Positions 1 through 64,000 of a DNA stretch of 64,000 nucleotides are shown piece by piece. Below the pieces are notes generated by a model, which was given only the letters and a program-made list of their open reading frames with translations, searched no databases and had not been told where the DNA came from. Where the stretch lies: the NCBI GenBank assembly GCA_030680415.1, contig JAUXVE010000015.1:1-64000 (forward strand), written 5' to 3'. The stretch is from Rubrivivax sp. Its GTDB lineage: Bacteria; Pseudomonadota; Gammaproteobacteria; Burkholderiales; Burkholderiaceae_C. The translations under genes and the position numbers were made by a program. Every line of letters begins with the position of its first letter. Position 1 is the first letter of the stretch.

Positions 1-141
1 CCCAAGCGCGTGGAACCCAAGCCGGCAGCGCCGATGGGCCAACGCCCGGCCGGCAAATCCTTCGGCCCGCGGCCGAGCGGCCGCCCGGCGTTCAAGCCGG
101 CAGGCAAGACCTTCAGCAAGCCCGGCGCGCGGCCGCGCTGA
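1..141 (+). CDS. C-terminal tail of an unidentified basic protein (partial)
   Basis: The reading frame is open from the first base and stops at a TGA at 139-141, leaving 46 residues. They are almost all Lys, Arg, Pro, Gly and Ala, with repeats such as GKSFGPRPSGRPAFKP. Such tails are common as RNA-binding extensions on DEAD-box helicases and on RluB/RluF-type pseudouridine synthases of Burkholderiales, but no catalytic domain is inside the window, so the family cannot be decided. A strong terminator follows at once, so this is the last gene of its transcript. Confidence 0.5.
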   Translation, partial: PKRVEPKPAAPMGQRPAGKSFGPRPSGRPAFKPAGKTFSKPGARPR

Positions 142-176
142 ACGGCGATCGCGGCGGCAACGCTGCAAGGCCAACA

Positions 177-208
177 GGGCCGCCCGGGCAACCAGGCGGC
201 CCTTTTTT
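177..208 (+). terminator. Rho-independent terminator
   Basis: A perfect 8-bp stem GGGCCGCC (177-184) and GGCGGCCC (195-202), a 10-nt loop, and six T at 203-208. The T tract follows on the plus strand, so it ends the transcript of the partial gene at 1-141. It also separates that transcript from the convergent TonB receptor gene. Confidence 0.9.
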
Positions 209-266
209 CATCGCTCGAGCCTGGCCCGCCAGCGTCCGAGACACTGCCGGCCCGAACGCACGCCGG

Positions 267-2276
267 TCAGAAGCTCACCCTCATGCCAACCGAAAGGGCC
301 CGCCCCGGCAAAGGCGCGAGCGGCCGCACGGTGCCGGTGCTGCTGGCGCTGTAGGCCCGTGTATCGCCCACGTTGAGCAGCTTCGCGTACAGCAGCGCGT
401 CCCTCGCCCCGAGGCCCAGCGTATAGCTGGCCGAAAGGTTGAGCAGCGTCCAGCCGTCGGTGGCCACGTCGGTGCTCGGCACGCGCGACTGATCGCTGGC
501 GTGCTGCACCTCCGCGCGCACCGTCCACGCACCCTGTGACAGTGTCAGGCCGAGCGTCGTGCGCTGCGGCGCCAACCTGGGCAGCGGCTCCTTGCTGACC
601 TGGTCGGTGCCGCGGACCATGTCGAAGCGGGCGTCGAGATCCAGGCTGCGCGGACCTTCCAGCACGCGCCACACGCCTTCGGCCTCCAGGCCGTAGAGCT
701 TGGCACGCACGCCGCTGAAGGCGTAGATGGGAAAGCTGTCGCCCTTATCGTCCACGAAGTCGGGTTCGCCCGTGGCCTTCAGCAGGATGTAGTTGGAAAA
801 GCGGCTCGCGAAGACACCCATCTTGACCTTGCCGGCGCCCTGCCTCCAGGCCAGGGCCAGGTCGAGGTTGCGGCCCTTTTCCAGCGCCTGCTGCGCATCG
901 CCTCGCTCGAAGGTGCCGGTGGCTGCATGCACGCCGTTGGCATAGAGGTCGTAGCTGGTCGGCGCACGTTCCGTGTAGGACGCATTGGCCGAGAGTTGCC
1001 AGTGCCGGCCGATATTCATCACTGCGCCCAGCGAAGCGCTGGCGGGCGTGAACTTGCGCTCCTGCGCCGGGCCGAATTGCGGCTCGCCGGGGTCGGCGTC
1101 GCCTGCTGAGCGCACGCTCACCTGCTCGGCGCGCAGGCCGCCACTGACGGATCCACCGTCGCCCCAGGACCAGCGTTCCAGCAGGAACGCTGCCTGCTGC
1201 CGCGTGCGCGTCGAAGGCACGAAAGCCTCTTCTCCCAGGGCCGAGAAATTCGACGACTCGTATTGCAGCCCGAAGCTGCCGTCGAGTTGGCCGCCGCCCA
1301 GCGGCAGCGCCCGGTGCACCGCTTCCAGCCGCGCGTTGGTGCCGTGGTTCTTGAACGTGGTGCCCACGGCGCCGTTGCCTTCGATCTCCTGGTGCCGGTA
1401 GTCGGTGCTGGCGCCTTGGGCGCGCAGCGCCGTGAAGAAACCGCTGCGCGGGCGCATTTCACCGGCCAGCGCGAACTTGTCGCGCCGCATCCGGATGGTG
1501 ATGTCCTCCTCGGCCACGATGCCGTAGTCGTTGCGGTAGGTGTCGACGCTGGCGCCCACGTAGCCGCCGTTCCAGACGAAGGACGCGCCAAGCGCGCCGC
1601 CGTCGGCCTGGCTGGCGGAGTTGGCGACGAAGTTGCGGCGCTCGGTGCTGCCGTCCGCCAACGGGCGCTCGAAGTCGGGCACGCTGAGGTCGTCGGTGCG
1701 GCGCCAGAAGGCGTCGGCGTGGAAGGCCAGGCCGCCGCCGCCGGCCTCCACCAGCGCAGATGCCCCGCGCTCGCTGGCGGCACCGCCCAGGCGGCCCTCC
1801 AGCGTGCCGGAGACGGCTTCGATGGCTTCGCGCGGAATGCGGTTGTCGATGGCATTGACCACGCCACCCACCGCGCTGCCGCCGTACAACAGCGCGGCCG
1901 GGCCGCGCAGCACCTCCACGAGTTCGACCACCAGCGGGTCGATCGGCACGGCATGGTCGAAGCTCAGGCTGGAGGCGTCGAGCGACGCGCCGGCATTGCT
2001 GAGCACGCGGATACGGTCGCCGTCCTGGCCGCGAATCACCGGCCGGTTGGCATTGGGGCCGAAGTTGGTGGACGACACGCCGGGCAAGCCGTCGAGCGTG
2101 TCGCCGAGCGTGCTGCCTCGGCGCAGCACGAGATCTTTGCCCGAGAGCGCGCTGGACGGCGTGGCCAGGTCGCTGGCGCCGAGCGGGTTGCCGGTGACGA
2201 TGACGGAAGGTGGCGCGGGTTGCGCCCACACGGGGGCGGACGCGGCCAGCGTGGCCGCGATCAGGGATGGCTTCAT
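267..2276 (-). CDS. TonB-dependent outer-membrane receptor, ZnuD-type (probable zinc uptake)
   Basis: The product is 669 residues. The start at 2276 was chosen because it gives a clean signal peptide (MKPSLIAATLAASAPVWAQ); the open frame runs further upstream only as low-quality sequence. A plug domain follows at about residues 25-160, with the motifs RPVIRGQDGDRIRVL and VEVLRGPAALLYGGSAVGG. A beta-barrel runs to the C-terminus, which ends in Phe as expected for BAM substrates. The plug wording, including the DHAVPIDPL segment, is that of ZnuD-type receptors. Those take up zinc under zinc limitation, energised by TonB. The gene 88 bp upstream encodes a small His-rich protein, which fits metal traffic. 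No convincing Zur box was found upstream. Family assignment is firm; the metal substrate is inferred. Confidence 0.88.
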   Translation of the reverse strand: MKPSLIAATLAASAPVWAQPAPPSVIVTGNPLGASDLATPSSALSGKDLVLRRGSTLGDTLDGLPGVSSTNFGPNANRPVIRGQDGDRIRVLSNAGASLDASSLSFDHAVPIDPLVVELVEVLRGPAALLYGGSAVGGVVNAIDNRIPREAIEAVSGTLEGRLGGAASERGASALVEAGGGGLAFHADAFWRRTDDLSVPDFERPLADGSTERRNFVANSASQADGGALGASFVWNGGYVGASVDTYRNDYGIVAEEDITIRMRRDKFALAGEMRPRSGFFTALRAQGASTDYRHQEIEGNGAVGTTFKNHGTNARLEAVHRALPLGGGQLDGSFGLQYESSNFSALGEEAFVPSTRTRQQAAFLLERWSWGDGGSVSGGLRAEQVSVRSAGDADPGEPQFGPAQERKFTPASASLGAVMNIGRHWQLSANASYTERAPTSYDLYANGVHAATGTFERGDAQQALEKGRNLDLALAWRQGAGKVKMGVFASRFSNYILLKATGEPDFVDDKGDSFPIYAFSGVRAKLYGLEAEGVWRVLEGPRSLDLDARFDMVRGTDQVSKEPLPRLAPQRTTLGLTLSQGAWTVRAEVQHASDQSRVPSTDVATDGWTLLNLSASYTLGLGARDALLYAKLLNVGDTRAYSASSTGTVRPLAPLPGRALSVGMRVSF

Positions 2277-2364
2277 GAAAAGGTCCTTGCCGGCCCCTTG
2301 AAGAGGGGGCCGGAAACATGCAACAGAGGTTCGGCGGCCGTGCCGCCGGGAGGCTGGGGAGTCC

Positions 2365-2754
2365 TCAGGCCCGGGGCGGGCCGCGCGCCTCATAGGCCCG
2401 CAGCGCGGGCCCTGTGTCCGCCGACTGTGCGGGTGAGGCGAAGAACCACTGCGACAGCGGCACATCCGGCGCCGGCGCCGGCTCCGCGCCAGGTGCCTGT
2501 GCGCCGAGCAATGCGTCGAAGAGCTCGCAGGCCGGCGATCCCGCGGGGTGGCCCCAGCCGTCTTCGGCGTGATCGGCGTGATCGGCGTGGCCGGGGTGAA
2601 CGACGTTGTCGGCGCCCGCCAGAACCGCGGCATGGGCGTGCCACGGCCCGTGCGCAATGGCATGAGCCAAGGCCTGCCACTGAGCCAGCAGCAATGCCAG
2701 CAAGGCCACGCCGACGATGCGGCGCGTGGCATGGGAGCGGCGGAGCGCTTGCAT
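2365..2754 (-). CDS. Small His-rich secreted protein beside the TonB receptor
   Basis: 129 residues. An N-terminal hydrophobic segment at about residues 13-30 could be a signal peptide or anchor. It is followed by a His/Asp-rich stretch (residues about 30-70: HAIAHGPWHAHA, then several HADHAD units), and the C-terminal half is Pro/Ala-rich. The architecture resembles the DUF2946-like proteins often found beside ZnuD or copper/zinc transport genes. It lies upstream of the receptor in the same direction and probably shares its transcript. A periplasmic metal-binding role is inferred from composition and context; there is no enzymatic motif. Confidence 0.65.
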   Translation of the reverse strand: MQALRRSHATRRIVGVALLALLLAQWQALAHAIAHGPWHAHAAVLAGADNVVHPGHADHADHAEDGWGHPAGSPACELFDALLGAQAPGAEPAPAPDVPLSQWFFASPAQSADTGPALRAYEARGPPRA

Positions 2755-2933
2755 GGGCAGTTGCTCTATCGAAGCGGCTCGGGTGTCGAGCGCTTTGGGT
2801 GGCAGGGGCGTGGATCATGCCACTGCCGGCGGCCCATGCCACGGCGAAGCGCCGCGCCGTGATGGCGCGCGCGCCCAACTGACCCCTTGCCCGGAATGGG
2901 AGCGGGACGGCAAGACAGCGAGCCTGCACTCCG

Positions 2934-2957
2934 CCCTCTCCCGCCTGCGGGAGAGGG
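2934..2957. repeat. Dispersed palindrome, CCCTCTCCCGC family (copy 1)
   Basis: An 11-bp perfect inverted repeat, CCCTCTCCCGC at 2934-2944 and GCGGGAGAGGG at 2947-2957, with a 2-base loop and no T tract. The same core recurs as a longer hairpin at 30266-30295. It lies in the divergent gap between the zinc-uptake pair and the MmeI-like gene. Short GC-rich palindromes of this type are widespread between genes in Burkholderiales. Confidence 0.7.
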
Positions 2958-3092
2958 CCGGGGGCGAGCCGGGGGTCTCGCGCCGAACTCGGCGCGCCCG
3001 GCGAGCGGCATCGGCGTGCAAGCCGATGCGCTCACTGCAAGTGAGGGCCTCCCCGCGACTGCCTCGACACCCCCGCCGAATATCATCCGCCG

Positions 3093-6000
3093 ATGCCCGT
3101 CCCCGAGCCCGTTGCCGCCTTCGTCGAACAATGGCAGGGCGCCAGCGGCTCCGAGCGCGCCAACTACCAGCTCTTCATCAACGCGCTGTGCGCGCTGCTC
3201 GACGTGCCGCAGCCCGAGCCGGCGCGCGACGACACGCGCGACAACGCCTATGTCTTCGAGCGCCGCATCACCTTCGCGCATGGCGACGGCAGCACCAGCA
3301 GCGGCTTTATCGACTGCTACCGCCGCGGCACCTTCGTGCTGGAGGCCAAGAAGGTCAAGGCCGGCATCACCGCCCAGGGGCTGACCAAGGGCTTCGACGA
3401 CGCGCTGATGCGCGCCCGCGCCCAGGCCGAGGGCTACGCGCGCGCGCTGCCGGCCGCCGAAGGCCGGCCGCCCTTCCTGCTGGTGGTGGACGTGGGCCAC
3501 GTCGTCGAGCTCTACGCCGAATTCACTCGCAGCGGCGCCACCTACACGCCCTTCCCCGACGCGCGCAGCCACCGCATCCGCCTCGCCGACCTGCACGACG
3601 CCGCCGTGCGCCAGCGCCTGCGCACGCTGTGGCTGGACCCGATGGCGCTGGACCCGGCGCGCGCCAGCGCCAAGGTCACGCGCGAAGTGGCGGTGAAGCT
3701 GGCCACGGTCGCGCGTGCGCTGGAAGCCGCCGGCCACGCCCCCGAACCGGTGGCCGCCTTCCTGACGCGCTGCCTGTTCAGCATGTTTGCCGAAGACGTG
3801 GGCCTGCTGCCGCAGGCCGAAGCCGGCGGCGGCGCCTTCGTCGCGCTGCTGCGCCGCTGGCGCGACGACCCGGCCACGCTGCGCCAGATGCTGCGCGTGC
3901 TGTGGACCGACATGGACCGCGGCGGTTTCAGCCCGGCGCTGGCCAGGCAGGTGCTGCGCTTCAACGGCAAGATGTTCAAGGGCTGGGGCCAGGACGACTA
4001 CGTGCTGCCGCTGGCGCGCGAGCACATCGACGGCCTGCTCGACGCCGCCACCGCCGACTGGCGCGAGGTCGAGCCCGCCATCTTCGGCACCCTGCTCGAA
4101 CGTGCGCTGGACCCCGCCGAGCGCCACGCGCTGGGCGCCCATTACACGCCGCGCGCCTATGTCGAACGGCTGGTGCTGCCGACCGTGGTGGAGCCGCTGC
4201 GCGCCGACTGGGCCGACGCCCAGGCCGCCGCGCTGCTGCTGGCCAACGAGGCCAATGCGCTGGAAGGCAAGGAGCGCGAGAAGAAACTGGCCGAGGCGCG
4301 CGCCGAGATCAAGCGCTTCCACCATCAGCTGTGCACCGTGCGCGTGCTGGACCCGGCCTGCGGCAGCGGCAATTTCCTCTATGTGACGCTGGAACACCTG
4401 AAGCGCCTGGAAGGCGAAGTGCTGAACCAGCTGGAAGCGCTGGGCCAGACGCAGGGCCGGCTGGGTTTCGAAGGCGAGACGGTGACGCTGCAGCAGTTGC
4501 GCGGCATCGAGATCAACGAACGCGCCGCCGCGCTGGCCGAACTGGTGCTGTGGATCGGCTACCTGCAGTGGCACATCCGCACCTTCGGCAACGCCAGCGT
4601 GGCCGAGCCGGTGATCCACGACTACGCCAACATCGAACACCGCGATGCCGTGCTGGCCTACGACGGCCAGGAGCCGATGCGCGACGCGGCGGGCAAGCTG
4701 GTGACGCGCTGGGACGGCAAGACCTACAAGCGGCACCCGGTGACCGGCAAGAACGTGCCCGACGAAACGGCGCTGGTGCCGCAGTGGCGCTACCTGAATC
4801 CGCGGCCGGCAGAGTGGCCGCAGGCGGATTTCATCGTGGGGAATCCGCCCTACATCGCCGCGAAGGATGTGCGTAGCGAACTCGGTGACGGATACGCGGC
4901 TGCCCTGCGCGAAGCATGGCCTGACGTACCGGAAAGCGTCGATTTCGTTCTGTACTGGTGGCACCACGCCGCCACCAATGTTCAAGTTGGCGGCAGCCGG
5001 AGATCCGGGCTGATCACGACGAATAGCCTGCGCCAAGTCTTCAGCCGAAGGGTGCTCAGTCGCTTTCTGGGCGACGAGCGCCGATCAGTCCACCTCTCGT
5101 TTGCGATCCCCGACCACCCGTGGGTCGACACGTCGGATGGCGCCGATGTCCGCGTCGCGCTAACGGTGTTGGCGGGTGGCCCTGGTCAGGGTCGATTGCT
5201 GTCAGTGGTCAACGAGCAACCAAATCCGGTGGGTGAAGGTCAGGTTGACTTTTCGATTGCGCACGGAGCGATCCAATCCGATCTTCGGATCGGAGCCGCC
5301 GTAGCCTCGACCGGGCCGCTGCGCGCCAACAGCCGGATCGCAAATCGCGGCGTGCAGCTTCTCGCTCCGGGCTTCCTCGTAACGCCCGAGGAGGCTGGAA
5401 CGATCGAAGGTGCGAACCAAGTTGTGAAGCCGTTTCTAAACGGGAAAGACTTGGCCGATCGCCCGCGCGGTGTGCTCGTTCTCGACACCTACGGTTTGTC
5501 GCTGGACGAGCTCCGTGCAAGGCACGCAGCGGTGTTCCAGTGGCTGCACGAGCGGTCCAAGCCCGTCCGAGATCTGAACGAACGAGAGTCGTACCGGTTG
5601 AACTGGTGGCTTTTCGGTGAGAACCAGCCCGCGATGAGGCAGGCACTGGCGGGCCTCCCTCGGTTCATCGCAACCACGATCACCGCGAAGCATCGCTGCT
5701 TTCAGTTCTTGCCGGCCGGCACGTTGCCGGACCAGGCATTGCTAGCGATTGGGTGCAGCGATGCGGTGCAGCTCGGGGTGTTCTCCAGTTCTCTGCATGT
5801 GGCCTGGGCCCTGGCCGCTGGCGGACGATTGGGTGTCGGCAACGACCCTCGTTATAACAAGACCCGCTGCTTCGAAACCTTCCCCTTCCCCAGCGACGAT
5901 ACCGGCCTCACCCCCGAACTGACGGCCCGCATCCGAGCACTCGCCGAACAACTCGACGCCCACCGCAAGACGCAGCAGGCCACGCACCCCGAGCTCACGC

Positions 6001-6620
6001 TCACCGGCATCTACAACGTGCTGGAAAAGCTGCGCCACGGCGAGCCGCTCACGGCCAGGGACAAGCGGGTCCACGAACACGGCCTGGTGTCGGTGCTGAA
6101 GAGCCTGCACGACGAACTCGACGCCGCCGTGCTCGCCGCCTATGGCTGGTCCGACCTCGGCACGGCGCTGGCCGACCACGGCCACGCCGAGGCGCGCGCC
6201 GCCGCGGTCGACGAACTGCTGCAGCGCCTGGTGGCATTGAACGCCCGCCGCGCCGCCGAAGAGGCGGCCGGCCACGTGCGCTGGCTGCGCCCGGAATTCC
6301 AGACCCGCGGCCGCCACACGCAAACAGTGATGGACGTGTCCACCCCGGCCGAGGCCGAGGAAGACAGCGCCGAACCCGTGGCCGCCGCCGCCGCGGCGCT
6401 GCCCAGACGCCACTGGCCGACCGGCCTGCCCGACCAGATCAAGGCCGTCGCCGAGGTGCTGTCCAGCGGCGGCCGGCCGCTCGCGCTGGCCGAGCTGGAG
6501 GCCCGCTTCGCCGCCCGCGGCCGCTGGCGCGACCGGCTGCCGGTGATCCTGGAAACCCTCGAAGCCCTGGGCCGCGTCCGCCGCGCCGCAGGTGAGCCGC
6601 CGCGCTGGCAAGGAAGCTGA
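3093..6620 (+). CDS. MmeI-type (type IIL) fused restriction endonuclease/DNA methyltransferase
   Basis: 1175 residues in one chain. Near the N-terminus D74, E84 and K86 form the D-x9-ExK nuclease signature known from MmeI. The methyltransferase follows, with SAM motif I ([10 protein letters not shown], about residues 419-428) and the adenine-methylation motif NPPY at 584-587. The stretch from about 590 to 918 corresponds to the target-recognition domain. It ends at [14 protein letters not shown] (from 920), conserved in this family. A C-terminal helical and winged-helix-like part follows, making the protein longer than MmeI (about 920 residues). No separate restriction or specificity gene is nearby, as expected for an enzyme that carries both activities. 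The recognition-domain stretch is clearly poorer in GC than both flanks, suggesting recombinational exchange. The recognition sequence cannot be read from the protein. Confidence 0.88.
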
Positions 6621-7119
6621 GGCCGACTCGGCGCGCAACGGCAAGAGGCGATGACTCGTTCACATTCTGCGCGCGAACCCTGGCGTCCATGCCTTGGTGC
6701 AAAACCGCCCCGCATCGCACGCACCGCAGCTCTGCGAACGGGGGCGTTGGCATTGCGGCGAACACCCACACGGGTGCCTCGCGGCAGGCGCTGCCCGGTG
6801 GGGGCGATTTCTGGGGCGACGAGAAGCGCAGCCCGGGGGTCGGCGCGCGCAGCGCGCTTCGTCGACCGATCCGTCGCAGCTGTCTGAACGGAGTGAGCGC
6901 AGCGAGCGAAGTGAGTTCTGCGACGCGACCCCCGGGCGAGCATCGCAGTGGAGTCGGCGCGCAGCGCCGACCGCCCCAGCATGAGCCCCCGCCTGGCAGC
7001 GCCTGCCGCGACGCGCGGACCTAAAAGCTCAGCCCAGCCCCACACTCACGCGACGCAGGCCGCGTCTGTCGTGTCGCGGACGGCGTGGATGGCGCCGATG
7101 GCGTCGGCAATGATGCCGC
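6621..7119. other. Gene-free interval with palindromic repeats
   Basis: About 500 bases without a recognisable gene. Short open frames exist on both strands, but they have no ribosome-binding site, no family resemblance and repetitive composition. The second half holds the nested inverted repeats annotated at 6831-6971, including a run of GAGCGCAGCGAGCGAAGTGAG-like units. Nothing else was recognised. Confidence 0.5.
6831..6971. repeat. Nested inverted repeats, REP/BIME-like
   Basis: GCCCGGGGGTCG at 6831-6842 pairs perfectly with CGACCCCCGGGC at 6926-6937. Inside it GTCGCAG (6873-6879) pairs with CTGCGAC (6918-6924). Just downstream GTCGGCGC (6953-6960) pairs with GCGCCGAC (6964-6971) around a 3-base loop. 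The arrangement resembles composite intergenic palindromic elements. There is no open frame and no terminal T tract. Confidence 0.7.
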
Positions 7120-7148
7120 TTGACGTATTACGCCGTGCGTAATAGCCT
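7120..7148 (+). promoter_or_regulatory. higBA promoter with overlapping operator palindrome
   Basis: TTGACG at 7120-7125 is a good -35 element, and TAGCCT at 7143-7148 a weak -10 with 17-bp spacing. Between them lies a perfect inverted repeat TATTACG-ccgtg-CGTAATA (7126-7144). This is the expected position for autorepression by the HigA antitoxin or the HigBA complex. The start codon at 7155 would lie at about the first transcribed base, so the toxin message may be leaderless. Confidence 0.6.
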
Positions 7149-7154
7149 GCGCCG

Positions 7155-7433
7155 ATGATCCAGTCGTTCCGCTGCCGTGACACGCAGGCTCTCTTTGAAG
7201 GCAAGTGTCCCAGGCGCCTGCGGAACATCCAGTCGGTGGCCGAACGCAAGCTGGCGCAACTGGACGCCGCGCTGACACTGGACTTTCTGCGCGCCCCACC
7301 CGGCAACCGCCTGGAGGCGCTCAAAGGCGGCCGCGGCGGGCAGCACAGCATCCGCATCAACGACCAATGGCGCGTCTGCTTCGTTTGGACGGCGGCCGGC
7401 CCCATCGACGTGGAAATCGTCGACTACCACTGA
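7155..7433 (+). CDS. higB: HigB-type toxin (RelE/ParE superfamily ribonuclease)
   Basis: 92 residues, the normal length for HigB. The features are RRLRNIQSVAERKLAQLDAA near the start, then RLEALKG, and the C-terminal QHSIRINDQWRVCFVW with a closing DVEIVDYH, all typical of the plasmid-maintenance killer family. Members cleave mRNA on the ribosome. The antitoxin gene begins 11 bases downstream, so this is the toxin-first order characteristic of higBA. A palindromic operator overlaps the promoter. The start is the only ATG in place; no Shine-Dalgarno sequence is visible, which agrees with a leaderless message. Confidence 0.9.
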   Translation: MIQSFRCRDTQALFEGKCPRRLRNIQSVAERKLAQLDAALTLDFLRAPPGNRLEALKGGRGGQHSIRINDQWRVCFVWTAAGPIDVEIVDYH

Positions 7434-7444
7434 AAGACCCGACC

Positions 7445-7753
7445 ATGACCCGACCCGTCAATCGCATGCGCGCTATCCACCCGGGCGAGGTGCTGCGCGA
7501 GGACTATCTCGTGCCGCTCGGCCTGAGCGTCAACGCCCTCGCCCTGACACTGGCCGTGCCCGCCACGCGCATCCATGAGATCGTGAAGGAGCGGCGCGGC
7601 ATCACGGCGGACACCGCCGCGCGGCTGGCACGCTACTTCGGCGGTGACGCCGGATCCTGGCTGGCGCTGCAGGCCAGCTACGACCTGAAGACGCTGTCGA
7701 CGCTGAAGGACATCGAGCGGCGCGTGCCGCCGCGCGAACCGCAGGCGGCCTGA
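7445..7753 (+). CDS. higA: HigA-type antitoxin, XRE-family helix-turn-helix
   Basis: 102 residues starting at the ATG at 7445; the frame is open further upstream but overlaps higB. MRAIHPGEVLREDYLVPLG is the HigA family opening. The helix-turn-helix spans about residues 25-65 (LSVNALALTLAVPATRIHEI and GITADTAARLARYFGG). It neutralises HigB and should bind the palindrome at 7126-7144. The stop codon TGA (7751-7753) runs directly into a copy of a dispersed repeat, sharing its last A, exactly as at the prlC stop codon 30 kb away. Confidence 0.9.
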   Translation: MTRPVNRMRAIHPGEVLREDYLVPLGLSVNALALTLAVPATRIHEIVKERRGITADTAARLARYFGGDAGSWLALQASYDLKTLSTLKDIERRVPPREPQAA

Positions 7754-7809
7754 GAGCTTGTGAAGACATGAATCGCACCCGCGTGAGGCCCCAGAACAGG
7801 TCCAATCCA
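7753..7809. repeat. Solo end of the MITE-like element found at 38219-38486
   Basis: Beginning with AGAGCTTGTGAAGACATGAA, this stretch matches the outer and inner arm of the element at 38430-38486 (reverse complement): 43 of the first 44 bases agree, and the match weakens but continues to about 7809. Only one arm is present here, so it is a solo or decayed copy. The rest of the gap to 7865 holds a small hairpin, ACTGAT-cgcaa-ATCAGT (7838-7854), and nothing else recognised. Confidence 0.8.
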
Positions 7810-7865
7810 GGGATAGCCGGCGGCCAGTTTCTTGTCGACTGATCGCAAATCAGTATGAGCCGCCG

Positions 7866-8165
7866 CTACAAGGCGGGCTGCCTGCCGCGACTCACGTGCC
7901 ACACCGCCAGCACCTCCAGCGCGTCAGCGGTGGCGCGGTAGTAGATGAAATGGCGTATGCGGCCCACGAGCAGGCGGCGAACGTCCTTCACCCTCGCTCC
8001 TTGGTATGCGGCACCGATGCCCGGCTGCAGCGCGAGCAAGGCCAGCGCCTCGCCGATGTCCTTGCGCACCGCACCAGGCGCTGCGGGCCGGTTCTCGGCC
8101 CACCACTGGGCGGCCTCGACGATCTGCGCCGCGGCCCGCGCCGAGATCTTGACGCGCAGCGCCAT
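7866..8165 (-). CDS. ParE/RelE-type toxin
   Basis: 99 residues. The opening VKISARAAAQIVEAAQWWAENRP is the ParE alpha-helical hairpin; the remainder matches the family (DIGEALALLALQPGIG, VRRLLVGRIRHFIYYR, LEVLAVWHVSRGRQP). ParE toxins poison DNA gyrase, whereas RelE relatives cleave mRNA; sequence alone does not settle which applies here. The antitoxin gene lies immediately upstream, two bases from this start, so the pair is co-translated in antitoxin-first order. Confidence 0.85.
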   Translation of the reverse strand: MALRVKISARAAAQIVEAAQWWAENRPAAPGAVRKDIGEALALLALQPGIGAAYQGARVKDVRRLLVGRIRHFIYYRATADALEVLAVWHVSRGRQPAL

Positions 8166-8167
8166 GC

Positions 8168-8398
8168 TCAGCCGTGCTTGGACAGGCTTTCGAGCAGTTC
8201 CTGCGCCGAGACGAACTCGCCGCGTTCGATTTCCGCCATGGCGGCCCGGAGTTCGTCTTCCTCCTGCACCGTAAGCGCGAAGGCGTCGTCGGGCAGGGCC
8301 GACAAGACGGCAACGACGGCCCCCTCGGTGAGGGCCGCGCCTTCCACGACGATCTTGCCGCCGACGACGGTACCGGTGGTGACTTGCATGGCCGGCAT
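8168..8398 (-). CDS. Antitoxin partner of the ParE/RelE toxin
   Basis: About 76 residues from the ATG at 8398; the ATG at 8389 (MQVTTGTVVGGKIVVEG) is an equally good start. The N-terminal half looks like a small beta-strand DNA-binding part. The C-terminal half is acidic and helical (EEDELRAAMAEIERGEF, then SAQELLESLSK), as in toxin-wrapping tails of antitoxins. The gene ends two bases before the toxin start. A specific antitoxin family is not claimed. Confidence 0.75.
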   Translation of the reverse strand: MPAMQVTTGTVVGGKIVVEGAALTEGAVVAVLSALPDDAFALTVQEEDELRAAMAEIERGEFVSAQELLESLSKHG

Positions 8399-8429
8399 GT
8401 TACGCCCGGGGTGGCCGACCGAGCCGGGC

Positions 8430-8786
8430 TCAGACCCCCAGCAACTCCACCTCGAACACCAGCGTCGCATGCGGCGGGATCACGCCGCCGGCGCCGCGTG
8501 CGCCGTAGCCGAGTTCCGCAGGGATCGTCAGCACGCGGGTGCCGCCGACCTTCATGCCCGACACGCCCTCGTCCCAGCCGCGGATGACCTCGCCGCCGCC
8601 CAGGCCGAAGGCGAAAGGCTGGCCGCGGTCCTTGCTGCTGTCGAACTTCTTGCCGCGCTGATCGGCGGCGGTGGGGTCGTGCAGCCAGCCGGTGTAGTGC
8701 ACGCGCACGCGGCAGCCGGCAGTGGCTTCGTCGCCGCTGCCGGGCACGGTGTCTTCGTATTGCAGGCCGGAAGGGGTGGTAGGCAT
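8430..8786 (-). CDS. FKBP-type peptidyl-prolyl cis-trans isomerase
   Basis: 118 residues forming a single FKBP domain. The signatures are [61 protein letters not shown] and the closing LVFEVELL. The aromatic pocket residues of active FKBPs (Tyr, Phe, Trp, Tyr) are present. There is no signal peptide, so it is cytoplasmic and assists proline isomerisation during folding. Its ATG overlaps the stop codon of the upstream gluQ gene by one base (TGATG), so translation is probably coupled. Confidence 0.92.
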
Positions 8787-9709
8787 CAAGGGCTCCTGTG
8801 GGCAAAGCCGGCGATGATGCCACTCCACGCCGGCACCGCGGCAGCCAGCCACTGAGCCGTGTCGCGCGGCGCCGCGGTGTCCGCCAGGCCCAGCACCGCA
8901 GCCGCGGCACGCAGCGCAGCCAGCGGGTCGCGCAGGTCCAGCGCCCGCGCGCTGTTCTGCTTGCTCAGTTTGTGGCCGTCGGCGGCCAGCACCAGCGGCG
9001 TGTGCAGGTAGCTCGGCGTGGCGACACCCAGCGCACGCTGCAGCAGAATCTGGCGCGCCGTGTTGTCGGCCAGGTCCTCGCCGCGCACGACATGCGTGAC
9101 GCCCTGCTCGGCATCGTCCACCACCACTGCCAGCTGGTAGGCCCACAGGCCGTCGGCGCGCCTGAGCACGAAGTCGCCCACCTCGCGGCCCACGTCCTGC
9201 TGCTGCGCGCCCAGGCGGCGGTCGTGCCAGCTCACCACGCTTTCGGCGCGAAAGCGCCAGGCCCGCGCCGGCTTGCCGTGCAGGCCGCCGCGGCAGGTGC
9301 CGGGGTAGACGCGTTCGGCGTGGCGCCGGTGCGTAACGCCGCGAGCTGCCCAGGCGGCGTCGATATCGCTGCGCGTACAGCCGCAGGGGTAGGCCCTGCC
9401 GGCGTCGACGAGGCGCTGCAAGGCGGCCTGGTAGGCCAAGCCGCGCGCCGACTGCCACCAGGGCGCTTCGTCGGGCTCCAGGCCGCAGGCGGCGAGCTGG
9501 CCGAGGATCAGCTCGGCCGTGCCGGGCGGGCAACGCGGCCGGTCGACATCCTCGATACGCACCAGCCAGCGCCCGTCGTGGGCCCGCGCATCGAGCCAGC
9601 TTGCCAGCGCCGCCACCAGAGAGCCGGCGTGCAGCGGCCCCGTCGGCGACGGCGCGAAACGGCCGATGTAGCGGGGTGCGGCGCCGGTGCCCGGCATCGA
9701 CGGCGGCAC
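8786..9709 (-). CDS. gluQ: Glutamyl-Q tRNA(Asp) synthetase
   Basis: 307 residues, the length of GluQ-RS (YadB) rather than full GluRS, because the anticodon-binding domain is missing. The nucleotide-binding signature is [19 protein letters not shown] (HxGS type), and the KMSKS-like loop is HKLSKQN. A zinc-binding set of Cys, Cys, Tyr and Cys (CGC near residue 109, then YPGTC) is present. The enzyme attaches glutamate to queuosine at the wobble position of tRNA-Asp. The first Met at 9709 is kept because it precedes [12 protein letters not shown] by the usual short leader. Confidence 0.93.
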
Positions 9710-9716
9710 CGCTGCG

Positions 9717-10754
9717 TCAATCCAGCGGGCCGGCGTGGCGCTCGACGAGCGCGCGGCGCGTGGTCGGGCTTTCGAGCTGACCGAGCCACCACTGCAGCGC
9801 CCGGCCCAGGCTGTGCCGGCCGTGTTCGGCGCGCCAGGCGTAGGACAGGCGCACGACGCGGTCGCCCTGCGTCGTGGCCTTGTGCACCAGGTGGCCGGCT
9901 TGCAGGTGCGGGCGCGCCAACGGCTCCGGCAGGTGGCCGCAGCCCAGCCCGCGCAGCAGCGCTTCGAGCTTGGCGCGTGTGTTGGGCACCGTCAGCACGT
10001 CCTGCCCCGGCAGCAGCCCGACCGTGATCGGCGTCAGCCGCTGTGCCGTGTCGGCCACCGCCACCGCGCGCTGGCGCACCAGCCGGGTGTCGTCCAGCGG
10101 CTCGTCCACCGCTGCCAGCGCGTGGTGCGGTGCGACGCAGAACACGAACGACATCTCGCCCAGCGGCCGCAGTTCGATGCCGCCGGGGTTGGGCAGGTCG
10201 CCCTTGACGCCGATCGCCAGGTCCACCTGCCCCGACACCAGCGCCTCCCAGGTGCCGGCCAGCACGTCGGTGCGCAGGCGCAGCCGCGTGCCGGGGTGCG
10301 AGCCGTCGCCACCGTCGAGCGCGCCGCTGCCGCTGCCGCTGCCGCTGCCGCTGCCGCTGCCGCTGCGGCCGTCGCACAAGCCGCAGAAGGCTTCGACGAG
10401 CTCGAACATCGTCGGCACCGAGAGGATGTCCTCGACGCTGATAGCCAGTTGCGTCTCCCAGCCCCTGGCCACCCGGCGCACGCGGTTGGAGACCGCGCCC
10501 ATCTCCTGCAGCAGCCGGCGCCCTTCGTGCAGCAGCTCGGTGCCGGCCGGCGTGAGCTGCGCCTGGCGCGAGCTGCGGTCGAACAGCAGCGCGTCCAGCG
10601 CCTCTTCGAGCTGGCGCACGCTGTAGGTCAGCGCCGACGGCACCTTGCCGAGCTCACGCGCCGCCGCGGCAAAGCTGCCGGTGCGCGCGATGGTGTCCAT
10701 CATCACCAGGGCGTCGGGGGTCAGGGCGTGCAGGCGGTCGGCCATGGGCTTCAT
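9717..10754 (-). CDS. LysR-family transcriptional regulator with a Gly-Ser repeat tract
   Basis: 345 residues. The winged helix-turn-helix is at about residues 10-70 ([18 protein letters not shown], then [20 protein letters not shown]). A substrate-binding-like effector domain follows. Between them, near residues 130-143, is an alternating Gly-Ser tract encoded by seven perfect copies of a hexanucleotide (10324-10365). Such a tract is unusual for LysR proteins and sits early in the effector domain. The gene is divergent from a pirin gene, with an inverted repeat in the 84-bp gap, so it most likely controls that gene and itself. The start could also be the ATG at 10745. Confidence 0.88.
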
Positions 10755-10759
10755 CTTAT

Positions 10760-10776
10760 TTGAACGCGCTCTTCAA
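10760..10776. promoter_or_regulatory. Candidate LysR binding site between lysR and pirin
   Basis: The inverted repeat TTGAA-N7-TTCAA (10760-10764 and 10772-10776) lies in the divergent gap, six bases upstream of the LysR start codon. TACACT at 10809-10814 is a possible -10 element for the pirin gene, and AAAGGAGA ends about 7 bases before the pirin ATG. LysR regulators typically bind dyads of this kind in divergent gaps. Confidence 0.5.
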
Positions 10777-10838
10777 GTGGCGTCACCCGCATCGACGCCG
10801 CTGCTGTCTACACTGGCGTCATTCAAAGGAGACGCCGC

Positions 10839-11570
<732 letters not shown>

Positions 11571-11619
11571 ACACAACCGCCCCCCGTCCACCGAACCCCA
11601 ACACCCCCGGAGTCCCACC

Positions 11620-12171
11620 ATGAGCAAGATCGTCATCGTCTACCACAGCGGCTACGGCCACACCAGGAAGGTTGCCGAAGCGGTGGCCGCAGCCAGCGGC
11701 GGTGTGCTGTTGGCCATCGACGCCGAAGGCAACCTCCCCGACGACGGCTGGGAACAACTGGCGGCGGCCGACGCGATCGTCTTCGGCTCGCCCACCTACA
11801 TGGGCGGCCCGAGCTGGCAGTTCAAGAAGTTCGCCGACGCGTCGAGCAAACAATGGTTCACGATGCAGTGGCGCAACAAGCTGGCCGCCGGCTTCACCAA
11901 CAGCGCCACGCTCAACGGCGACAAGTTCTCCACCGTCACCTACATGTTCACGCTTTCGCAGCAGCACGGCATGTTCTGGGTCGGCATGGGCATGCACGCG
12001 CCCAACGCGAAGAAGAACACGCGCGACGACGTCAACAACGTCGGCGGCTACGCCGGCCTGATGACGGTGACGCCGTCCGACGCTTCGGTGGACGAGATGG
12101 TGCCCGGTGACCTGGCCACCGCGCGCGCCTTCGGCGAGCGTGTGGTCGAGGCGCTGGCCAAGCTGGCCTGA
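11620..12171 (+). CDS. Flavodoxin-family NAD(P)H oxidoreductase
   Basis: 183 residues. The FMN phosphate-binding loop is YHSGYGHTRKVAEAV at residues 8-22, and the flavin-contact loop is FGSPTYMGGPSWQFKKF at about 55-71. The C-terminal part (NNVGGYAGLMTVTPSD) matches the WrbA-like flavodoxin reductase family. It is a soluble FMN protein expected to reduce quinones or similar acceptors. Order and spacing suggest co-transcription with the pirin gene. Confidence 0.88.
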   Translation: MSKIVIVYHSGYGHTRKVAEAVAAASGGVLLAIDAEGNLPDDGWEQLAAADAIVFGSPTYMGGPSWQFKKFADASSKQWFTMQWRNKLAAGFTNSATLNGDKFSTVTYMFTLSQQHGMFWVGMGMHAPNAKKNTRDDVNNVGGYAGLMTVTPSDASVDEMVPGDLATARAFGERVVEALAKLA

Positions 12172-12217
12172 CGACGGGAAGGCACGGGCCACGGCTCGTC
12201 GGCGCTACAGTGCGCCG

Positions 12218-12931
12218 ATGAATCCGCTGCCCGTGCCCTTCCAGGTCCTGCCCGCCGCCGACTGGGTGGCACTGGCCGTCTTCTTCGGCGCCTGGGCGGG
12301 CTATGCCGTCTTTGCCCGCCGCCGCTCGACCGTGCGGCCGTCGCTGCTGGCGCTGACGAATCGCGAACGCATGCGCTGGATGCTGCAGACCGCCGCGCGC
12401 GACAACCGCGTCGTCGACGGCGTCGTGGTGCAGAACCTGTCCACCGGCCCGTCGTTCTTCGCCTCGACCACCATCCTCATCATCGGCGGCCTGCTGGCGG
12501 TGCTGTCGACGACCGAGCAGGCCAGCGCCATCGTGCGCGAGATCCCGTTCGCGGCGCGCACCTCGGTGCTGGTGTTCGACCTCAAGGTCGTGCTGCTGGC
12601 GGCGATCTTCGTCTACGCCTTCTTCCGCTTCACCTGGAGCCTGCGCCAGTACACCTTCGGCGCGCTGCTGGTGGCAGCAGCGCCGACGCCCGAGACCTAC
12701 ACCAGCGAGGCCGCGCGCACGACCTTCGCCAGCCGCGCCGGCCGCGTCATGGGCCTGGCGGCTGAGACCTTCAACGACGGCCTGCGCGCCTACTACATGT
12801 CATTCGCCGCCGTGGCCTGGTTCTTCTCGCCCTGGGCCTTCATGGCCGGCACCGCCGGCGTGGTGTGGATCCTGTACCGGCGCGAGTTTCACTCCGAGGT
12901 GCTGGCGGTGCTGGCCGAGCAGGGCGACTGA
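12218..12931 (+). CDS. DUF599-family integral membrane protein
   Basis: 237 residues from the ATG at 12218. Four or five hydrophobic segments are visible, at about 12-30, 85-105, 125-145, 185-200 and 205-222. The conserved loops NLSTGPSFFASTTILIIGGL and ETFNDGLRAYYMSFA are typical of DUF599 (YtfF-like) proteins. No function is established for the family. It follows the flavodoxin gene by 46 bases and may end that transcript. Confidence 0.85.
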   Translation: MNPLPVPFQVLPAADWVALAVFFGAWAGYAVFARRRSTVRPSLLALTNRERMRWMLQTAARDNRVVDGVVVQNLSTGPSFFASTTILIIGGLLAVLSTTEQASAIVREIPFAARTSVLVFDLKVVLLAAIFVYAFFRFTWSLRQYTFGALLVAAAPTPETYTSEAARTTFASRAGRVMGLAAETFNDGLRAYYMSFAAVAWFFSPWAFMAGTAGVVWILYRREFHSEVLAVLAEQGD

Positions 12932-12945
12932 GGCGTGTCGACAAG

Positions 12946-12963
12946 ATCGCGCCACGGCGCGAT
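12946..12963. other. Hairpin after DUF599 gene
   Basis: A perfect 8-bp stem, ATCGCGCC and GGCGCGAT, with a 2-base loop, 15 bases after the DUF599 stop codon. There is no T tract, so it is at best a weak terminator or an mRNA 3-prime stabiliser. The rest of the gap to the glucan synthase gene shows nothing recognisable except its ribosome-binding site. Confidence 0.4.
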
Positions 12964-13179
12964 GCGACCCACTGCTTGCGAGCCCAAGCAGGTGTGGCCG
13001 CTCCACGAGCGCAGTCATGCGACGGTGTGGCCATGCGCTGACGAACTCACCCGGGGTGCGGGCGCGGCGACAAGCGGCGACAGGGTTCACGTCCCGCTCG
13101 GCTCTGTACACTGCCTCGCGGCGGCTTGGAGGCTGTCCCGCGCCACGCAGGACAACGCCGCGGAGGACTTGTGAAGGCG

Positions 13180-16100
13180 ATGAATCGGCTTTGGACCCTT
13201 GTTCGCTCATGGGTCGGGCAACCCGGCCCGTTCGGCACGCTGCCGGGCGCGGCGGCGAGTGCCGACGAGGCGCCATTGCGGGCAGAGCTCTTCACCGCCG
13301 ACCAGATGGCGCAGCACGGCAAGAGCCTGGCTGCAGCGCACGAACTGACCTTTGCGCGCGCCCGGGACCGCCTGCTGCCGCGGCTGGCAGCGAACGAGAA
13401 AGTGCTGGTCTCCGTGTGGGCGCGTTTAATGCGCAACGCCCAGCAGCAGCACCGCGTGACGCCCGCCGGCGAATGGCTGCTCGACAACTTCTACCTCATC
13501 GAAGAAGAGATCCGCACCGCCAAGCGCCACCTGCCGCCAGGCTACAGCCGCGAGCTGCCGCGGCTGCGCGGCGGGCCGTCGGCGGGCCTGCCGCGTGTCT
13601 ACGATCTCGCGCTGCAGACGGTGGCGCATGGCGACGGGCGGCTGAGCCGCGGCACGCTGACCCGCTTCGTCGCCTCGTACCAGTCCGTCAAAGCGCTCAA
13701 GCTCGGCGAGCTGTGGGCGATTCCGATCATGCTGCGCCTGGCGCTGATCGAGAACCTGCGCCGCGTGGCCGTGCGCATGGCCGTCGCCAGCAGCGAGCAC
13801 GAGCTGGCCAACGTGTGGGCCGACCGCATGCTCGAGGTGGTCGAGAAGGACCCCAAGGGTCTGATCCTGGTCATCGCCGACATGGCGCGTTCGAACCCGC
13901 CGTTGACCGGCCCCTTCGTGGCCGAACTGGCGCGCCGCCTGCAGGGCCGCAGCGCGGCGCTGGCGCTGCCGCTGACCTGGGTCGAGCAAGGGCTCGCGGA
14001 GTCCAACCTGACGGTCGAGCAACTGGTGCAGCTCGAGGCGCAGCACCAGGCCACGGACCAGGTCTCGGTGAGCAACAGCATCGGCAGCCTGCGCACCCTG
14101 GGGGCCATGGATTGGCGCGAATTCGTCGAATCGCTGTCCATGGTCGAGCAGGCGCTGCAGCGCGACCCCGCCGACGTCTATGCCTACATGGACTTCGCGA
14201 CCCGCGACACCTACCGCCACGCGGTCGAGAGGCTGGCGCGGACCAGCCCGCTGCCCGAGGCCGACGTGGCCACGGCGGCGGTCGATCTCGCCGCGGCCAC
14301 GCTGGCCGTCGGCAGCGCCGCCACCAGCCCGCAAGCGCATGTCGGCCACTACCTGATCGGTGCCGGCCAGGCCGCGCTGGAGCGCGTCGCGCAGGTGCGG
14401 GTGTCGCGATGGCGGCGCCTGTGCCGCGCAGCGGCGCGCCACCCATTGCGCTTGTACACTGGCTCGATCGGCGTGCTCACGCTGCTGTTCAGCATGGGCG
14501 TGGTGACGTGGGCGACGCACGGGCTCGAGGGACCCTTCACGGCGGTCCCGCCTGGCTGGTGGCTGCTGCCTGTCGGCGCAACGCTGCTGCTGGCGGCGAG
14601 CCAGCTCGCGGTGACGCTGACGAACTGGTCCGCCAGCCTGCTGGCCACGCCGCGCTTGCTGCCGCGCATGGACTATGAGTTCGGCATCCCGCCGGAGATG
14701 CGCACCTTGGTCGTCGTGCCGACCATGCTCGGCAGCGAGCAGGGGATCGAGGACCTGGCAGAGCAGCTGGAAGTGCGCTTCCTGGCCAACCGCGACGCGC
14801 ACCTGCACTTCGGCCTGCTGACCGACTTTCACGATGCGGCGAGCGCCACGGTCGCCGACGACGACAAGCTGCTGCGGCTGGCGACGGCGAAGATCGAGGC
14901 GCTGAACAGCAAGTACGACGCCCCGGGCAACGGTGCCCGCTTTTTCCTGTTCCATCGCCCGCGGCTGTGGAACGCGTCCGAGCGCGTGTGGATGGGCTAC
15001 GAGCGCAAGCGCGGCAAGCTCGCCGACCTGAATGCCCTGCTGCGCGGGCGCGCCAGCGCCGGGCCCGGTGAACGCTTCTCGTTGATCGTGGGCGACCCGT
15101 CCCCGCTGCGCGAGGTGCGCTACGTCATCACGCTGGACACCGACACGCAGCTGCCGCGCGACGTGGCGAGCCAGTTCGTGGCGACGATGGCACACCCGCT
15201 GAACCGCCCGCGCTTGGGCGGCGCGCCCGAGGCGCCGCGGGTGGTCGGCGGCTACGGCATCCTGCAGCCGCGCGTGGGCCTGAGCCTGCCCGGGGCCAAC
15301 CGCTCGCACTACGCACGCCTGTTCGGCGGCGATTTCGGCATCGACCCCTACACGCGCGCGGTGTCCGACGTCTACCAGGACCTGTTCGGCGAAGGCTCGT
15401 TCGTCGGCAAGGGGATCTACGACGTCGATGCCTTCGAACACGTGCTGGGCGATCGCCTGCCGGAGAACCGCGTCCTCAGCCACGACCTGCTGGAGGGCTG
15501 CTACGCGCGCTGCGGCCTGGTCAGCGACATGCAGGTGGTGGAGGATCCGCCCGCGCGCTACGACGCCGACGTGAGCCGCCGCCACCGCTGGATCCGCGGC
15601 GACTGGCAGGTCATCGGCTGGCTGATGCCCAGGCTGCGCGTTCCGGTGGCCGAGCTCGCCGCCGACGGCTCGACAAGCAAGCGCCTGGTCTGGCTGAAGA
15701 ACCCGCTGTCGGCGCTGTCGCGGCTGAAGATCGCCGACAACCTGCGGCGCAGCCTGACGCCGGCGGCACTCAGCGTGCTCTTCCTGCTCGGCTGGAGCGT
15801 GCTGGAGCCGCCATGGGTATGGACGCTGGCGGGCGTCGCGATCCTGTTCGTGCCGCCGCTGGCGGCCTTGCTGGTGGACCTGCTGCGCAAGCCCCAGGCG
15901 CTGCGGCTGCGCCAACACCTGGCGTCTGTCGTGCCGGCCACCGGGCGCCAGCTCGGCCAGGCCACGCTGAGCCTGGCGTGCCTGCCCTACGAGGCGGCGT
16001 TCAGCCTCGACGCCGTGGCGCGCACCGTTGCCCGGCTGTGGTTCACGCGGCGGCGCCTGCTCGAGTGGCAGTCGTCGTCCGAGGTCGCCCGCCGCGTCGC

Positions 16101-19100
16101 AGCCGAAGGCGAGGCCGGCCTGCTCGGCACGCTCAAGCGCATGTGGATCGGGCCGACGCTGGCGCTGACCACCTTCGTCGCCCTGGCCACCTATCGCCCG
16201 CTGACGCTGGCGTTCGCCACGCCGGTGCTGGCGTTGTGGCTGCTGTCGCCGCTGATCGTCTGGTGGATCAGCCGGCCGCTGCAGCGGCCGTTGCCGACGC
16301 TGAACGCCGAGCAGACCCTCTTCCTGCGCCTGTTGAGCCGCCGCACCTGGGCCTTCTTCGAGACCTACGTCGGGCCGGCCGACCACTTCCTGCCGCCCGA
16401 CAACGTGCAGGAACATCCGGTCGAACGCATCGCGCGCCGCACCTCGCCCACCAACATCGGGCTGTCGCTGCTGTCCAGCCTGGCGGCCTACGACTTCGGT
16501 TACCTCACTCTCGGCCAGTTGATCGAGCGCACGAACGCCACGCTGAACACGATGGACCGGCTGCAGAGATACGAGGGCCACTTCCTCAACTGGTACGACA
16601 CGCAGACCTTGCAGCCATTGGTGCCCGCCTACGTCTCCACGGTGGACAGCGGCAACCTGGCCGGCCACCTGCTGACGCTGCGCGCCGGCCTGCACCTGCT
16701 CGCGGACGAGCTGCCGCAACCGGCGCGGCTGTTCGACGGCCTGAGCGATACGGCGGGCCTGCTGGAAGAGGCGAGCGGGAACGCCCCGCGGGGCTCGGCG
16801 CTGGCCCGCTTCACGGCGCTGTTGAACCAGGCCCTGGTGCGGCCGCCGCAGACACCGGCCGCGCTGGGCAGGGCGTTCGACGCGCTGGCCGGCTGTGCGG
16901 CGGACGTGGTCGACGAGGTGGCCGCCGCGCCGCCCCCTGGCACGGTGGCGGGCATGCCCGACGACGCCGATGCAAAGGCGCATGCCGATGCACTGCACTG
17001 GGCAAACGCCTTGCGGGCGCAATGCGCTGCCGCCGTCGCCGAACTGCGCCTGCTGTCGCCCGACCACCTCGCGCCCGGCCCTGCGGCCGACGCTGCGGCG
17101 GGATGGAACGGCGCGGCGCTGCGGGACCGCAGCGCCGCGCTGCGCGGCCTGGCCGACCGCAGCGGCGATCTGGCCCGCAAGGAATACGGCTTCCTCTATG
17201 ACCCGGCGCGCCATCTGATGGCCATCGGCTACAACGTCGACGAGCACCGCCGCGACTCGGGCTACTACGACTTGCTGGCCTCCGAAGTTCGCCTGACCAG
17301 CTTCACCGCCATCGCGCAGGGCCAGGTGCCGCAGGCAAACTGGTTCGCCCTCGGCCGCCTGCTCACCACGGTCAATGGCGACGCCCTGCTGCTGTCGTGG
17401 AGCGGCTCGATGTTCGAGTACCTGATGCCGATGCTGGTGATGCCGAGCTACGACAACACACTGCTGCACCAGACCATGCGCACCGCCGTCGACTGCCAGA
17501 TCCGCTACGGACGCCAGCGCGGTGTGCCCTGGGGCATGTCCGAATCGGGCTACAACGCCACCGATGCCCACTTGAACTACCAGTACCGCGCCTTCGGCGT
17601 ACCCGGTCTGGGCCTCAAGCGCGGGCTGGCCGAGGACCTGGTGGTGGCGCCGTACGCCAGCATGATGGCGCTGATGATCGAACCGCGGGCCGCCGTGCAG
17701 AACCTGCAGCGCCTGGCCGACGAAGGCCTGGCCGGCACCTTCGGCTACCACGAGGCGATCGACTACACGCCGTCGCGCCTGCCACGCGGCCAGGCCAGCG
17801 CGATCGTGCGTTCGTACATGGCGCACCACCAGGGCATGGGCCTGCTCGCGCTGGCCTACCTGCTGCTCGAGCAGCCGATGCAGCGCCGCTTCCAGGCCGA
17901 CCCCGCGTTCCAGGCCACGCTGCTGCTGCTGCAGGAACGCGTGCCGAAGGCGCTGCCCTTCCACGCCCACACCGCCGACCGGGCCGAGATGCGCACCGGC
18001 CTCGGCGCCGCCGAGCCGCCGCTGCACCTCATCAAGACCGCCGACACCCCGGCACCCGAGGTGCAGTTGCTGTCCAACGGCCGTTATCACGTCATGCTGA
18101 CGAATGCCGGTGGCGGCGTCAGCCGCTGGAAGGACCTGGCCGTCACGCGCTGGCGCGAGGACCCGACCTGCGACGAGTCGGGCAGCTTCTGTTACCTGCG
18201 CGACACCGAGACCGGCACCTTCTGGTCGACGACCCACCAGCCGACGCAGTGGAAGCCGGACTCCTACGAGGCCATCTTCTCCGAGGGACGGGCCGAGTTC
18301 CGCCGCCGCGACCAGGGCATCGATGCCTACACCGAGATCGTCGTCTCGCCGGAAGACGACATCGAGCTGCGGCGGCTGCGCATCACCAACCGAGGTCGCA
18401 CGCGGCGCAGCATCGAGGTCACCAGCTATGCGGAGCTGGTGATCGCGCCGGCGCCGGCGGACGCGCAGCACCCGGCGTTCAGCAAGCTGTTCGTGCAGAC
18501 GGAATGGCTGGCCGAGCCGGCGGCGCTGCTGTGCACACGCCGGCCGCGCTCGGCCGACGAACAGCCGCCACACATGCTGCACCTGCTGACGGTGCACGGC
18601 GCCCAGGCCGGAGCGGTGTCGCACGAAACCGACCGCGCGCGCTTCATCGGCCGCGGCCGCAGCCTGCATGCGCCGCAGGCGCTGCGCGAGGGCGGCCCGC
18701 TGTCGGGCAGCGCAGGATCGGTGCTCGACCCGGTGGCGGCAACGCGGCGCGTCATCACGCTGGAACCCGAGCAGACCGCGATCATCGACATCGTCTACGG
18801 CATGGCCGACACCCGCGACGCCTGCCTGGCGCTGGCGCACAAGTACGTCGACCGGCGGCTGGCCGACCGCGTGTTCGACCTCGCCTGGACGCACAGCCAG
18901 GTCATCCTGCGCCAGATCAACGCCAGCGAGTCCGACGCGCAGCTCTACGCGCGGCTGGCCAGTGCGGTGGTCTATGCACAGCCGACCCTGCGCGCCGATG
19001 CTCAGACGCTGCTGCGCAATCGGCGCAGCCAATCGGGGCTGTGGGGCTACGCCATCTCGGGCGACCTGCCCATCGTGCTGCTGCGGGTGAGTGAAGCCGC

Positions 19101-21963
19101 CCACATCGACCTCGTCAGGCAGATGGTGCAGGCGCACGCCTGGTGGCGTCTGAAGGGTCTGGCGGTCGACCTCGTGATCTGGAACGAGGAGCGCGACGTC
19201 TACCGCCAGCGGCTGCAGGAGCAGATCCTCGGGCTCATTGCCTCCGGCATCGAGGCGCACGTGATCGACCGCCCGGGCGGCATCTTCGTGCGCCACGCCG
19301 AGCAGATCGCCGGCGCGGACCGCGACCTGCTGCAGGCGGTGGCCCGCGTCATCATCGACGACCGGCAGGGATCGCTGCAGCAGCAGGTGTCGCGCAAGGC
19401 GATCGTGCCGCGGCGGGGCGCGCTGCTCGAGCCCACGCGCGCCGCCGAACTTGCGCGCTCCGGACCGCCACTGGTGGACCCGCGCGAGTTGCGCATGTAC
19501 AACGGCTTCGGTGGCTACTCTGCCGATGGACGCGAATACGTCATCGCGCCGCCCGCCGGGCAGCGCCCCCCGGCGCCCTGGGTCAACGTGCTGGCCAACC
19601 CGCGCTTCGGCACCGTGGTGTCCGAAGCGGGCAGCGCCTACACCTGGTGCGAGAACGCGCACGAGTTGCGCCTCACGCCGTGGCACAACGACCCCGTTTC
19701 CGACCTTGGTGGCGAGGTCATCTACCTGCGCGACGAAGAGAGCGGCCAGTTCTGGCACCCGACTTCGCTGCCCGCCACCGGCGACGAGCGCGACGAGCGC
19801 GACGCCGGCCCCTACCTGACGCGCCACGGCTTCGGCTACAGCGTGTTCGAGCACGACGCGGCGGGCATCCACAGCACGTTGACGGTCTTCGTGGCGATGG
19901 ACGCTGCGGTGAAGTTCTCGGTCCTCGAGCTGCGCAACGACAGTGGTCGCACACGCCAGCTGTCGGCCACCGGCTATGTCGAATGGGTGCTCGGCGACCA
20001 GAGGGCGAAGACCGGGCTGCACATCGGTACCGAGATCGCTGCCGACAACGCTGCGCTGTATGCCCGCAACCCGTTCAGCAACGACTTCGGCGACTGGGTC
20101 GGCTTCTTCGATGTCGACGAACGCGAGCGCCTGTTCAGCACCATCACCTGCGACCGCACCGAATTCATCGGCCGCAACGGGTCGCTGCGCAGCCCGGCCG
20201 CGTTGCGGCGCACGCGGCTGTCGGGCCGCACCGGTACCGCGCTGGACCCCTGCGCGGCGATCCAGGTGCCGTTCGAGCTGGCCCCCGGGCAGACGCGCGA
20301 GATCGTGTTCCGGCTCGGCATGGGCCGCAGCACCGACGAAGCGGACCAGCTGGTGCGCCGCTTCCGCGGCCACGACCCCATGCGCGAAGCGCTCGACACC
20401 GTGCACAGCCACTGGCAACACACGCTGGGTGCGGTGCAGGTGGACACGCCCGACCCGGCGCTGAACCTGCTGGCCAACGGCTGGCTCGTCTACCAGACGC
20501 TGGCCTGCCGCATGTGGGCGCGCAGCGGCTACTACCAGTCGGGCGGCGCCTACGGGTTCCGCGACCAGTTGCAGGACGCGACGGCGCTGGTGCACACGCG
20601 CCCGGCCCTGCTGCGCGAGCACCTGCTGCTCAGCGCCAGCCGGCAGTTCGTCGAGGGCGACGTGCAGCACTGGTGGCACCCGCCGTCGGGCCGCGGCGTG
20701 CGCACGCACATCTCCGACGACTACCTGTGGTTGCCGCTGGCGCTGTGCCGCTACGTGCACGCCACCAACGACACCGGCGTGCTGACCGAGAGCGTGCCCT
20801 TCCTGGACGGGCGGGCGGTGCCGCCGACCGACGAGTCCTACTACGACCTGCCGCTGCGCTCGGTGCATGCCGCCAGCCTGTACCAGCACGCGGTGCGCGC
20901 CGTCTTGCACGGCCTGCGCTTCGGCGCCCACGGCCTGCCGCTGATGGGCAGCGGCGACTGGAACGACGGCATGAACCAGGTCGGCCACCAGGGCCACGGT
21001 GAAAGCGTGTGGCTGGGCTTCTTCCTGTGCGAAGTGCTGCGCCAGTTTGCCGTGCTGGCGCGCCGCCATAGCGACGACGCCTTCGCCCGCCGGTGCGACG
21101 ACGAACGCACGCAACTGGCCGTCCGGCTCGAGGCCAGCGCGTGGGACGGCGACTGGTACCGCCGCGCCTACTTCGACGACGGCACGCCGCTGGGTTCGAA
21201 GGACAACGCCGAATGCCAGATCGATTCGATCGCGCAGAGCTGGGCCGTGCTGTCGGGCGTCGGCGACGCGCAGCGCGTCCAGCGGGCGATGGACGCGGTG
21301 GCGGCGCGGCTGGTGCGGCCCGAGGCCGGCCTGGTGCAGCTGCTCGACCCGCCGTTCGACCGCCGCGGCCCCAATCCCGGCTACATCGCCGGCTACGTGC
21401 CCGGCGTGCGCGAGAACGGCGGCCAGTACACGCACAGCGCGGTGTGGGCGGCGATGGCCTACGCCGCGCTCGGCGATGCGCCCCGCGCCTGGCAGCTGAT
21501 GGACCTCATCAACCCGCTGCACCACGGCCGCACGGCAGCCGAAGTGGCGGTCTACAAGGTCGAACCCTATGTCGTCGCGGCCGACGTCTACAGCGTGGCG
21601 CCGCACACCGGCCGCGGCGGCTGGAGCTGGTACACGGGTTCGGCCGGGTGGATGTACCGGCTGGTCATCGAGTCACTGCTGGGCCTTCAGCTCGAGGTCA
21701 ATGAGGACGGCGCCCTGCTGCACGTGCGCCCCTGCATTCCGGCCGACTGGCCGGGTTACACGGTCGCCTATCGTTTCCGCGACACCTTGTACCAGTTGCA
21801 GGTGGAGCCGGCGGACGTCGCCGAAGTGAGCGTCGACGGCGTCGTGCATGCAGGCAGCGCAGTTCCGCTGCTCGACGACGGCGGCACGCACGAAGCGCTC
21901 GTGCGCCTGGCGCGGCCGCGAACGCCAACTGCCGCGGCACCCGAAGTGGCGGCGATGAAGTGA
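13180..21963 (+). CDS. ndvB: Cyclic beta-1,2-glucan synthase (NdvB/Cgs type)
   Basis: About 2927 residues, the expected size for Cgs/NdvB. Two hydrophobic pairs near nucleotides 14460-14640 and 15770-15870 flank the GT84 glycosyltransferase domain. That domain carries LDTDTQLPRD (about 15130) and RRHRWIRGDWQ (about 15575). A glycoamylase-like domain follows, with GTFGYHEAIDYTPSRLP and VRSYMAHHQGMGLL (about 17740-17860). Two GH94 phosphorylase-like modules come next, and the second carries GSGDWNDGMNQVG (about 20950) with the general-acid Asp. The enzyme initiates, elongates, trims and cyclises osmoregulated beta-1,2-glucans at the inner membrane. GGAGG at 13162-13166 precedes a GTG at 13171 and an ATG at 13180; the ATG is used here, but the GTG is possible. 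No glucan exporter (ndvA) is in the window. Confidence 0.94.
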   Translation: MNRLWTLVRSWVGQPGPFGTLPGAAASADEAPLRAELFTADQMAQHGKSLAAAHELTFARARDRLLPRLAANEKVLVSVWARLMRNAQQQHRVTPAGEWLLDNFYLIEEEIRTAKRHLPPGYSRELPRLRGGPSAGLPRVYDLALQTVAHGDGRLSRGTLTRFVASYQSVKALKLGELWAIPIMLRLALIENLRRVAVRMAVASSEHELANVWADRMLEVVEKDPKGLILVIADMARSNPPLTGPFVAELARRLQGRSAALALPLTWVEQGLAESNLTVEQLVQLEAQHQATDQVSVSNSIGSLRTLGAMDWREFVESLSMVEQALQRDPADVYAYMDFATRDTYRHAVERLARTSPLPEADVATAAVDLAAATLAVGSAATSPQAHVGHYLIGAGQAALERVAQVRVSRWRRLCRAAARHPLRLYTGSIGVLTLLFSMGVVTWATHGLEGPFTAVPPGWWLLPVGATLLLAASQLAVTLTNWSASLLATPRLLPRMDYEFGIPPEMRTLVVVPTMLGSEQGIEDLAEQLEVRFLANRDAHLHFGLLTDFHDAASATVADDDKLLRLATAKIEALNSKYDAPGNGARFFLFHRPRLWNASERVWMGYERKRGKLADLNALLRGRASAGPGERFSLIVGDPSPLREVRYVITLDTDTQLPRDVASQFVATMAHPLNRPRLGGAPEAPRVVGGYGILQPRVGLSLPGANRSHYARLFGGDFGIDPYTRAVSDVYQDLFGEGSFVGKGIYDVDAFEHVLGDRLPENRVLSHDLLEGCYARCGLVSDMQVVEDPPARYDADVSRRHRWIRGDWQVIGWLMPRLRVPVAELAADGSTSKRLVWLKNPLSALSRLKIADNLRRSLTPAALSVLFLLGWSVLEPPWVWTLAGVAILFVPPLAALLVDLLRKPQALRLRQHLASVVPATGRQLGQATLSLACLPYEAAFSLDAVARTVARLWFTRRRLLEWQSSSEVARRVAAEGEAGLLGTLKRMWIGPTLALTTFVALATYRPLTLAFATPVLALWLLSPLIVWWISRPLQRPLPTLNAEQTLFLRLLSRRTWAFFETYVGPADHFLPPDNVQEHPVERIARRTSPTNIGLSLLSSLAAYDFGYLTLGQLIERTNATLNTMDRLQRYEGHFLNWYDTQTLQPLVPAYVSTVDSGNLAGHLLTLRAGLHLLADELPQPARLFDGLSDTAGLLEEASGNAPRGSALARFTALLNQALVRPPQTPAALGRAFDALAGCAADVVDEVAAAPPPGTVAGMPDDADAKAHADALHWANALRAQCAAAVAELRLLSPDHLAPGPAADAAAGWNGAALRDRSAALRGLADRSGDLARKEYGFLYDPARHLMAIGYNVDEHRRDSGYYDLLASEVRLTSFTAIAQGQVPQANWFALGRLLTTVNGDALLLSWSGSMFEYLMPMLVMPSYDNTLLHQTMRTAVDCQIRYGRQRGVPWGMSESGYNATDAHLNYQYRAFGVPGLGLKRGLAEDLVVAPYASMMALMIEPRAAVQNLQRLADEGLAGTFGYHEAIDYTPSRLPRGQASAIVRSYMAHHQGMGLLALAYLLLEQPMQRRFQADPAFQATLLLLQERVPKALPFHAHTADRAEMRTGLGAAEPPLHLIKTADTPAPEVQLLSNGRYHVMLTNAGGGVSRWKDLAVTRWREDPTCDESGSFCYLRDTETGTFWSTTHQPTQWKPDSYEAIFSEGRAEFRRRDQGIDAYTEIVVSPEDDIELRRLRITNRGRTRRSIEVTSYAELVIAPAPADAQHPAFSKLFVQTEWLAEPAALLCTRRPRSADEQPPHMLHLLTVHGAQAGAVSHETDRARFIGRGRSLHAPQALREGGPLSGSAGSVLDPVAATRRVITLEPEQTAIIDIVYGMADTRDACLALAHKYVDRRLADRVFDLAWTHSQVILRQINASESDAQLYARLASAVVYAQPTLRADAQTLLRNRRSQSGLWGYAISGDLPIVLLRVSEAAHIDLVRQMVQAHAWWRLKGLAVDLVIWNEERDVYRQRLQEQILGLIASGIEAHVIDRPGGIFVRHAEQIAGADRDLLQAVARVIIDDRQGSLQQQVSRKAIVPRRGALLEPTRAAELARSGPPLVDPRELRMYNGFGGYSADGREYVIAPPAGQRPPAPWVNVLANPRFGTVVSEAGSAYTWCENAHELRLTPWHNDPVSDLGGEVIYLRDEESGQFWHPTSLPATGDERDERDAGPYLTRHGFGYSVFEHDAAGIHSTLTVFVAMDAAVKFSVLELRNDSGRTRQLSATGYVEWVLGDQRAKTGLHIGTEIAADNAALYARNPFSNDFGDWVGFFDVDERERLFSTITCDRTEFIGRNGSLRSPAALRRTRLSGRTGTALDPCAAIQVPFELAPGQTREIVFRLGMGRSTDEADQLVRRFRGHDPMREALDTVHSHWQHTLGAVQVDTPDPALNLLANGWLVYQTLACRMWARSGYYQSGGAYGFRDQLQDATALVHTRPALLREHLLLSASRQFVEGDVQHWWHPPSGRGVRTHISDDYLWLPLALCRYVHATNDTGVLTESVPFLDGRAVPPTDESYYDLPLRSVHAASLYQHAVRAVLHGLRFGAHGLPLMGSGDWNDGMNQVGHQGHGESVWLGFFLCEVLRQFAVLARRHSDDAFARRCDDERTQLAVRLEASAWDGDWYRRAYFDDGTPLGSKDNAECQIDSIAQSWAVLSGVGDAQRVQRAMDAVAARLVRPEAGLVQLLDPPFDRRGPNPGYIAGYVPGVRENGGQYTHSAVWAAMAYAALGDAPRAWQLMDLINPLHHGRTAAEVAVYKVEPYVVAADVYSVAPHTGRGGWSWYTGSAGWMYRLVIESLLGLQLEVNEDGALLHVRPCIPADWPGYTVAYRFRDTLYQLQVEPADVAEVSVDGVVHAGSAVPLLDDGGTHEALVRLARPRTPTAAAPEVAAMK

Positions 21964-22099
21964 CGCCGCCGCCGGGGAAGCAGCCTGGCGGCCCCTCGTC
22001 CATCCAAGGGCCAGCCGCAATGAGCCAACCGAGGGCCGCGAATCAAGGCACGCCACGGGCCCGTGACTTGTGCGTTGCCGAACAGATTCGCCGGTGCGC

Positions 22100-22113
22100 T
22101 TGATCAGGCTCAA
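22100..22113 (+). promoter_or_regulatory. Crp/Fnr-type site upstream of the Crp-like gene
   Basis: TTGATCAGGCTCAA is a TTGA-N6-TCAA dyad, the half-site arrangement recognised by Crp/Fnr proteins. It is centred about 68 bases before the ATG at 22175. TAGAAG at 22136-22141 could be the -10 element. The same 13 bases, TGATCAGGCTCAA, recur upstream of csbD at 22992-23004. Confidence 0.5.
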
Positions 22114-22174
22114 CGTGGATGCGGTGCGCCACCAGTAGAAGGTACATGTTCCGATCAGTGGAGTTGCCTTGCCG

Positions 22175-22894
22175 ATGGCCCTTTGCACGCACCCGAGGAG
22201 TAACCATCTCCTGGCCGCGCTGCCGGAAGCGGAGTGGCAACGTTGGCTGCCGTGGCTCGAGCGGGTCGATCTCGCGCTCGGCTAGGTGCTGTACGAACCG
22301 GGCTGCAGGCCGAGTCACGTGTACTTCCCCACCACGGCCATCGTCTCGCTGCTCTATGTGACGGAAGCAGGAGAGTCGACCGAGATCGCGGTCGTCGGCA
22401 ACGAAGGCATCGTGGGCGTCGCGGTGTTCATGGGCGGCGAGCCCTCGCCGAGCCGTGCCGTGGTGCAAAGCGCCGGCAGCGCCTATCGCATGAGTGCACA
22501 ACGCCTCAAGGACGCGTTCGACCGTTCCAGGCCGGTGATGCATCTGTTGCTGCGTTACTTGCAGGCGATGATTGCGCAGACGGCGCAAACGGCGGTGTGC
22601 AATCGACTCCACTCGCTCGACCAGCGGCTGTGCTGCTGGCTGCTGCTGGTTCTGGATCGTCTGCGGGGCAGTGAACTGGTGATGACGCAGGAACTCATCG
22701 CCAGCAATCTGGGCGTACGCCGCGAAGGCGTGACAGAAGGCGCGCTCAAGCTGCAAAGGCTCGGGCTTATCAGCTATTCGCGGGGCCACATCCGGGTCCT
22801 CGACCGGCGCGGTCTCGAGAATCGCAGCTGCGAGTGCTACGCGGTAGTCCGCAAGGAATACGAGCGGCTGTTGCCCGAAGAGGTTGCAGCGTAG
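22175..22894 (+). pseudogene. Crp/Fnr-like regulator interrupted by an in-frame amber codon
   Basis: Read through, the frame encodes 239 residues: a cyclic-nucleotide-binding-like beta-roll at about 10-130 and a winged helix near 165-215 (ELIASNLGVRREGVTEGALKL). Codon 37 is TAG (22283-22285), lying between VDLALG and VLYEPGCRPSH, where the family commonly has Gln. A single C-to-T change from CAG would produce it. The next codon is GTG at 22286, from which a 202-residue product lacking the first strand could be made by re-initiation. So the gene is either inactivated, translated from the internal GTG, or affected by a base error. The conserved frame downstream argues for a recent event. Confidence 0.75.
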
Positions 22895-22990
22895 CCGGCC
22901 CGGCCGTATCAGGCGGGCGAACCGAAGGGCGAACCGACGCCTGCGGCCATCGCCCCGCGAGCACAGCCCAGACCGTGAACAGCGGTCATG

Positions 22991-23004
22991 ATGATCAGGC
23001 TCAA
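22991..23004 (+). promoter_or_regulatory. Crp/Fnr-type site upstream of csbD
   Basis: ATGATCAGGCTCAA shares 13 consecutive bases with the site at 22101-22113. Its core is TGA-N6-TCA. It is centred about 92 bases before the csbD start. Two identical non-coding sites in front of the regulator gene and its neighbour suggest that the regulator controls both. Confidence 0.5.
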
Positions 23005-23089
23005 CATGGGCAGCCGAAAGCCGTTTGAACATCTTCATGGGTGGCACAGTTGCCGTCCATGTCTTTCAACCACGCACTGAGGTGAATTC

Positions 23090-23275
23090 ATGAACAAGGA
23101 TCAAGTCAAGGGTGCCCTCAAGGAAGCAGCAGGCAAGGTACAGCAGAAGACTGGCGCGATAGTCGGCAGCTCATCGCAGGAGGCCAAGGGCCTGGCGAAG
23201 AAGATCGAAGGCAAGGTGCAGCAGAAGGTCGGCGACGCGAAGGAAGCCCTGAAAGACGCCCGAAACAAGGTTTGA
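23090..23275 (+). CDS. CsbD-family stress-response protein
   Basis: 61 residues, highly charged and helical. It contains the repeated family motif KGALKEAAGKVQQKTG, then a second half KKIEGKVQQKVGDAKEAL that mirrors it. CsbD proteins are abundant small stress proteins in many bacteria; their molecular role is unknown. GAGGTG precedes the ATG at normal spacing. The upstream Crp/Fnr-like site suggests induction by the neighbouring regulator or by a relative of it. Confidence 0.92.
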   Translation: MNKDQVKGALKEAAGKVQQKTGAIVGSSSQEAKGLAKKIEGKVQQKVGDAKEALKDARNKV

Positions 23276-23379
23276 TCACCGGCGCCGGCTGGCGATGGGC
23301 GAGGCCTGCAGCCGTGTGGGCCTGTTCTTCCCTTCGAATGCCGCGTTCCTGAGGCTGAGCGCGATCATGCGCGCCACCA

Positions 23380-23712
23380 TTGGGCATCCACCACTCGCGC
23401 GCGTCCGATCTGGTGCGCCCCGACCATCTCGTGACGAATCCCGCGGTCCCGGTCACGACAAATCGCGATCTGTTCGGCAACGCGTGCAGCCGCGTACTGG
23501 CGCCGCAGGGCCGGTTCGTTCTCAACGCCCGGTTCGAGGCCTATCTCGGCGACCGCTGGTACACCTTCGACGCGCGCAACAACACGCCGCGGATCGGTCG
23601 AGTGCTGATTGCTCGTGGGCGCGACGCCTGCGACGTCGCGCTGACCAGCACCTTCGGCCCGAACACGCTCGAGGGGTTCAAGGTTTGGGCCGACGAGGTC
23701 ACGGGGTCGTGA
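23380..23712 (+). pseudogene. Transglutaminase-like remnant with the catalytic core deleted
   Basis: Two conserved pieces of bacterial transglutaminase-like proteins are joined directly. The first (HHSRASDLV, then PVTTNRDLFGNACSRVLAPQ) is from the N-terminal Bact_transglu_N domain. The second (EAYLGDRWYTFDARNNTPR, then DVALTSTFGPNTLEGFKVW) is from the C-terminal end. The segment between them, which holds the catalytic Cys and His, is missing, although the reading frame continues. The start at 23380 is a TTG without a clear ribosome-binding site. It is almost certainly non-functional. With the next remnant it marks a former Anbu-type locus. Confidence 0.75.
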
Positions 23713-23739
23713 GTGTCGGCGCGTCTGCGACCTCGCTTC

Positions 23740-24378
23740 GGTTGTCGGCAAGATGACGGTGTTCCGGAACGTACGGGCGACCGCGTGCTGGCGCTGCTCA
23801 ACTCCGGCGGCCTGGCCGCCACCCAGGCCGTGATCAACGTGCTGCGCAAGCGTGCCGCCGCCGAGCCTGCCCCACATCCGGACGGTTGCCTCGATGTTCG
23901 ACGTGGCCAATCTGGTGGCCGACGCGATGTGCAACATCGAACACAGTCACGACCCGTTTCTCGGCGGTGGAGGCCCGAAGTTCAATGCCTCGTTCATCCT
24001 TGGCGGCCAGATCGCCGGCGAAGACACGCGGCTCTCTCGCATCTACGTGGAGGGCAACTTCATCGGGGCCGGCACGGACACGAACCTTCTGCAGAGCGGA
24101 GAGGCCACGTACGGCAAGCCCATCCTCGACTTGGCGGTGACCCGAGCGCGACCCTGGACGACGCGACCAAGTGTGTGCTGGTCTCGTTCGATTCGACGAT
24201 GCTCAGCAACCTTTCCGTTGGCATGCCGATCGACCTTCTGTGCTACGCGAGAGACAGCTTGAAGGTCACGATGACGCGACGCTTCGACACCGGGGATGCC
24301 TACTTCGAGTCCCTCAAGCAGCAGTGGATCGCCGGCACGCGAAAGGTCTTTCGCGAGCTGCCACCGCTGGCGTTGTAG
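23740..24378 (+). pseudogene. Anbu/proteasome-type protease remnant with several frameshifts
   Basis: Consecutive pieces of one protein occur in changing frames: KMTVF at about 23750, ERTGDRVLALLNSGGLAATQ from about 23770, then FNASFILGGQIAGEDTRL and KPILDLAV (about 23975-24140). The last piece, from about 24150 to the stop, includes DDATKCVLVSFDSTMLSNL, VGMPIDLLCYARDSL and the closing FRELPPLAL. Together they match the bacterial proteasome-like family often called Anbu. The N-terminal part with the nucleophile is missing, and at least three frame changes are needed, so it is a pseudogene. Anbu genes are known to sit beside transglutaminase-like, ATP-grasp and alpha-E genes; the first of these precedes it here, also decayed. 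Confidence 0.75.
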
Positions 24379-24498
24379 CGCCGCACGAGGCGCGTGCGCG
24401 GAAGCGATGCAAGGCCGACGCCGCGCCCTGGCAGAGGCCGTGGCAGCGCAGGCGAAACCCAGGCCAGCGTTGCGCAAATTCCGCCAGGCAGGCCCGGC

Positions 24499-26607
24499 CT
24501 ACCGTTTTTGCTTGTGGTCTTCCTCGTCGCGCTTGCGCTCGTCACCGTCGATCTGCCTGTCGCTCGGCTTGCTCGCCGCACGGCTGGGTTCGTGAGCACG
24601 TTGCACCGCCGCTGGTGCCGGTTGCGGTGGTGGCAGGTTGGGCGCAGCAACAGTCGGGCCTGGTTCGGCTTGCTTTGCGGCGGAGGTGGCAGGACCGGGC
24701 TGCACCCGTTGCGCCGGCGGCCTTGCGACCGGCGCAGACGGAGCGGCCGGTGGGGGTGGTGCAACCTTTGGCGACACTGCGCTTCGTGATGGTGCCCGCG
24801 GCGTCGCGACAGGTGGTTCGCGCTGTTGCGCCTTGCCACGTTCGTCTGACATTCCGCGTTCCGTCTGCGGCTTTGCCGCTGTTGCCGGCGGAGCGACTTG
24901 CGGTGGTGCGGCCGGCGCCGCGACAGCTGGTTCGCGCCGTTCGGTCTGGCCACGTTGATCAGCCCTTGCGCGTTCCGTTTCCGGCTTAGCCGCTATTGCC
25001 GGCGGAGCAGCTTGCGGTGGTGCGGGCGACGTGGCTTTCGCTGGCGGTGGCACCCTGACCCGAGGCGCCTCCTGCGTCGGTGCGACGATCTTGACCACAG
25101 GCGCCGGCACCGCCGCTTGGGGCTTCAGTGCCTTGCGTGCAGCGTCGTCGAGCGGTGTGCCCGGCGTGGCAGCCAGTTGCTGGTGTTGCGCCGCGAATCC
25201 GACGTGAGCGGCAGGCGGGGCTGTACGCGCAACGACGGGTCTCTCGAACACACGCGCCGGCGGCTTGTCGCCATGGCTGGCGGCACCACGGACGCTTTGC
25301 TCAGTCGGAGCGACGGGCGGAGCGGCCGCCACCGTGCGGCTGGCGATCGTTTCGTGGGGTACCCGCACCGCAGCCCTGGACACGGGTTGCGACTGCACGA
25401 ACGCCGTCGTCGGCACCGCAACCACGGCGCCTGGCACTTGCCGGTTGGCGTACACGATGTTGGTCACGTTCACGTTGTTGTAGACGTTGTTGATGACGGT
25501 GTTGTTGACGATCGTGTTGCTTCGATTGACGTTCTCGAAATAGCCGCGGCTCACCGCGTAGGACGGTCGATAGACTTCGCGTGGCCCGAGCGGGAACCAT
25601 GCCACTGCACCGACATTGCCGCTGGAGATCGTCAGCTGGAAGTTGGCGCCGCCCACGAACACCACCAGGGCCGGCGCGTAGTAGGCCCGGCTGCTCACGG
25701 GTCCCGGGACCCAAGCCCAGGTTCCACCGAGATTCGCCCAGCGGCCGTAGTGGGACACGGCAAAACCCCAGGGTGCGTCATCCACCCACGTCCAGCCCCA
25801 GGGGTCGACCCATGCCCAATGGCCGTCGCGATAAGGCGCCCAACCGGCGGCCACACGATTCGGGACCCAGACATATCCGTAGGTCGCATCGTTGCGCCAG
25901 GTGCCGTTCGCATCGAGGTCCTGATAGCCGATCACGTCCTGCGAGACATAGCGGGCAGAACGCGAACTGTCGAACGCGCGGTCGCGATCGCTGGCCCAGC
26001 GATCGAATTCGTCCAGGCTTGGAGCGTCGACGACCGGGTACCCGCGCAGGTCGACCCCCGTGAAGCGATACGGTTGCTGCGCATCGATGACGTACGACGT
26101 GTTTTCGCCGTACACCTCACCTTCGCCTTTGCGCACCACGATGGTCGTCGCATCGCCGTCGGGTTCCACGTCGATCCGGTACTCGCCGGGACGCCGAAGA
26201 ATGAAAGCGAGATTGGGCGTGTCGACCTCGAACACCTGACCTGGCTCGAGACGACGTACGCGGACGTTCAACGTGCCCTGCGTCAATTGCAGCTGGGCGA
26301 TGCGGTCATCGAGGTTCAGAATGGAGATGCCGGTATCGGCGTTCATGCGAATCATCGCGCCGCCGACCTGGATTTCGGCCCGTGCGCGCGAATCCGACCA
26401 CAGGCGGTCCCCCGTGCTCAACGGCCGATTGATCGTGGCCTGTACCCAATCGTCCTCGCCGGCGGGTGAGAAGCTGACCGCGCCGGCGGTATAGCCCAGT
26501 CGCGCGACGCGCGACGGCGGGTCCGCACCGGCCCAGCCACAGAAGGCCAGGATCGCGACGCCAATCAGGATGGAGAGAATCCCATGATGCGTGGCTTGTA
26601 TGTGCAT
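24499..26607 (-). CDS. Secreted FecR-domain/DUF6600-type protein with YXWVP repeats
   Basis: 702 residues. A signal peptide at 1-30 (ILIGVAILAFCGWAGA) is followed by a FecR-like domain at about 35-165 (GDRLWSDSRARAEIQVG, then LNVRVRRLEPGQVFEVDTP). Next comes a Trp/Tyr-rich region at 230-330 with repeated units such as YGYVWVPNRVAAGWAPYRDG, HWAWVDPWGWTWVDDAPWG and TWAWVPGPV. The last 250 residues are Pro/Ala-rich and low complexity, and include two tandem 38-residue repeats. The family is exported and probably envelope-associated, but its function is unknown. It lies in a lower-GC stretch of the window. GGAG precedes the ATG by five bases. Confidence 0.82.
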   Translation of the reverse strand: MHIQATHHGILSILIGVAILAFCGWAGADPPSRVARLGYTAGAVSFSPAGEDDWVQATINRPLSTGDRLWSDSRARAEIQVGGAMIRMNADTGISILNLDDRIAQLQLTQGTLNVRVRRLEPGQVFEVDTPNLAFILRRPGEYRIDVEPDGDATTIVVRKGEGEVYGENTSYVIDAQQPYRFTGVDLRGYPVVDAPSLDEFDRWASDRDRAFDSSRSARYVSQDVIGYQDLDANGTWRNDATYGYVWVPNRVAAGWAPYRDGHWAWVDPWGWTWVDDAPWGFAVSHYGRWANLGGTWAWVPGPVSSRAYYAPALVVFVGGANFQLTISSGNVGAVAWFPLGPREVYRPSYAVSRGYFENVNRSNTIVNNTVINNVYNNVNVTNIVYANRQVPGAVVAVPTTAFVQSQPVSRAAVRVPHETIASRTVAAAPPVAPTEQSVRGAASHGDKPPARVFERPVVARTAPPAAHVGFAAQHQQLAATPGTPLDDAARKALKPQAAVPAPVVKIVAPTQEAPRVRVPPPAKATSPAPPQAAPPAIAAKPETERARADQRGQTERREPAVAAPAAPPQVAPPATAAKPQTERGMSDERGKAQQREPPVATPRAPSRSAVSPKVAPPPPAAPSAPVARPPAQRVQPGPATSAAKQAEPGPTVAAPNLPPPQPAPAAVQRAHEPSRAASKPSDRQIDGDERKRDEEDHKQKR

Positions 26608-26992
26608 GACGACTCCAGACTCGACCGAACCGACGGCATGATCCCGCTTACACGATCATGAAGAACATACGGACGCTCTGGCTCGCCGTCTGTTCGGTAG
26701 GGCACCGATGCGGTTCGACTAGACAAGGATGACCGACGCTCGCAACCCCGGCCATCGCCCACTCTGATCCCGCATCCCCCGGTCGTGTCGGCCACTTCCG
26801 CGGCGGTCATTGACGAGTGGCCACGCGATCGTCGCCGACGACGTGCTCCTCATCCCGGAGGCGGCCCTGGATGAACGCCGTGGCATTCAGCGGCAACGCC
26901 ACGCAGCGCCCAGGTGCCCTGCGACGCCAGGACCTTGACGGCCACCATCACCCGGAACAAGCCGCGGCGCGGCTGCTACAGGCGCAGCAGCT
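26608..26992. other. Gene-free interval
   Basis: About 385 bases between the divergently oriented upstream side of the FecR-type gene and the 3-prime end of the MetE-like gene. Short open frames on both strands carry no recognisable motif. The part next to 26607 must hold the promoter of the FecR-type gene, but no convincing -35/-10 pair was identified. Confidence 0.4.
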
Positions 26993-28018
26993 TCACTGGC
27001 CGGCGAGGCGCTGCGATGCGAGGGCCGCGCCCTGGGCCAGCGCCGCCAGCTTGGCTTCGGCGACGGCGCGGCTCATCGGCGCCAGACCGCAGTTGGTGCA
27101 GGCGATGAGGTGCTCGCGCGGTACGAACTGCAGCGCGCGGGCTATCGTGTCGGCCACTTCCTCGGGCGTCTCGACCTGTTCGCTGGCGACGTCGATCACG
27201 CCCACCATCACGTCCTTGCCTTTCAGCAGCGCCATCAGCTCCGGCGGTACGTGCGAGTGCAAACACTCCAGGCTGACCTGGTCGATCGAGCTCCTTGCCA
27301 GCGCCGGGAAGACCTGCTCGTACTGGCGCCACTCCTGGCCCAGCGTGCGCTTCCAGTCGGTGTTGGCCTTGATGCCGTAGCCGTAGCAGATGTGCACCGC
27401 CGTCTTGCAGGTGAGCCCCCGGGCGGCGCGTTCCAGCGCCTGCACGCCCCACGCGGCGGCGTCGGCCATGTAGACGTTGAACGCCGGCTCGTCGAACTGG
27501 ATCACGTCCACGCCGTCGGCCTGCAGCGCCAGCGCTTCCTGGTTCAGCAATTCGGCAAAGGCGAAGGCCAGCTGGCGGCGGTCGCCGTAGTAGCGGTCGG
27601 CCACGGTGTCGACGATGGTCAGCGGGCCGGGCAGTGTGAACTTGATCTTGCGCGTGGTGTGAGCGCGCAGGAAGCGGGCCTCGGCCGCGTGCACGCTGCC
27701 CTTGAGCTTCAACGGCGCCACCACCTGCGGCACCATGGCCTTGTAGCGGTCGTTGCGGATGCCCATCTCGACCTTGTGCTCGAAGTCGATGCCCTCGACC
27801 TGCTCCAGGAAGCCGTGCACGAAATGCTGCCGGCTCTGTTCGCCATCGCCGATGACGCTCAGTCCCGCGTCTTCCTGGGCCTTGATCCACAGCAGCGTGG
27901 CGTCGAGCTTGGCCTGCGCCAGCTCGGCGCCCTGTGCCTTCCACTGCGGCCAGAGCTTTTCGGTCTCGGCCAGCCAGGCGGGTTTGGGCAGGCTGCCGGC
28001 GATGGCGGTGTCGAACAT
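26993..28018 (-). CDS. Short-form cobalamin-independent methionine synthase (MetE C-terminal domain type)
   Basis: 341 residues, about half of classical MetE and corresponding to its catalytic C-terminal barrel. The start at 28018 gives the usual MFDTAIAGSLPKPAWLAE opening; the frame is open further upstream but without family resemblance. The zinc ligands are visible: the HIC motif (VHICYGYG), Glu in SLECLHSH and Cys in ACTNCGLAP. FDEPAFNVYMADAA matches the conserved FDEP element. Such short forms methylate homocysteine, in several bacteria with a methylcobalamin protein or a DUF1852 partner as donor. No DUF1852 gene or riboswitch was seen nearby, so the donor is open. Confidence 0.88.
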   Translation of the reverse strand: MFDTAIAGSLPKPAWLAETEKLWPQWKAQGAELAQAKLDATLLWIKAQEDAGLSVIGDGEQSRQHFVHGFLEQVEGIDFEHKVEMGIRNDRYKAMVPQVVAPLKLKGSVHAAEARFLRAHTTRKIKFTLPGPLTIVDTVADRYYGDRRQLAFAFAELLNQEALALQADGVDVIQFDEPAFNVYMADAAAWGVQALERAARGLTCKTAVHICYGYGIKANTDWKRTLGQEWRQYEQVFPALARSSIDQVSLECLHSHVPPELMALLKGKDVMVGVIDVASEQVETPEEVADTIARALQFVPREHLIACTNCGLAPMSRAVAEAKLAALAQGAALASQRLAGQ

Positions 28019-28150
28019 GCGGGTCTCCGATCGGGTCGCGCAGGATAGCCCAGCCGCACCGGTCGCGCGCCGCAGCGCCTTCGTCGCCGCAAGCGCGGTG
28101 TTCGTCACGGCACGCCACGGCGGGCACCGGGGCCGTTAGGCTGCGCTCCG

Positions 28151-29446
28151 ATGCCTGCCGCCACCGCCACGGACTTTCCACCGCACCCGCTCGAGCAGCC
28201 GCTGCCGGTGGCGCTGACCGGCCGCGCCGGCGGCTGGCTGTCCGCCTACCGGCGCTACCCGGTCTTCAGTGCCGCCTGGATGCGCGGCCGCTGGCGCCTG
28301 CTGGCGGCGGTGCTGGTGCCGGTGCTGCTGCTGTCGTACCCGCTGTTCTTCGCGGCGCCGCAGGACCGGCCCTACGGCGGCCTGTTGGCGACGGCCATCG
28401 AGGTCCTCATACCGGCGCTCCTGGGCCCCTGGCTGGGCTGGCGGGTGCGGCGCCGGCAGTGGCCGCCGCGCCGCGAGGGCTGGGGCCTGGCGGGGGCGGT
28501 GGCCGTGGCGATGCTCGCCTCCGTCGGCTTCGAACTGCTGCTGGCCGAGCCGCTGAAGCAGAAGGTCGCCGAAATGACCGGCGCCGTCGACGAGCAGGGC
28601 AAGCGGCGCCGCGTCGCGATGATCGTCGGCGTCACCGTCGCGACGCCGGAGAGTGGCGCCAGCGCACCCGCGCCGCCGCCAGGCGCCTACCCGCGGGACC
28701 AGCGGTTCGTGTTGGCCGTCAATGTCACGTCGCGCGCAGCGGCCGGGTTTCTGCTGGCCGGCGGGCTGGGTCTGTTCGGCTGGCGGCGCGAGCGCCGCGG
28801 CCTGCAGTCGCTGGCGCGCGAGCGCGCACTGGTCGAGGCCGAATCGCGTCGGCGCGAGGCCGAGTTGCGGCTGTCGGTGCTGGCGGCGCAGGTGGAACCG
28901 CACTTCCTGTTCAACACGCTGGCCGGCGTGCGCAGCGCCATTGGCACCGACCCGGCGCGCGCCAGCGAGATGATCGACCGCCTGGTGGACTACCTGCGCG
29001 CCGCCATCCCGCGCCTGCGCAGCGACGGCGGCAGCGCCGCCACGCTGGCCGGCCAGCTGGACATCGTGCGCGCCTACCTGAGCCTGATGGCGGCGCGCAT
29101 GCCACGCTTGCACTGGACCATCGACGTGGCGCCCGATCTGCTGGCCGCCCCCTACCCGCCGCTGATGCTGATCTCGCTGGTCGAGAATGCCGTCAAGCAC
29201 GGCGTGGAGCCGAAGATCGGGCCGGTGCATGTCGAGGTGCGTGCCGCGCGCACGGCCGACGGCCGGCTGGAGATCACGGTCGCCGACGACGGCGCCGGCT
29301 TCGGCGCCTCCGCCAGCGGCGGCGGCCTGGGACTGGCCAACATCCGCGAACGGCTGCAGCAGATGTTCGGCGAGCGCGCCGCATTCGTACTCAAGGCCCG
29401 CCCCGAAGGCGGTGTCGCCGCCATCCTGACCTTGCCGATGGAGTGA
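28151..29446 (+). CDS. LytS-type sensor histidine kinase
   Basis: 431 residues. Membrane segments are visible at about 48-68, 78-96, 112-130 and 195-212; a charged linker holds the region between the last pair. The His_kinase domain begins near 235 and has the phospho-acceptor H251 in QVEPHFLFNTLAG. The ATPase N-box is ENAVKHGVEP, and the G-boxes are DDGAGFG and GGGLGLANIRERL. These are typical of the LytS/AlgZ family, which phosphorylates LytTR regulators. The cognate regulator starts five bases after this stop codon. The signal sensed is unknown. Confidence 0.9.
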   Translation: MPAATATDFPPHPLEQPLPVALTGRAGGWLSAYRRYPVFSAAWMRGRWRLLAAVLVPVLLLSYPLFFAAPQDRPYGGLLATAIEVLIPALLGPWLGWRVRRRQWPPRREGWGLAGAVAVAMLASVGFELLLAEPLKQKVAEMTGAVDEQGKRRRVAMIVGVTVATPESGASAPAPPPGAYPRDQRFVLAVNVTSRAAAGFLLAGGLGLFGWRRERRGLQSLARERALVEAESRRREAELRLSVLAAQVEPHFLFNTLAGVRSAIGTDPARASEMIDRLVDYLRAAIPRLRSDGGSAATLAGQLDIVRAYLSLMAARMPRLHWTIDVAPDLLAAPYPPLMLISLVENAVKHGVEPKIGPVHVEVRAARTADGRLEITVADDGAGFGASASGGGLGLANIRERLQQMFGERAAFVLKARPEGGVAAILTLPME

Positions 29447-29451
29447 CCGCC

Positions 29452-30221
29452 ATGCCCACTGCGCTGATCGCCGACGACGAAGACCTGCCCCGCGCCGAAC
29501 TGCGCCGCATGCTGGCCACGGCCTGGCCCGATCTGCGCGTGGTGGCCGAGTGCGAACATGGCCCGGCGGCGGTGGAGGCGATCGACGAACACGCGCCCGA
29601 CATCGCCTTCCTCGACATCCGCATGCCGGGCATGAGCGGCCTGGACGTGGCGCGTGCGCCAGCGGCCGCTGCCACACCGTGTTCACCACCGCCTACGACA
29701 ACCACGCCATCGCGGCCTTCGACGCCGGCGCGGTGGACTACCTGCTCAAGCCGATCGCCGCCGAGCGCCTGGCGCAGACCGTGGCGCGCTTGCGTGAACG
29801 GCTGCAGGCCGCCACCGCAGCGCCGGCGCTCGACGGCCTCGTCGAGCGCCTGGCCGCACTACTGCAGCAACGCCATGCCGCCGGCGACGCGCGCGCGCCG
29901 CTGCGCTGGGTGAGCGCCAGCGTCGGCGACACGATCAAGATGTTCGGCATCGACGAGATCGTGTTCTTCCAGAGCGACGAAAAATACACCCGCGTCGTCA
30001 CCGCACACGACGAAGCGCATGTGCGCAAGCCGCTGAAGGAGATCGCCGACGGCCTGGATCCGGACGTCTTCTGGCAGGTGCACAGGGGCGTCATCGTGCG
30101 CGCGGCCGCCATCTCGCGCGCCCAGCGCGACGAACTGGGGCGTATCACGCTGCACCTGCGCAACCACGCCGAGAAGCTGGCCGTGAGCCATGCCTACAGC
30201 TGGCGCTTCAAGCCCATGTGA
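29452..30221 (+). pseudogene. LytTR response regulator with a single frameshift in the receiver domain
   Basis: From the ATG at 29452 the frame encodes a receiver domain with D8/D9 and the phosphorylation site D55 (FLDIRMPGMSGLDVARA), then shifts near 29655-29672. The continuation is in the next frame: GRCHTVFTTAYDNHAIAAFD and DYLLKPI complete the receiver. An intact LytTR DNA-binding domain follows (IKMFGIDEIVFFQSDEKYTR to HAYSWRFKPM). One extra base in the GC-rich run would restore a normal protein of about 256 residues. Because both halves are perfectly conserved, this is either a very recent mutation or a base-calling error. Its partner is the LytS-type kinase immediately upstream. Confidence 0.8.
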
Positions 30222-30265
30222 TGTGCAGACGAAGCCCAACGGCGGCAGCGGCGCGGCATGAGTTT

Positions 30266-30295
30266 CTCCCTCTCCCGCCCAGGCGGGAGAGGGAG
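30266..30295. repeat. Dispersed palindrome, CCCTCTCCCGC family (copy 2)
   Basis: A perfect 14-bp inverted repeat, CTCCCTCTCCCGCC at 30266-30279 and GGCGGGAGAGGGAG at 30282-30295, with a 2-base loop. It shares its core with the hairpin at 2934-2957. It lies between the convergent ends of the LytTR gene and the carboxyltransferase gene and could act as a bidirectional transcription barrier, although there is no T tract. Confidence 0.75.
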
Positions 30296-30326
30296 TGAAT
30301 GACCGCGATCGCAAGCATGCCCCGCA

Positions 30327-32156
30327 TCACCAGGTGTCGATGAAGCCACGCCGCGGCGGCAGCGGCGTGGTGCAGGCGCTGGCCAGCACGCGCGCCAGCC
30401 AGGGGCGGGTCTGGGCGGGGTCGATGACGTCGTCGATCTCCAGGTGGCTGGCCATGTTCAGCGCCTGGCCGCGCGCCACCGCTTCGGCCAGCAGGCGCTG
30501 GAACAGGGTCTCTCGCTCGGCCTCGGGTGCGGCCTGCAGTTCCTTGCGAAAACCCAGCCTGACCGCGCCTTCCAGCCCCATGGCGCCGAACTCGCCGCTG
30601 GGCCAGGCGCAGGTCGCCACCGGGGCGTGGAAGTGGCCGCCGGTGAGCGCCATCGCGCCCAGGCCGTAGCCGCGGCGCAGCACCACGCTGGCCACCGGCA
30701 CGCGCAGCGCCGCGGCGCCCACGAACAGCCGTGCGGCGTGGCGCACCATCGCCGTCCTCTCGCTGTCGGGCCCGACCATGAAACCCGGGGTGTCGACGAA
30801 GCTCACCAGCGGCAGGCCGTGCGCGTCGGCCAGTTGCATGAAACGCGCGAGCTTGTCGCAGGCCGCGGCGTCGAGCGCGCCGCCCAGGTGGTGCGGCTGG
30901 CTCGCCGCCACGGCGACGGCGCGGCCTTCGAGGCGAGCGATGGCGGTGACGACCCCGGTGCCGAATTCGCGCCGCAGTTCGATCACGCTGGCGGCGTCCA
31001 TCACCGTCTCGACGATGCGGCGCGGGTCGTACAACGCATTGCGGTTTTCGGGTAGTGCGTGGCGCAGGCTCAGTGCGTTGCCGCCGGCCGCTGCGGCTTC
31101 GGCCGCCACACCGCCCAGGCAGGCCAGCAGTTGCCGCGCCGCGGCGCCGGCAGCGGCTTCGTCGGCCACGCGCAGGTCGACGACGCCGGCCGCCGCGAGC
31201 ACGGGCACCGGGCCGACGTCGTCGGCGGCGACGCGGCCCAAGCCGCCGCCTTCGATCATCGCCGGCCCGCCCAGCCCCAGGCTGCTGCCCTCGGTGGCGA
31301 TGATGACGTCGCAACATCCGAGCAGCGCCGCGTTGCCGGCGAAGCAGCGCCCGGCCACGATGCCGATCAGCGGCACCTGGCCCGACAGCGCCGCCAGGCT
31401 GCGGAAGGTGAGACAGTCCAGCCCTGCCACGCCCAGCCAGTCGACATCGCCCGGCCGGCCGCCGCCGCCTTCGGCCCACAGCACCAGCGGCCAGCGGTGG
31501 CGCGCCGCCAGCGCCAACAGGCGGTCGCTCTTGGCGTGGTTGAAGACGCCCTGCGTGCCGGCGAGCACGGTGTAGTCGTAGGCCATCACCGCCACCGCGC
31601 GCCCGGCCACGGTGCCGGTGCCGGTGACCAAGCCGTCGGCCGGCGTGGCGCGCTGCAGGTCGTCCAGGCTGCGGCGGCTGCGCTGTGCCGCCACGGCCAG
31701 CGCGCCGTACTCGGTGAAGCTGCCGGGGTCCAGCAGCTCGGCGATGTTCTCGCGTGCCATGCGCCGGCCGGCGGCGTGCCGGCGGGCCACGACCTCGGGC
31801 CGTGCGGCGTCCTGCGTCTGCGCCTGGCGCGCCAGCACGGCCTGCAGGTTGGGGCGCGGCACGGCGGGGTCGCTTGCCGGCGGCGGCAGGGCAGACCCGG
31901 AGGCAGCGCCGGCGGCAGCGCCGGCCTCGAACTCGATCAGGGCCGTGCCGGCGGGTACCACGTCGCCCACCGCACAGGCGACCGCGTGCACGCGGCCGGC
32001 CTGCGGCGCCGCCAGCGGCACTTCCATCTTCATCGCTTCCTGCACGAGCAGCGTCTGCCCGGCGGCCACCGCCTGCCCGGCCTGCACCTCGATGCCGATC
32101 ACCGCCCCGTGCACCGTGGCCTGCAGCCACATCCGCCCTCGCCCCGCCTGCGCCAT
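30327..32156 (-). CDS. Biotin-dependent acyl-CoA carboxyltransferase with fused biotinyl domain
   Basis: 609 residues from the ATG at 32156. The N-terminal biotin/lipoyl domain carries EAMKMEV with K43 as the biotinylation site. A carboxyltransferase of the propionyl/methylcrotonyl-CoA type fills residues 110-600, with its two crotonase-fold halves visible (ENIAELLDPGSFTEYGALAV; later VSFVDTPGFMVGPDSERT and RRGYGLGAMALTGG). The C-terminal motif AQTRPWLARVLAS is also family-like. Biotinyl and carboxyltransferase domains are usually on separate chains. No biotin carboxylase gene is in the window, so that partner must be elsewhere. It ends the minus-strand catabolic cluster; the substrate is unknown. 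Confidence 0.82.
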   Translation of the reverse strand: MAQAGRGRMWLQATVHGAVIGIEVQAGQAVAAGQTLLVQEAMKMEVPLAAPQAGRVHAVACAVGDVVPAGTALIEFEAGAAAGAASGSALPPPASDPAVPRPNLQAVLARQAQTQDAARPEVVARRHAAGRRMARENIAELLDPGSFTEYGALAVAAQRSRRSLDDLQRATPADGLVTGTGTVAGRAVAVMAYDYTVLAGTQGVFNHAKSDRLLALAARHRWPLVLWAEGGGGRPGDVDWLGVAGLDCLTFRSLAALSGQVPLIGIVAGRCFAGNAALLGCCDVIIATEGSSLGLGGPAMIEGGGLGRVAADDVGPVPVLAAAGVVDLRVADEAAAGAAARQLLACLGGVAAEAAAAGGNALSLRHALPENRNALYDPRRIVETVMDAASVIELRREFGTGVVTAIARLEGRAVAVAASQPHHLGGALDAAACDKLARFMQLADAHGLPLVSFVDTPGFMVGPDSERTAMVRHAARLFVGAAALRVPVASVVLRRGYGLGAMALTGGHFHAPVATCAWPSGEFGAMGLEGAVRLGFRKELQAAPEAERETLFQRLLAEAVARGQALNMASHLEIDDVIDPAQTRPWLARVLASACTTPLPPRRGFIDTW

Positions 32157-32245
32157 GCCTGCCCCCTGCCCGGCGACCCCCGTCGCCGCTGGCGCATTGT
32201 GCTGCGCCGGCGGCCGCGGCCCCGGGTCAGGCGTCTCGCCGGCGC

Positions 32246-32947
32246 TCAGGCCCTGCGCTGGCTGGCCGCGTAGCGGGCCTTGGTGGCCTCGTCGGGCGGG
32301 TACAGCCCCGGCAAGGGCCGGCCGGTCTTGACCTCGTCCACCACCCAGGCCTCGAAGCGTTCCTGCTCCACCGCCTGCGGCACCACTTCGGCGAGCAGGG
32401 CCTGCGGGACGACCACGGCGCCGTCGCGGTCGGCGACGATGGTGTCGCCCGGGAACACCGCCACGCCACCGCAGCCCACCGGCTCCTGCCAGCCGACGAA
32501 GACGAGCCCGGCCACCGACGGCGGCGCCGCGGTGCCGCCGGCCCAGGTGGGCAGGCCGCTGTCGAGCACGCCCTGCAGGTCGCGCACCGCGCCGTCGGTG
32601 ACCAGTGCGGCCACCTGCCGCGCCGCCATGCGGGCGCACAGGATGTCGCCGAAGTTGCCGGCGTCGCGCACGCCCATCGCGTCGACCACGGCCACGCAGC
32701 CGGCCGGCATGTCCTCGATGGCGGCGCGCGTCGAGCGCGGCGACGCCCAGGCGGCCGTCGTCGCCATGTCCTCGCGCGCAGGCACGAAGCGCAAGGTGAA
32801 GGCGGGGCCGACGATGCGCTGCACGTCGGTATGCAAGGGCGCCGGGCCGCGCAGCCAGACATTGCGCAGCCCCATCTTCAGCAGCACGGTGGTCAGCGTG
32901 GCGGTGGAGACGTGGCCGTCGCGCAGGGTCTTCCAGAGGTCGGTCAT
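32246..32947 (-). CDS. RraA-like/HMG aldolase-family protein
   Basis: 233 residues. The fold signatures are VGPAFTLRF, GDILCARMAARQVAALVTDG followed by AVRD (the substrate/metal loop of class II pyruvate aldolases), and the C-terminal FPGDTIVADRDGAVVVPQ. Family members include RraA, an inhibitor of RNase E, and 4-hydroxy-4-methyl-2-oxoglutarate or 4-carboxy-4-hydroxy-2-oxoadipate aldolases. The longer length and the catabolic neighbours favour an aldolase. In protocatechuate 4,5-cleavage such an aldolase catalyses the last step, which would fit a quinate-to-protocatechuate cluster; this is inference. Confidence 0.8.
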   Translation of the reverse strand: MTDLWKTLRDGHVSTATLTTVLLKMGLRNVWLRGPAPLHTDVQRIVGPAFTLRFVPAREDMATTAAWASPRSTRAAIEDMPAGCVAVVDAMGVRDAGNFGDILCARMAARQVAALVTDGAVRDLQGVLDSGLPTWAGGTAAPPSVAGLVFVGWQEPVGCGGVAVFPGDTIVADRDGAVVVPQALLAEVVPQAVEQERFEAWVVDEVKTGRPLPGLYPPDEATKARYAASQRRA

Positions 32948-33017
32948 GGGGTGGGGTTCCTGGTTGCCAAAGGCGCCAGCGTAGCGCGTACCGGTGCCCG
33001 GCGACCGTGCACCGCGT

Positions 33018-33920
33018 TCAGCCCTTGCGCGCGGGTCTCAGGCGCATCCGTCCGGGCAACGGGACCGAGCGGCGCAGCACGTCTTCGCCCAGCCACTGCG
33101 CCGCGGTGCGGGCGCGCCGGGCCACCAGAGGCGGCGGCAGCTGCCAGTGGTCGTCGTTGACGACCTCGAAGCTCCAGTCGCCGCGGAAGCCCAGCGCGGC
33201 CAGCCGCAGCACCAGCGCGGCGACCTGTTCGCTGTGGGCGCCCTCGCCGGGGAACACCGGCCCGTGCGTCATCGCGCCCGCTGCGTCCCCCGTGGGCCCG
33301 CCGGCATCGAGGACATCGGCCAGCCGCACGACGAAGATCTTCTGCGGCTCGATGAAATCCAGGTCCTCCAGCGAGATGCTTCCCAGCGCCGTGTGCAGGC
33401 CGTCGATCGCCAGGCCCAGGTTCGGCATGTCGGCGCGGTAGACCGCGTCCCAGGCGCCGAAACAGTCGCGCACCGTGTGGCCCCCGCTGGCGCCTTCGTA
33501 GGCCACCTTCAGGCCCAGCGGCACGGCCAGCACCGCGAGCTTGCGCAGGTCGCGTGCGATGGCCGGCAGGTCCTGCGCCGCCGCCCTGTGACTCGACGAG
33601 GACACCAGCAACATCGGGGCACCGACCGCGTGTGCCATCTGCAACAGCGCCTTGGCGATCTCCAGCTTGTGGGCGTGCTGCCGTCCCGACAGGCCCTCGA
33701 AGTCGCGCAGCCACTGCAAGCCGTTGACGCGCAGGCCGCTGGCCTGGACGGCGCGCGCCGCCCCCTCCACGCCGCCGGGGTGGCGGGCGACGTCGCCGGC
33801 GTCGAGCATCACGCGCGTGAAGCCGGCGTCGCGGATGCCCGCCAGCCGGGCCTCCAGCGGCCCGGCCAGCGTCACGGCGGCGATGCCGAAGTCGTCGATG
33901 TTGCCGGTGCTCCGCGTCAT
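33018..33920 (-). CDS. AP-endonuclease-fold sugar isomerase, probable 3-dehydroshikimate dehydratase
   Basis: 300 residues from the ATG at 33920, which overlaps the stop codon of the upstream gene as ATGA. It is a TIM barrel of the xylose-isomerase-like family: GIAAVTLAGPLEARLAGIRDAG at the start, then GLKVAYEGASGGHTVRDC with a Glu ligand, PNLGLAIDGLHTAL with an Asp/His pair, and FPGEGAHSE. These match bacterial 3-dehydroshikimate dehydratases of the AsbF/QuiC1 class. Together with the type I dehydroquinase upstream it would convert 3-dehydroquinate to protocatechuate. The HPPD-like domain fused to QuiC1 in pseudomonads is a separate gene here, just upstream. Confidence 0.78.
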   Translation of the reverse strand: MTRSTGNIDDFGIAAVTLAGPLEARLAGIRDAGFTRVMLDAGDVARHPGGVEGAARAVQASGLRVNGLQWLRDFEGLSGRQHAHKLEIAKALLQMAHAVGAPMLLVSSSSHRAAAQDLPAIARDLRKLAVLAVPLGLKVAYEGASGGHTVRDCFGAWDAVYRADMPNLGLAIDGLHTALGSISLEDLDFIEPQKIFVVRLADVLDAGGPTGDAAGAMTHGPVFPGEGAHSEQVAALVLRLAALGFRGDWSFEVVNDDHWQLPPPLVARRARTAAQWLGEDVLRRSVPLPGRMRLRPARKG

Positions 33921-34826
33921 GGCGCGGGCCCGCGATGCGCTGCGTCCGGCGCCGGGGCGTCGTGCACGAGCTCGAACATCACGCTGTCCATCCAGCGCTG
34001 TGTCAGTGCCCCGTTCTCGTTGCTGTGCACCTCGCCGCCTTCGAAGAAATCGACACCGCGCGCACGCAGCGCTGCCACGGCGGCCGGCACGCTGGGCGTG
34101 CCCAGGCCGATGCGCTGCAGCATCTCCTCGCACTCGACGTCGACGAGCTCCGGCACGGGCTCCACCAGCTGCAGGTAGAAGCTCTTGCACGGGCTGGCCA
34201 GGATCTTGCCGTTGGGCATGATGCCGAAGCGCTGGTCGTCGGGAAGCTCGGCGAAGCCGAAGAGCTCGCGGTAGAACTCGCACCAGTCGTCCATGCGGTC
34301 GACGTCGATGTACTGCACGATGCCGAACCAGTGCAGCCCGGCCACGGCCGGCGGGTGCTGGTCGACCTCGGGGATCGGCACGAAGTCGACGCTCCAGATC
34401 GAGAACTCGCGGTAGCGGTCGACGAAGTAGATGCGGCTCGCGCCCACGCCGTGGATGGCGGGGATGTTGAGCTCCATGACCTCGACGTGGGTCGGCACCG
34501 CCCAGGCGCCACGCTCCAGCGCGCGCGCAGGCCGCCGCCGCATCGCGAACGCGCAAGGCCACGGCCGCGATCACCGGCGTCTCGGCGGGCACGATGCTGC
34601 CCGCTCGCCCACCGCCGTGGGCGTTGACGACGACGTTCATCTCGCCCTGGCGATAGAGCAACACTTCGCGCGAGCGGTGCCGCGCTATGGGGCGAAAGCC
34701 CATGGCCTCGAGCACCTGGCCCAGGGCCTGCGGGCGCGAGGTCGCGTACTCGATGAATTCGATACCGTCCAGGCCCAGCGGGTTGCTCGGGTGGGACTGG
34801 GTCTCGCGGTCGATCGTTTGCGTCAT
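33917..34826 (-). pseudogene. HPPD-like (4-hydroxyphenylpyruvate dioxygenase family) protein, frameshifted
   Basis: The frame starting at 34826 (MTQTIDRETQSHPSNPLGLD, then IEFIEYATSRPQALGQVLE) encodes the N-terminal VOC half. It shifts at about 34515-34530 in a GCGCGCGC run. The continuation in the next frame begins ALERGAWAVPTHVEVMELNI and runs through GLHWFGIVQYIDVDRMDDWC, GKILASPCKSFYLQLVEPVP and DSVMFELVHD, ending at 33917. One added base would restore a protein of about 303 residues. True HPPD is longer (about 350); the gene order suggests the accessory HPPD-like domain seen in 3-dehydroshikimate dehydratases of the QuiC1 type. The mutation may be real or a consensus error in the repeat. 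Confidence 0.72.
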
Positions 34827-34977
34827 GGGGACTCCGACAAGGCAGGAACGGCACCAGCCCGTGCCGCGGCCGTCGGCCGCGGTCGGTCATACCCTCCGAC
34901 ACCGCGGCCCCGACATCGGGCACCGCCTGGCCGCAGTTTACGGGCCTGCGGGTCGTCGTCGCGCTTGTGGACGACGC

Positions 34978-35922
34978 TCAGGCCGGCCAGCGTGGCTGCA
35001 CCCAGCCCTTGGGCAGCCCGGCCTCTGGCGTCATGCCGTAGACCGGCTCGCCGGGCAGGCCCTTTTTCAGCGGCGCGCGCGCGGCGATGAGTATTTCCAG
35101 ATCGACGCCGGTGCGCACGCCCATGGCCTCGAACATGAAGACGAGATCCTCGGTGACGACGTTGCCCGATGCGCCCGGGGCGTAGGGGCAGCCGCCGAGG
35201 CCGCCCAGCGACGAGTCGAAGGTGCGCACGCCGACGTCGTAGGCCGCGAGGCAGTTGGCCAGCCCGAGCCCGCGCGTGTTGTGCATGTGGGCGGCGCCGG
35301 TGTGCTCGCCGATCACGGCGCGCACCTTGTTGAACAAGCGCCGCACCTGGGCCGGGTTGGCCATGCCGGTGGTGTCGGACAGCCCGGCCTCGTCGACACC
35401 GGCGGCGACGGCCTCGCCGGCCATCCAGACCACGTCGTCGTCGCTGACCTCGCCCTGGATCGTGCAGCCGAATGCCGTGGAGATACCGGCCTCGACCTTC
35501 ACGCCGGGCGCGATCTCGTCGCGCAGGCGGACGATGGCGCGGATCTGCTCGATCATCTGCTCGCGCGTCATGCGCACATTGGCCATCATGTGCGCGGCGC
35601 TGGCCGAGGCCGGGATGGTCAGCTTGTGCACCCCGGCGCGCAGCGCGGCCTCGGCGCCGCGCAGGTTGGGCACCAGCGCCATCACCGTCACGCCCGGATG
35701 CGTCAGCGCGTGCCTCACCACTTCGGCGGCGTCGGCCATCTGCGGCAGCAGCCTGGCCGGCACGAACGAGCAGACCTCGATCTCGCGCAGGCCCGCGGCC
35801 ACCAGCGCGTCGATCCAGACGAACTTGTCGGCGGTCGGCATCACGGCCTTGACCGACTGCAGGCCGTCGCGGGGGCCGACTTCACTGATCAGCACCTCGG
35901 GCTGGGTGGCGGTCGCTTTCAT
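34978..35922 (-). CDS. Hydroxymethylglutaryl-CoA lyase-family protein
   Basis: 314 residues. The family signatures are ISEVGPRDGLQSVKAVMPTA, VPNLRGAEAALRAGV, DTTGMANPAQVRRLF, HMHNTRGLGLANCLAAYDVG (metal-binding HxHN) and SLGGLGGCPYAPGASGNV with the catalytic Cys. Members cleave 3-hydroxy-3-methylglutaryl-CoA or related thioesters into acetyl-CoA and a ketoacid. The ATG overlaps the stop of the aroD-like gene as ATGA, so both are co-translated. It is odd beside a shikimate-type pathway; with the biotin carboxyltransferase it would suit degradation of a branched acyl-CoA, so two routes may be combined here. Confidence 0.88.
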   Translation of the reverse strand: MKATATQPEVLISEVGPRDGLQSVKAVMPTADKFVWIDALVAAGLREIEVCSFVPARLLPQMADAAEVVRHALTHPGVTVMALVPNLRGAEAALRAGVHKLTIPASASAAHMMANVRMTREQMIEQIRAIVRLRDEIAPGVKVEAGISTAFGCTIQGEVSDDDVVWMAGEAVAAGVDEAGLSDTTGMANPAQVRRLFNKVRAVIGEHTGAAHMHNTRGLGLANCLAAYDVGVRTFDSSLGGLGGCPYAPGASGNVVTEDLVFMFEAMGVRTGVDLEILIAARAPLKKGLPGEPVYGMTPEAGLPKGWVQPRWPA

Positions 35923-36716
35923 GGTTCGTTTTCCTGGGTGCCGAGCACGGCCTTGCGGGTGACCTGCAGCACGGTGCGCAGGTCCTCGATCGGCACCTGC
36001 CCCGGCGCCGAACTGCCCTTGCCGACGGCAAAGGTGACGGTCGAGCCGAAGGCCCAGCCGACCATCCTCGACAGCGATCCATAGGCGCCCATGGCCATGC
36101 TGATCAGCGGCAGCGCCACGGTCTGGCTGGCGGCATGGGTGGCCGCGAGCAGGGTCAGCACGTCCTGGGGTCCGTGCGGCATCACGGCGACCTTGGCGAC
36201 ATCGGCGCCGCGGCGTTCGGCCTCGGCGAACTTGGCCGTCAACCAGGCGGCGTCGGGTGTGGCCTGGAAGTTGTGGTACGAGGCGACGAGCAGCATTTCG
36301 TTGGCGCGCGTCGCGGCGCGCATGCGCGCGAAGTCCGCGGCGTCGCTGGACATTTCCCAGTCGACCATCTCGACGCAGCGCGCGTCGCAGACGGCCTCGT
36401 GGACGCGCACGACGTCGGCTTCGGCCACCGTGCTCGGCTGGCCGCCTTCGCGCGCCGAGCGGCGGGTGAACAGCACCGGCGTCGTGCCGGCGGCGGCGCG
36501 GATGGCGAGCGCGGTGTCGACCACGGCCTGGGCGTCGCCGAGCGCGGCGAAGAAGTCGACCCGCCACTCGAGCAGGTCGGGCGCCTTCGGCAGCACCGCC
36601 GCGACCTCGGCGAGGACTTCCGCGCGCGTGCGCCCGACCAGCGGCGTGCAGATCAGCGGCAGCTTGCCGCCGGCCATCGGCTGGCCGCGGAGATGGATCA
36701 GACGGGTGGAGGTCAC
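35919..36716 (-). CDS. aroD: Type I 3-dehydroquinate dehydratase
   Basis: 265 residues from a GTG at 36716, chosen because the family begins with RLIHLRGQPMAGGKLPLICT; the internal ATG would remove the first strand. The catalytic residues are in place: E50 in LEWRVDFF, H148 in ASYHNF and the Schiff-base K175 in DVAKVAVMP. It interconverts 3-dehydroquinate and 3-dehydroshikimate through an imine. In betaproteobacteria the biosynthetic enzyme is normally type II (AroQ), so a type I copy beside a dehydroshikimate dehydratase points to a catabolic role. A decayed second copy lies directly upstream. Confidence 0.92.
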   Translation of the reverse strand: MTSTRLIHLRGQPMAGGKLPLICTPLVGRTRAEVLAEVAAVLPKAPDLLEWRVDFFAALGDAQAVVDTALAIRAAAGTTPVLFTRRSAREGGQPSTVAEADVVRVHEAVCDARCVEMVDWEMSSDAADFARMRAATRANEMLLVASYHNFQATPDAAWLTAKFAEAERRGADVAKVAVMPHGPQDVLTLLAATHAASQTVALPLISMAMGAYGSLSRMVGWAFGSTVTFAVGKGSSAPGQVPIEDLRTVLQVTRKAVLGTQENEP

Positions 36717-36768
36717 GACGAGGCCTGCAGGGGAGTCGGTGCGGCCGGGCCGGCAGCGGGCAGGGGCA

Positions 36769-37124
36769 TCAGAACACCTCGCCGCCGCGCGAGCGGCGCA
36801 GGATGTCGAGCACCGTGACGAGGTCGCCGATCGGGATCTGCCCCGGGGCCGAGGCCGTTTCACCGACGGCGTAGCTCAGGCAGGACCCGAACAGCCCGCC
36901 GACCCTGCGCGTCACCGAGCCCAGCGGACCGACCGCCATGCTGATCAGCGGGATGTGTGCCTTGTCGTCGGCGGGTGCGGTGGCGGCCAGCAGCGTCGGC
37001 ACGTCGGCACGGTCACGCGGCATCACCGACACCATGGCCACGTCGGCACCCTGGCGCTCGGCCTCGAGGAAGCGGTCGGCCAGGAAGTCGGTGCCCGGCG
37101 TGTAGCCACAAGCATGTGTTTCAT
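36769..37124 (-). pseudogene. Remnant of a second type I 3-dehydroquinate dehydratase
   Basis: The C-terminal half of the aroD-like family is readable from TPGTDFLADRFLEAERQGAD to the stop. It resembles the intact neighbour (LISMAVGPLGSVTRRVGGLF; APGQIPIGDLVTVLDILRR). The first half of the enzyme is absent. The few preceding codons, MKHMLVA in another frame, correspond to the strand just before SYHNF; that segment with the catalytic His is missing. The Schiff-base Lys is replaced by Met (DVAMVSVMP). It is a dead duplicate, probably a former tandem paralogue. Confidence 0.8.
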
Positions 37125-37334
37125 GTGATGCGCTCCCGTGCTCCTGCATCCTCGCATTCTGCGGCCGCGGCGAGGGTCTCGGTACGATAGCCGCTGCACT
37201 CTCGGATGCGTGCGGACGCTTGGTGGATCTGGCTGCGCTCGGTCCCCCTGCCGGGTCGGGCGGCCAGCTGGAGACGCATGAACAGACGCGCGCCGCGCTC
37301 TTGCCCTTACAGTGCACCGCATCCCGGAGAATCC

Positions 37335-38006
37335 ATGATGGAAGACCTGCCCAAGCCGGCCATGCTGGCGCCGACGTCGCTGATCGACAGCGACCACCCG
37401 GCCGTGATCGCGTTCGCGCGCCGCGCCGGCGGCGCCAGCCAGCGCGAGCGTGCTGTCCAGCTGTACTACGCGGTACGCGACGGCTTTCGCTACGACCCCT
37501 ATCTCATCGACCTCACGCCCGCGGGCATGCGGGCCAGTCGTGTGCTCGAACTCGGCATCGGTTGGTGCGTGCCCAAGGCCGCCTTGCTGGCCGCCGCAGC
37601 GCGCGCGGTCGGCATACCGGCGCGCGTGGGCTATGCCGATGTGCGCAACCACCTTTCGACCGAACGCATGCGCCGCATGCTCCGGACCGACCTCTTCATC
37701 TGGCATGGCTACACGGAACTGTGGCTCGCCGGCGCCTGGGTGAAGGCAACGCCGGCCTTCAACGTCCAGCTGTGCCAACGCTTCGGCCTCTTGCCGCTGG
37801 ACTGGGATGGGCGTGCCGATTCCCTCTACCACCCCTTCGATCGTGAGGGTCGCAGACACATGGAGTACGTGAACACGCGGGGCAGCTTCGACGACGTACC
37901 GCTGTCGCGCATCGTCGAAGACTTCGCCGCCACCTACCCGGCCTGGAACCCACTGGACGCGCACGGCGTCGACTTCGACCGCGATGTTGGTCACGAAGCG
38001 CGGTGA
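37335..38006 (+). CDS. Transglutaminase-like cysteine protease-fold protein
   Basis: 223 residues from the ATG at 37335, with GGAGA five bases upstream. The transglutaminase-like core spans about residues 35-160: AVQLYYAVRDGFRYDPYLID, then GIGWCVPKAALLAAAARAVG with the nucleophile Cys, IPARVGYADVRNH, and WHGYTELWLAGAWVKATPAF with the His and a following Asp/Asn position. There is no signal peptide, so it is cytoplasmic. Family members act as proteases or amidases, but the substrate is unknown. It is divergent from the aroD remnant and seems monocistronic. Confidence 0.85.
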   Translation: MMEDLPKPAMLAPTSLIDSDHPAVIAFARRAGGASQRERAVQLYYAVRDGFRYDPYLIDLTPAGMRASRVLELGIGWCVPKAALLAAAARAVGIPARVGYADVRNHLSTERMRRMLRTDLFIWHGYTELWLAGAWVKATPAFNVQLCQRFGLLPLDWDGRADSLYHPFDREGRRHMEYVNTRGSFDDVPLSRIVEDFAATYPAWNPLDAHGVDFDRDVGHEAR

Positions 38007-38218
38007 CGACCGGCATTCCCGACGGCCTTGAGCTCGACACCGGGGCGGTGGCTTCATCACCTGGACCGGGCCACCGGTTGTACGGTTCGACCCAGGCCGC
38101 ATTCAGCTCGGTCTTCGCGTCGAGGCTACGCGCAGGGCTTGGTCACAGCCGAAGGTGAGCCGGTGGCGCGCGCCGAGACCGTGGTGTTTCACGGTGCGGC
38201 AGGCGCCACCCGCGGCTC

Positions 38219-38486
38219 AGAGCTTGTGAAGATATGAATCGCACCCGCGCCGGGGTTGCCAAGGGTCGTGGGCAAGGCGCGGCGCGCCGCCCATGTCTCG
38301 GACCTGGGCAAGCAGCGCAACGCGGCCCACGGCCCTTGGGTACCCCGGCCCGAAGGGTGAGGCCCCAGAAAGGGCCCACTCGTCGTTGCGAAGCTTCGTC
38401 GGGGCCCCACCCCGACTGTGCTTCGCGCCTAGATTGGGCCCTTTCTGGGGCCTCACGCGGGTGCGATTCATATCTTCACAAGCTCT
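38219..38486. mobile_element. MITE-like element with 31-bp perfect terminal inverted repeats
   Basis: The two ends (38219-38249 and 38456-38486) are perfect 31-bp inverted copies, each beginning AGAGCTTGTGAAGATATGAA. A second perfect 22-bp inverted pair lies inside (38357-38378 and 38435-38456), starting GTGAGGCCCCAG. The 268-bp unit has no credible open frame and no obvious target duplication. The right end shares its last base with the stop codon of the M3 peptidase gene. A solo arm of the same element follows the higA stop codon at 7753. It is probably moved in trans by a transposase not present here, or is a large BIME. Confidence 0.8.
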
Positions 38487-40615
38487 CAGACCGGCTCCGA
38501 CTGCAGCAGCCCGCGCTTCTTCAGCAGCGGCTGCACCGTCGGCGCCCGGCCGCGGAAGGCGGCGTAGGCAGCACCCGGTTCGATGCTGTTGCCGCTGGCG
38601 TAGATGTGGCGCTTGAGCTTGCCGGCCACGTCGGGCGCGAAAGGGCTGCCGGCCTCGACGAAGGCGTCGTAGCCGTCGGCGTCCAGCACCTCGGCCCACA
38701 GGTAGACGTAGTAGCCGGCGGCGTAGCTGCTGCCGGCGAACAGGTGCTGGAAGTGCACCAGCCGGTGGTTCAACCCCACGCCGTGCGGCAGGCCCTGCTC
38801 GCGCAGCAGTTCGGCCTCGAAGGCGCACAGGTCGGCGGGGGGCTCTGGCGTTTCCAGCGCATGCACCGCCATGTCGACGAGGGCGCTGGCGGTGTAGCGC
38901 ACCGTCTCGTAGCCCTGGTTGAAGCGGCGCGCCTCGTGCAGCCGCTGCACCAGCGCCAGCGGGATCGGCTCGCCGGTGCGCCAGTGGCGGGCGTGGCGCT
39001 GCAGCACCTCGGGCTCGGTGATCCAGTGTTCGAAGATCTGCGACGGCAGCTCGACGAAGTCACGCAGCACCTGCGTGCCCGACAGCCGCTCGTAGCTCAC
39101 GTCCGACAGCAGCCCGTGCAGGCCGTGGCCGAATTCGTGGAACAGCGTGCGCGCGTCGTCCAGGCTCAGCAGCGTGGGTTCGCCGTCGGTCGAGCCGGCT
39201 TGGCCGGGCGACCGACCCCCCTCGGGGGGCGGCGGCGAAGCCGCCTGGGGGCTCGAGAACGCGCCCTTGGCGAAGTTGTTGTTGTTCAGGATCACCGGCA
39301 GCTGCGCGCTGCCGTTGCGGCTTTGCCAGCGCAGCGAACTCATCCACGCACCGCTGCGCTTGGTCGGGCGCGCGAAGTTGTCCTGCAGGAAGACGCCGAC
39401 CACCGCGCCGGTGGCGTCGCGCACCTCGTAGGCCTTGACGTCGGGGTGGTACACGGGCAGGTCGGCACGCGGCGTGAAGCGCAGGCCGAACAGGCGCTCG
39501 GCACAGTCGAAGGCGGCGGCCACCATGTTCTCGAGCCGGAAGTAGGGCTTGACCTCGGCGTCGTCGATGGCGTAACGGTCGCGTCGCACCTTCTCGGCCC
39601 AGAAACGCCAGTCCCAGGGCTCGATCTCGCCGCTCTCGCCTTCGGCCTGCATGGCCTGCAGCAGCGCCTGGCGCTCGCGCTCCACCGCTGCCAGCGCACG
39701 GGGCCAGACCTCGCCCAGCAGGCCCTGCACGGCACTGCGCGTGCCGGCCATGGTGTCGGCCAGGGCGTGGTCGGCAAAACACGTGTGGCCGTGCAGCCGC
39801 GCCTGCTCGTTGCGCAGCCGCAGGATGGCCCGCGCGACCTCGCGGTTGTCGTGCTCGCCGGGGTTTTCGCCGCGGCCGACCCAGGCGCGCCAGGCCTGCT
39901 CGCGCAGGTCGCGCCGTTGCGAGAAGCTCAGGAAGGGCACGACGAGCGAGCGCGACAGCGTGATCACGTGGCCGTCCAGGCGGCGGTCGACCGCCGCCTG
40001 GCGCGCCGCGGCGCGCACGAAGTCGGGCAAACCGGCGAGATCGGCCTCGTTGTTCAGCACCAGCTGCCAGGTCGATTCGTCGTGCAGCACGTTCTGCGCA
40101 AACTGCGTCGTCAGCCGCGCCAGCACTTCCATCACCTGGGCATAGCGCGCCTGACGCGCCGGCTCCAGGCGCGCGCCGGCACGCACGAAGTCGAGGTGCA
40201 AACGCTCCAGCAGGCGCTGCTGTTCGGGCGTGAGGCCGAGCGTGCTGCGCTGCTCGTACAGCGCGTCGAAGCGCGCGAACAGCTGGGCATCCATGTAGAC
40301 GGCGCTGTGGTGTGCGGCCATCGGCCCGGCCAGCGCCCGCTGCACGGCCTGCAGCGCCGGGCTGGTGGCCGACGAGGTCAGGTTGTAGAAGACCGACGCC
40401 ACACGCGCCAGCAGCCGGCCGGCGCTGTCGAAAGCGGCCACCGTGTTGTCGAAGTCCGGCGCCTGGGGCCGCGACGCGATGGCCGCCAGTTCCTCGCGGT
40501 GGCGGCGCATGGCCTCGTGCAGCGCGGGCTCGAAGTGCTCGGCGCTCAGGCGTTCGAACGGGGGCAGGCCATGGGGGGCGTCCCAGGGCTCAAGCAGCGG
40601 ATTGTTGTTGTTCAT
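38486..40615 (-). CDS. prlC: M3-family oligopeptidase (oligopeptidase A type)
   Basis: 709 residues from the ATG at 40615 (MNNNNPLLEPWDAP). The zinc site is HEFGHGLHGLL, with the downstream Glu ligand in ELPSQIFEHW. Other family blocks are present: NVLHDESTWQLVL, EPWDWRFWAEKVR and VGVFLQDNFARPTKRSGAWM. It degrades peptides in the cytoplasm, including cleaved signal peptides. About 15 residues before the HEFGH motif there is a Pro/Gly/Ser-rich stretch of about 25 residues (SSPQAASPPPPEGGRSPGQA and a few more) absent from typical relatives. The DNA there is an intergenic-type palindrome. The 3-prime end abuts the MITE-like element. Confidence 0.93.
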   Translation of the reverse strand: MNNNNPLLEPWDAPHGLPPFERLSAEHFEPALHEAMRRHREELAAIASRPQAPDFDNTVAAFDSAGRLLARVASVFYNLTSSATSPALQAVQRALAGPMAAHHSAVYMDAQLFARFDALYEQRSTLGLTPEQQRLLERLHLDFVRAGARLEPARQARYAQVMEVLARLTTQFAQNVLHDESTWQLVLNNEADLAGLPDFVRAAARQAAVDRRLDGHVITLSRSLVVPFLSFSQRRDLREQAWRAWVGRGENPGEHDNREVARAILRLRNEQARLHGHTCFADHALADTMAGTRSAVQGLLGEVWPRALAAVERERQALLQAMQAEGESGEIEPWDWRFWAEKVRRDRYAIDDAEVKPYFRLENMVAAAFDCAERLFGLRFTPRADLPVYHPDVKAYEVRDATGAVVGVFLQDNFARPTKRSGAWMSSLRWQSRNGSAQLPVILNNNNFAKGAFSSPQAASPPPPEGGRSPGQAGSTDGEPTLLSLDDARTLFHEFGHGLHGLLSDVSYERLSGTQVLRDFVELPSQIFEHWITEPEVLQRHARHWRTGEPIPLALVQRLHEARRFNQGYETVRYTASALVDMAVHALETPEPPADLCAFEAELLREQGLPHGVGLNHRLVHFQHLFAGSSYAAGYYVYLWAEVLDADGYDAFVEAGSPFAPDVAGKLKRHIYASGNSIEPGAAYAAFRGRAPTVQPLLKKRGLLQSEPV
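39211..39256. repeat. GC-rich intergenic-type palindrome inserted in frame within prlC
   Basis: CCCCCC-tc-GGGGGG (39216-39229) is followed directly by GGCGGC-gaa-GCCGCC (39231-39245) and a run of G. This double hairpin is the form of a repeat usually found between genes in Burkholderiales. Here it is translated as part of the peptidase and keeps the frame. Confidence 0.65.
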
Positions 40616-40625
40616 GTCGGTCGGC

Positions 40626-41372
40626 TCAGCGGCCGCGTTTGATGGCGGTCTCGTCGTCTTCGCGGTAACGACGGTCGGCGCAGGACGAGACCCAGGCCTG
40701 GCGCTCGGTTTGCAGCGCCGCCGAAGCCTCGATCCAGAGCGCATTGCGCTGGTTCCAGTCGTTGACGCGGGCGTCCAGCGCGGCGGCCTTGATGTTGTAG
40801 TTGCGCACCACCTCCTGGGTATCGGTGGTCAGGCGCGTTCTTTCGGCCTCGAGTTCGACGCGTTGCTTCTCGATCTCCTCGCGCTCCTTGTTCAGCGCAT
40901 CGCGCTGGCGGTCGGCCTGCGAGCCGCTGCGGTTGGCTTCGTTGAAGGCCGCGACACGCTGGCGCCAGTCGTCGACGCGGGCGCTGAAAGCCTTCAGGCG
41001 TCCGCTCAGCTCTTCGGCCTGCGCCTTGACGGCGTCGACGGGCGCACGCGCCTGGCGCAGCGCCTGCTGCTCTGTGGCGATGGCCTGCTTGTCGGCGTCC
41101 AGCGGCATGCGTTGCACCTCGATCTCGGTCAGCCGGGTGCGGATCGCCTCTTCCTGGTTCATGCAGGCGCGCAATTCCTCGCGCGTGAGCAGCGGGCCGC
41201 TGCTGCCGCCGGCGCCCAGCGACAGCGTCTTGCCTTCGGCGGGCCCGGCGGCGGCCGCCGCTGCGGCCGGCTTGGGCGCCGGCTTGGCAGCCGGCTTGCC
41301 CGGCGCCTGCGCCATGGCCATGGAAAAGGCCGCCAGCCACAGGCCGGCCGGCAGGACGTGCTTGACCTTCAT
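40626..41372 (-). CDS. Secreted coiled-coil protein of unknown function
   Basis: 248 residues. The signal peptide MKVKHVLPAGLWLAAFSMAMA ends in an AxA-type cleavage site at AMA-QA. An Ala/Pro/Lys linker follows (PGKPAAKPAPKPAAAAAA). Residues 65-235 are predicted almost wholly helical with heptad character (LTEIEVQRMPLDADKQAIAT, KEREEIEKQRVELEAERTRL). The protein is therefore periplasmic. No enzyme motif is visible. It lies 10 bases upstream of the prlC start and is probably co-transcribed with it. Confidence 0.75.
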   Translation of the reverse strand: MKVKHVLPAGLWLAAFSMAMAQAPGKPAAKPAPKPAAAAAAAGPAEGKTLSLGAGGSSGPLLTREELRACMNQEEAIRTRLTEIEVQRMPLDADKQAIATEQQALRQARAPVDAVKAQAEELSGRLKAFSARVDDWRQRVAAFNEANRSGSQADRQRDALNKEREEIEKQRVELEAERTRLTTDTQEVVRNYNIKAAALDARVNDWNQRNALWIEASAALQTERQAWVSSCADRRYREDDETAIKRGR

Positions 41373-41537
41373 CGGGTTCCTCGATCGGGGCCGGCCGCGC
41401 CGGCAAGGGGGCGAATGATGCCACCCTTGCCGCCGGCGGGCCGGCGCCCACGCCGGCCAAGGGCATCGCCCGCGGCCAGTCAAACGCGGGCCGGCCGCCG
41501 CTGTGGCACAGTGAGCGGCTTTGCTGCTCATCACCCG

Positions 41538-41627
41538 ATGTCCCTGGTCGACCCCCTGCCCGCCACCCAAGACCCCGAAGCCGAGGCGCTGGCGCGCGCC
41601 TGCACCGCACTCGATCGGTTGACCTGA
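41538..41627 (+). CDS. Possible 29-residue ORF translationally coupled to yaeQ
   Basis: MSLVDPLPATQDPEAEALAR continues for nine more residues to a TGA whose last base is the first base of the yaeQ ATG (TGATG). The overlap suggests coupling, but the ORF has no family match that I recognise and only weak ribosome-binding potential. It could equally be the remnant of a longer protein or chance. The region from 41373 to 41537 shows no other feature. Confidence 0.25.
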   Translation: MSLVDPLPATQDPEAEALARACTALDRLT

Positions 41628-42187
41628 TGGCGATCAAGGCCACCGTTTACAAAGCCAGCGTGCAGATCGCCGACATGGACCGCAGCGTCTACGCCGACCA
41701 CACGCTGACACTCGCCCGCCAGCCGTCCGAGACCGACGAGCGGCTGATGGTGCGCCTGCTGGCCTTTGCCCTGCACGTGCCCGCCGACGACCACCAGGGT
41801 GCCTTGCAGGTGGCGCGCGGCATGGCCGATGCCGACGAGCCCGACCTCTGGCAGAAGAGCCTGACCGGTGAACTGCTGCACTGGATCGAGGTCGGCCAGC
41901 CCGACGAACGCCGCCTCATCAAGGCCTGCGGCCGCGCCGCCCGTGTCACGCTCTACGTCTACAGCCAGGCGGCGTCGATCTGGTGGGCCGGCGTGCAGCC
42001 CAAGCTGGCGCGGCTGTCCAACCTGGCGGTGTGGCAACTGCCGGCCGAACAGAGCCAGGCCCTGGCCAGGCTGGCGGCGCGGTCGATGACGCTGCAGGTG
42101 ACGGTGCAGGAAGGCCAGGTCTGGGTCGGCGACGCCCATGCCAGCGTCGAGATCCATCCCCAGCCCCTGATGACGCCGCAGCCATGA
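41627..42187 (+). CDS. yaeQ: YaeQ-family protein
   Basis: 186 residues, normal for YaeQ. The signatures are MAIKATVYKASVQIADMDRS at the start, LARQPSETDERLMVRLLAFA, then GQPDERRLIKACGRA and the WWAGVQPKLARLSNL region. The fold resembles PD-(D/E)xK nucleases, with candidate residues E and D in the GELLHWIEVGQPDE segment. An enzymatic activity is not established. It overlaps the following S9 peptidase gene as ATGA, so the two are co-translated. Confidence 0.9.
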   Translation: MAIKATVYKASVQIADMDRSVYADHTLTLARQPSETDERLMVRLLAFALHVPADDHQGALQVARGMADADEPDLWQKSLTGELLHWIEVGQPDERRLIKACGRAARVTLYVYSQAASIWWAGVQPKLARLSNLAVWQLPAEQSQALARLAARSMTLQVTVQEGQVWVGDAHASVEIHPQPLMTPQP

Positions 42188-44304
42188 AACGGCTGCGAAC
42201 GCTGGCGCTGCTGTGCTGCGCCGCCGGCCTGACCCTGACCCCACCCACGATGTCACAGACCCCCGACCCCTACCTCTGGCTCGAAGACGTGCAAGGCGAG
42301 CGTGCCCTGGCCTGGGTGCGCGAACGCAACGCCGACAGCGAAAAGCTGCTGCAGGCCCAGCCCGGCTTCGATGCCACGCGCAGCAGCATCCGCGAGGTGC
42401 TCGATTCGCGCGAGCAGATTCCCTACGTGTCGCGCCGCGGCGGCTGGCTCTACAACCTGTGGCGCGACGCCGCCAACCCGCGCGGGCTGTGGCGGCGCAC
42501 GACGCTGGCCGCGTACCGCATGCCCGCGCCGGCCTGGGAGACGGTGATCGACATCGACGCCCTGGGCCGTGCCGAAGGCGAGAACTGGGTCTGGTCCGGC
42601 GCCGCCTGCCTGGGGCCCGAGTACCGGCGCTGCCTGGTGTCGCTGTCGCGCGGCGGCGCCGACGCCCGCGTCGTGCGCGAGTTCGACACCGTGGCCAAGG
42701 CCTTCGTCGCCGGCGGTTTCACGCTGCCCGAAGCCAAGAGCAGCGTCGACTGGCTGGACGCCGACACCGTCTTCGTGGGCACCGATTTCGGCCCCGGCTC
42801 GCTCACCGATGCCGGTTACCCGCGCGTCATCAAGCGCTGGCGTCGCGGCCAGCCGCTGGCCGACGCCGTGACCGTGTTCGAAGCGCAGGCCAGTGACGTG
42901 CTGGCCTACGCGTCGGTGGATCTCACGCCGGGCTACGAGCGCATCGGCCTGGGCCGCGTCGTCGACTTCTACAACAGCAAGCAGTTCCTGCTGGCCGGCG
43001 ACGAAGTGGTGCCCGTCGACAAGCCCGACGACGCGCAGCTGAGCTTCTGGCGCGAGCGCGTGCTGATCGAGCTGCGCAGCGATTGGCGACTCGGCGAGCG
43101 GACCTTTGCGCGCGGCTCGCTGCTTGTCGGCGACGCCGCGTCCTACCTGAAGGGCGAACGCCAGCTGCAGCCGTTGTTCACGCCGACGGCGACGCGCTCG
43201 CTGTCGGGCCATACTGCGACGCGCAGCACGCTGCTGCTGACGGTGCTCGACAAGGTCGCCAGCCGCATCGAGGAGTGGTCCTGGCGCGACGGCGCCTGGC
43301 AGCGCCGCGACGTGCAGGCGCCCTACCCCGGCACGCTGAGCGCCGGCGCGCTGCACGACCCGCTGCTCGAGGACGACGCGCTGGCCGAGGCCTACCTGCT
43401 CAACGCCGCGGACTTTCTCAGCCCCGACTCGCTGCAGCTCGGCCGCACTGGCAGCAACGAGCGCGAACTGCTGAAGTCGCGGCCAACCTTCCATGACGTC
43501 GCCGGCATGCGCGTCGAGCAGCGCTTCGCCACCTCGCGCGACGGCACACGGGTGCCCTACTTCGTGGTCTGGCCCAAGGGCGCCAAGGCCGACGGCGACA
43601 ACCCGACGCTGCTCTACGGCTACGGCGGCTTCGAGGTCTCGCAGCTGCCCTTCTATTCCGGCGCCATCGGCCGCGTCTGGACCGGCCGCGGCGGCGTCTT
43701 CGTGCTGGCCAACATCCGCGGCGGCGGCGAGTTCGGCCCCGGCTGGCACCAGGCCGCGGTGAAGGCCGGCAAGCAGAAGAGCTTCGACGACTTCGCTGCC
43801 GTCGCCGAGGACCTGATCGCAGCCAAGGTCACGCGGCCGGCCCGGCTGGGCATGCAGGGCGGCAGCAACGGCGGCCTGCTGGTCGGCGCGGTGATGCTGC
43901 AGCGGCCCGAGCTGTTCAACGCCGTGGTCTGCCAGGTGCCGCTGCTGGACATGCAGCGCTACCACCGCCTGCTCGCCGGCGCCTCGTGGATGGCCGAGTA
44001 CGGCGACCCCGAGCGGCCCGAAGACTGGGCCGCCATGGCGAAGTACAGCCCGTACCAGAACGTGCCCGACAAGGCCGCCGGCGTGCGGCTGCCACGGGTG
44101 CTGTTCACCACCAGCACGCGCGACGACCGCGTGCACCCCGGCCACGCGCGCAAGATGGCGGCGCTGATGCAGGACAAGGGCCACGACGTGCTGTACTGGG
44201 AAAACATCGAAGGCGGCCACGGCGGCGCCGCCGACAACGCGCAGCGCGCGCAGATGATGGCGCTGGAATACGCCTTCCTGTGGCTGCAGCTGGGGCGGCG
44301 CTGA
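42184..44304 (+). CDS. S9-family prolyl oligopeptidase, exported
   Basis: 706 residues. The signal peptide (residues 1-24, LRTLALLCCAAGLTLTPPTM) suggests periplasmic location. The N-terminal DPYLWLEDVQGERALAWVRE is the family opening, followed by a seven-bladed propeller to about 420 and the alpha/beta-hydrolase domain. The catalytic triad is S561 (MQGGSNGGLLVG), D647 (TSTRDDRVHPG) and H679 (EGGHGG). It cleaves short peptides, usually after proline. The ATG overlaps the yaeQ stop. Confidence 0.92.
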   Translation: MKRLRTLALLCCAAGLTLTPPTMSQTPDPYLWLEDVQGERALAWVRERNADSEKLLQAQPGFDATRSSIREVLDSREQIPYVSRRGGWLYNLWRDAANPRGLWRRTTLAAYRMPAPAWETVIDIDALGRAEGENWVWSGAACLGPEYRRCLVSLSRGGADARVVREFDTVAKAFVAGGFTLPEAKSSVDWLDADTVFVGTDFGPGSLTDAGYPRVIKRWRRGQPLADAVTVFEAQASDVLAYASVDLTPGYERIGLGRVVDFYNSKQFLLAGDEVVPVDKPDDAQLSFWRERVLIELRSDWRLGERTFARGSLLVGDAASYLKGERQLQPLFTPTATRSLSGHTATRSTLLLTVLDKVASRIEEWSWRDGAWQRRDVQAPYPGTLSAGALHDPLLEDDALAEAYLLNAADFLSPDSLQLGRTGSNERELLKSRPTFHDVAGMRVEQRFATSRDGTRVPYFVVWPKGAKADGDNPTLLYGYGGFEVSQLPFYSGAIGRVWTGRGGVFVLANIRGGGEFGPGWHQAAVKAGKQKSFDDFAAVAEDLIAAKVTRPARLGMQGGSNGGLLVGAVMLQRPELFNAVVCQVPLLDMQRYHRLLAGASWMAEYGDPERPEDWAAMAKYSPYQNVPDKAAGVRLPRVLFTTSTRDDRVHPGHARKMAALMQDKGHDVLYWENIEGGHGGAADNAQRAQMMALEYAFLWLQLGRR

Positions 44305-44356
44305 GACGTCGGGCAGGCCGGCGCGGCATCGAGACGGCTCCGATCGTGCAAGCCAC

Positions 44357-45088
44357 ATGCTGACCTGGATCGACGACACCACCCCGCTGCCGCCGGCACG
44401 GTTGGCGCTGGGACCCGACAGCGATGCGCCGGGCCTGGTGGCCGCCGGCGGCCACGTCACCCCGGCGCGGCTGCACGAGGCCTACCGCAAGGGCATCTTC
44501 CCCTGGTACGGCGCCGGCCAGCCGGTGCTGTGGTGGAGCCCCGACCCGCGCATGGTGCTGCCGGTGGCCGATTTCCGCGTTTCGCACAGCCTGCGCAAGA
44601 CGCTGCGCCGCTTCCTGCGCACGCCCGGCTGCGAAGTGCGTTTCGACAGCGCGTTCCGCCGCGTCATCGAGGCCTGCGCGCAGGCGCCACGGCCGGGGCA
44701 GGACGGCACCTGGATCGTGCCGTCGGTGCTGGAGGCCTATGTCGCCTGGCACCAGGCGGGCGCCGTGCACAGCGCCGAGACCTGGGTCGACGGCGAACTG
44801 GTCGGCGGCCTGTACTTCGTCGCCATCGGCCGCATGTGCTTCGGCGAGTCGATGTTCGCGCACCGCAGCGACGCCTCCAAGATCGCGCTGGCGGCGCTGG
44901 TGACGGCCTGCCGCGCGCGCGCCATCCCGCTCATCGACTGCCAGCAGAACACGGGCCACCTGAGCTCGCTGGGCGCACGCGAAATGTCGCGCCAACTCTT
45001 CGAGGCCCACCTGGCGCAGACCCTGGACGCGGTGCCGCCGCGCGATTGGTCCTATGATGGATTGGACTGGACCTGGCTCGAACGTTGA
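44357..45088 (+). CDS. aat: Leucyl/phenylalanyl-tRNA-protein transferase
   Basis: 243 residues. The diagnostic segments are [80 protein letters not shown] and [20 protein letters not shown]. The enzyme adds Leu or Phe to N-terminal Arg or Lys, creating N-degrons for ClpS/ClpAP. It is followed by bpt, the second bacterial N-end-rule transferase, 29 bases downstream. The adjacent pair is typical of beta- and some gammaproteobacteria. Confidence 0.96.
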
Positions 45089-45117
45089 GCGTGCCCGGTT
45101 GTCCCTGTCGAGGCCAC

Positions 45118-45879
45118 GTGACGCATCCCAAGGAATTGCCGCTGCGTTCGTTGCAGTTCTACGCAACGGCGCACTACCCCTGCAGCTACCTGCCCGACCG
45201 GCAGGCGCGCTCGCAGGTGGCCACGCCCAGCCACCTGATCCACGCCGACGCCTATTCGGGCCTGGTGGCCAACGGCTTCCGGCGCAGCGGCATGTTCACC
45301 TACCGGCCTTACTGCGACGGCTGTCGCGCCTGCGTGCCGCTGCGCGTGCCGGTGGCCGGTTTCAAACCCACGCGCAGCCAGCGCCGCGCCGCCCGTGCGA
45401 ACGGCGACCTGAAAGCCCGTGTGCTGCGGCTGTGTTTCGTGCCCGAGCACTACCAGCTCTACCTGCGCTACCAGGCCAGCCGGCACAGCGGCGGCGGCAT
45501 GGACCACGACAGCGTCGACCAGTACACCCAGTTCCTGCTGCAAAGCCGCGTCAATTCACGCCTGGTCGAATTCCGCGAGCCGGGCGTCGGCAGCGAGCCC
45601 GGCGCGCTGCGCATGGTCTCGATCCTGGACGTGCTCAGCGACGGCATCTCGGCCGTCTACACGTTCTACGAAGACGTCCCCGGCGCCAGCTACGGCACCT
45701 ACAGCGTGATGTGGCAGATCGAGCAGACCCGGCTGCTGCAGCTGCCGCATGTCTACCTCGGCTACTGGATCGCCGACAGCCCGAAGATGGCCTACAAGGC
45801 GCAGTTCAGGCCGCACCAGGTGCTGGTCGGCGGGCAGTGGCAGGCGGGCGCGCCTTCGTCCCCGTCCTCAGGCAGCTGA
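45118..45879 (+). CDS. bpt: Aspartate/glutamate leucyltransferase
   Basis: 253 residues from the GTG at 45118, which has GAGG four bases upstream and gives the family opening [20 protein letters not shown]; the frame is open further upstream to a TTG inside aat. The conserved [40 protein letters not shown] and [14 protein letters not shown] segments are present. Bpt transfers Leu to N-terminal Asp or Glu for degradation by ClpAP. Its last 12 bases overlap the end of the convergent NUDIX-MBL gene. Confidence 0.94.
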
Positions 45880-47532
45880 CCAGAGAGCACCTTCGGCGCG
45901 CGCGGCACCTTGCGCCTGCAGCTTCAGCAGATGCGCCAGCAGCGAACGCTGCGCCACCGGGTGCAGCGCCGCGGGCACGTCGTCGTACACGGCACACAGC
46001 AGCGGCTCGATGCCGCAAGGCCCCAGCGCCTGCAGCGCCACCGCCACCTTGGCTTCGCGCCCGAGCCGGTGCCGGATGAGCCCGCGCAGCACGGCCTGCG
46101 GCTCGGCGACCAGGAATCCGTGGCCGGGGGCCAGCCATTGCAGATCCTCGGCCAGCAGCGCTTCCAGGGCCTGCAGGTAGGCCGCCATATCGCCGTCGGG
46201 CGGGTTGATGACGACGGTGGAGCCCTGCATCACGTGGTCGCCGGTGAACAGGGTGCGCTCCTCTTCGAGCAGGTAGCACAGGTGGTTCGACGCGTGACCG
46301 GGGGTGTGGATGACGCGCAGCGTGGTGTCCGGGCCGAGCGGCAGCCGCTCGCCATGCTCGGCGACGCAGGTCGGCGCGAACGTCGGGTCCTGCCAGTCGG
46401 GGTGCGCCGCGACGCGGCCCCAGACCGGCGCGCCGGTGGCCGCGGCCAGCGCCACCGCGCCCGGCGAGTGGTCGCGGTGGGTGTGCGTGACGAGGATGCG
46501 TTCGATGCGCCCGCCGGCCTCGGCCGCAGCGGACAACAGCGCCTGCAGGTGCGGCTCGCTCACGGGGCCCGGGTCGATGACGGTCCACGAGGCACCCTCG
46601 CCCACCAGGTAGCTGTTGGTGCCGGGCCCGGTCATCGGCCCGGCGTTGGGCGCGGTGACGCGCAGGATGCGCGGCGACAGCCTCACCGCGCGGCCGGGCA
46701 GCAGTTCGCACGACACGTCGCCGCGGCCCAAGGGGTCGAGGCGGCCGATCTCGGCATAGGGCAGCGCGTCGGGCAGCACGATGCGCCGGCCCCGGGAAGA
46801 AGTGGCCAGACGCGGCATCGACAGCGTGATGTCCTTGCGCGCGCGCGCCTCGGCCAGGGCCGCGGCGGGGCTGGCGAAACGCGCCAGGTCCTGCAGCGTG
46901 CACTGCGTCACCGGCAGCAGCTTCAGGCCGCGCTGCGGTTCCAACGCGGCCTGCGGCGTGAGCCACATCAGTTCCACCGCCTCGCCCAGGTCGGCCTGCG
47001 CGACCTGGCCCGCAGGCGCGGTGGCGATGAAGAAACGGGTGTCGAAACGCTTCGGAACGCCGGGTGGCGTGAGCCAGTGGCTGAAGTACACGAGGTCGCG
47101 CAAGTCCAGGCGCAGGCCCTCGGCACGGCAGAAGTCGGCCATCGACGCGTTGCCGCTCTGCAGCCTGTCGCGCCAGGTCGTCAGCGCCGCGACGTCGAAG
47201 TCGCCCTCGCCGCCTTGCGCCAGCAGCACGCCCACTTCCTCGAACGACTCGCGCACGGCCGCCACCAGGTAGTCCAGGCCGCCCGCGGCCAAGCCGAGCA
47301 AGGCGCTCACGCTGGCGTCGTCGGGGCCGATGCAATGGGCATGCGCCTCACGGTCGCGCTCGTCGACGACACCGCCGGGAAACACGACGGCACCGCTGCG
47401 CATGTCGTCGACGCGTTCGGCGCGGCGCACCATCAGCACTTCCAGGCCGGCAGCGCCGTCGGCACGCTCACGCAGCAGCAGCAGCGACGCGGCCAGGCGC
47501 GCGTCGCCGGGCGCGGTGTAGCCGCCGCTCAT
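45868..47532 (-). CDS. NUDIX hydrolase fused to a metallo-beta-lactamase-fold hydrolase
   Basis: 554 residues. The N-terminal NUDIX domain (about 1-225) has the NUDIX box beginning [20 protein letters not shown] (REx2EE present). The C-terminal metallo-beta-lactamase domain (about 270-554) has [11 protein letters not shown], the [14 protein letters not shown] ligand and [20 protein letters not shown], like LACTB2-type hydrolases. A CoA-transferase gene overlaps upstream as ATGA, so a role in acyl-CoA or nucleotide-CoA housekeeping is plausible but inferred. The two domains are separate genes in many bacteria. The 3-prime end overlaps the convergent bpt gene by 12 bases. Confidence 0.88.
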
Positions 47533-48671
47533 CGCGCCGCCCCCGCGGCCACCAGCGCGGCGATGTCGGCGGCGCTGAAGCCGGCTTCGCGCAGCACCTC
47601 GGCAGTGTGTGCGCCCGGCGCCGGCGCCGGCCGCGGAAACGCCGCCGGCGTGCGATCGAAACGCGGTGCCGGTGCCGGCTGCACGACGCCGCTGACGGTG
47701 ACGAAGGCGTCGCGGGCGCGGGCATGGGCGTGTCTCGGCGCCTCCTCGAAAGACAACACCGGAGCGAAGCAGGCGTCGCTGCCTTCGAGCCGCGAGCACC
47801 AGTCGTCGCGCGTGTGCTGCCGCACCGCAGCGGCGATGGCGGCGCGCATCTCGGGCCACAGTCGGCGGTCGTACTGGCGCTGCACGAACCGCGCCTCCAG
47901 CCCCAGCGCGGCGGCGAGCTGGGCGAAGAACTTGGGCTCCAGCGGCGCCAGGCTGACGTGGCGGCCGTCGGCGGTCTCGTAGCTGTCGTAGAAAGGCGCG
48001 CCGCCGTCCAGCAGGTTGGCGCCGCGCGGCTCGCCCCAGGCACCGGCCGCCTGCAGGCCGTAGAAGATGGACGCCAGCGACGCCGCGCCGTCGACCATCG
48101 CCGCGTCGACCACCTGCCCCTGCCCCGAGCGCTGGCGCTCGTACAGCGCGGCCAGCACGCCGAAGGCCAGGTACAGCGCGCCGCCGCCGTAGTCGCCGAC
48201 CAGGTTCAGCGGCGGCACCGGCTTGCCGAGCGCCGGGCCGATGGCGTGCAGCACGCCCGACAAGGCGATGTAGTTGAGGTCGTGCCCGGCCGCCGCGGCC
48301 AGCGGCCCGGTCTGGCCGAAACCCGTCATGCGACCGTAGACCAGGCGCGGGTTGCAGGCCTGGCAGTCGGCCGGGCCGAGGCCCAGCTTTTCGGCCACGC
48401 CCGGGCGGAAGCCCTCCACCAGCACGTCGGCGCCGGCCAGCAGCCGCAACACTGCGGCGCGGCCGGCGTCGGACTTGAGGTCCAACGCCACCGAGCGCCG
48501 CCCGCGCGCGTTGACATCGTGGCGCGGCGCCATCGTCACACCCAGGCCGCTGGGCTCGAGGCGGTCGACGCGCACGACGTCGGCACCGAGGTCGGCCAGC
48601 AGCATGCAGCACATCGGCCCCGGGCCGATGCTCGCGAGTTCGATGACCCGCAGTCCTTCGAGTGGTCCCAT
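47529..48671 (-). CDS. CaiB/BaiF-family CoA transferase (alpha-methylacyl-CoA racemase-like)
   Basis: 380 residues. [20 protein letters not shown] is the racemase-like opening. [51 protein letters not shown] and the catalytic-region [18 protein letters not shown] with Asp follow. These match class III CoA transferases close to alpha-methylacyl-CoA racemase (His in the GHD motif), which epimerises 2-methyl-branched acyl-CoAs. Co-translation with the NUDIX-MBL gene is shown by the ATGA overlap. Confidence 0.9.
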
Positions 48672-48798
48672 GAGCACCGAGTGTGCCTCAAGGGCGTGGC
48701 CCCGCCGTGGGCGCGAATCTGGATGGCGCTTGATCTCGCACAAGCCGGCGCAGGCCGGGCGCACCGAAGAATGCAGGCACGAGTCCAACGAGCTGATC

Positions 48799-49308
48799 AT
48801 GTCTCCCGCCAGAGTCCGCCCTGCACGCCCGGCCCGCACCGCAGCGCCGCCCCTGCCACCGTTCGAGTCGCTGGACGACACGCACCGCCAGATCCTGCAG
48901 GTGCTGGACGACCTCGACAGCCTGGTGCACACGCTGGCCCGTCACGGTGCGGACGACGCGGCCGCCGCGCTGGCCGCGCGCGCCTGCCGCTTCTTCAACG
49001 GCCCCGCACGCGGCCACCACGAGGCCGAAGAGACGCATGTGTTCCCTGGCCTGCTCCCGGGCGCCACGGCCGCACTGTTGGCCCAGGTGCGGCGCCTGCA
49101 GCAGGACCACAACTGGATCGAGGAGAGCTGGCTGGAACTGGAGCCCCACCTGCAGGCCGTGGCCCAGGGCTATTGCAGCGACCACGCCGCTTTCCTGGGC
49201 GCCGCACTGCCCGAGTTCACTGCGCTGTACCACGAGCACATCGCGGTCGAGGAGCTGATGGTCTACCCCGAGGCTCGCCGCCGGGCACTGCAAGGCAGCG
49301 CATCCTGA
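48799..49308 (+). CDS. Hemerythrin-like (HHE) protein
   Basis: 169 residues. A Pro/Arg-rich leader of about 20 residues precedes the four-helix HHE domain. The di-iron ligands are visible: H in [13 protein letters not shown], the [14 protein letters not shown] pair, H in [15 protein letters not shown], and the closing [15 protein letters not shown]. Such proteins bind oxygen or nitric oxide, or protect iron-sulfur repair. A weak Fnr-like sequence (TTGATCTCGCACAA, 48730-48743) lies about 60 bases upstream. Between it and the divergent CoA-transferase start no other feature was seen. Confidence 0.88.
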
Positions 49309-49372
49309 GGCCAGACGCATGGCGCGACAGAGGCGTCGCCGCCGGCCTGGAACGCGGCGACCCGGTCACCGC

Positions 49373-50728
49373 TCAGACGCGGGTCGTGGCCTTGCCCGCA
49401 GCCAGCAGCACCGGGTCCCAGACGGGTGAGAACGGCGGCGCGTAGGCGAGGTCCATGCCGGCCAGCTCCGCCACGGTCATTTCGTTCCACAGCGCCGTGG
49501 CCAGGACGTCGATGCGTTTGCCCGCACCCGCCCCGCCGACGATCTGCGCGCCGAGCAGGCGGCCGCTGCCCCGCGCGGCAACGATCTTGATCTTCATCGG
49601 CTGCGCGCCGGGATAGTAGTGCGCTCGGCTCGATGCCTCCGTGACCACGCCGATGGCGTCGAATCCCGCGGCTGCGGCCTCGCGTTCGGTGAGCCCGGTG
49701 CGGGCGATCTCCACGTCCTGGAAGCGGGTGATCGCGGTGCCGAGCACGCCGCCGAAGGCAGCGTCGCCGCCGGCGATGTTGGTGCCGGCGACGCGGCCCT
49801 GCTTGTTGGCGTGCGTGCCCAGGGCCACCACGACGGGCCGCCCCGTGACGCGATGGCGGGACTCGACGCAGTCACCGGCCGCCCAGACATGCGCCGTGCC
49901 GGTGCGCAGGTGGTCGTCGACGATGATGCCGCCGGCCTCGCCCACGCCGATGCCGGCGGCACGCGCCAGTTCGGCGTTGGGTCGCACGCCGAGCCCGATC
50001 ACCGCCAGGTCGGCCGGCACCGGCCCCGCCGCCGTCTCCACGGCCGTGACACGCCCGCCGACCGCAGTGAAACCGGTGACCGCAGTGCCGAGCCGGAGGT
50101 CGATGCCGGCGGCCCGCATCGCGTCGGCGACGCCGGCGGCCATCTCGGCGTCGAGCACGGCGGCCATCGGTGCGTCCAGCCGTTCGACCACCGTGACATC
50201 GAGGCCGCGCTCGAGCAGACCCTCCGCGACCTCGAGTCCGACGTAGCCGGCGCCGACGACCACGGCGCGCCGCGCGCCTGCGCCGAGCAGTCGCTCCACC
50301 TCCGCCGCGTCGTCGAAGGTGCGCAACTGCAGCACACCCTGCGCGTCGATGCCTGGCCAGGGCGGCGAGATCCCCGCCGCGCCGGTGCCGATGAGGAGCT
50401 CGTCGTAGTGCAGGACGGACCCGCGACCGGTGTCGAGGTCGCGCACGGTCACGGTGGACGCCTCGGCGTCGATGGCGGTGACCTCGTGTCGGGTCCGCAC
50501 GTCGATGCCCTTGGCCCGGTGCTGCTCCGGGGTCCGGGCGACGAGGCTGTCCGCCGACTTCACGAACCCGCCGACCAGGTAGGGCAGACCGCAAGCAGCG
50601 TAGGAGGTTCGGGATGAACGCTCGAAGACGACGATCTCGAGCTTCTCGGAGGACGTCATCCGTCGCGCCTGCGACGCCGCAGACATCCCTGCGGCGTCAC
50701 CGCCGATGATCACCAGCCGTCGTGCCAT
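49373..50728 (-). CDS. CoA-disulfide reductase/NADH oxidase-like flavoprotein
   Basis: 451 residues. The FAD site is VIIGGDAAGMSAASQARR, the single redox Cys is in TSYAACGLPYLVGGF (about C46), and the NADH site is AVVVGAGYVGLEVAEGLLER. The second FAD motif is GTAHVWAAGDCVESRH, and a dimerisation domain fills 330-451. The one-Cys arrangement is that of CoA-disulfide reductases and NADH oxidases of the Nox/CoADR family. It reduces disulfides, persulfides or oxygen. The nearest orthologues could be actinobacterial from the wording, but this is only an impression. It is convergent with the hemerythrin gene. Confidence 0.88.
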   Translation of the reverse strand: MARRLVIIGGDAAGMSAASQARRMTSSEKLEIVVFERSSRTSYAACGLPYLVGGFVKSADSLVARTPEQHRAKGIDVRTRHEVTAIDAEASTVTVRDLDTGRGSVLHYDELLIGTGAAGISPPWPGIDAQGVLQLRTFDDAAEVERLLGAGARRAVVVGAGYVGLEVAEGLLERGLDVTVVERLDAPMAAVLDAEMAAGVADAMRAAGIDLRLGTAVTGFTAVGGRVTAVETAAGPVPADLAVIGLGVRPNAELARAAGIGVGEAGGIIVDDHLRTGTAHVWAAGDCVESRHRVTGRPVVVALGTHANKQGRVAGTNIAGGDAAFGGVLGTAITRFQDVEIARTGLTEREAAAAGFDAIGVVTEASSRAHYYPGAQPMKIKIVAARGSGRLLGAQIVGGAGAGKRIDVLATALWNEMTVAELAGMDLAYAPPFSPVWDPVLLAAGKATTRV

Positions 50729-50768
50729 CGCCTACCCTCCCGTCGTGTCGAGTCGGGGCTCATTCGCG

Positions 50769-50921
50769 CTACTTCATTTGGAAACCGGCGCCGAACAGTC
50801 CCAGCAAGCCGATGATGATCAGATAGATGGCGACGATGTAGTTCAGCAGCCGGGGCACGACGAGTATGAGGATGCCCGCGATGAGCGACACGAGCGGGCC
50901 GAGACTCAGGTTCAGATTCAT
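50769..50921 (-). CDS. DUF3096-family small membrane protein
   Basis: 50 residues, nearly all hydrophobic: MNLNLSLGPLVSLIAGILIL, a short polar turn with VPRLLNY, then IVAIYLIIIGLLGLFGAGF. Two transmembrane helices in a hairpin are clear. The family occurs in many proteobacteria as a 48-52 residue protein with unknown function. It is 40 bases upstream of the flavoprotein gene in the same direction. Confidence 0.85.
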   Translation of the reverse strand: MNLNLSLGPLVSLIAGILILVVPRLLNYIVAIYLIIIGLLGLFGAGFQMK

Positions 50922-51059
50922 GGTAAGAATACCTTCCCGACGTTGAAATGGCGCGATGGAACCTGCGCAGCACAGTGACAGGGGGTGAAGGGTCTGCTCA
51001 CTCGGAGAGGATGTCTGTGCGACTGCGCACAGAACAGACCACCAGACAGGCCCTGCCCG

Positions 51060-51172
51060 GCGGCCGCGCCGCAGCCGAGCTCGATGACGTCGTGGCGGCC
51101 AAGCGGTACCGGGTCGGCCAGTGCGTCCAACTCGTCGTCGATCGGGGGCCAAGTGTCCTCGACGGTTGTCAT
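51060..51172 (-). pseudogene. 5-prime fragment of a class I SAM-dependent methyltransferase
   Basis: From the ATG at 51172 the frame reads MTTVEDTWPPIDDELDALAD and then PVPLGRHDVIELGCGAA, which is the opening and SAM-binding motif I of a methyltransferase. Beyond about 51062 the resemblance ends and the frame runs into unrelated sequence. Only about 37 of the roughly 200 residues expected are left. No other part of the gene was found nearby. Confidence 0.6.
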
Positions 51173-51212
51173 GAGGGCTCTGTGCGCCGGTCCTGCAAGA
51201 ACGGGTGCGATG

Positions 51213-52040
51213 TCATCGTGCGGCGCGCAGCGCCCGCAGGCGGCCCTCCAGCGCGGCGGCGTTGAGCACGCCGAAGTGGGCGCCGACCTGCCGGCCACGG
51301 GCATCGTAGAAGAGGGTGGTGGGCAGCCCGCGCGAACCGACGGCCGGCCCGAGCTTCGAACCCGCGTCCAGCAGCACCTCGCGCAGCGGCAGGCCCTGGT
51401 CGGCCAGGTAGGCGCGCACGGCGTTGGCGGATTCGCCCTGGTTGACGAACAGGAAGCCGACCACCGGTTCGCGCTGCTGCGCCGCCGCCAGCAGTGGCAT
51501 CTCCTGGCGGCAGGGGCCGCACCAGCTGGCCCACAGGTTGACGACCACCGGCCGGCCGCGCGCGGCCTGTGGCAGGTCGATGGCAGCACCGCTGTTCAGT
51601 TCGATGAGCGCCACCGCGGGCAGCGCCGGCGCGCCGCCGCCACCGGTGGCCAACGAGGCGGCGACCCAGAACACCGTGCCGGCCAGCGCACCGCCGGCCA
51701 GCGGTCGACGCAGCGCCGGCGCGCGCCGCCCCCGCCACACCAGCCAGGCGGCAGCCGCGGCAGCCCCGGCAGGCGCATGCCAGCCGCCGTCGCGGACATC
51801 GAAGGCGGACCACGGCGTGGCGACGTAGAGGTCGGCATTCAGCCCCAGGTGCACGAGTCGCGCCGCCAACAGGCCCAGCAGCGCAGCATGGATCACGGTG
51901 CCGCCGGCGGCGACGGCCGCTGCCTTGTCGCCGCCGTTCGACGCGATGCGGGCCGCCAGCCACGACGCACCCCACACGGCGAGCAACAACAGCACAGGCG
52001 CCAACGGCAGTGCAAGGGGACCCAGCGAGATGGACAGCAT
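51213..52040 (-). CDS. TlpA-like membrane-anchored thioredoxin
   Basis: 275 residues. The N-terminal half has several hydrophobic segments (about 8-30, 45-65, 90-105 and 112-130). The C-terminal half is a TlpA/ResA-type thioredoxin domain with the active site WASWCGPCRQEMP and the cis-Pro region SRGLPTTLFYDARGR. The domain should face the periplasm and reduce disulfides, for example in cytochrome maturation. The membrane part resembles the diacylglyceryl-transferase-like anchor seen in some Burkholderiales TlpA proteins. Confidence 0.85.
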   Translation of the reverse strand: MLSISLGPLALPLAPVLLLLAVWGASWLAARIASNGGDKAAAVAAGGTVIHAALLGLLAARLVHLGLNADLYVATPWSAFDVRDGGWHAPAGAAAAAAWLVWRGRRAPALRRPLAGGALAGTVFWVAASLATGGGGAPALPAVALIELNSGAAIDLPQAARGRPVVVNLWASWCGPCRQEMPLLAAAQQREPVVGFLFVNQGESANAVRAYLADQGLPLREVLLDAGSKLGPAVGSRGLPTTLFYDARGRQVGAHFGVLNAAALEGRLRALRAAR

Positions 52041-52288
52041 GGCATGAGCCTACGCCATGCGGCACGCCGCAGGCCGATGCAGCGCAAGCAGCGCGCAGCA
52101 CATCCGGCAGCGTCTGGGCATGCGGCGGTGAGGGTCGCGGGAATCGCCGGGCGCTACGCTTGATCCTGGCCGCGCCCCCCGGCGCACAATGGCGCGCAGT
52201 CCACCTTCAGTGCTGACGGTTCCGTCACGACACGGACCATGACTGCACAGACAGACGTCGAGCGCTTGAGCGCTGCGGGAGTCGAACC

Positions 52289-52756
52289 ATGGAACTGAGC
52301 TCGCCGACATTCGCCCCGGGGGGCGAGATCCCCGTGCGCCACACCTGCGAAGGCGAAGACCTCGCACCGCCGCTGCACTGGCAGGGCGTCCCCGACGGGG
52401 CCGCGAGCCTGGTGCTGATCGTCGACGACCCCGACGCGCCCGACCCGGCGGCCCCGCGAACGACCTGGGTGCACTGGGTACTCTACGACATGCCGCCCGC
52501 TGTGGCGGAACTGGCCGAGGGCGGCCGTCCACTGCCAGCCGGCACGCGCGAAGGTCTCAACGACTGGGGCCGCCACGGCTACGGCGGGCCGTGCCCGCCG
52601 ATCGGTCGCCACCGCTACTTCTTCAAGCTGTATGCCCTCGACAAGGTGCTGCCGCCGCTGACGCGGCCGACCAAGGCCGCCGTCGAGCAGGCCATGCGCG
52701 GCCACGTGCTGGCGCAGGCTGAACTGATCGGAACCTACCTGAAACGGCGGCCGTGA
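52289..52756 (+). CDS. YbhB/YbcL-type phosphatidylethanolamine-binding (PEBP) family protein
   Basis: 155 residues. MELSSPTFAPGGEIPVRHTC opens the family; the ligand pocket is formed by LVLIVDDPDAPDP, TWVHWVLYDMP and GPCPPIGRHRYFFKLYALD. There is no signal peptide, so it is cytoplasmic like YbhB. The function of bacterial members is unclear. Its stop codon overlaps the GTG of the PrimPol remnant. The gap upstream (52041-52288) shows no feature. Confidence 0.9.
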   Translation: MELSSPTFAPGGEIPVRHTCEGEDLAPPLHWQGVPDGAASLVLIVDDPDAPDPAAPRTTWVHWVLYDMPPAVAELAEGGRPLPAGTREGLNDWGRHGYGGPCPPIGRHRYFFKLYALDKVLPPLTRPTKAAVEQAMRGHVLAQAELIGTYLKRRP

Positions 52757-53041
52757 TCGCCGACGCTGCACACGCCTACGCCGCCAGGGGCTGGTCGGTG
52801 ATTCCGATGCAGCCGCAGGGCAAGCGCCCGCTCGTGCCCTGGCGCGAGTTCCAGCAGCGCATTGCGAACGCGGCCGAGATCGACCGCTGGTTCAGGCGCT
52901 GGCCCGACGCGAACCTGGGCCGAGCTGATGCTGGCCTGGAACCGGACCCACTGCCGCCCGCCGCTGCCGGACGACGAAGTCGTGCAGGTGGTTCAGAGCA
53001 TCGCCCGCGTCCATGAACGGGCCGCTGCCGAATCCTCCTGA
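52753..53041 (+). pseudogene. Bifunctional primase-polymerase remnant with the middle deleted
   Basis: The first 56 or so residues (HAYAARGWSVIPMQPQGKRP, then LVPWREFQQRIANAAEIDRW) are the opening of the prim-pol domain of phage and plasmid primases. After DANLG the sequence jumps, in another frame, to AELMLAWNRTHCRPPLPDDE and VVQVVQSIARVHERAAA, which is the typical C-terminal PriCT end. The catalytic core between them is gone. It starts with a GTG overlapping the PEBP stop and overlaps the end of the convergent hydrolase remnant. It marks a former mobile element. Confidence 0.72.
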
Positions 53042-53786
53042 TCGGGACTGTCTTTCGCAGCGGGTGCGGCCGGCGGGCCCGACCAGGCCGCCCGCACCTC
53101 GGCCGCGACCTGCGCAGCGCGCCCGCCATAACGCGGCGAGAAGTGGAAAGGCACGACGGCGCGGGCGCCGCCGCCAGGATCGCGAGTTTCAGTTCGCGCA
53201 GCCACGGGCCGGTGGCCACGCCCAGCGCGGCGAGCCGGTCCTTCGCGACCCGGTGGCGCGCCTTCTCCTCGATGGCGAAGGCCAGGCACGGCATCTCGTG
53301 ATCGACGAATCGGCAGCGCACGCGAAACAGTGCTTCGTCGTGCAAGACGTCGCCGGCGCAGTCGAATGGCGCGCAGGCCTGGCGCGCGAAGCCGGTGCGG
53401 CTGGAAAAGCGCGCCCGCTGCCCGCGGCCGTCGGTGCCGATCTCGCGCACGTCGAGGACGAACTCGACGCTGTAGCGATGCACCACGTTCCAGGTGTAGG
53501 CGCGCAGCTTGTGTTCGACCTGCGCGACAAAGCCCGGCCCGCCGTACAGCACGACGCCGCCTTTGCGCCCGAGCACGACACGAAGGAACTGGTCGAAGCC
53601 GACGAAGTGGTCCATGTGGGTGTGGCTGACGAACACATGCGACACGCGCAGCAGCTTGCGCGGCGGCAGCACGGCGATGTCGCCGAGGTCGAACAGCAGC
53701 GCCCTGCGTTCGTCGCGGACGTCGACGTACAGGCCGGGGTCGCCGAATGGATCGTTGACGAGACGGGCTTCGAGCAGGTGGTGCAT
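52993..53786 (-). pseudogene. RNase Z-like metallo-beta-lactamase remnant with internal deletion
   Basis: From the ATG at 53786 (MHHLLEARLVNDPFGDPGLY) the frame has the metal site VFVSHTHMDHFVGFDQFL and continues to VATGPWLRELKLAIL at about 53180. The next part of the family is missing. The C-terminal end, RAVVPFHFSPRYGGRAAQVA followed by AEVRAAWSGP, is found in a different frame down to 52993. Intact relatives have about 100 more residues between these parts, including further metal ligands, so this is non-functional. The tail overlaps the convergent PrimPol remnant. Confidence 0.68.
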
Positions 53787-53905
53787 GGGTCGGCGGCGGC
53801 CATCGGCCCCGTATCTATCGCGTCGCTCGGATGTCCGATTGATCGGGCGCAACTGCAGTGCGTCCCGACTTTGCGATCGTTGGCAATCGAAGAAAGGCGT
53901 GTGCA

Positions 53906-54607
53906 GTGCTCGAATGCCACGATATCGATGTCCGGCGCCGCACCGCGATCGCGCGTGCGTTCGCCGCCATCGGCGGTTTGACCATTCTGCCCGGCTTCGC
54001 CAGGCCCGCGACCAGCGGGGTTCTGGCGGCGCCGGACAGGGTCGGTGGCCTGCCGCTCGAACAGGCGCTGGCGCGGCGCCGCTCGGTGCGGCGCTACGCC
54101 GCCCAGCCGCTGGCACTGGCCGCGGTGTCGCAACTGCTCTGGGCGGCGCAGGGGACGACCGGCTTCGGTGGCCGGCGCACCGCGCCATCGGCCGGCGCTC
54201 TCTATCCGCTCGAACTCCGCCTGGTGGCGACACGGGTCGAAGGCCTGGTCGCGGGCGGGCATCGCTACCTGCCGGCCACGCACGCGCTGCTGTTCTCCAG
54301 CGCGGAGGTCACGGCGTCGGACCTGCAGCAAGCTGCGATGGGGCAACAGGCCGTCGGTGTGGCCGCCGTGGTCGTCGTCATCACGGCCGTCGAGGCGCGC
54401 ACTGCAGGCAGGTACGGCGCGAAGGCCGCTCGCTATGTCGCGTTCGAGGCCGGCGCGGCGTCGCAGAACCTGGCGCTGCAGGCAGCCGCCCTCGGGCTCG
54501 GGACGGTCGTCATCGGTGGCTTCGACGAAGCCGCGCTTGCCCGGGCACTGCGCCTGCCGCCCGGCGAGCAGCCCATCGCGCTGATGCCCATCGGCGTGCC
54601 CGCCTGA
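53906..54607 (+). CDS. SagB/ThcOx-type nitroreductase-family protein with Tat-like leader
   Basis: About 233 residues from a GTG at 53906; a GTG at 53858 is also possible, so the start is uncertain. The leader VRRRTAIARAFAAIGGLTIL resembles a Tat signal. The flavin domain has LARRRSVRRYAAQPLALAAV, LLWAAQGTTGFGGRRTAPSA, GALYPLELRLVATRV and the closing GLGTVVIGGFDEAALARALR. SagB-type enzymes use FMN, often to oxidise azolines to azoles, but stand-alone members have no known substrate. No peptide-modification partner is nearby. Confidence 0.82.
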   Translation: MLECHDIDVRRRTAIARAFAAIGGLTILPGFARPATSGVLAAPDRVGGLPLEQALARRRSVRRYAAQPLALAAVSQLLWAAQGTTGFGGRRTAPSAGALYPLELRLVATRVEGLVAGGHRYLPATHALLFSSAEVTASDLQQAAMGQQAVGVAAVVVVITAVEARTAGRYGAKAARYVAFEAGAASQNLALQAAALGLGTVVIGGFDEAALARALRLPPGEQPIALMPIGVPA

Positions 54608-54710
54608 CGCGGGCTGCTGACCAGCGCCTGCGCTGCAACGGCGGCGGCCGCGCCGGTGCCAGGCGCATGAACATGCACCTCGAGCGGGACCCCATCGGCA
54701 GGCTGGAGAG

Positions 54711-55241
54711 CTACGATCCGCCAGCCTTGCCCTGCCAGCGCCGAACCGCACCGAGAATCCCGCGCAGGATCTCGATCGGCGGCGGCGGGCATCCGGGCAC
54801 GGTGGCATCGACCGGAATCACGTTGGCAACCCTGCCGCAACTGGCATAGCTCTCGCCGAAGATGCCGCCGCTACATCCGCAATCGCCCACCGCGACCACC
54901 AGCTTGGGCTCGGGCGTCGCGTCGTAGGTGCGGCGCAGCGCCTCTTCCATGTGGCGCGACACCGGTCCGGTCACCAGCAGCATGTCGGCATGGCGCGGGC
55001 TGGCGACGAACTTGATGCCGTAGCCCTCGATGTTGTAGTAGGGGTTGTCGAGGGCGTGGATTTCCAGCTCGCAGCCATTGCACGACCCGGCATCGACCTG
55101 GCGGATGGTCAACGCCTGGCCGAGGATGTCCAGGACGTCCTGGTGTATGCGCTGGATCGCCGCACTGTCGCCTTCGGCAACGCGCGGGGCCGGCTCGGTG
55201 ACGATGCCGGTGCGGACGATCTGCTTGAGGATGTGCCACAT
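54711..55241 (-). CDS. Ehr complex small subunit (NuoB/HyfI-like)
   Basis: 176 residues. The ligands of one 4Fe-4S cluster are C54 and C57 (SCNGCE), C121 or C123 (GDCGCSGGIFG) and C151 (VPGCPPPP). The CxxC spacing is hydrogenase-like rather than the CC of true NuoB. DNPYYNIEGYGIKFVASPRH and VTGPVSRHMEEAL match HyfI/EchC-type subunits. It should pass electrons at the junction of the peripheral arm with the membrane arm. It is the last gene of the operon and its ATG overlaps the stop of the large-subunit gene by one base. Confidence 0.9.
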   Translation of the reverse strand: MWHILKQIVRTGIVTEPAPRVAEGDSAAIQRIHQDVLDILGQALTIRQVDAGSCNGCELEIHALDNPYYNIEGYGIKFVASPRHADMLLVTGPVSRHMEEALRRTYDATPEPKLVVAVGDCGCSGGIFGESYASCGRVANVIPVDATVPGCPPPPIEILRGILGAVRRWQGKAGGS

Positions 55242-56791
55242 CAGAGGTCGTGCCCCGAATAGCTCAAGTTGAACGATTTGTTGATGAGCGGAAAGTCCGG
55301 CACGATGTTGCCCATGACGGCGTGTTCGAGCACCGGCCAGTTCTGCCACGAAGGATCGTGGCAGTGGCAGCGCACGATGCGGCCGTCGGCAGCGGTTTCC
55401 AGCGCGACCAGGATCTCGCCGCGCCAGCCTTCCACCCAGCCGGCGCCACGGACCTGGCGTTGCGGGGCCTTGAGCTCGAAGCCGCACTCGCCATAGGGCA
55501 GGCCGGCGCAGAGCTCACGGATCAAACGCAGCGACTCGAGCACTTCGTCGAAGCGCACGGCCACGCGCGCCGCCACGTCGCCGGCTTCCTGCGCCGCGAT
55601 GCGGGCCTGCAGCCGCGCGTAGGGCTGCCAGTCGTGGGCGCAGCGCAGATCGCTGGCCTGGCCGCTCGCACGACCGGCCAGCCCCGTGAGCCCGAGCCGG
55701 GCCGCCAGTGCGGGCGTGACGCGGCCGGTGGTCAGGAAGCGGTCCTGCAGCCCGGCGTGTTCGTCGTAGACCTGCCGCAGGCGGCGGACCTCGCGCTCGA
55801 CATCGTCGCACTGGCGGCGCTGCGCGTCGCGCTGCGGCATCTGCAGATTGACGGCCACACCGCCCGGCACCACCATGTCCATCAGCAGGCGATGGCCGAA
55901 AACGTCCTTCGACAGACGCTGCCAGTCCTCGCGCAGGCGCGAGAACTGCGCCAGCCCGAAAGCCAACGCGGCATCGTTGCCCAGGGCACCGAGATCGCCC
56001 AGGTGGTTGGCCACGCGTTCGCGTTCCAGCATCAGCGCGCGCAGCCACTGCGCACGCTCCGGCACCACGCATTCCCAGGCCGACTCGAGCGCCATGCAAT
56101 ACGCCCAGGCATAGGCCACGGTCGAGTCACCCGAGACCCGGCCGGCGAGGCGGTGGCCGTCCAGTGGCGGCAGTTCGGTGAAGCGCCGCTCGATGCCCTT
56201 GTGCACATAGCCCAGTTGCTCTTCCAGACGCAGCACCTTCTCGCCGGCCACCGAAAAGCGAAAGTGCCCCGGTTCGATGATGCCGGCGTGCACCGGGCCG
56301 ACGGCGATTTCATGCACACCGTCGCCTTCGACGCGCACGAACGCGTAGTCGGCGGGCAAGGTGCCGGCGCCGGCGGGCTGGGGGTCTGCGTCGTGCTGCA
56401 GCGGCGCCCGGCCCGGCGCCCACAGGCCGTGGTCGAGCCAGGGCCGCTGGTCGTGGCTGCCCTGGGCTTGCAGGCCGGACAGGTCGGCCATGGCGCGCTG
56501 CATGCGGCCGGCGCAGGGGAACACGGGCGCGAGGTCGGGGAAGCCCTGGGTCGGGTCGTCGATCGCCAGTTCGAGCCAGACCAGTCCTTCGGGCACGGCG
56601 TATGCGGCGCAGGCCGCGATGCCCCCGGCCGCAGCTTCGCGGTCGCTGCCCCACATCGACACCAGGCGCCCGCCCTGTTCCGCGACGGCGCGGGCCGCCG
56701 CGGCCCAGCTGTCGCGATCCACCGGCCCGTGCCAGATGGGCAAGGGCGCCGGCAGGCGTTGCAGGTCGAGTCCGAGGTCCGCCAGCGCCAT
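55241..56791 (-). CDS. Ehr complex large subunit (NuoCD/HyfG-like) without NiFe ligands
   Basis: 516 residues: a NuoC-like part (about 1-145) fused to the NuoD/hydrogenase-large-subunit part. GPVHAGIIEPGHFRFSVAGE and LGYVHKGIERRFTELPPLDG are the conserved openings. The N-terminal hydrogenase signature RxCGxC is R218-V-S-G-D-S here, and the C-terminal DPCxxC is D479-P-S-W-Q-N. All four Cys that bind nickel and iron are therefore missing, so it cannot be a hydrogenase. That defines the Ehr group (energy-converting-hydrogenase-related complexes), whose substrate is unknown. Confidence 0.9.
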   Translation of the reverse strand: MALADLGLDLQRLPAPLPIWHGPVDRDSWAAAARAVAEQGGRLVSMWGSDREAAAGGIAACAAYAVPEGLVWLELAIDDPTQGFPDLAPVFPCAGRMQRAMADLSGLQAQGSHDQRPWLDHGLWAPGRAPLQHDADPQPAGAGTLPADYAFVRVEGDGVHEIAVGPVHAGIIEPGHFRFSVAGEKVLRLEEQLGYVHKGIERRFTELPPLDGHRLAGRVSGDSTVAYAWAYCMALESAWECVVPERAQWLRALMLERERVANHLGDLGALGNDAALAFGLAQFSRLREDWQRLSKDVFGHRLLMDMVVPGGVAVNLQMPQRDAQRRQCDDVEREVRRLRQVYDEHAGLQDRFLTTGRVTPALAARLGLTGLAGRASGQASDLRCAHDWQPYARLQARIAAQEAGDVAARVAVRFDEVLESLRLIRELCAGLPYGECGFELKAPQRQVRGAGWVEGWRGEILVALETAADGRIVRCHCHDPSWQNWPVLEHAVMGNIVPDFPLINKSFNLSYSGHDL

Positions 56792-56795
56792 GGTG

Positions 56796-58265
56796 TCAGT
56801 GCGCCAGCATCGCCGCTGCCTGCCGGTACCAGGCGTCCAGGTAGGGCGGGATGTACAGACCCAGCATGAGGCCCAGCGCCAGGTGAACGAAGACGGGAAT
56901 CAGCGCCGGCGGGTGCGCCAGCGGCTTGACGTTGGTTTCGCCGAAGACCATCGGTTGCACGCGGCTGAACACCGAGGCAAAGGCCACGCCGAGCGCGATC
57001 AGCAGGAAGGGCGTGGCCCAGGGTTGATCACGCATCGCGGTGGTGACGATCAGGAACTCGCTGGCGAAGACGCCGAACGGCGGCATGCCCAGGATCGCCA
57101 GCGCCCCCAGCATCAGCCCCCAGCCGACCGTGGGGCTGACCTTGATGAGGCCGCGGATGCCGTCCATGATCTGCGTGCCGGCCTTCTGCGTGGCGTGGCC
57201 GACGGCAAAGAAGATCGCCGACTTGATGAGCGAGTGCACCGTCATGTGCAGCAGACCGGCGTAAGCGGCAATCGGCCCGCCCATGCCGAAGGCGAAGGTC
57301 ATCAGGCCCATGTGTTCGATGGACGAGTACGCGAACATGCGCTTGACGTCGCGCTGCCGGATCAGGAAGAACACCGCCGCCACCACCGACAACAGGCCGA
57401 AGCCCATCATCAGCCGGCCCGACAACTGGTTGCTGCCCAGGGCGCCGTCGGTCAGCACCTTGCAGCGCAGCACGGCATACAGCGCCACGTTGAGCAGCAG
57501 ACCCGACAGCACCGCCGACACCGGCGTCGGCCCTTCGGCGTGGGCGTCGGGGAGCCAGTTGTGCACCGGCACCAGTCCGACCTTGGTGCCGTAGCCGATG
57601 AACAGGAAGGCAAATGCCAGCGTGATGATGTTGGGGTCGAGCTGGCCCTTCACGGCGTCGAGGTTGGTCCACAGCAGGGCTCCGCCTGCGGAGCCGATGA
57701 CCTTCTCGGCCGCCATGTACAGCAGCACGGTACCGAACAGCGCCTGGGCGATGCCCACGCCGCACAGGATGAAGTACTTCCACGCCGCCTCCAGGCTGGC
57801 CGCCGTGCGGTAGACGCTGACCAGCAGCACGGTGGTCAGCGTCGCGGCTTCCATCGCGACCCAGAGCAGCCCCAAGTTGTTGGTCGTCAGCGCCAGCAGC
57901 ATCGTGAAGCTGAACAGCTGGTACATGCTGTGGTAAAGCCGCATGCGCGGCGGCGTCATCTTGCCGTGGTCGCGCTCGACCCGCATGTAGGGCCGCGAGA
58001 AGATCGACGTCGTCAGCCCGACGAAGGCCGTCAGCGTGACGAGGAAGACATTCAGCGCGTCGATGTAGAACTCGCTGTCCCACACCAGCATCGGCCCGCT
58101 CTCGATGATCCGCGCCGTCAGCACGCAGGCCGCGACGAAGGTGCCGAGGCTGAAGGCGACGTTGACATCGCGTGCGTTGTCGCGGTGGCCGACCAGAGCC
58201 AGCACCACGCCGCCGGCCAGTGGGCAGGCGAGCAGGAAGGCCAGCGGGTTCAGCTCCGAGATCAA
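56796..58265 (-). CDS. Ehr complex antiporter-like membrane subunit (HyfF/NuoN-like)
   Basis: 489 residues and about 14 transmembrane helices. Conserved ion-translocation motifs are visible: SRPYMRVERDHGKMTPPRMR, FIGYGTKVGLVPVHNWLPDA (with the key Lys), HAEGPTPVSAVLSGLLLNVA and AYSSIEHMGLMTFAFGMGG. The wording fits HyfF better than NuoL or NuoM. It lies four bases downstream of its operon predecessor's spacing pattern and just upstream of the large-subunit gene. It should form part of the proton- or sodium-translocating arm. Confidence 0.9.
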   Translation of the reverse strand: MISELNPLAFLLACPLAGGVVLALVGHRDNARDVNVAFSLGTFVAACVLTARIIESGPMLVWDSEFYIDALNVFLVTLTAFVGLTTSIFSRPYMRVERDHGKMTPPRMRLYHSMYQLFSFTMLLALTTNNLGLLWVAMEAATLTTVLLVSVYRTAASLEAAWKYFILCGVGIAQALFGTVLLYMAAEKVIGSAGGALLWTNLDAVKGQLDPNIITLAFAFLFIGYGTKVGLVPVHNWLPDAHAEGPTPVSAVLSGLLLNVALYAVLRCKVLTDGALGSNQLSGRLMMGFGLLSVVAAVFFLIRQRDVKRMFAYSSIEHMGLMTFAFGMGGPIAAYAGLLHMTVHSLIKSAIFFAVGHATQKAGTQIMDGIRGLIKVSPTVGWGLMLGALAILGMPPFGVFASEFLIVTTAMRDQPWATPFLLIALGVAFASVFSRVQPMVFGETNVKPLAHPPALIPVFVHLALGLMLGLYIPPYLDAWYRQAAAMLAH

Positions 58266-58266
58266 T

Positions 58267-58926
58267 TCATTCCTCTTTCAGCTTTTCGAGGTGGCGGATG
58301 TCCAGGCTGTCGAACTGCTCGCGGATCTGGAACATGAACACGCCCAGGATCAGCACGCCGATCAGCACGTCCAGCGCGATGCCGAGTTCGACCACCATCG
58401 GCATGCCGTAGGTGGCCGAGGTGGCGGCGAAGAAGAGGCCGTTTTCCATGGCCAGGAAGCCGATCACCTGCGGCACCGCCTTGGCGCGTGTGATCATCAT
58501 CAGGAACGACAGCAGCACGCACGCCAGCGCGATGCCCAGCGTGCCGCTGGCCAGTGCCGACGACAGCTGCGAGATCGGTATCGCCAGGTTGAAGGCGAAG
58601 ATCACGACACCGATGCCGATGAGCATGGTGGTCGGAATGTTGATCAGCGTCTCGACGTCCCAGCGTATGCCCAGGCGGTCGATCACGCGGTGCAGCAGAT
58701 AGGGAATCAGCAGCACCTTCAACAGGAATGTCAGCCCCGCCGACAGGTACAGGTGGTGCTGTTCCGTGACGTAGCCGACCACCGCCGTGGCCAGCGCCAG
58801 CGTCGCGCCCTGCGCCGTGAACAGATAGATCAGCGACAGGATGCGACGCTGCGAGATCATCGCGAACGCCAGCATCAGCAGCATCGCGCCGAGCAGGTTG
58901 ACGAACTGGGTCAGCAACTCGCTCAT
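58267..58926 (-). CDS. Ehr complex membrane subunit (HyfE/NuoK-like)
   Basis: 219 residues, with six or seven hydrophobic helices; the first half is NuoK-like. LLTQFVNLLGAMLLMLAFAM and RRILSLIYLFTAQGATLALA begin it. TRAKAVPQVIGFLAMENGLF carries the conserved Glu in a helix. LGIALDVLIGVLILGVFMFQ is near the end. The ATG overlaps the stop of the HyfC-like gene, and the next gene begins one base after its own stop codon. Confidence 0.9.
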   Translation of the reverse strand: MSELLTQFVNLLGAMLLMLAFAMISQRRILSLIYLFTAQGATLALATAVVGYVTEQHHLYLSAGLTFLLKVLLIPYLLHRVIDRLGIRWDVETLINIPTTMLIGIGVVIFAFNLAIPISQLSSALASGTLGIALACVLLSFLMMITRAKAVPQVIGFLAMENGLFFAATSATYGMPMVVELGIALDVLIGVLILGVFMFQIREQFDSLDIRHLEKLKEE

Positions 58927-59870
58927 TGGTTCAGCAGCAAGTGCACCAGCATGGCCAGCACCGAGAACAGGAAAGCAGTGCCCAGGAATTCGGGCACCCG
59001 GAAGATGCGCATCTTGGCGCTGACGGTCTCCAGCAAGGCCAGCAGGAAGCCGCCCAGGGCCAGCTTGCCCACCAACGCCGGCAGCGCCAGCAGCATGATC
59101 AGCGGTTCGTTGGCGCTGGCCACGCCCCAGGGGAAAAACAAGGCCAGGCCGATGCACGAGTAGGCAAACAGCTTCAGGCTCGCCGCCCACTCGATCAAGG
59201 CCAGGTGGCGCCCGGAATACTCGAGGATGAGCGCCTCGTGGATCATCGTCAGCTCCAGGTGCGTGGTGGGGTTGTCCACCGGCACGCGGGCGTTCTCGGC
59301 CAGCGCCACCATGGCGAACGCGACGCCGGCGAAGGCCAGCCCCGGGTAGATCACCAGCTCGCGGTACGCCAGCGTCTCGACGATGGTGGTCAGCGATGTC
59401 GAGTTGGAGATCAACGAGGCCGAAAACAGCACCATCAGCAGCGCCGGTTCGGCCAGGAAGCCGATCAGCATCTCGCGCCGCGCACCCAGGGTGCCGAAAG
59501 CGGTGCCGATGTCCATGGCGGCCAGCGAGATGAAGACGCGCGCCAGCGCGAACAGGCCGACGAGCGCAATGGCATCGGCGGCCGGCGCCAGCGGCAGGTC
59601 GGTCGACAGCGTGGGGATGATCGAACACGCCAGCACCATGCAGCCGAACATGACGTAGGGTGCGGTGCGGAACAGCCGCGACGCATGGTCGGCAACCATC
59701 GACTCCTTGTTGAACAGCTTGTGCAGCATGCGGTAGGGCTGCCACAGGCTGGGCGCCGACTTGTTCTGCAGCCAGGCCCGCCACTGGTTGACCCAGCCCG
59801 TGAGCAACGGCGCCAGCGCGATGGCGATCACGATCTCCAGCAGCTGCGACAGCGCTCCCGTGAAGCTCAT
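58923..59870 (-). CDS. Ehr complex membrane subunit (HyfC/NuoH-like)
   Basis: 315 residues with eight hydrophobic helices. PLLTGWVNQWRAWLQNKSAP, SLWQPYRMLHKLFNKESMVA and the NuoH-type loop AENARVPVDNPTTHLELTMI with EALILEYSGRHLALIEWAAS are diagnostic. In complex I the equivalent subunit links the peripheral arm to the membrane arm and lines the quinone cavity. The acidic residues of these loops are retained. ATGA overlaps join it to the genes on both sides. Confidence 0.92.
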   Translation of the reverse strand: MSFTGALSQLLEIVIAIALAPLLTGWVNQWRAWLQNKSAPSLWQPYRMLHKLFNKESMVADHASRLFRTAPYVMFGCMVLACSIIPTLSTDLPLAPAADAIALVGLFALARVFISLAAMDIGTAFGTLGARREMLIGFLAEPALLMVLFSASLISNSTSLTTIVETLAYRELVIYPGLAFAGVAFAMVALAENARVPVDNPTTHLELTMIHEALILEYSGRHLALIEWAASLKLFAYSCIGLALFFPWGVASANEPLIMLLALPALVGKLALGGFLLALLETVSAKMRIFRVPEFLGTAFLFSVLAMLVHLLLNQ

Positions 59871-61891
59871 GCCATCACCGCCAGCAAGGTGGCCACCAGG
59901 GTCAGGAAGCTGTACAGCAGATAGACCGCGATGCGGCCCTGCTGCAGCAGGCCCATCAGGCGGGCCAGGTAATTGGCCAGATCCATGGTCGGCACATAGA
60001 TCCAGCGCCAGAAGTGGTCGTCGATCTTGACGCGATAGTGCGGCTGGGCATCGAAGGGGGACGGCAGTTCACGGCGCATGACGAAGAACGGCTCGAAGAT
60101 CTGGCGGATGGGCTGGCCGAAGCCTTCGGCGGTGTCCTGCATGCGCGCCGTGCCCCAGGGGAAACCGCAAGCCCAGGGCAGGCCGCGCCGCATGCGGCCG
60201 TGGTAGAGCCCCCTTACCAGCCCGTAGGCCAGCGCAAAACAGGCCAGGATGCCGAGCAGGAAGATGACCGGGCCGTAGCTCGCCTGCTGCTGGCTGCCGG
60301 GTGCCAGCAGCCAGCCGCTGGCCGCCACCCGCTCACCCAGCCCGGCGTGGACGAGTTGCTGCGTCACGGGGTCGATGAGCTGGATGAACTGCACCGGCAG
60401 CAGGCCGAGTGCCACACAGCCGAGCGCGAGCCACACCATGCCCGTGCGCTCCCAGCGGCCGGCGTCGCGCGCCTGCGCGAGCTTGTCCTCGCGCGGCTGC
60501 CCCAGGAAGATGACGCCGAAGAACTTGACCATGACGTAGCCGGCCAGCGCCGCCACCAGGGCAATGACTGCCGCCACCACCGGGATCAGCATCGTCAGCA
60601 GCGGCACCGGCAGGCCGGTGGTGAACAGAAAGCTCTGCAACAGCAGCCATTCCGACACGAAACCGCCCAGCGGCGGCAGGCCGGCGCTGGCCAGCACGCC
60701 CAGCAGCATGAGCCAGCCGACCCAGGGCATGGTGCGGATCAGCCCGCCGAGCTTGCCCAGGTTGCGCTCGGAGGTGGCGTGCAGAACGCTGCCCGTGCCC
60801 AGGAACAGCAGGCTCTTGAAGCAGGCATGGCTGGCCACGTGGTACAGCGTCGCTGTCAGCGACAGCGCTGCCATCGGCAGCATGTCGTAGCCGGTGAAGA
60901 TCAGCGTCAGGCCCATGCCGACGAACAGCAGGCCCATGTTCTCGATCGACGAGTAGGCCAGCAGGCGCTTCATGTCTGTCTGCACGGCGGCGAAGACGAC
61001 ACCGAACAGCGCCGTGGTCAGACCGAAGGCCAGCAACAGGCCGCCCCACCACCACAGGCGCAGGTGCAGCAGGTCGAGCGAGACGCGCAGCATGCCGTAG
61101 ATCGCGCAGTTGAGCATGACCCCGCTCATCAACGCCGAGACGGGCGACGGCGCTGCCGGGTGCGCTTCCGGCAGCCAGACGTGCAGCGGCAGGATGCCGG
61201 CCTTGGCACCGAAGCCGAGCACCGCCAGCAGGAAGCCCACCGAAGCCCAGAACGGCCCCAGGCTCTGCGCGCGCATGTTGGCGAAGGTGTAGTCGCCGGT
61301 GTTGGCCTGCAGCACACCGAAACACAGGAGGACGGCGATGGCGCCGATGTGCGCCATCGTGATGTAGAGGTAGCCGGCGCTGCGCACCTCGGGGATGCGG
61401 TGGTTGGCGGTGACGAGGAAGAACGACGACAGCGCCATCGTCTCCCACATCACCATGAACGCGTAGGCGTCGTCGGCCAGGATGACGCCCACCATGGCGG
61501 CCAGGAAGACGTGGTATTCCAGGCACAGCAGGCCCGGCGGCGTGCCCTCGCCCTTGCGGAAGTAGCCGGCGGCGAACGCCGAGATCCCCGCCGATGCGGC
61601 GCCGAGCACCATCAGGAAGTAGGCCGACAGGCTGTCCAGCCGCAGGTGGAAGGGCAGCGACGGCAGGCCGATCGGCAGCACGGCGACCTCGGGCGATTCC
61701 GGCAGGGCGCTCAGCGCAACGACGAACAGCACCAGCCCGACGAGGCCACCCAACGGAAACAGCAGCTGCGACACGAAGGTGAAGCGGCGCAGCGCAGCGG
61801 CGCCGGCGGCACCGATGGCCAACCACGCGGCCATGACCACCAGGATCCAGTCCAGGTGCAGCCAATGTGCGTCGGGCGGCAGCTCGGGCAT
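59867..61891 (-). CDS. Ehr complex antiporter-like membrane subunit (HyfB/NuoL-like)
   Basis: 674 residues, about 16 helices. The core motifs are VMWETMALSSFFLVTANHR (Glu in helix 5), GFGAKAGILPLHVWLPEAHP (Lys in helix 7), AAPSPVSALMSGVMLNCAIY and AYSSIENMGLLFVGMGLTLI. The C-terminal extension continues past residue 560, as in HyfB. It starts two bases after the stop codon of the ribbon-helix-helix gene, so the structural operon is transcribed and probably translated together with it. Confidence 0.92.
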   Translation of the reverse strand: MPELPPDAHWLHLDWILVVMAAWLAIGAAGAAALRRFTFVSQLLFPLGGLVGLVLFVVALSALPESPEVAVLPIGLPSLPFHLRLDSLSAYFLMVLGAASAGISAFAAGYFRKGEGTPPGLLCLEYHVFLAAMVGVILADDAYAFMVMWETMALSSFFLVTANHRIPEVRSAGYLYITMAHIGAIAVLLCFGVLQANTGDYTFANMRAQSLGPFWASVGFLLAVLGFGAKAGILPLHVWLPEAHPAAPSPVSALMSGVMLNCAIYGMLRVSLDLLHLRLWWWGGLLLAFGLTTALFGVVFAAVQTDMKRLLAYSSIENMGLLFVGMGLTLIFTGYDMLPMAALSLTATLYHVASHACFKSLLFLGTGSVLHATSERNLGKLGGLIRTMPWVGWLMLLGVLASAGLPPLGGFVSEWLLLQSFLFTTGLPVPLLTMLIPVVAAVIALVAALAGYVMVKFFGVIFLGQPREDKLAQARDAGRWERTGMVWLALGCVALGLLPVQFIQLIDPVTQQLVHAGLGERVAASGWLLAPGSQQQASYGPVIFLLGILACFALAYGLVRGLYHGRMRRGLPWACGFPWGTARMQDTAEGFGQPIRQIFEPFFVMRRELPSPFDAQPHYRVKIDDHFWRWIYVPTMDLANYLARLMGLLQQGRIAVYLLYSFLTLVATLLAVMA

Positions 61892-61893
61892 GT

Positions 61894-62178
61894 TCAGCGC
61901 TTGCGCCGCACCGCGTCGGCGTTCACGCGCCCGCGGGCTGCACCCTGCGGCCGACCCCGAACCCTGGCCGCCGGCGTGGCCGCTGTCCGCGGCGGCACGT
62001 CATCGTCGTCTGCGGTGCCGCCGGCCGCGTACCGAACCCCGTGATGCGCCAGGTAGTCACGGATCAACTGCCGCACCACCTGCGACGCGGTTCGATCCTG
62101 CCGCGCACACAGGCGCTCGAAGGCGGCCTTCTTGTTCGGGTCGATCAGCAGCGTCAGTCGCGCCGTCTTGGACTCCAT
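61894..62178 (-). CDS. Ribbon-helix-helix protein, first gene of the Ehr operon
   Basis: 94 residues. Residues 3-45 form a ribbon-helix-helix domain: TARLTLLIDPNKKAAFERLC with the beta strand, then RTASQVVRQLIRDYLAHHG. The rest is a low-complexity Arg/Asp-rich tail, probably disordered. It is a likely DNA-binding autoregulator; it is not accompanied by a toxin. Two bases separate it from the HyfB-like gene. Two GATGTG direct repeats, 11 bp apart, overlap its own promoter. GAGGTGAGGG ends a few bases before the ATG. Confidence 0.8.
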   Translation of the reverse strand: MESKTARLTLLIDPNKKAAFERLCARQDRTASQVVRQLIRDYLAHHGVRYAAGGTADDDDVPPRTAATPAARVRGRPQGAARGRVNADAVRRKR

Positions 62179-62206
62179 GGCTCCCTCACCTCACGACACC
62201 GAAATT

Positions 62207-62249
62207 CACATCGCACGCACATCATACTCTCATGCCATATGGTTGACGA
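62207..62249 (-). promoter_or_regulatory. Ehr operon promoter with overlapping direct-repeat operator
   Basis: Read on the minus strand, TCGTCA (62249-62244) and TATGAT (62226-62221) have the sigma70 spacing of 17 bp; TATGAT matches the -10 consensus at five of six positions. Two copies of GATGTG (62223-62218 and 62212-62207) are spaced 11 bp, one helical turn, and overlap the -10 and start region. This is a natural site for the ribbon-helix-helix protein encoded just downstream. Confidence 0.6.
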
Positions 62250-63009
62250 GGCGCTGTCGGCGCAGCTCCTTGAGCGCCTCCGTGATCTGCGCAAAGCCTG
62301 CGAGCAACTGCTGGGCGGCTCCGCTGTCGAGGTTCTTCGGTCGCCGCACGACGCCGGCGCGACGGCTTTCGAAGGCCTGGCCCTTGCCGGCGAAGACGAT
62401 GCTGTTGCCGAGATCGACGCCGTCGACGATGAACACCGAATCATCGAAGCTGCGCCGGATGCGATCCACGAAGATCTCGAACCGCGCATGGCCATAGTGC
62501 AGGTTGACGACCATCATGCCGTCGGGCTGCAGCATCTCATGGCAGTCGTCGTAGAAGCGTTGTGAGCACAGGCGCGACGGCAGGCCGTCGCTGTCGAAAC
62601 CGTCCACCATCAACACGTCGCAGCGCGTGGCACGGTGGCGGACGAACTGCGCACCGTCGCTCCGCACCACGGTGAAGCGCTCGTCCTCAGGCGGCACGTG
62701 GAACTCGTCGCGCAGCGCGATGACGTGCGGGTTGATCTCGACGACCTGGATGCGTGAGTGCTTCAAGTGCCGGTAGCAGAACTTCGCCAGCGAGCCACCG
62801 CCCAGGCCGATCATGGCGATGTCCTTCGGCTCGGGATTGAACAGCAGAAATCCCATCATCGTGCGCGTGTATTCCAGGTCCAGCGCGTGCGGATCCTCGA
62901 TCTGCATGCGGCTCTGCATCTCGCTGATGGAGAAGTGCAGGGCCTTGGTGCTCGCACTCTCGTGCACGAACGGCTTGACGTGTCTTGCTGACTCTTGGCT
63001 GTCTGGCAT
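62230..63009 (-). CDS. Spermidine synthase-like methyltransferase-fold protein
   Basis: 259 residues from the ATG at 63009. The frame is open to an ATG at 63069 with GGAG in front, but that lies inside a malic-enzyme remnant. The fold elements are IAMIGLGGGSLAKFCYRHLK (glycine loop), IQVVEINPHVIALRDEFHVP, and DVLMVDGFDSDGLPSRLCSQ. The MRIEDP-like MQSRMQIEDPHALDLEYTRT opening matches the spermidine-synthase-like family. The catalytic Asp of true SpeE and polyamine-site residues are not certain, so the substrate is open. Its 3-prime end overlaps the probable Ehr promoter region. Confidence 0.82.
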   Translation of the reverse strand: MPDSQESARHVKPFVHESASTKALHFSISEMQSRMQIEDPHALDLEYTRTMMGFLLFNPEPKDIAMIGLGGGSLAKFCYRHLKHSRIQVVEINPHVIALRDEFHVPPEDERFTVVRSDGAQFVRHRATRCDVLMVDGFDSDGLPSRLCSQRFYDDCHEMLQPDGMMVVNLHYGHARFEIFVDRIRRSFDDSVFIVDGVDLGNSIVFAGKGQAFESRRAGVVRRPKNLDSGAAQQLLAGFAQITEALKELRRQRLVNHMA

Positions 63010-63055
63010 GGCGGGTGGCGTGCGGAATGGAGATGGGTCTGGAGGAAGGCAGGCC

Positions 63056-63405
63056 TCAACGCGTGGCATTGATCTCCGCGACGGTGAGCGCGGTCATGTT
63101 GACGATGCGGCGCTGCCGGTCCGGCAGCATCAGGCCGGCCATGCAGGCATAGACACCGACGTCGGCGCGATGTGCATCATCAGGCGCTGGTCCACGGGCC
63201 GGGGAGTGAGGTGGTCACGGCCGAAGGCCGTGGCCGCACCGGCATCGACCGGCGTCACCAGATCGGTCTGCTCGGCCAGGGCCAGATCGCGCTGCTTGGT
63301 CAGCTGCTTGGTGGCGTTGACGGCGATCCTGCCCAGCGGCGGGAACTCGGGGTGTTCGAGCGAGGCCTGGCGGAGCTCGGCGTCCTTGTCTTGTGGCGTG
63401 GTCAT
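63056..63405 (-). pseudogene. Malic enzyme remnant with two internal deletions
   Basis: The ATG at 63405 begins MTTPQDKDAELRQASLEHPE and GRIAVNATKQLTKQRDLALA, the opening of NADP-malic enzyme (MaeB type). It then jumps to FGRDHLTPRPVDQRLMMHIAP, which belongs about 300 residues further on. Finally, in another frame, comes RRIVNMTALTVAEINATR with the stop at 63056, resembling the C-terminal end. Almost the whole catalytic part and the phosphotransacetylase-like domain are absent. Only about 115 of roughly 760 residues remain. Confidence 0.68.
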
Positions 63406-63437
63406 GAAGTCCTGTCGGCGATGCCGGGCCTCGCGGC

Positions 63438-63977
63438 TCAGCCCGTGGCCAGTTGCACCAGCGCCGCGCGTAGGTGATCGGCGTCCATGTCGGTGATGGC
63501 GACGCGCGCCGTCAGGAACATCGGTCGCTCGATCTGCAGGCTCGGCGCCACGAGGAGGCACTGCACCCAGCCCTTGAATTGGTCGGTCATCCGCTGGTGG
63601 GCGAGCTGCCCTTGGCGTACCGCGTCTGTCGAAACGACATCGGGCAGCAGGGTGACCAGCACGGCCCGCTCGGAGCCGACCTCCAAGGTGGCGACGTCGT
63701 CGCCTTCCTGGCACGTCGTTTCGATCTGCGCGAGTTCGAGCGCCGGATCGCTCCTCAGGATCTGCCTGATGAGTTCGAGCAGGCACTCCCGCAGGACCGG
63801 CGCCGGCAGCGGGTCGACGTTCTCGGTCGCCCGGATGAGGCCCGCGAGCCCCAGCAGCGCGGCGTCGCCGCCGTCGTAGCGTATGCAGCGCAGCTGCCAT
63901 TCAGGATGCTGCTGGCAGGCGGCGGCGATCTCGCGTGGATCGCTGGCGGCGTAGCAGGCGGCATCCAGCCAGCCCAT
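63438..63977 (-). CDS. Unidentified protein at the window edge
   Basis: 179 residues from the ATG at 63977; the frame stays open to the end of the window (DAFEDTMGW...), so the gene may start further upstream. The sequence is a regular soluble alpha/beta type (WLDAACYAASDPREIAAACQ, ATLEVGSERAVLVTLLPDVV, VQCLLVAPSLQIERPMFLTA). No family or motif was recognised. Confidence 0.6.
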   Translation of the reverse strand: MGWLDAACYAASDPREIAAACQQHPEWQLRCIRYDGGDAALLGLAGLIRATENVDPLPAPVLRECLLELIRQILRSDPALELAQIETTCQEGDDVATLEVGSERAVLVTLLPDVVSTDAVRQGQLAHQRMTDQFKGWVQCLLVAPSLQIERPMFLTARVAITDMDADHLRAALVQLATG

Positions 63978-64000
63978 GGTGTCTTCGAACGCGTCGATCG

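Follow-up and report, generated by a model that had tools for sequence, protein, structure and literature searches.

A six-subunit Ehr-type complex without NiFe ligands, encoded behind a ribbon-helix-helix gene in Rubrivivax sp.

Ehr complexes combine group 4 hydrogenase-like large and small subunits, the large one lacking the NiFe-binding Cys motifs, with Mrp antiporter-like and NuoH-like membrane subunits encoded within one operon, and they have been reported across many bacteria and archaea. Large subunits without NiFe Cys and membrane subunits resembling those of complex I or Hyf are described in passages of PMC4378227, PMC10284858, PMC10432482, PMC7304191 and PMC7894505. Although such complexes have been described before, the literature has not settled what they do: in the sections cited here, their function (PMC4378227, PMC10284858) or their benefit (PMC10432482) is called unknown, and they are considered likely unable to interact with H2 (PMC7304191). 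The locus described here shares these features, with RVSGDS and NLSYSG at the positions of the Cys motifs, but differs in that it comprises six genes, has a single predicted cluster and lacks a ferredoxin-like domain.

The window analyzed is a stretch of 64,000 nucleotides from Rubrivivax sp., in which a block of seven minus-strand genes at 62178-54711 encodes, in order, a ribbon-helix-helix (RHH) protein and HyfB, C, E, F, G and I. Successive genes are spaced by +2, -4, -4, +1, +4 and -1 bases; the position, strand and tight packing given in the original prediction are correct, and NCBIfam/Pfam profile matches support its subunit identities. The leader gene (61894..62178, 94 aa) encodes a CopG/RHH_9 protein (Pfam RHH_9, 5.3e-21). 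It is followed by genes for the antiporter-like HyfB (59867..61891, 674 aa; NCBIfam PRK06521.1, 911.5 bits, cut-off 667), the NuoH-like HyfC (58923..59870, 315 aa), which is below the NCBIfam cut-off and was recognized via Pfam NADHdh (3.5e-33), and the membrane subunit HyfE (58267..58926, 219 aa; NCBIfam PRK11492.1, 4e-25, below cut-off), whose gene was found in 72 of 81 loci. The antiporter-like HyfF (56796..58265, 489 aa; NCBIfam PRK06458.1-5, 914.2 bits, cut-off 543) starts as called with TTG, and the block ends with the large subunit HyfG (55241..56791, 516 aa; Pfam Complex1_49kDa 1e-32 and 30kDa 6.1e-7) and the small subunit HyfI (54711..55241, 176 aa; Pfam Oxidored_q6, 2.5e-32).

Subunits B, C, E, F, G and I occur in the same order in E. 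coli hydrogenase-4/formate hydrogenlyase. Unlike hydrogenase-4, however, the operon contains no HyfA, HyfD, HyfH or HyfJ and no maturation protease gene of its own, as had been predicted for HyfA, HyfH and the maturation genes; the genome yielded a single M52 maturation protease, which is encoded on contig C126 at a distance of about 15 kb from the genome's full-length NiFe hydrogenase. HyfG ends at L516, three residues past the second former NiFe motif, with no C-terminal extension. The four NiFe Cys, HyfA/HyfH, the own protease and the C-terminal extension of group 4a [NiFe] hydrogenases (Hyf/Hyc) are all missing from this operon.

HyfG is a fusion of NuoC-like and NuoD-like parts, with HycE (7z0s_E, 4.1e-53) as its best solved relative. 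Its predicted structure (pTM 0.86, 31 alignment rows) confirmed the fold, and Foldseek matched the model to 7z0s_E (1.1e-25), with pLDDT below 50 at residues 147-177 and 494-516, pocket segments included. In an alignment of the large subunit with HyfG, HycE and NuoCD, a comparison of the kind that the original prediction had proposed with HyfG, EchE and NuoD, the NiFe Cys are absent. The first former NiFe motif, R218-V-S220-G-D222-S223 (56123..56140, minus strand), aligns with HycE RVCGIC, in agreement with the prediction. The second had been placed at D479PSWQN, which instead aligns with HycE AATYAN. Its true equivalent lies in the stretch N504-K505-S506-F-N508-L-S510-Y511-S-G513-H-D515-L516 (55244..55282, minus strand), the counterpart of IGSLDPCYSCTDR in HycE, where N508-L-S510-Y-S-G513 aligns with HycE D529-P-C531-Y-S-C534. 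Despite this misplacement, the predicted loss of all four Cys holds. Relative to HycE, the four Cys are replaced and the canopy Asp has become Asn.

Conservation was evaluated in two samples: a first one with 95 aligned Ehr type-A/B rows, from which E. coli HyfG (locus L084) and the partial relative L016 were left out, and a second, non-overlapping one with 33 rows, each at most 66% identical to any first-sample row. At HyfG positions 220, 223, 510 and 513, Cys occurs in 1, 1, 0 and 0 of the 95 rows and in 3, 1, 0 and 0 of the 33 rows. In a quick tree that carried a long-branch warning, the 60 rows without NiFe Cys grouped together as a single clade, apart from 3 NiFe and 2 Nuo rows (SH-aLRT 94); published Ehr references, L103, L104, L105 (Nuo proteins of the window's own genome) and L117 were not among the tree rows. 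Together, the subunit profiles, the absent NiFe Cys and the lack of own maturation genes support the earlier identification of these genes as encoding an Ehr-type complex of six subunits that has neither NiFe ligands nor maturation genes of its own.

The loss of the four ligands, together with one in-frame stop in the fragment of the close relative L016, away from the motif sites, could point to a decaying or mis-sequenced, functionless hydrogenase. This explanation is scarcely credible. L016, which was assembled separately and is 97% identical over residues 135-516, carries the same Cys-less motifs, so that a sequencing error at the motif sites is unlikely; a corrected sequence with the four Cys had been named as a finding that would overturn the prediction. 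Moreover, hyfG is under purifying selection (four pairs give dN/dS values of about 0.19-0.26), and among 33 distant type-A loci the codon-model gene caller recovered all six genes in the expected order at 21, the remaining 12 being broken at contig ends or mis-called. D222, N504 and K505 are also invariant in both samples (95/95 and 33/33, 128 rows together), which marks the former active site as rebuilt rather than decayed. Sixteen near-invariant columns differ from HyfG, HycE and NuoCD, and 6 of these 16 fall within the pocket, which accounts for 29 of the 367 columns (Fisher p 0.0007).

The complex shares with complex I the core fold, the proton path and the antiporter-like subunits. Among the proton-path residues named for hydrogenases and complex I in the cited part of PMC9474812, E173, H263, R374, E416 and R457 are all conserved in 95/95 rows of the first sample; in the second, E173, H263, E416 and R457 are found in 33/33 rows and the R374 position is occupied by 24 R and 9 K. 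In contrast to complex I, NuoEFG and NuoI are missing from the operon, the small subunit carries a CxxC motif (CNGC) rather than the adjacent Cys of NuoB, and the His/Tyr pair that binds quinone is replaced by Ile and Gly: I172 is found in 95/95 and 33/33 rows, and G221 in 95/95 and 31/33 rows. The canopy Asp, which the same part of PMC9474812 describes as strictly conserved across both hydrogenases and complex I, is Asn508 in 90/90 type-A rows and 33/33 second-sample rows, so the chemistry of the pocket has changed. These features bear on the idea that the complex is a proton-pumping quinone oxidoreductase, in which a soluble carrier would feed the HyfI cluster and the old NiFe pocket would bind quinone in a way unlike complex I. 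Complex I itself turned a NiFe-site pocket into a quinone pocket (PMC9474812, cited part), and the present complex resembles it in its membrane arm, in the TMH5-6 loop of HyfC and in the proton path. We nevertheless regard a quinone function as rather doubtful, since both headgroup ligands are replaced, HyfI has the hydrogenase-type motif, and in complex I, quinone reduction suffers when the canopy Asp is exchanged for a residue that cannot be protonated (PMC9474812, cited part).

In HyfI, the only one of the six proteins with an Fe-S motif, the cluster Cys 54, 57, 121 and 151 are kept in 91/91 aligned rows, which confirms the small-subunit ligands claimed earlier. The CNGC motif has the length found in MbhJ. 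No ferredoxin-like domain was found in type-A HyfI, whereas in those relatives of types B and C that were tested a ferredoxin-like arm is fused to the small subunit. MBS of Pyrococcus furiosus (6u8y) is likewise of the complex I type and devoid of a NiFe site and, as far as the cited part of PMC7684303 goes, has a ferredoxin-fed three-cluster chain, two retained NiFe Cys and a shortened MbsJ Cys motif. By analogy, the HyfI cluster itself might reduce polysulfide or another small molecule: MBS has lost part of its NiFe ligands and reduces polysulfide at the proximal cluster (PMC7684303, cited part), and it is among the Foldseek matches of HyfG (rank 35). However, the MBS small-subunit motif is three residues shorter and leaves one iron without a Cys ligand (PMC7684303, cited part), whereas HyfI retains the MbhJ length and all four Cys and no further Fe-S motif occurs in the six proteins, and we consider an MBS-like reaction improbable.

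The residues that hold NiFe are gone while others are strictly conserved, which suggests that the complex likely serves ion transport rather than H2 production or use. From sequence comparison, we tentatively favor, without yet calling it probable, a redox-driven ion pump formed by hyfB-C-E-F-G-I, in which a soluble low-potential carrier would deliver electrons through the HyfI cluster to an acceptor other than H2. The carrier would likely be ferredoxin or flavodoxin, and electrons may enter directly at the one [4Fe-4S] cluster predicted for HyfI before passing, likely, to a small non-H2 acceptor bound in the old NiFe pocket. The redox reaction might then shift two loops, beta1-beta2 in HyfG and TMH5-6 in HyfC, in the manner proposed for MBS/complex I, and H+ or Na+ would be pumped via HyfF and HyfB. 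By alignment, HyfB and HyfF both retain the TM5 Glu, TM7 Lys and TM12 Glu and have Asn for the TM8 Lys, and the HyfC TMH5-6 loop has a 3-residue insertion. We count against the pump that type-A HyfI lacks the ferredoxin-like arm by which its relatives would receive electrons, so that the complex can also be one that is not fed with electrons, and that the TM8 Lys and the canopy Asp are replaced by Asn (Asn508 for the latter) and no partner gene is constant.

A bolder form of the pump reading, which we hold as speculative, is that type-A Ehr represents a fourth catalytic solution of the complex I superfamily besides NiFe, quinone and sulfane sulfur. Here, the Asp-Asn-Lys pocket (D222, N504, K505), with Asn for the canopy Asp, would reduce or oxidize a small molecule, and ferredoxin or flavodoxin would dock directly on the single-cluster small subunit. 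If true, this would be the smallest redox-driven ion pump in the superfamily. For the long-open question of Ehr function, the invariant residues of the pocket and the absence of a ferredoxin arm offer concrete, testable positions in tractable soil bacteria; laboratory strains with type A include Cupriavidus necator N-1 and A5-1, Paraburkholderia aromaticivorans BN5 and Azospirillum brasilense Sp7.

The surroundings of the operon were compared in genes from a codon-model gene caller; the large subunits of L106, L109, L119, L122 and L144, missed by the caller, were found by six-frame search, and the partial match G066 was left out of the loci. The best 120 of 8000 scored candidates from the protein search formed the basis of three comparisons. 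Neighbor clustering of the first 81 loci and 40 second-sample loci revealed no constant partner gene. Four gene families recur near the block in 27, 23, 17 and 16 of the first 81 loci, mostly on the opposite strand; by eye we take them to be housekeeping genes, such as scpA, nadB and metG, and we attribute their recurrence to a shared chromosomal neighborhood. The nitroreductase gene at 53858-54607, considered as a partner, clusters with a gene of just one other locus. Some loci carry a spermidine-synthase-like gene, DUF1275/YoaK or a universal stress protein nearby.

Such stress-type neighbors, the restriction of Fe-S motifs to HyfI, the missing ferredoxin-like arm and the lack of constant partners would suit a redox-gated ion channel or antiporter, in which the membrane arm would open or close according to the redox state sensed by the HyfI cluster, without turnover of a substrate. 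This seems unlikely, since both the pocket residues and the proton path show enzyme-like conservation and the stress-type neighbors occur in a minority of loci only.

For the leader gene, 121 loci were examined, of which 103 include hyfB with 800 or more bases of preceding sequence (13 were too short and 5 were without hyfB). Of these 103, 28 have an RHH gene in the 800 bases ahead of hyfB (18 co-directional, 10 divergent), 9 have an XRE-type HTH gene there instead, and 66 have neither; in the second sample, the HTH leader is the only element that recurs (8/40 loci). The RHH gene thus leads the operon here, as described earlier, but an RHH-led complex applies to a minority of relatives only, and the gene is a local one, likely a regulator of the operon, and optional to the complex rather than a defining part. 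No full match to the FNR/Anr box TTGAYN4RTCAA was found within 600 bases upstream of hyfB in any of the 63 loci for which 400 or more upstream bases were available (about 0.4 expected by chance across all 63), and low-oxygen control via such boxes was rejected. A link to the low-oxygen lxa locus of Burkholderia was also dropped, with hydrogenase, spermidine and formate/hyf absent from the main texts of PMC6127331 and PMC3759415; likewise, hyf, hydrogenase-4 and Ehr are absent from the main text of a paper on Cupriavidus necator energy metabolism (PMC11540253).

Potential electron sources for the proposed pump were sought genome-wide, as the original prediction had advised. The own genome encodes pyruvate:ferredoxin oxidoreductase (PFOR) and a dicluster ferredoxin; at the loci, no partner is constant. 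Type A, reduced to six genes, is common among genomes of the class (34/274, own genome included). In counts uncorrected for kinship and for multiple testing (six tests), PFOR (14/34 vs 33/240 genomes, p 0.0003) and nifH over cut-off (11/34 vs 13/240, p 2e-5) are enriched with type A; 15 of the 34 genomes have neither, which counts against the pump. As NiFe hydrogenases are enriched too (14/34 vs 38/240, p 0.0016, with the same reservations), the PFOR and nifH enrichment may reflect lifestyle or kinship. RnfC and RuBisCO showed no enrichment in the 34 compared to the 240 genomes, nor did Fdh-alpha (23/34 vs 142/240, p 0.45). The latter weighs against formate dehydrogenase as the feeder, an arrangement (FDH-Ehr) proposed for Riflemargulisbacteria and discussed for Geobacter in parts of PMC6349859 and PMC7894505. 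We judge it very unlikely here, given that no formate dehydrogenase gene is among the recurring neighbors or annotated loci of type A and that HyfA- and HyfH-like linkers are missing from the operon. Type A was also found on plasmids of Cupriavidus, Rhizobium, Azospirillum and Paraburkholderia.

The operon occupies the minus strand and consists of a ribbon-helix-helix (RHH) gene (62178-61894) followed by hyfB (61891-59867), hyfC (59870-58923), hyfE (58926-58267), hyfF (58265-56796), hyfG (56791-55241) and hyfI (55241-54711), with successive spacings of +2, -4, -4, +1, +4 and -1 bases. The subunit names of the original prediction agreed with the Pfam and NCBIfam matches, those of HyfC and HyfE lying below the NCBIfam cut-offs. 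HycE of the E. coli formate hydrogenlyase (FHL) is the closest solved relative of HyfG (7z0s_E, E 4.1e-53) and also the nearest in fold (Foldseek E 1.1e-25), and the nearest relatives of HyfI are MbhJ and HycG.

When HyfG was aligned with HycE, the ligand residues Cys 241, 244, 531 and 534 corresponded to S220, S223, S510 and G513. The second NiFe motif had been placed at D479PSWQN, a different stretch that lies opposite AATYAN of HycE; the true motif is N508LSYSG, inside the last nine residues of HyfG, which ends three residues beyond it, whereas HycE has a C-terminal extension past the motif. Identical motif residues were found in L016, the locus of a separately assembled relative that is 97% identical over residues 135-516. 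Since all four ligand cysteines are replaced and L016 agrees, the NiFe site is absent, as had been claimed, now on the corrected basis of the motif alignment and L016.

The former NiFe pocket appears, from its aligned residues, to have been rebuilt. Our first alignment, from which one partial row was excluded, covered 95 Ehr large subunits of 87 loci, 90 of type A, the six-gene kind found in the window, and 5 of type B, the labels A to D being our own naming. Of the 95 rows, 1, 1, 0 and 0 had cysteine at the respective ligand positions, and D222, N504, K505 and I172 were invariant (95/95), none of which is present in E. coli HycE, HyfG or NuoCD. Sixteen columns were near-invariant and unlike these three proteins, six of them among the 29 pocket columns of 367 (Fisher p 0.0007). 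The second sample comprised 33 type-A rows, drawn from 32 class genomes and sharing at most 66% identity with any first-sample row; here too D222, N504 and K505 were present in every row, and cysteine occurred at the ligand positions in 3, 1, 0 and 0 rows. In types C and D, positions 222, 504 and 505 carry other residues. The His and Tyr quinone ligands of complex I have I172 and G221 as their counterparts in the window HyfG, for which the structure model was unreliable at the pocket. The FHL structure report (PMC9474812) names proton-path and canopy residues and calls the canopy Asp strictly conserved. HyfG keeps the proton-path residues E173, H263, R374, E416 and R457, the R374 position being Lys in 9/33 second-sample rows, and the canopy Asp is replaced by Asn508 in all type-A rows of both samples (90/90 and 33/33); this position is Asp in 5/5 type-B rows and Gly in 6/6 type-C and 4/4 type-D rows. 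With dN/dS of 0.19 to 0.26 in four pairwise comparisons, hyfG is under purifying selection.

A scan of GTDB species gave at least 542 relatives, of which the best 80 were taken on, and 35 of 274 genomes drawn from the class matched, 34 with type A, own genome counted. Any relative was found in 215 plasmid records, 95 of them covering at least 80% of the query, the lower part of this list being Nuo and Hyf proteins. In a quick 65-row tree without the pocket columns, which included only three NiFe and two Nuo rows and in which long branches join at the root, the 60 rows lacking the NiFe cysteines formed a single clade (SH-aLRT 94), with values of 94, 100, 99 and 99 for types A, B, C and D. The Mycobacterium tuberculosis operon Rv0082-Rv0087 is presumably another six-gene relative. 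We conclude that the window operon encodes a genuine Ehr complex, well conserved and belonging to a widespread type, the family assignment being of high confidence. Ehr complexes are already in print: PMC4378227 and PMC10284858 call their function unknown, PMC10432482 calls their benefit unknown, PMC7304191 states that they likely have no contact with H2, and PMC6349859 and PMC7894505 propose links to formate. What sharpens this open question is that the motif has been corrected, the replacement residues are invariant, no partner gene is constant and, unlike types B and C, type A has no ferredoxin arm.

The four cluster cysteines of HyfI were retained in all 91 type-A rows scoring above 150 bits to the window protein. 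Near these ligands lie two extra cysteines, C123 (72/91) and C135 (69/91), encoded within 54837-54875, positions at which E. coli HyfI, HycG and NuoB have no Cys. Besides HyfI, none of the six window proteins contained an Fe-S motif. Pfam, run on one protein per type, identified a small subunit with a fused ferredoxin-like part in L089 (type B) and L094 (type C), and cysteine motifs indicated one in three further type-C proteins; four type-D proteins have the motif for one cluster at most. By contrast, the ferredoxin-like motif was absent from 31/31 type-A small subunits of the second sample. Among the genes called in 29 type-A loci, none was flagged for a ferredoxin motif, and no such gene adjoined type A in the annotated loci, the neighbour in L089 being the type-B small subunit. 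Because neither a fused ferredoxin part nor a nearby ferredoxin gene was found, the electron route into type-A Ehr appears to be short or absent.

We propose, with moderate to low confidence, that type-A Ehr is a redox-driven ion pump fed by a soluble low-potential carrier. The carrier would pass electrons straight to the cluster of HyfI, and the acceptor, a small molecule other than H2, would be reduced in the predicted D222/N504/K505 pocket. Coupling would proceed via the beta1-beta2 loop of HyfG and the TMH5-6 loop of HyfC, as PMC7684303 describes for MBS and complex I. The acidic TMH5-6 loop is retained in HyfC, with three additional residues. MBS, which has lost NiFe yet conserves energy, provides a precedent; the window HyfI, however, has the full CxxC and all four cysteines, which makes catalysis at the cluster itself, as MBS performs it, less likely. 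As for the pump reading, alignment showed that HyfB and HyfF keep the TM5 Glu, TM7 Lys and TM12 Glu of antiporter-like subunits, the assignments following NuoM residue numbering. The TM8 Lys is replaced by Asn in both, unlike in HyfB of Rhizobium and B. pyrrocinia, where it is retained.

Co-occurrence in the 274 genomes, across which six families were tested and related genomes are not independent, gives a hint, no more, of low-potential electron metabolism. Pyruvate:ferredoxin oxidoreductase (PFOR) was found in 14/34 type-A genomes versus 33/240 others (p 0.0003), nifH above cut-off in 11/34 versus 13/240 (p 2e-5) and NiFe hydrogenase in 14/34 versus 38/240 (p 0.0016), whereas Fdh-alpha (23/34 versus 142/240, p 0.45), RnfC (17/34 versus 138/240, p 0.46) and RuBisCO (19/34 versus 114/240, p 0.37) were not enriched. 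PFOR and nifH were both absent from 15/34 type-A genomes. PFOR and hydrogenase, but no nifH match, were found in the own genome (167 contigs, 96% complete), which carries a single type-A Ehr and two NuoD-like genes. The one full-length NiFe hydrogenase large subunit of this genome lies on contig C126; its best NCBIfam match, to the E. coli Hya type, is below cut-off. A partial PF00374 match and a single M52 protease are found on this contig as well, and next to the hydrogenase stand PFOR, at 1730 bits (cut-off 911), and a dicluster ferredoxin, at 111 bits (cut-off 86). As PFOR and this ferredoxin are encoded, a reduced ferredoxin pool is likely, with no positional tie to Ehr. The same stretch (L098:5467-17730) combines uptake-type hydrogenase subunits, PFOR and the ferredoxin with a flavoprotein that exceeds two cut-offs, that of NADPH-dependent glutamate synthase (gltA) and that of a sulfide/dihydroorotate dehydrogenase-like FAD/NAD-binding protein. 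Two NuoD/NuoB-like pairs lie on separate contigs (C73 and C75 of G000, the own genome), so the host possibly has two complex I operons.

Across the first 81 loci, F, G, I, E, C and B were present in 79, 79, 77, 72, 70 and 68, in constant relative places, and the six genes were called in order in 21/33 type-A loci of the second sample, the remainder being cut or mis-called. Neither locus sample revealed a constant partner gene, and no FNR box was found upstream of hyfB in 63 loci. Among 103 usable loci (121 examined), 37 had a small DNA-binding gene within 800 bases before hyfB: co-directional RHH in 18 (window included), divergent RHH in 10 and XRE-type HTH in 9. Genes for spermidine-synthase-like proteins, DUF1275/YoaK and universal stress proteins recurred in some loci, and a literature search found no paper joining three of spermidine synthase, hydrogenase 4, YoaK, universal stress protein and ribbon-helix-helix.

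Directly upstream of the RHH gene, 62230-63069 encodes a spermidine-synthase-like protein, whose score falls short of the aminopropyltransferase equivalog cut-offs but narrowly passes the one for the fused MFS/spermidine synthase subfamily; some Ehr operons have relatives of this gene next to them, as many as three in a locus (L087, L089). In four loci (L089, with the ferredoxin domain fused to its type-B small subunit, L054, L019 and L018) a type-B operon immediately precedes the type-A operon, and in three of these, spermidine-synthase-like and RHH genes separate the two. On a plasmid typed conjugative, the type-C Ehr of L094 is accompanied by a DUF190/PII-like gene, amid dynamin-like, CrcB and chloride channel genes. 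On the own contig, a second RHH gene similar to the Ehr leader (L096:3647-3850) lies about 3.5 kb upstream on the other strand, and past the window end (L096:8001-18566, C137), 8-18 kb from the Ehr operon, are two molybdopterin oxidoreductase genes whose products most resemble ArrA but miss the curated cut-off; beside each stand candidate partners, TorD- and DmsB-type by eye. A SagB-type nitroreductase gene (53858-54607, opposite strand) adjoins the operon end, and the gene-calling script gave a single plus-strand ORF of 2885 aa at 13306-21963.
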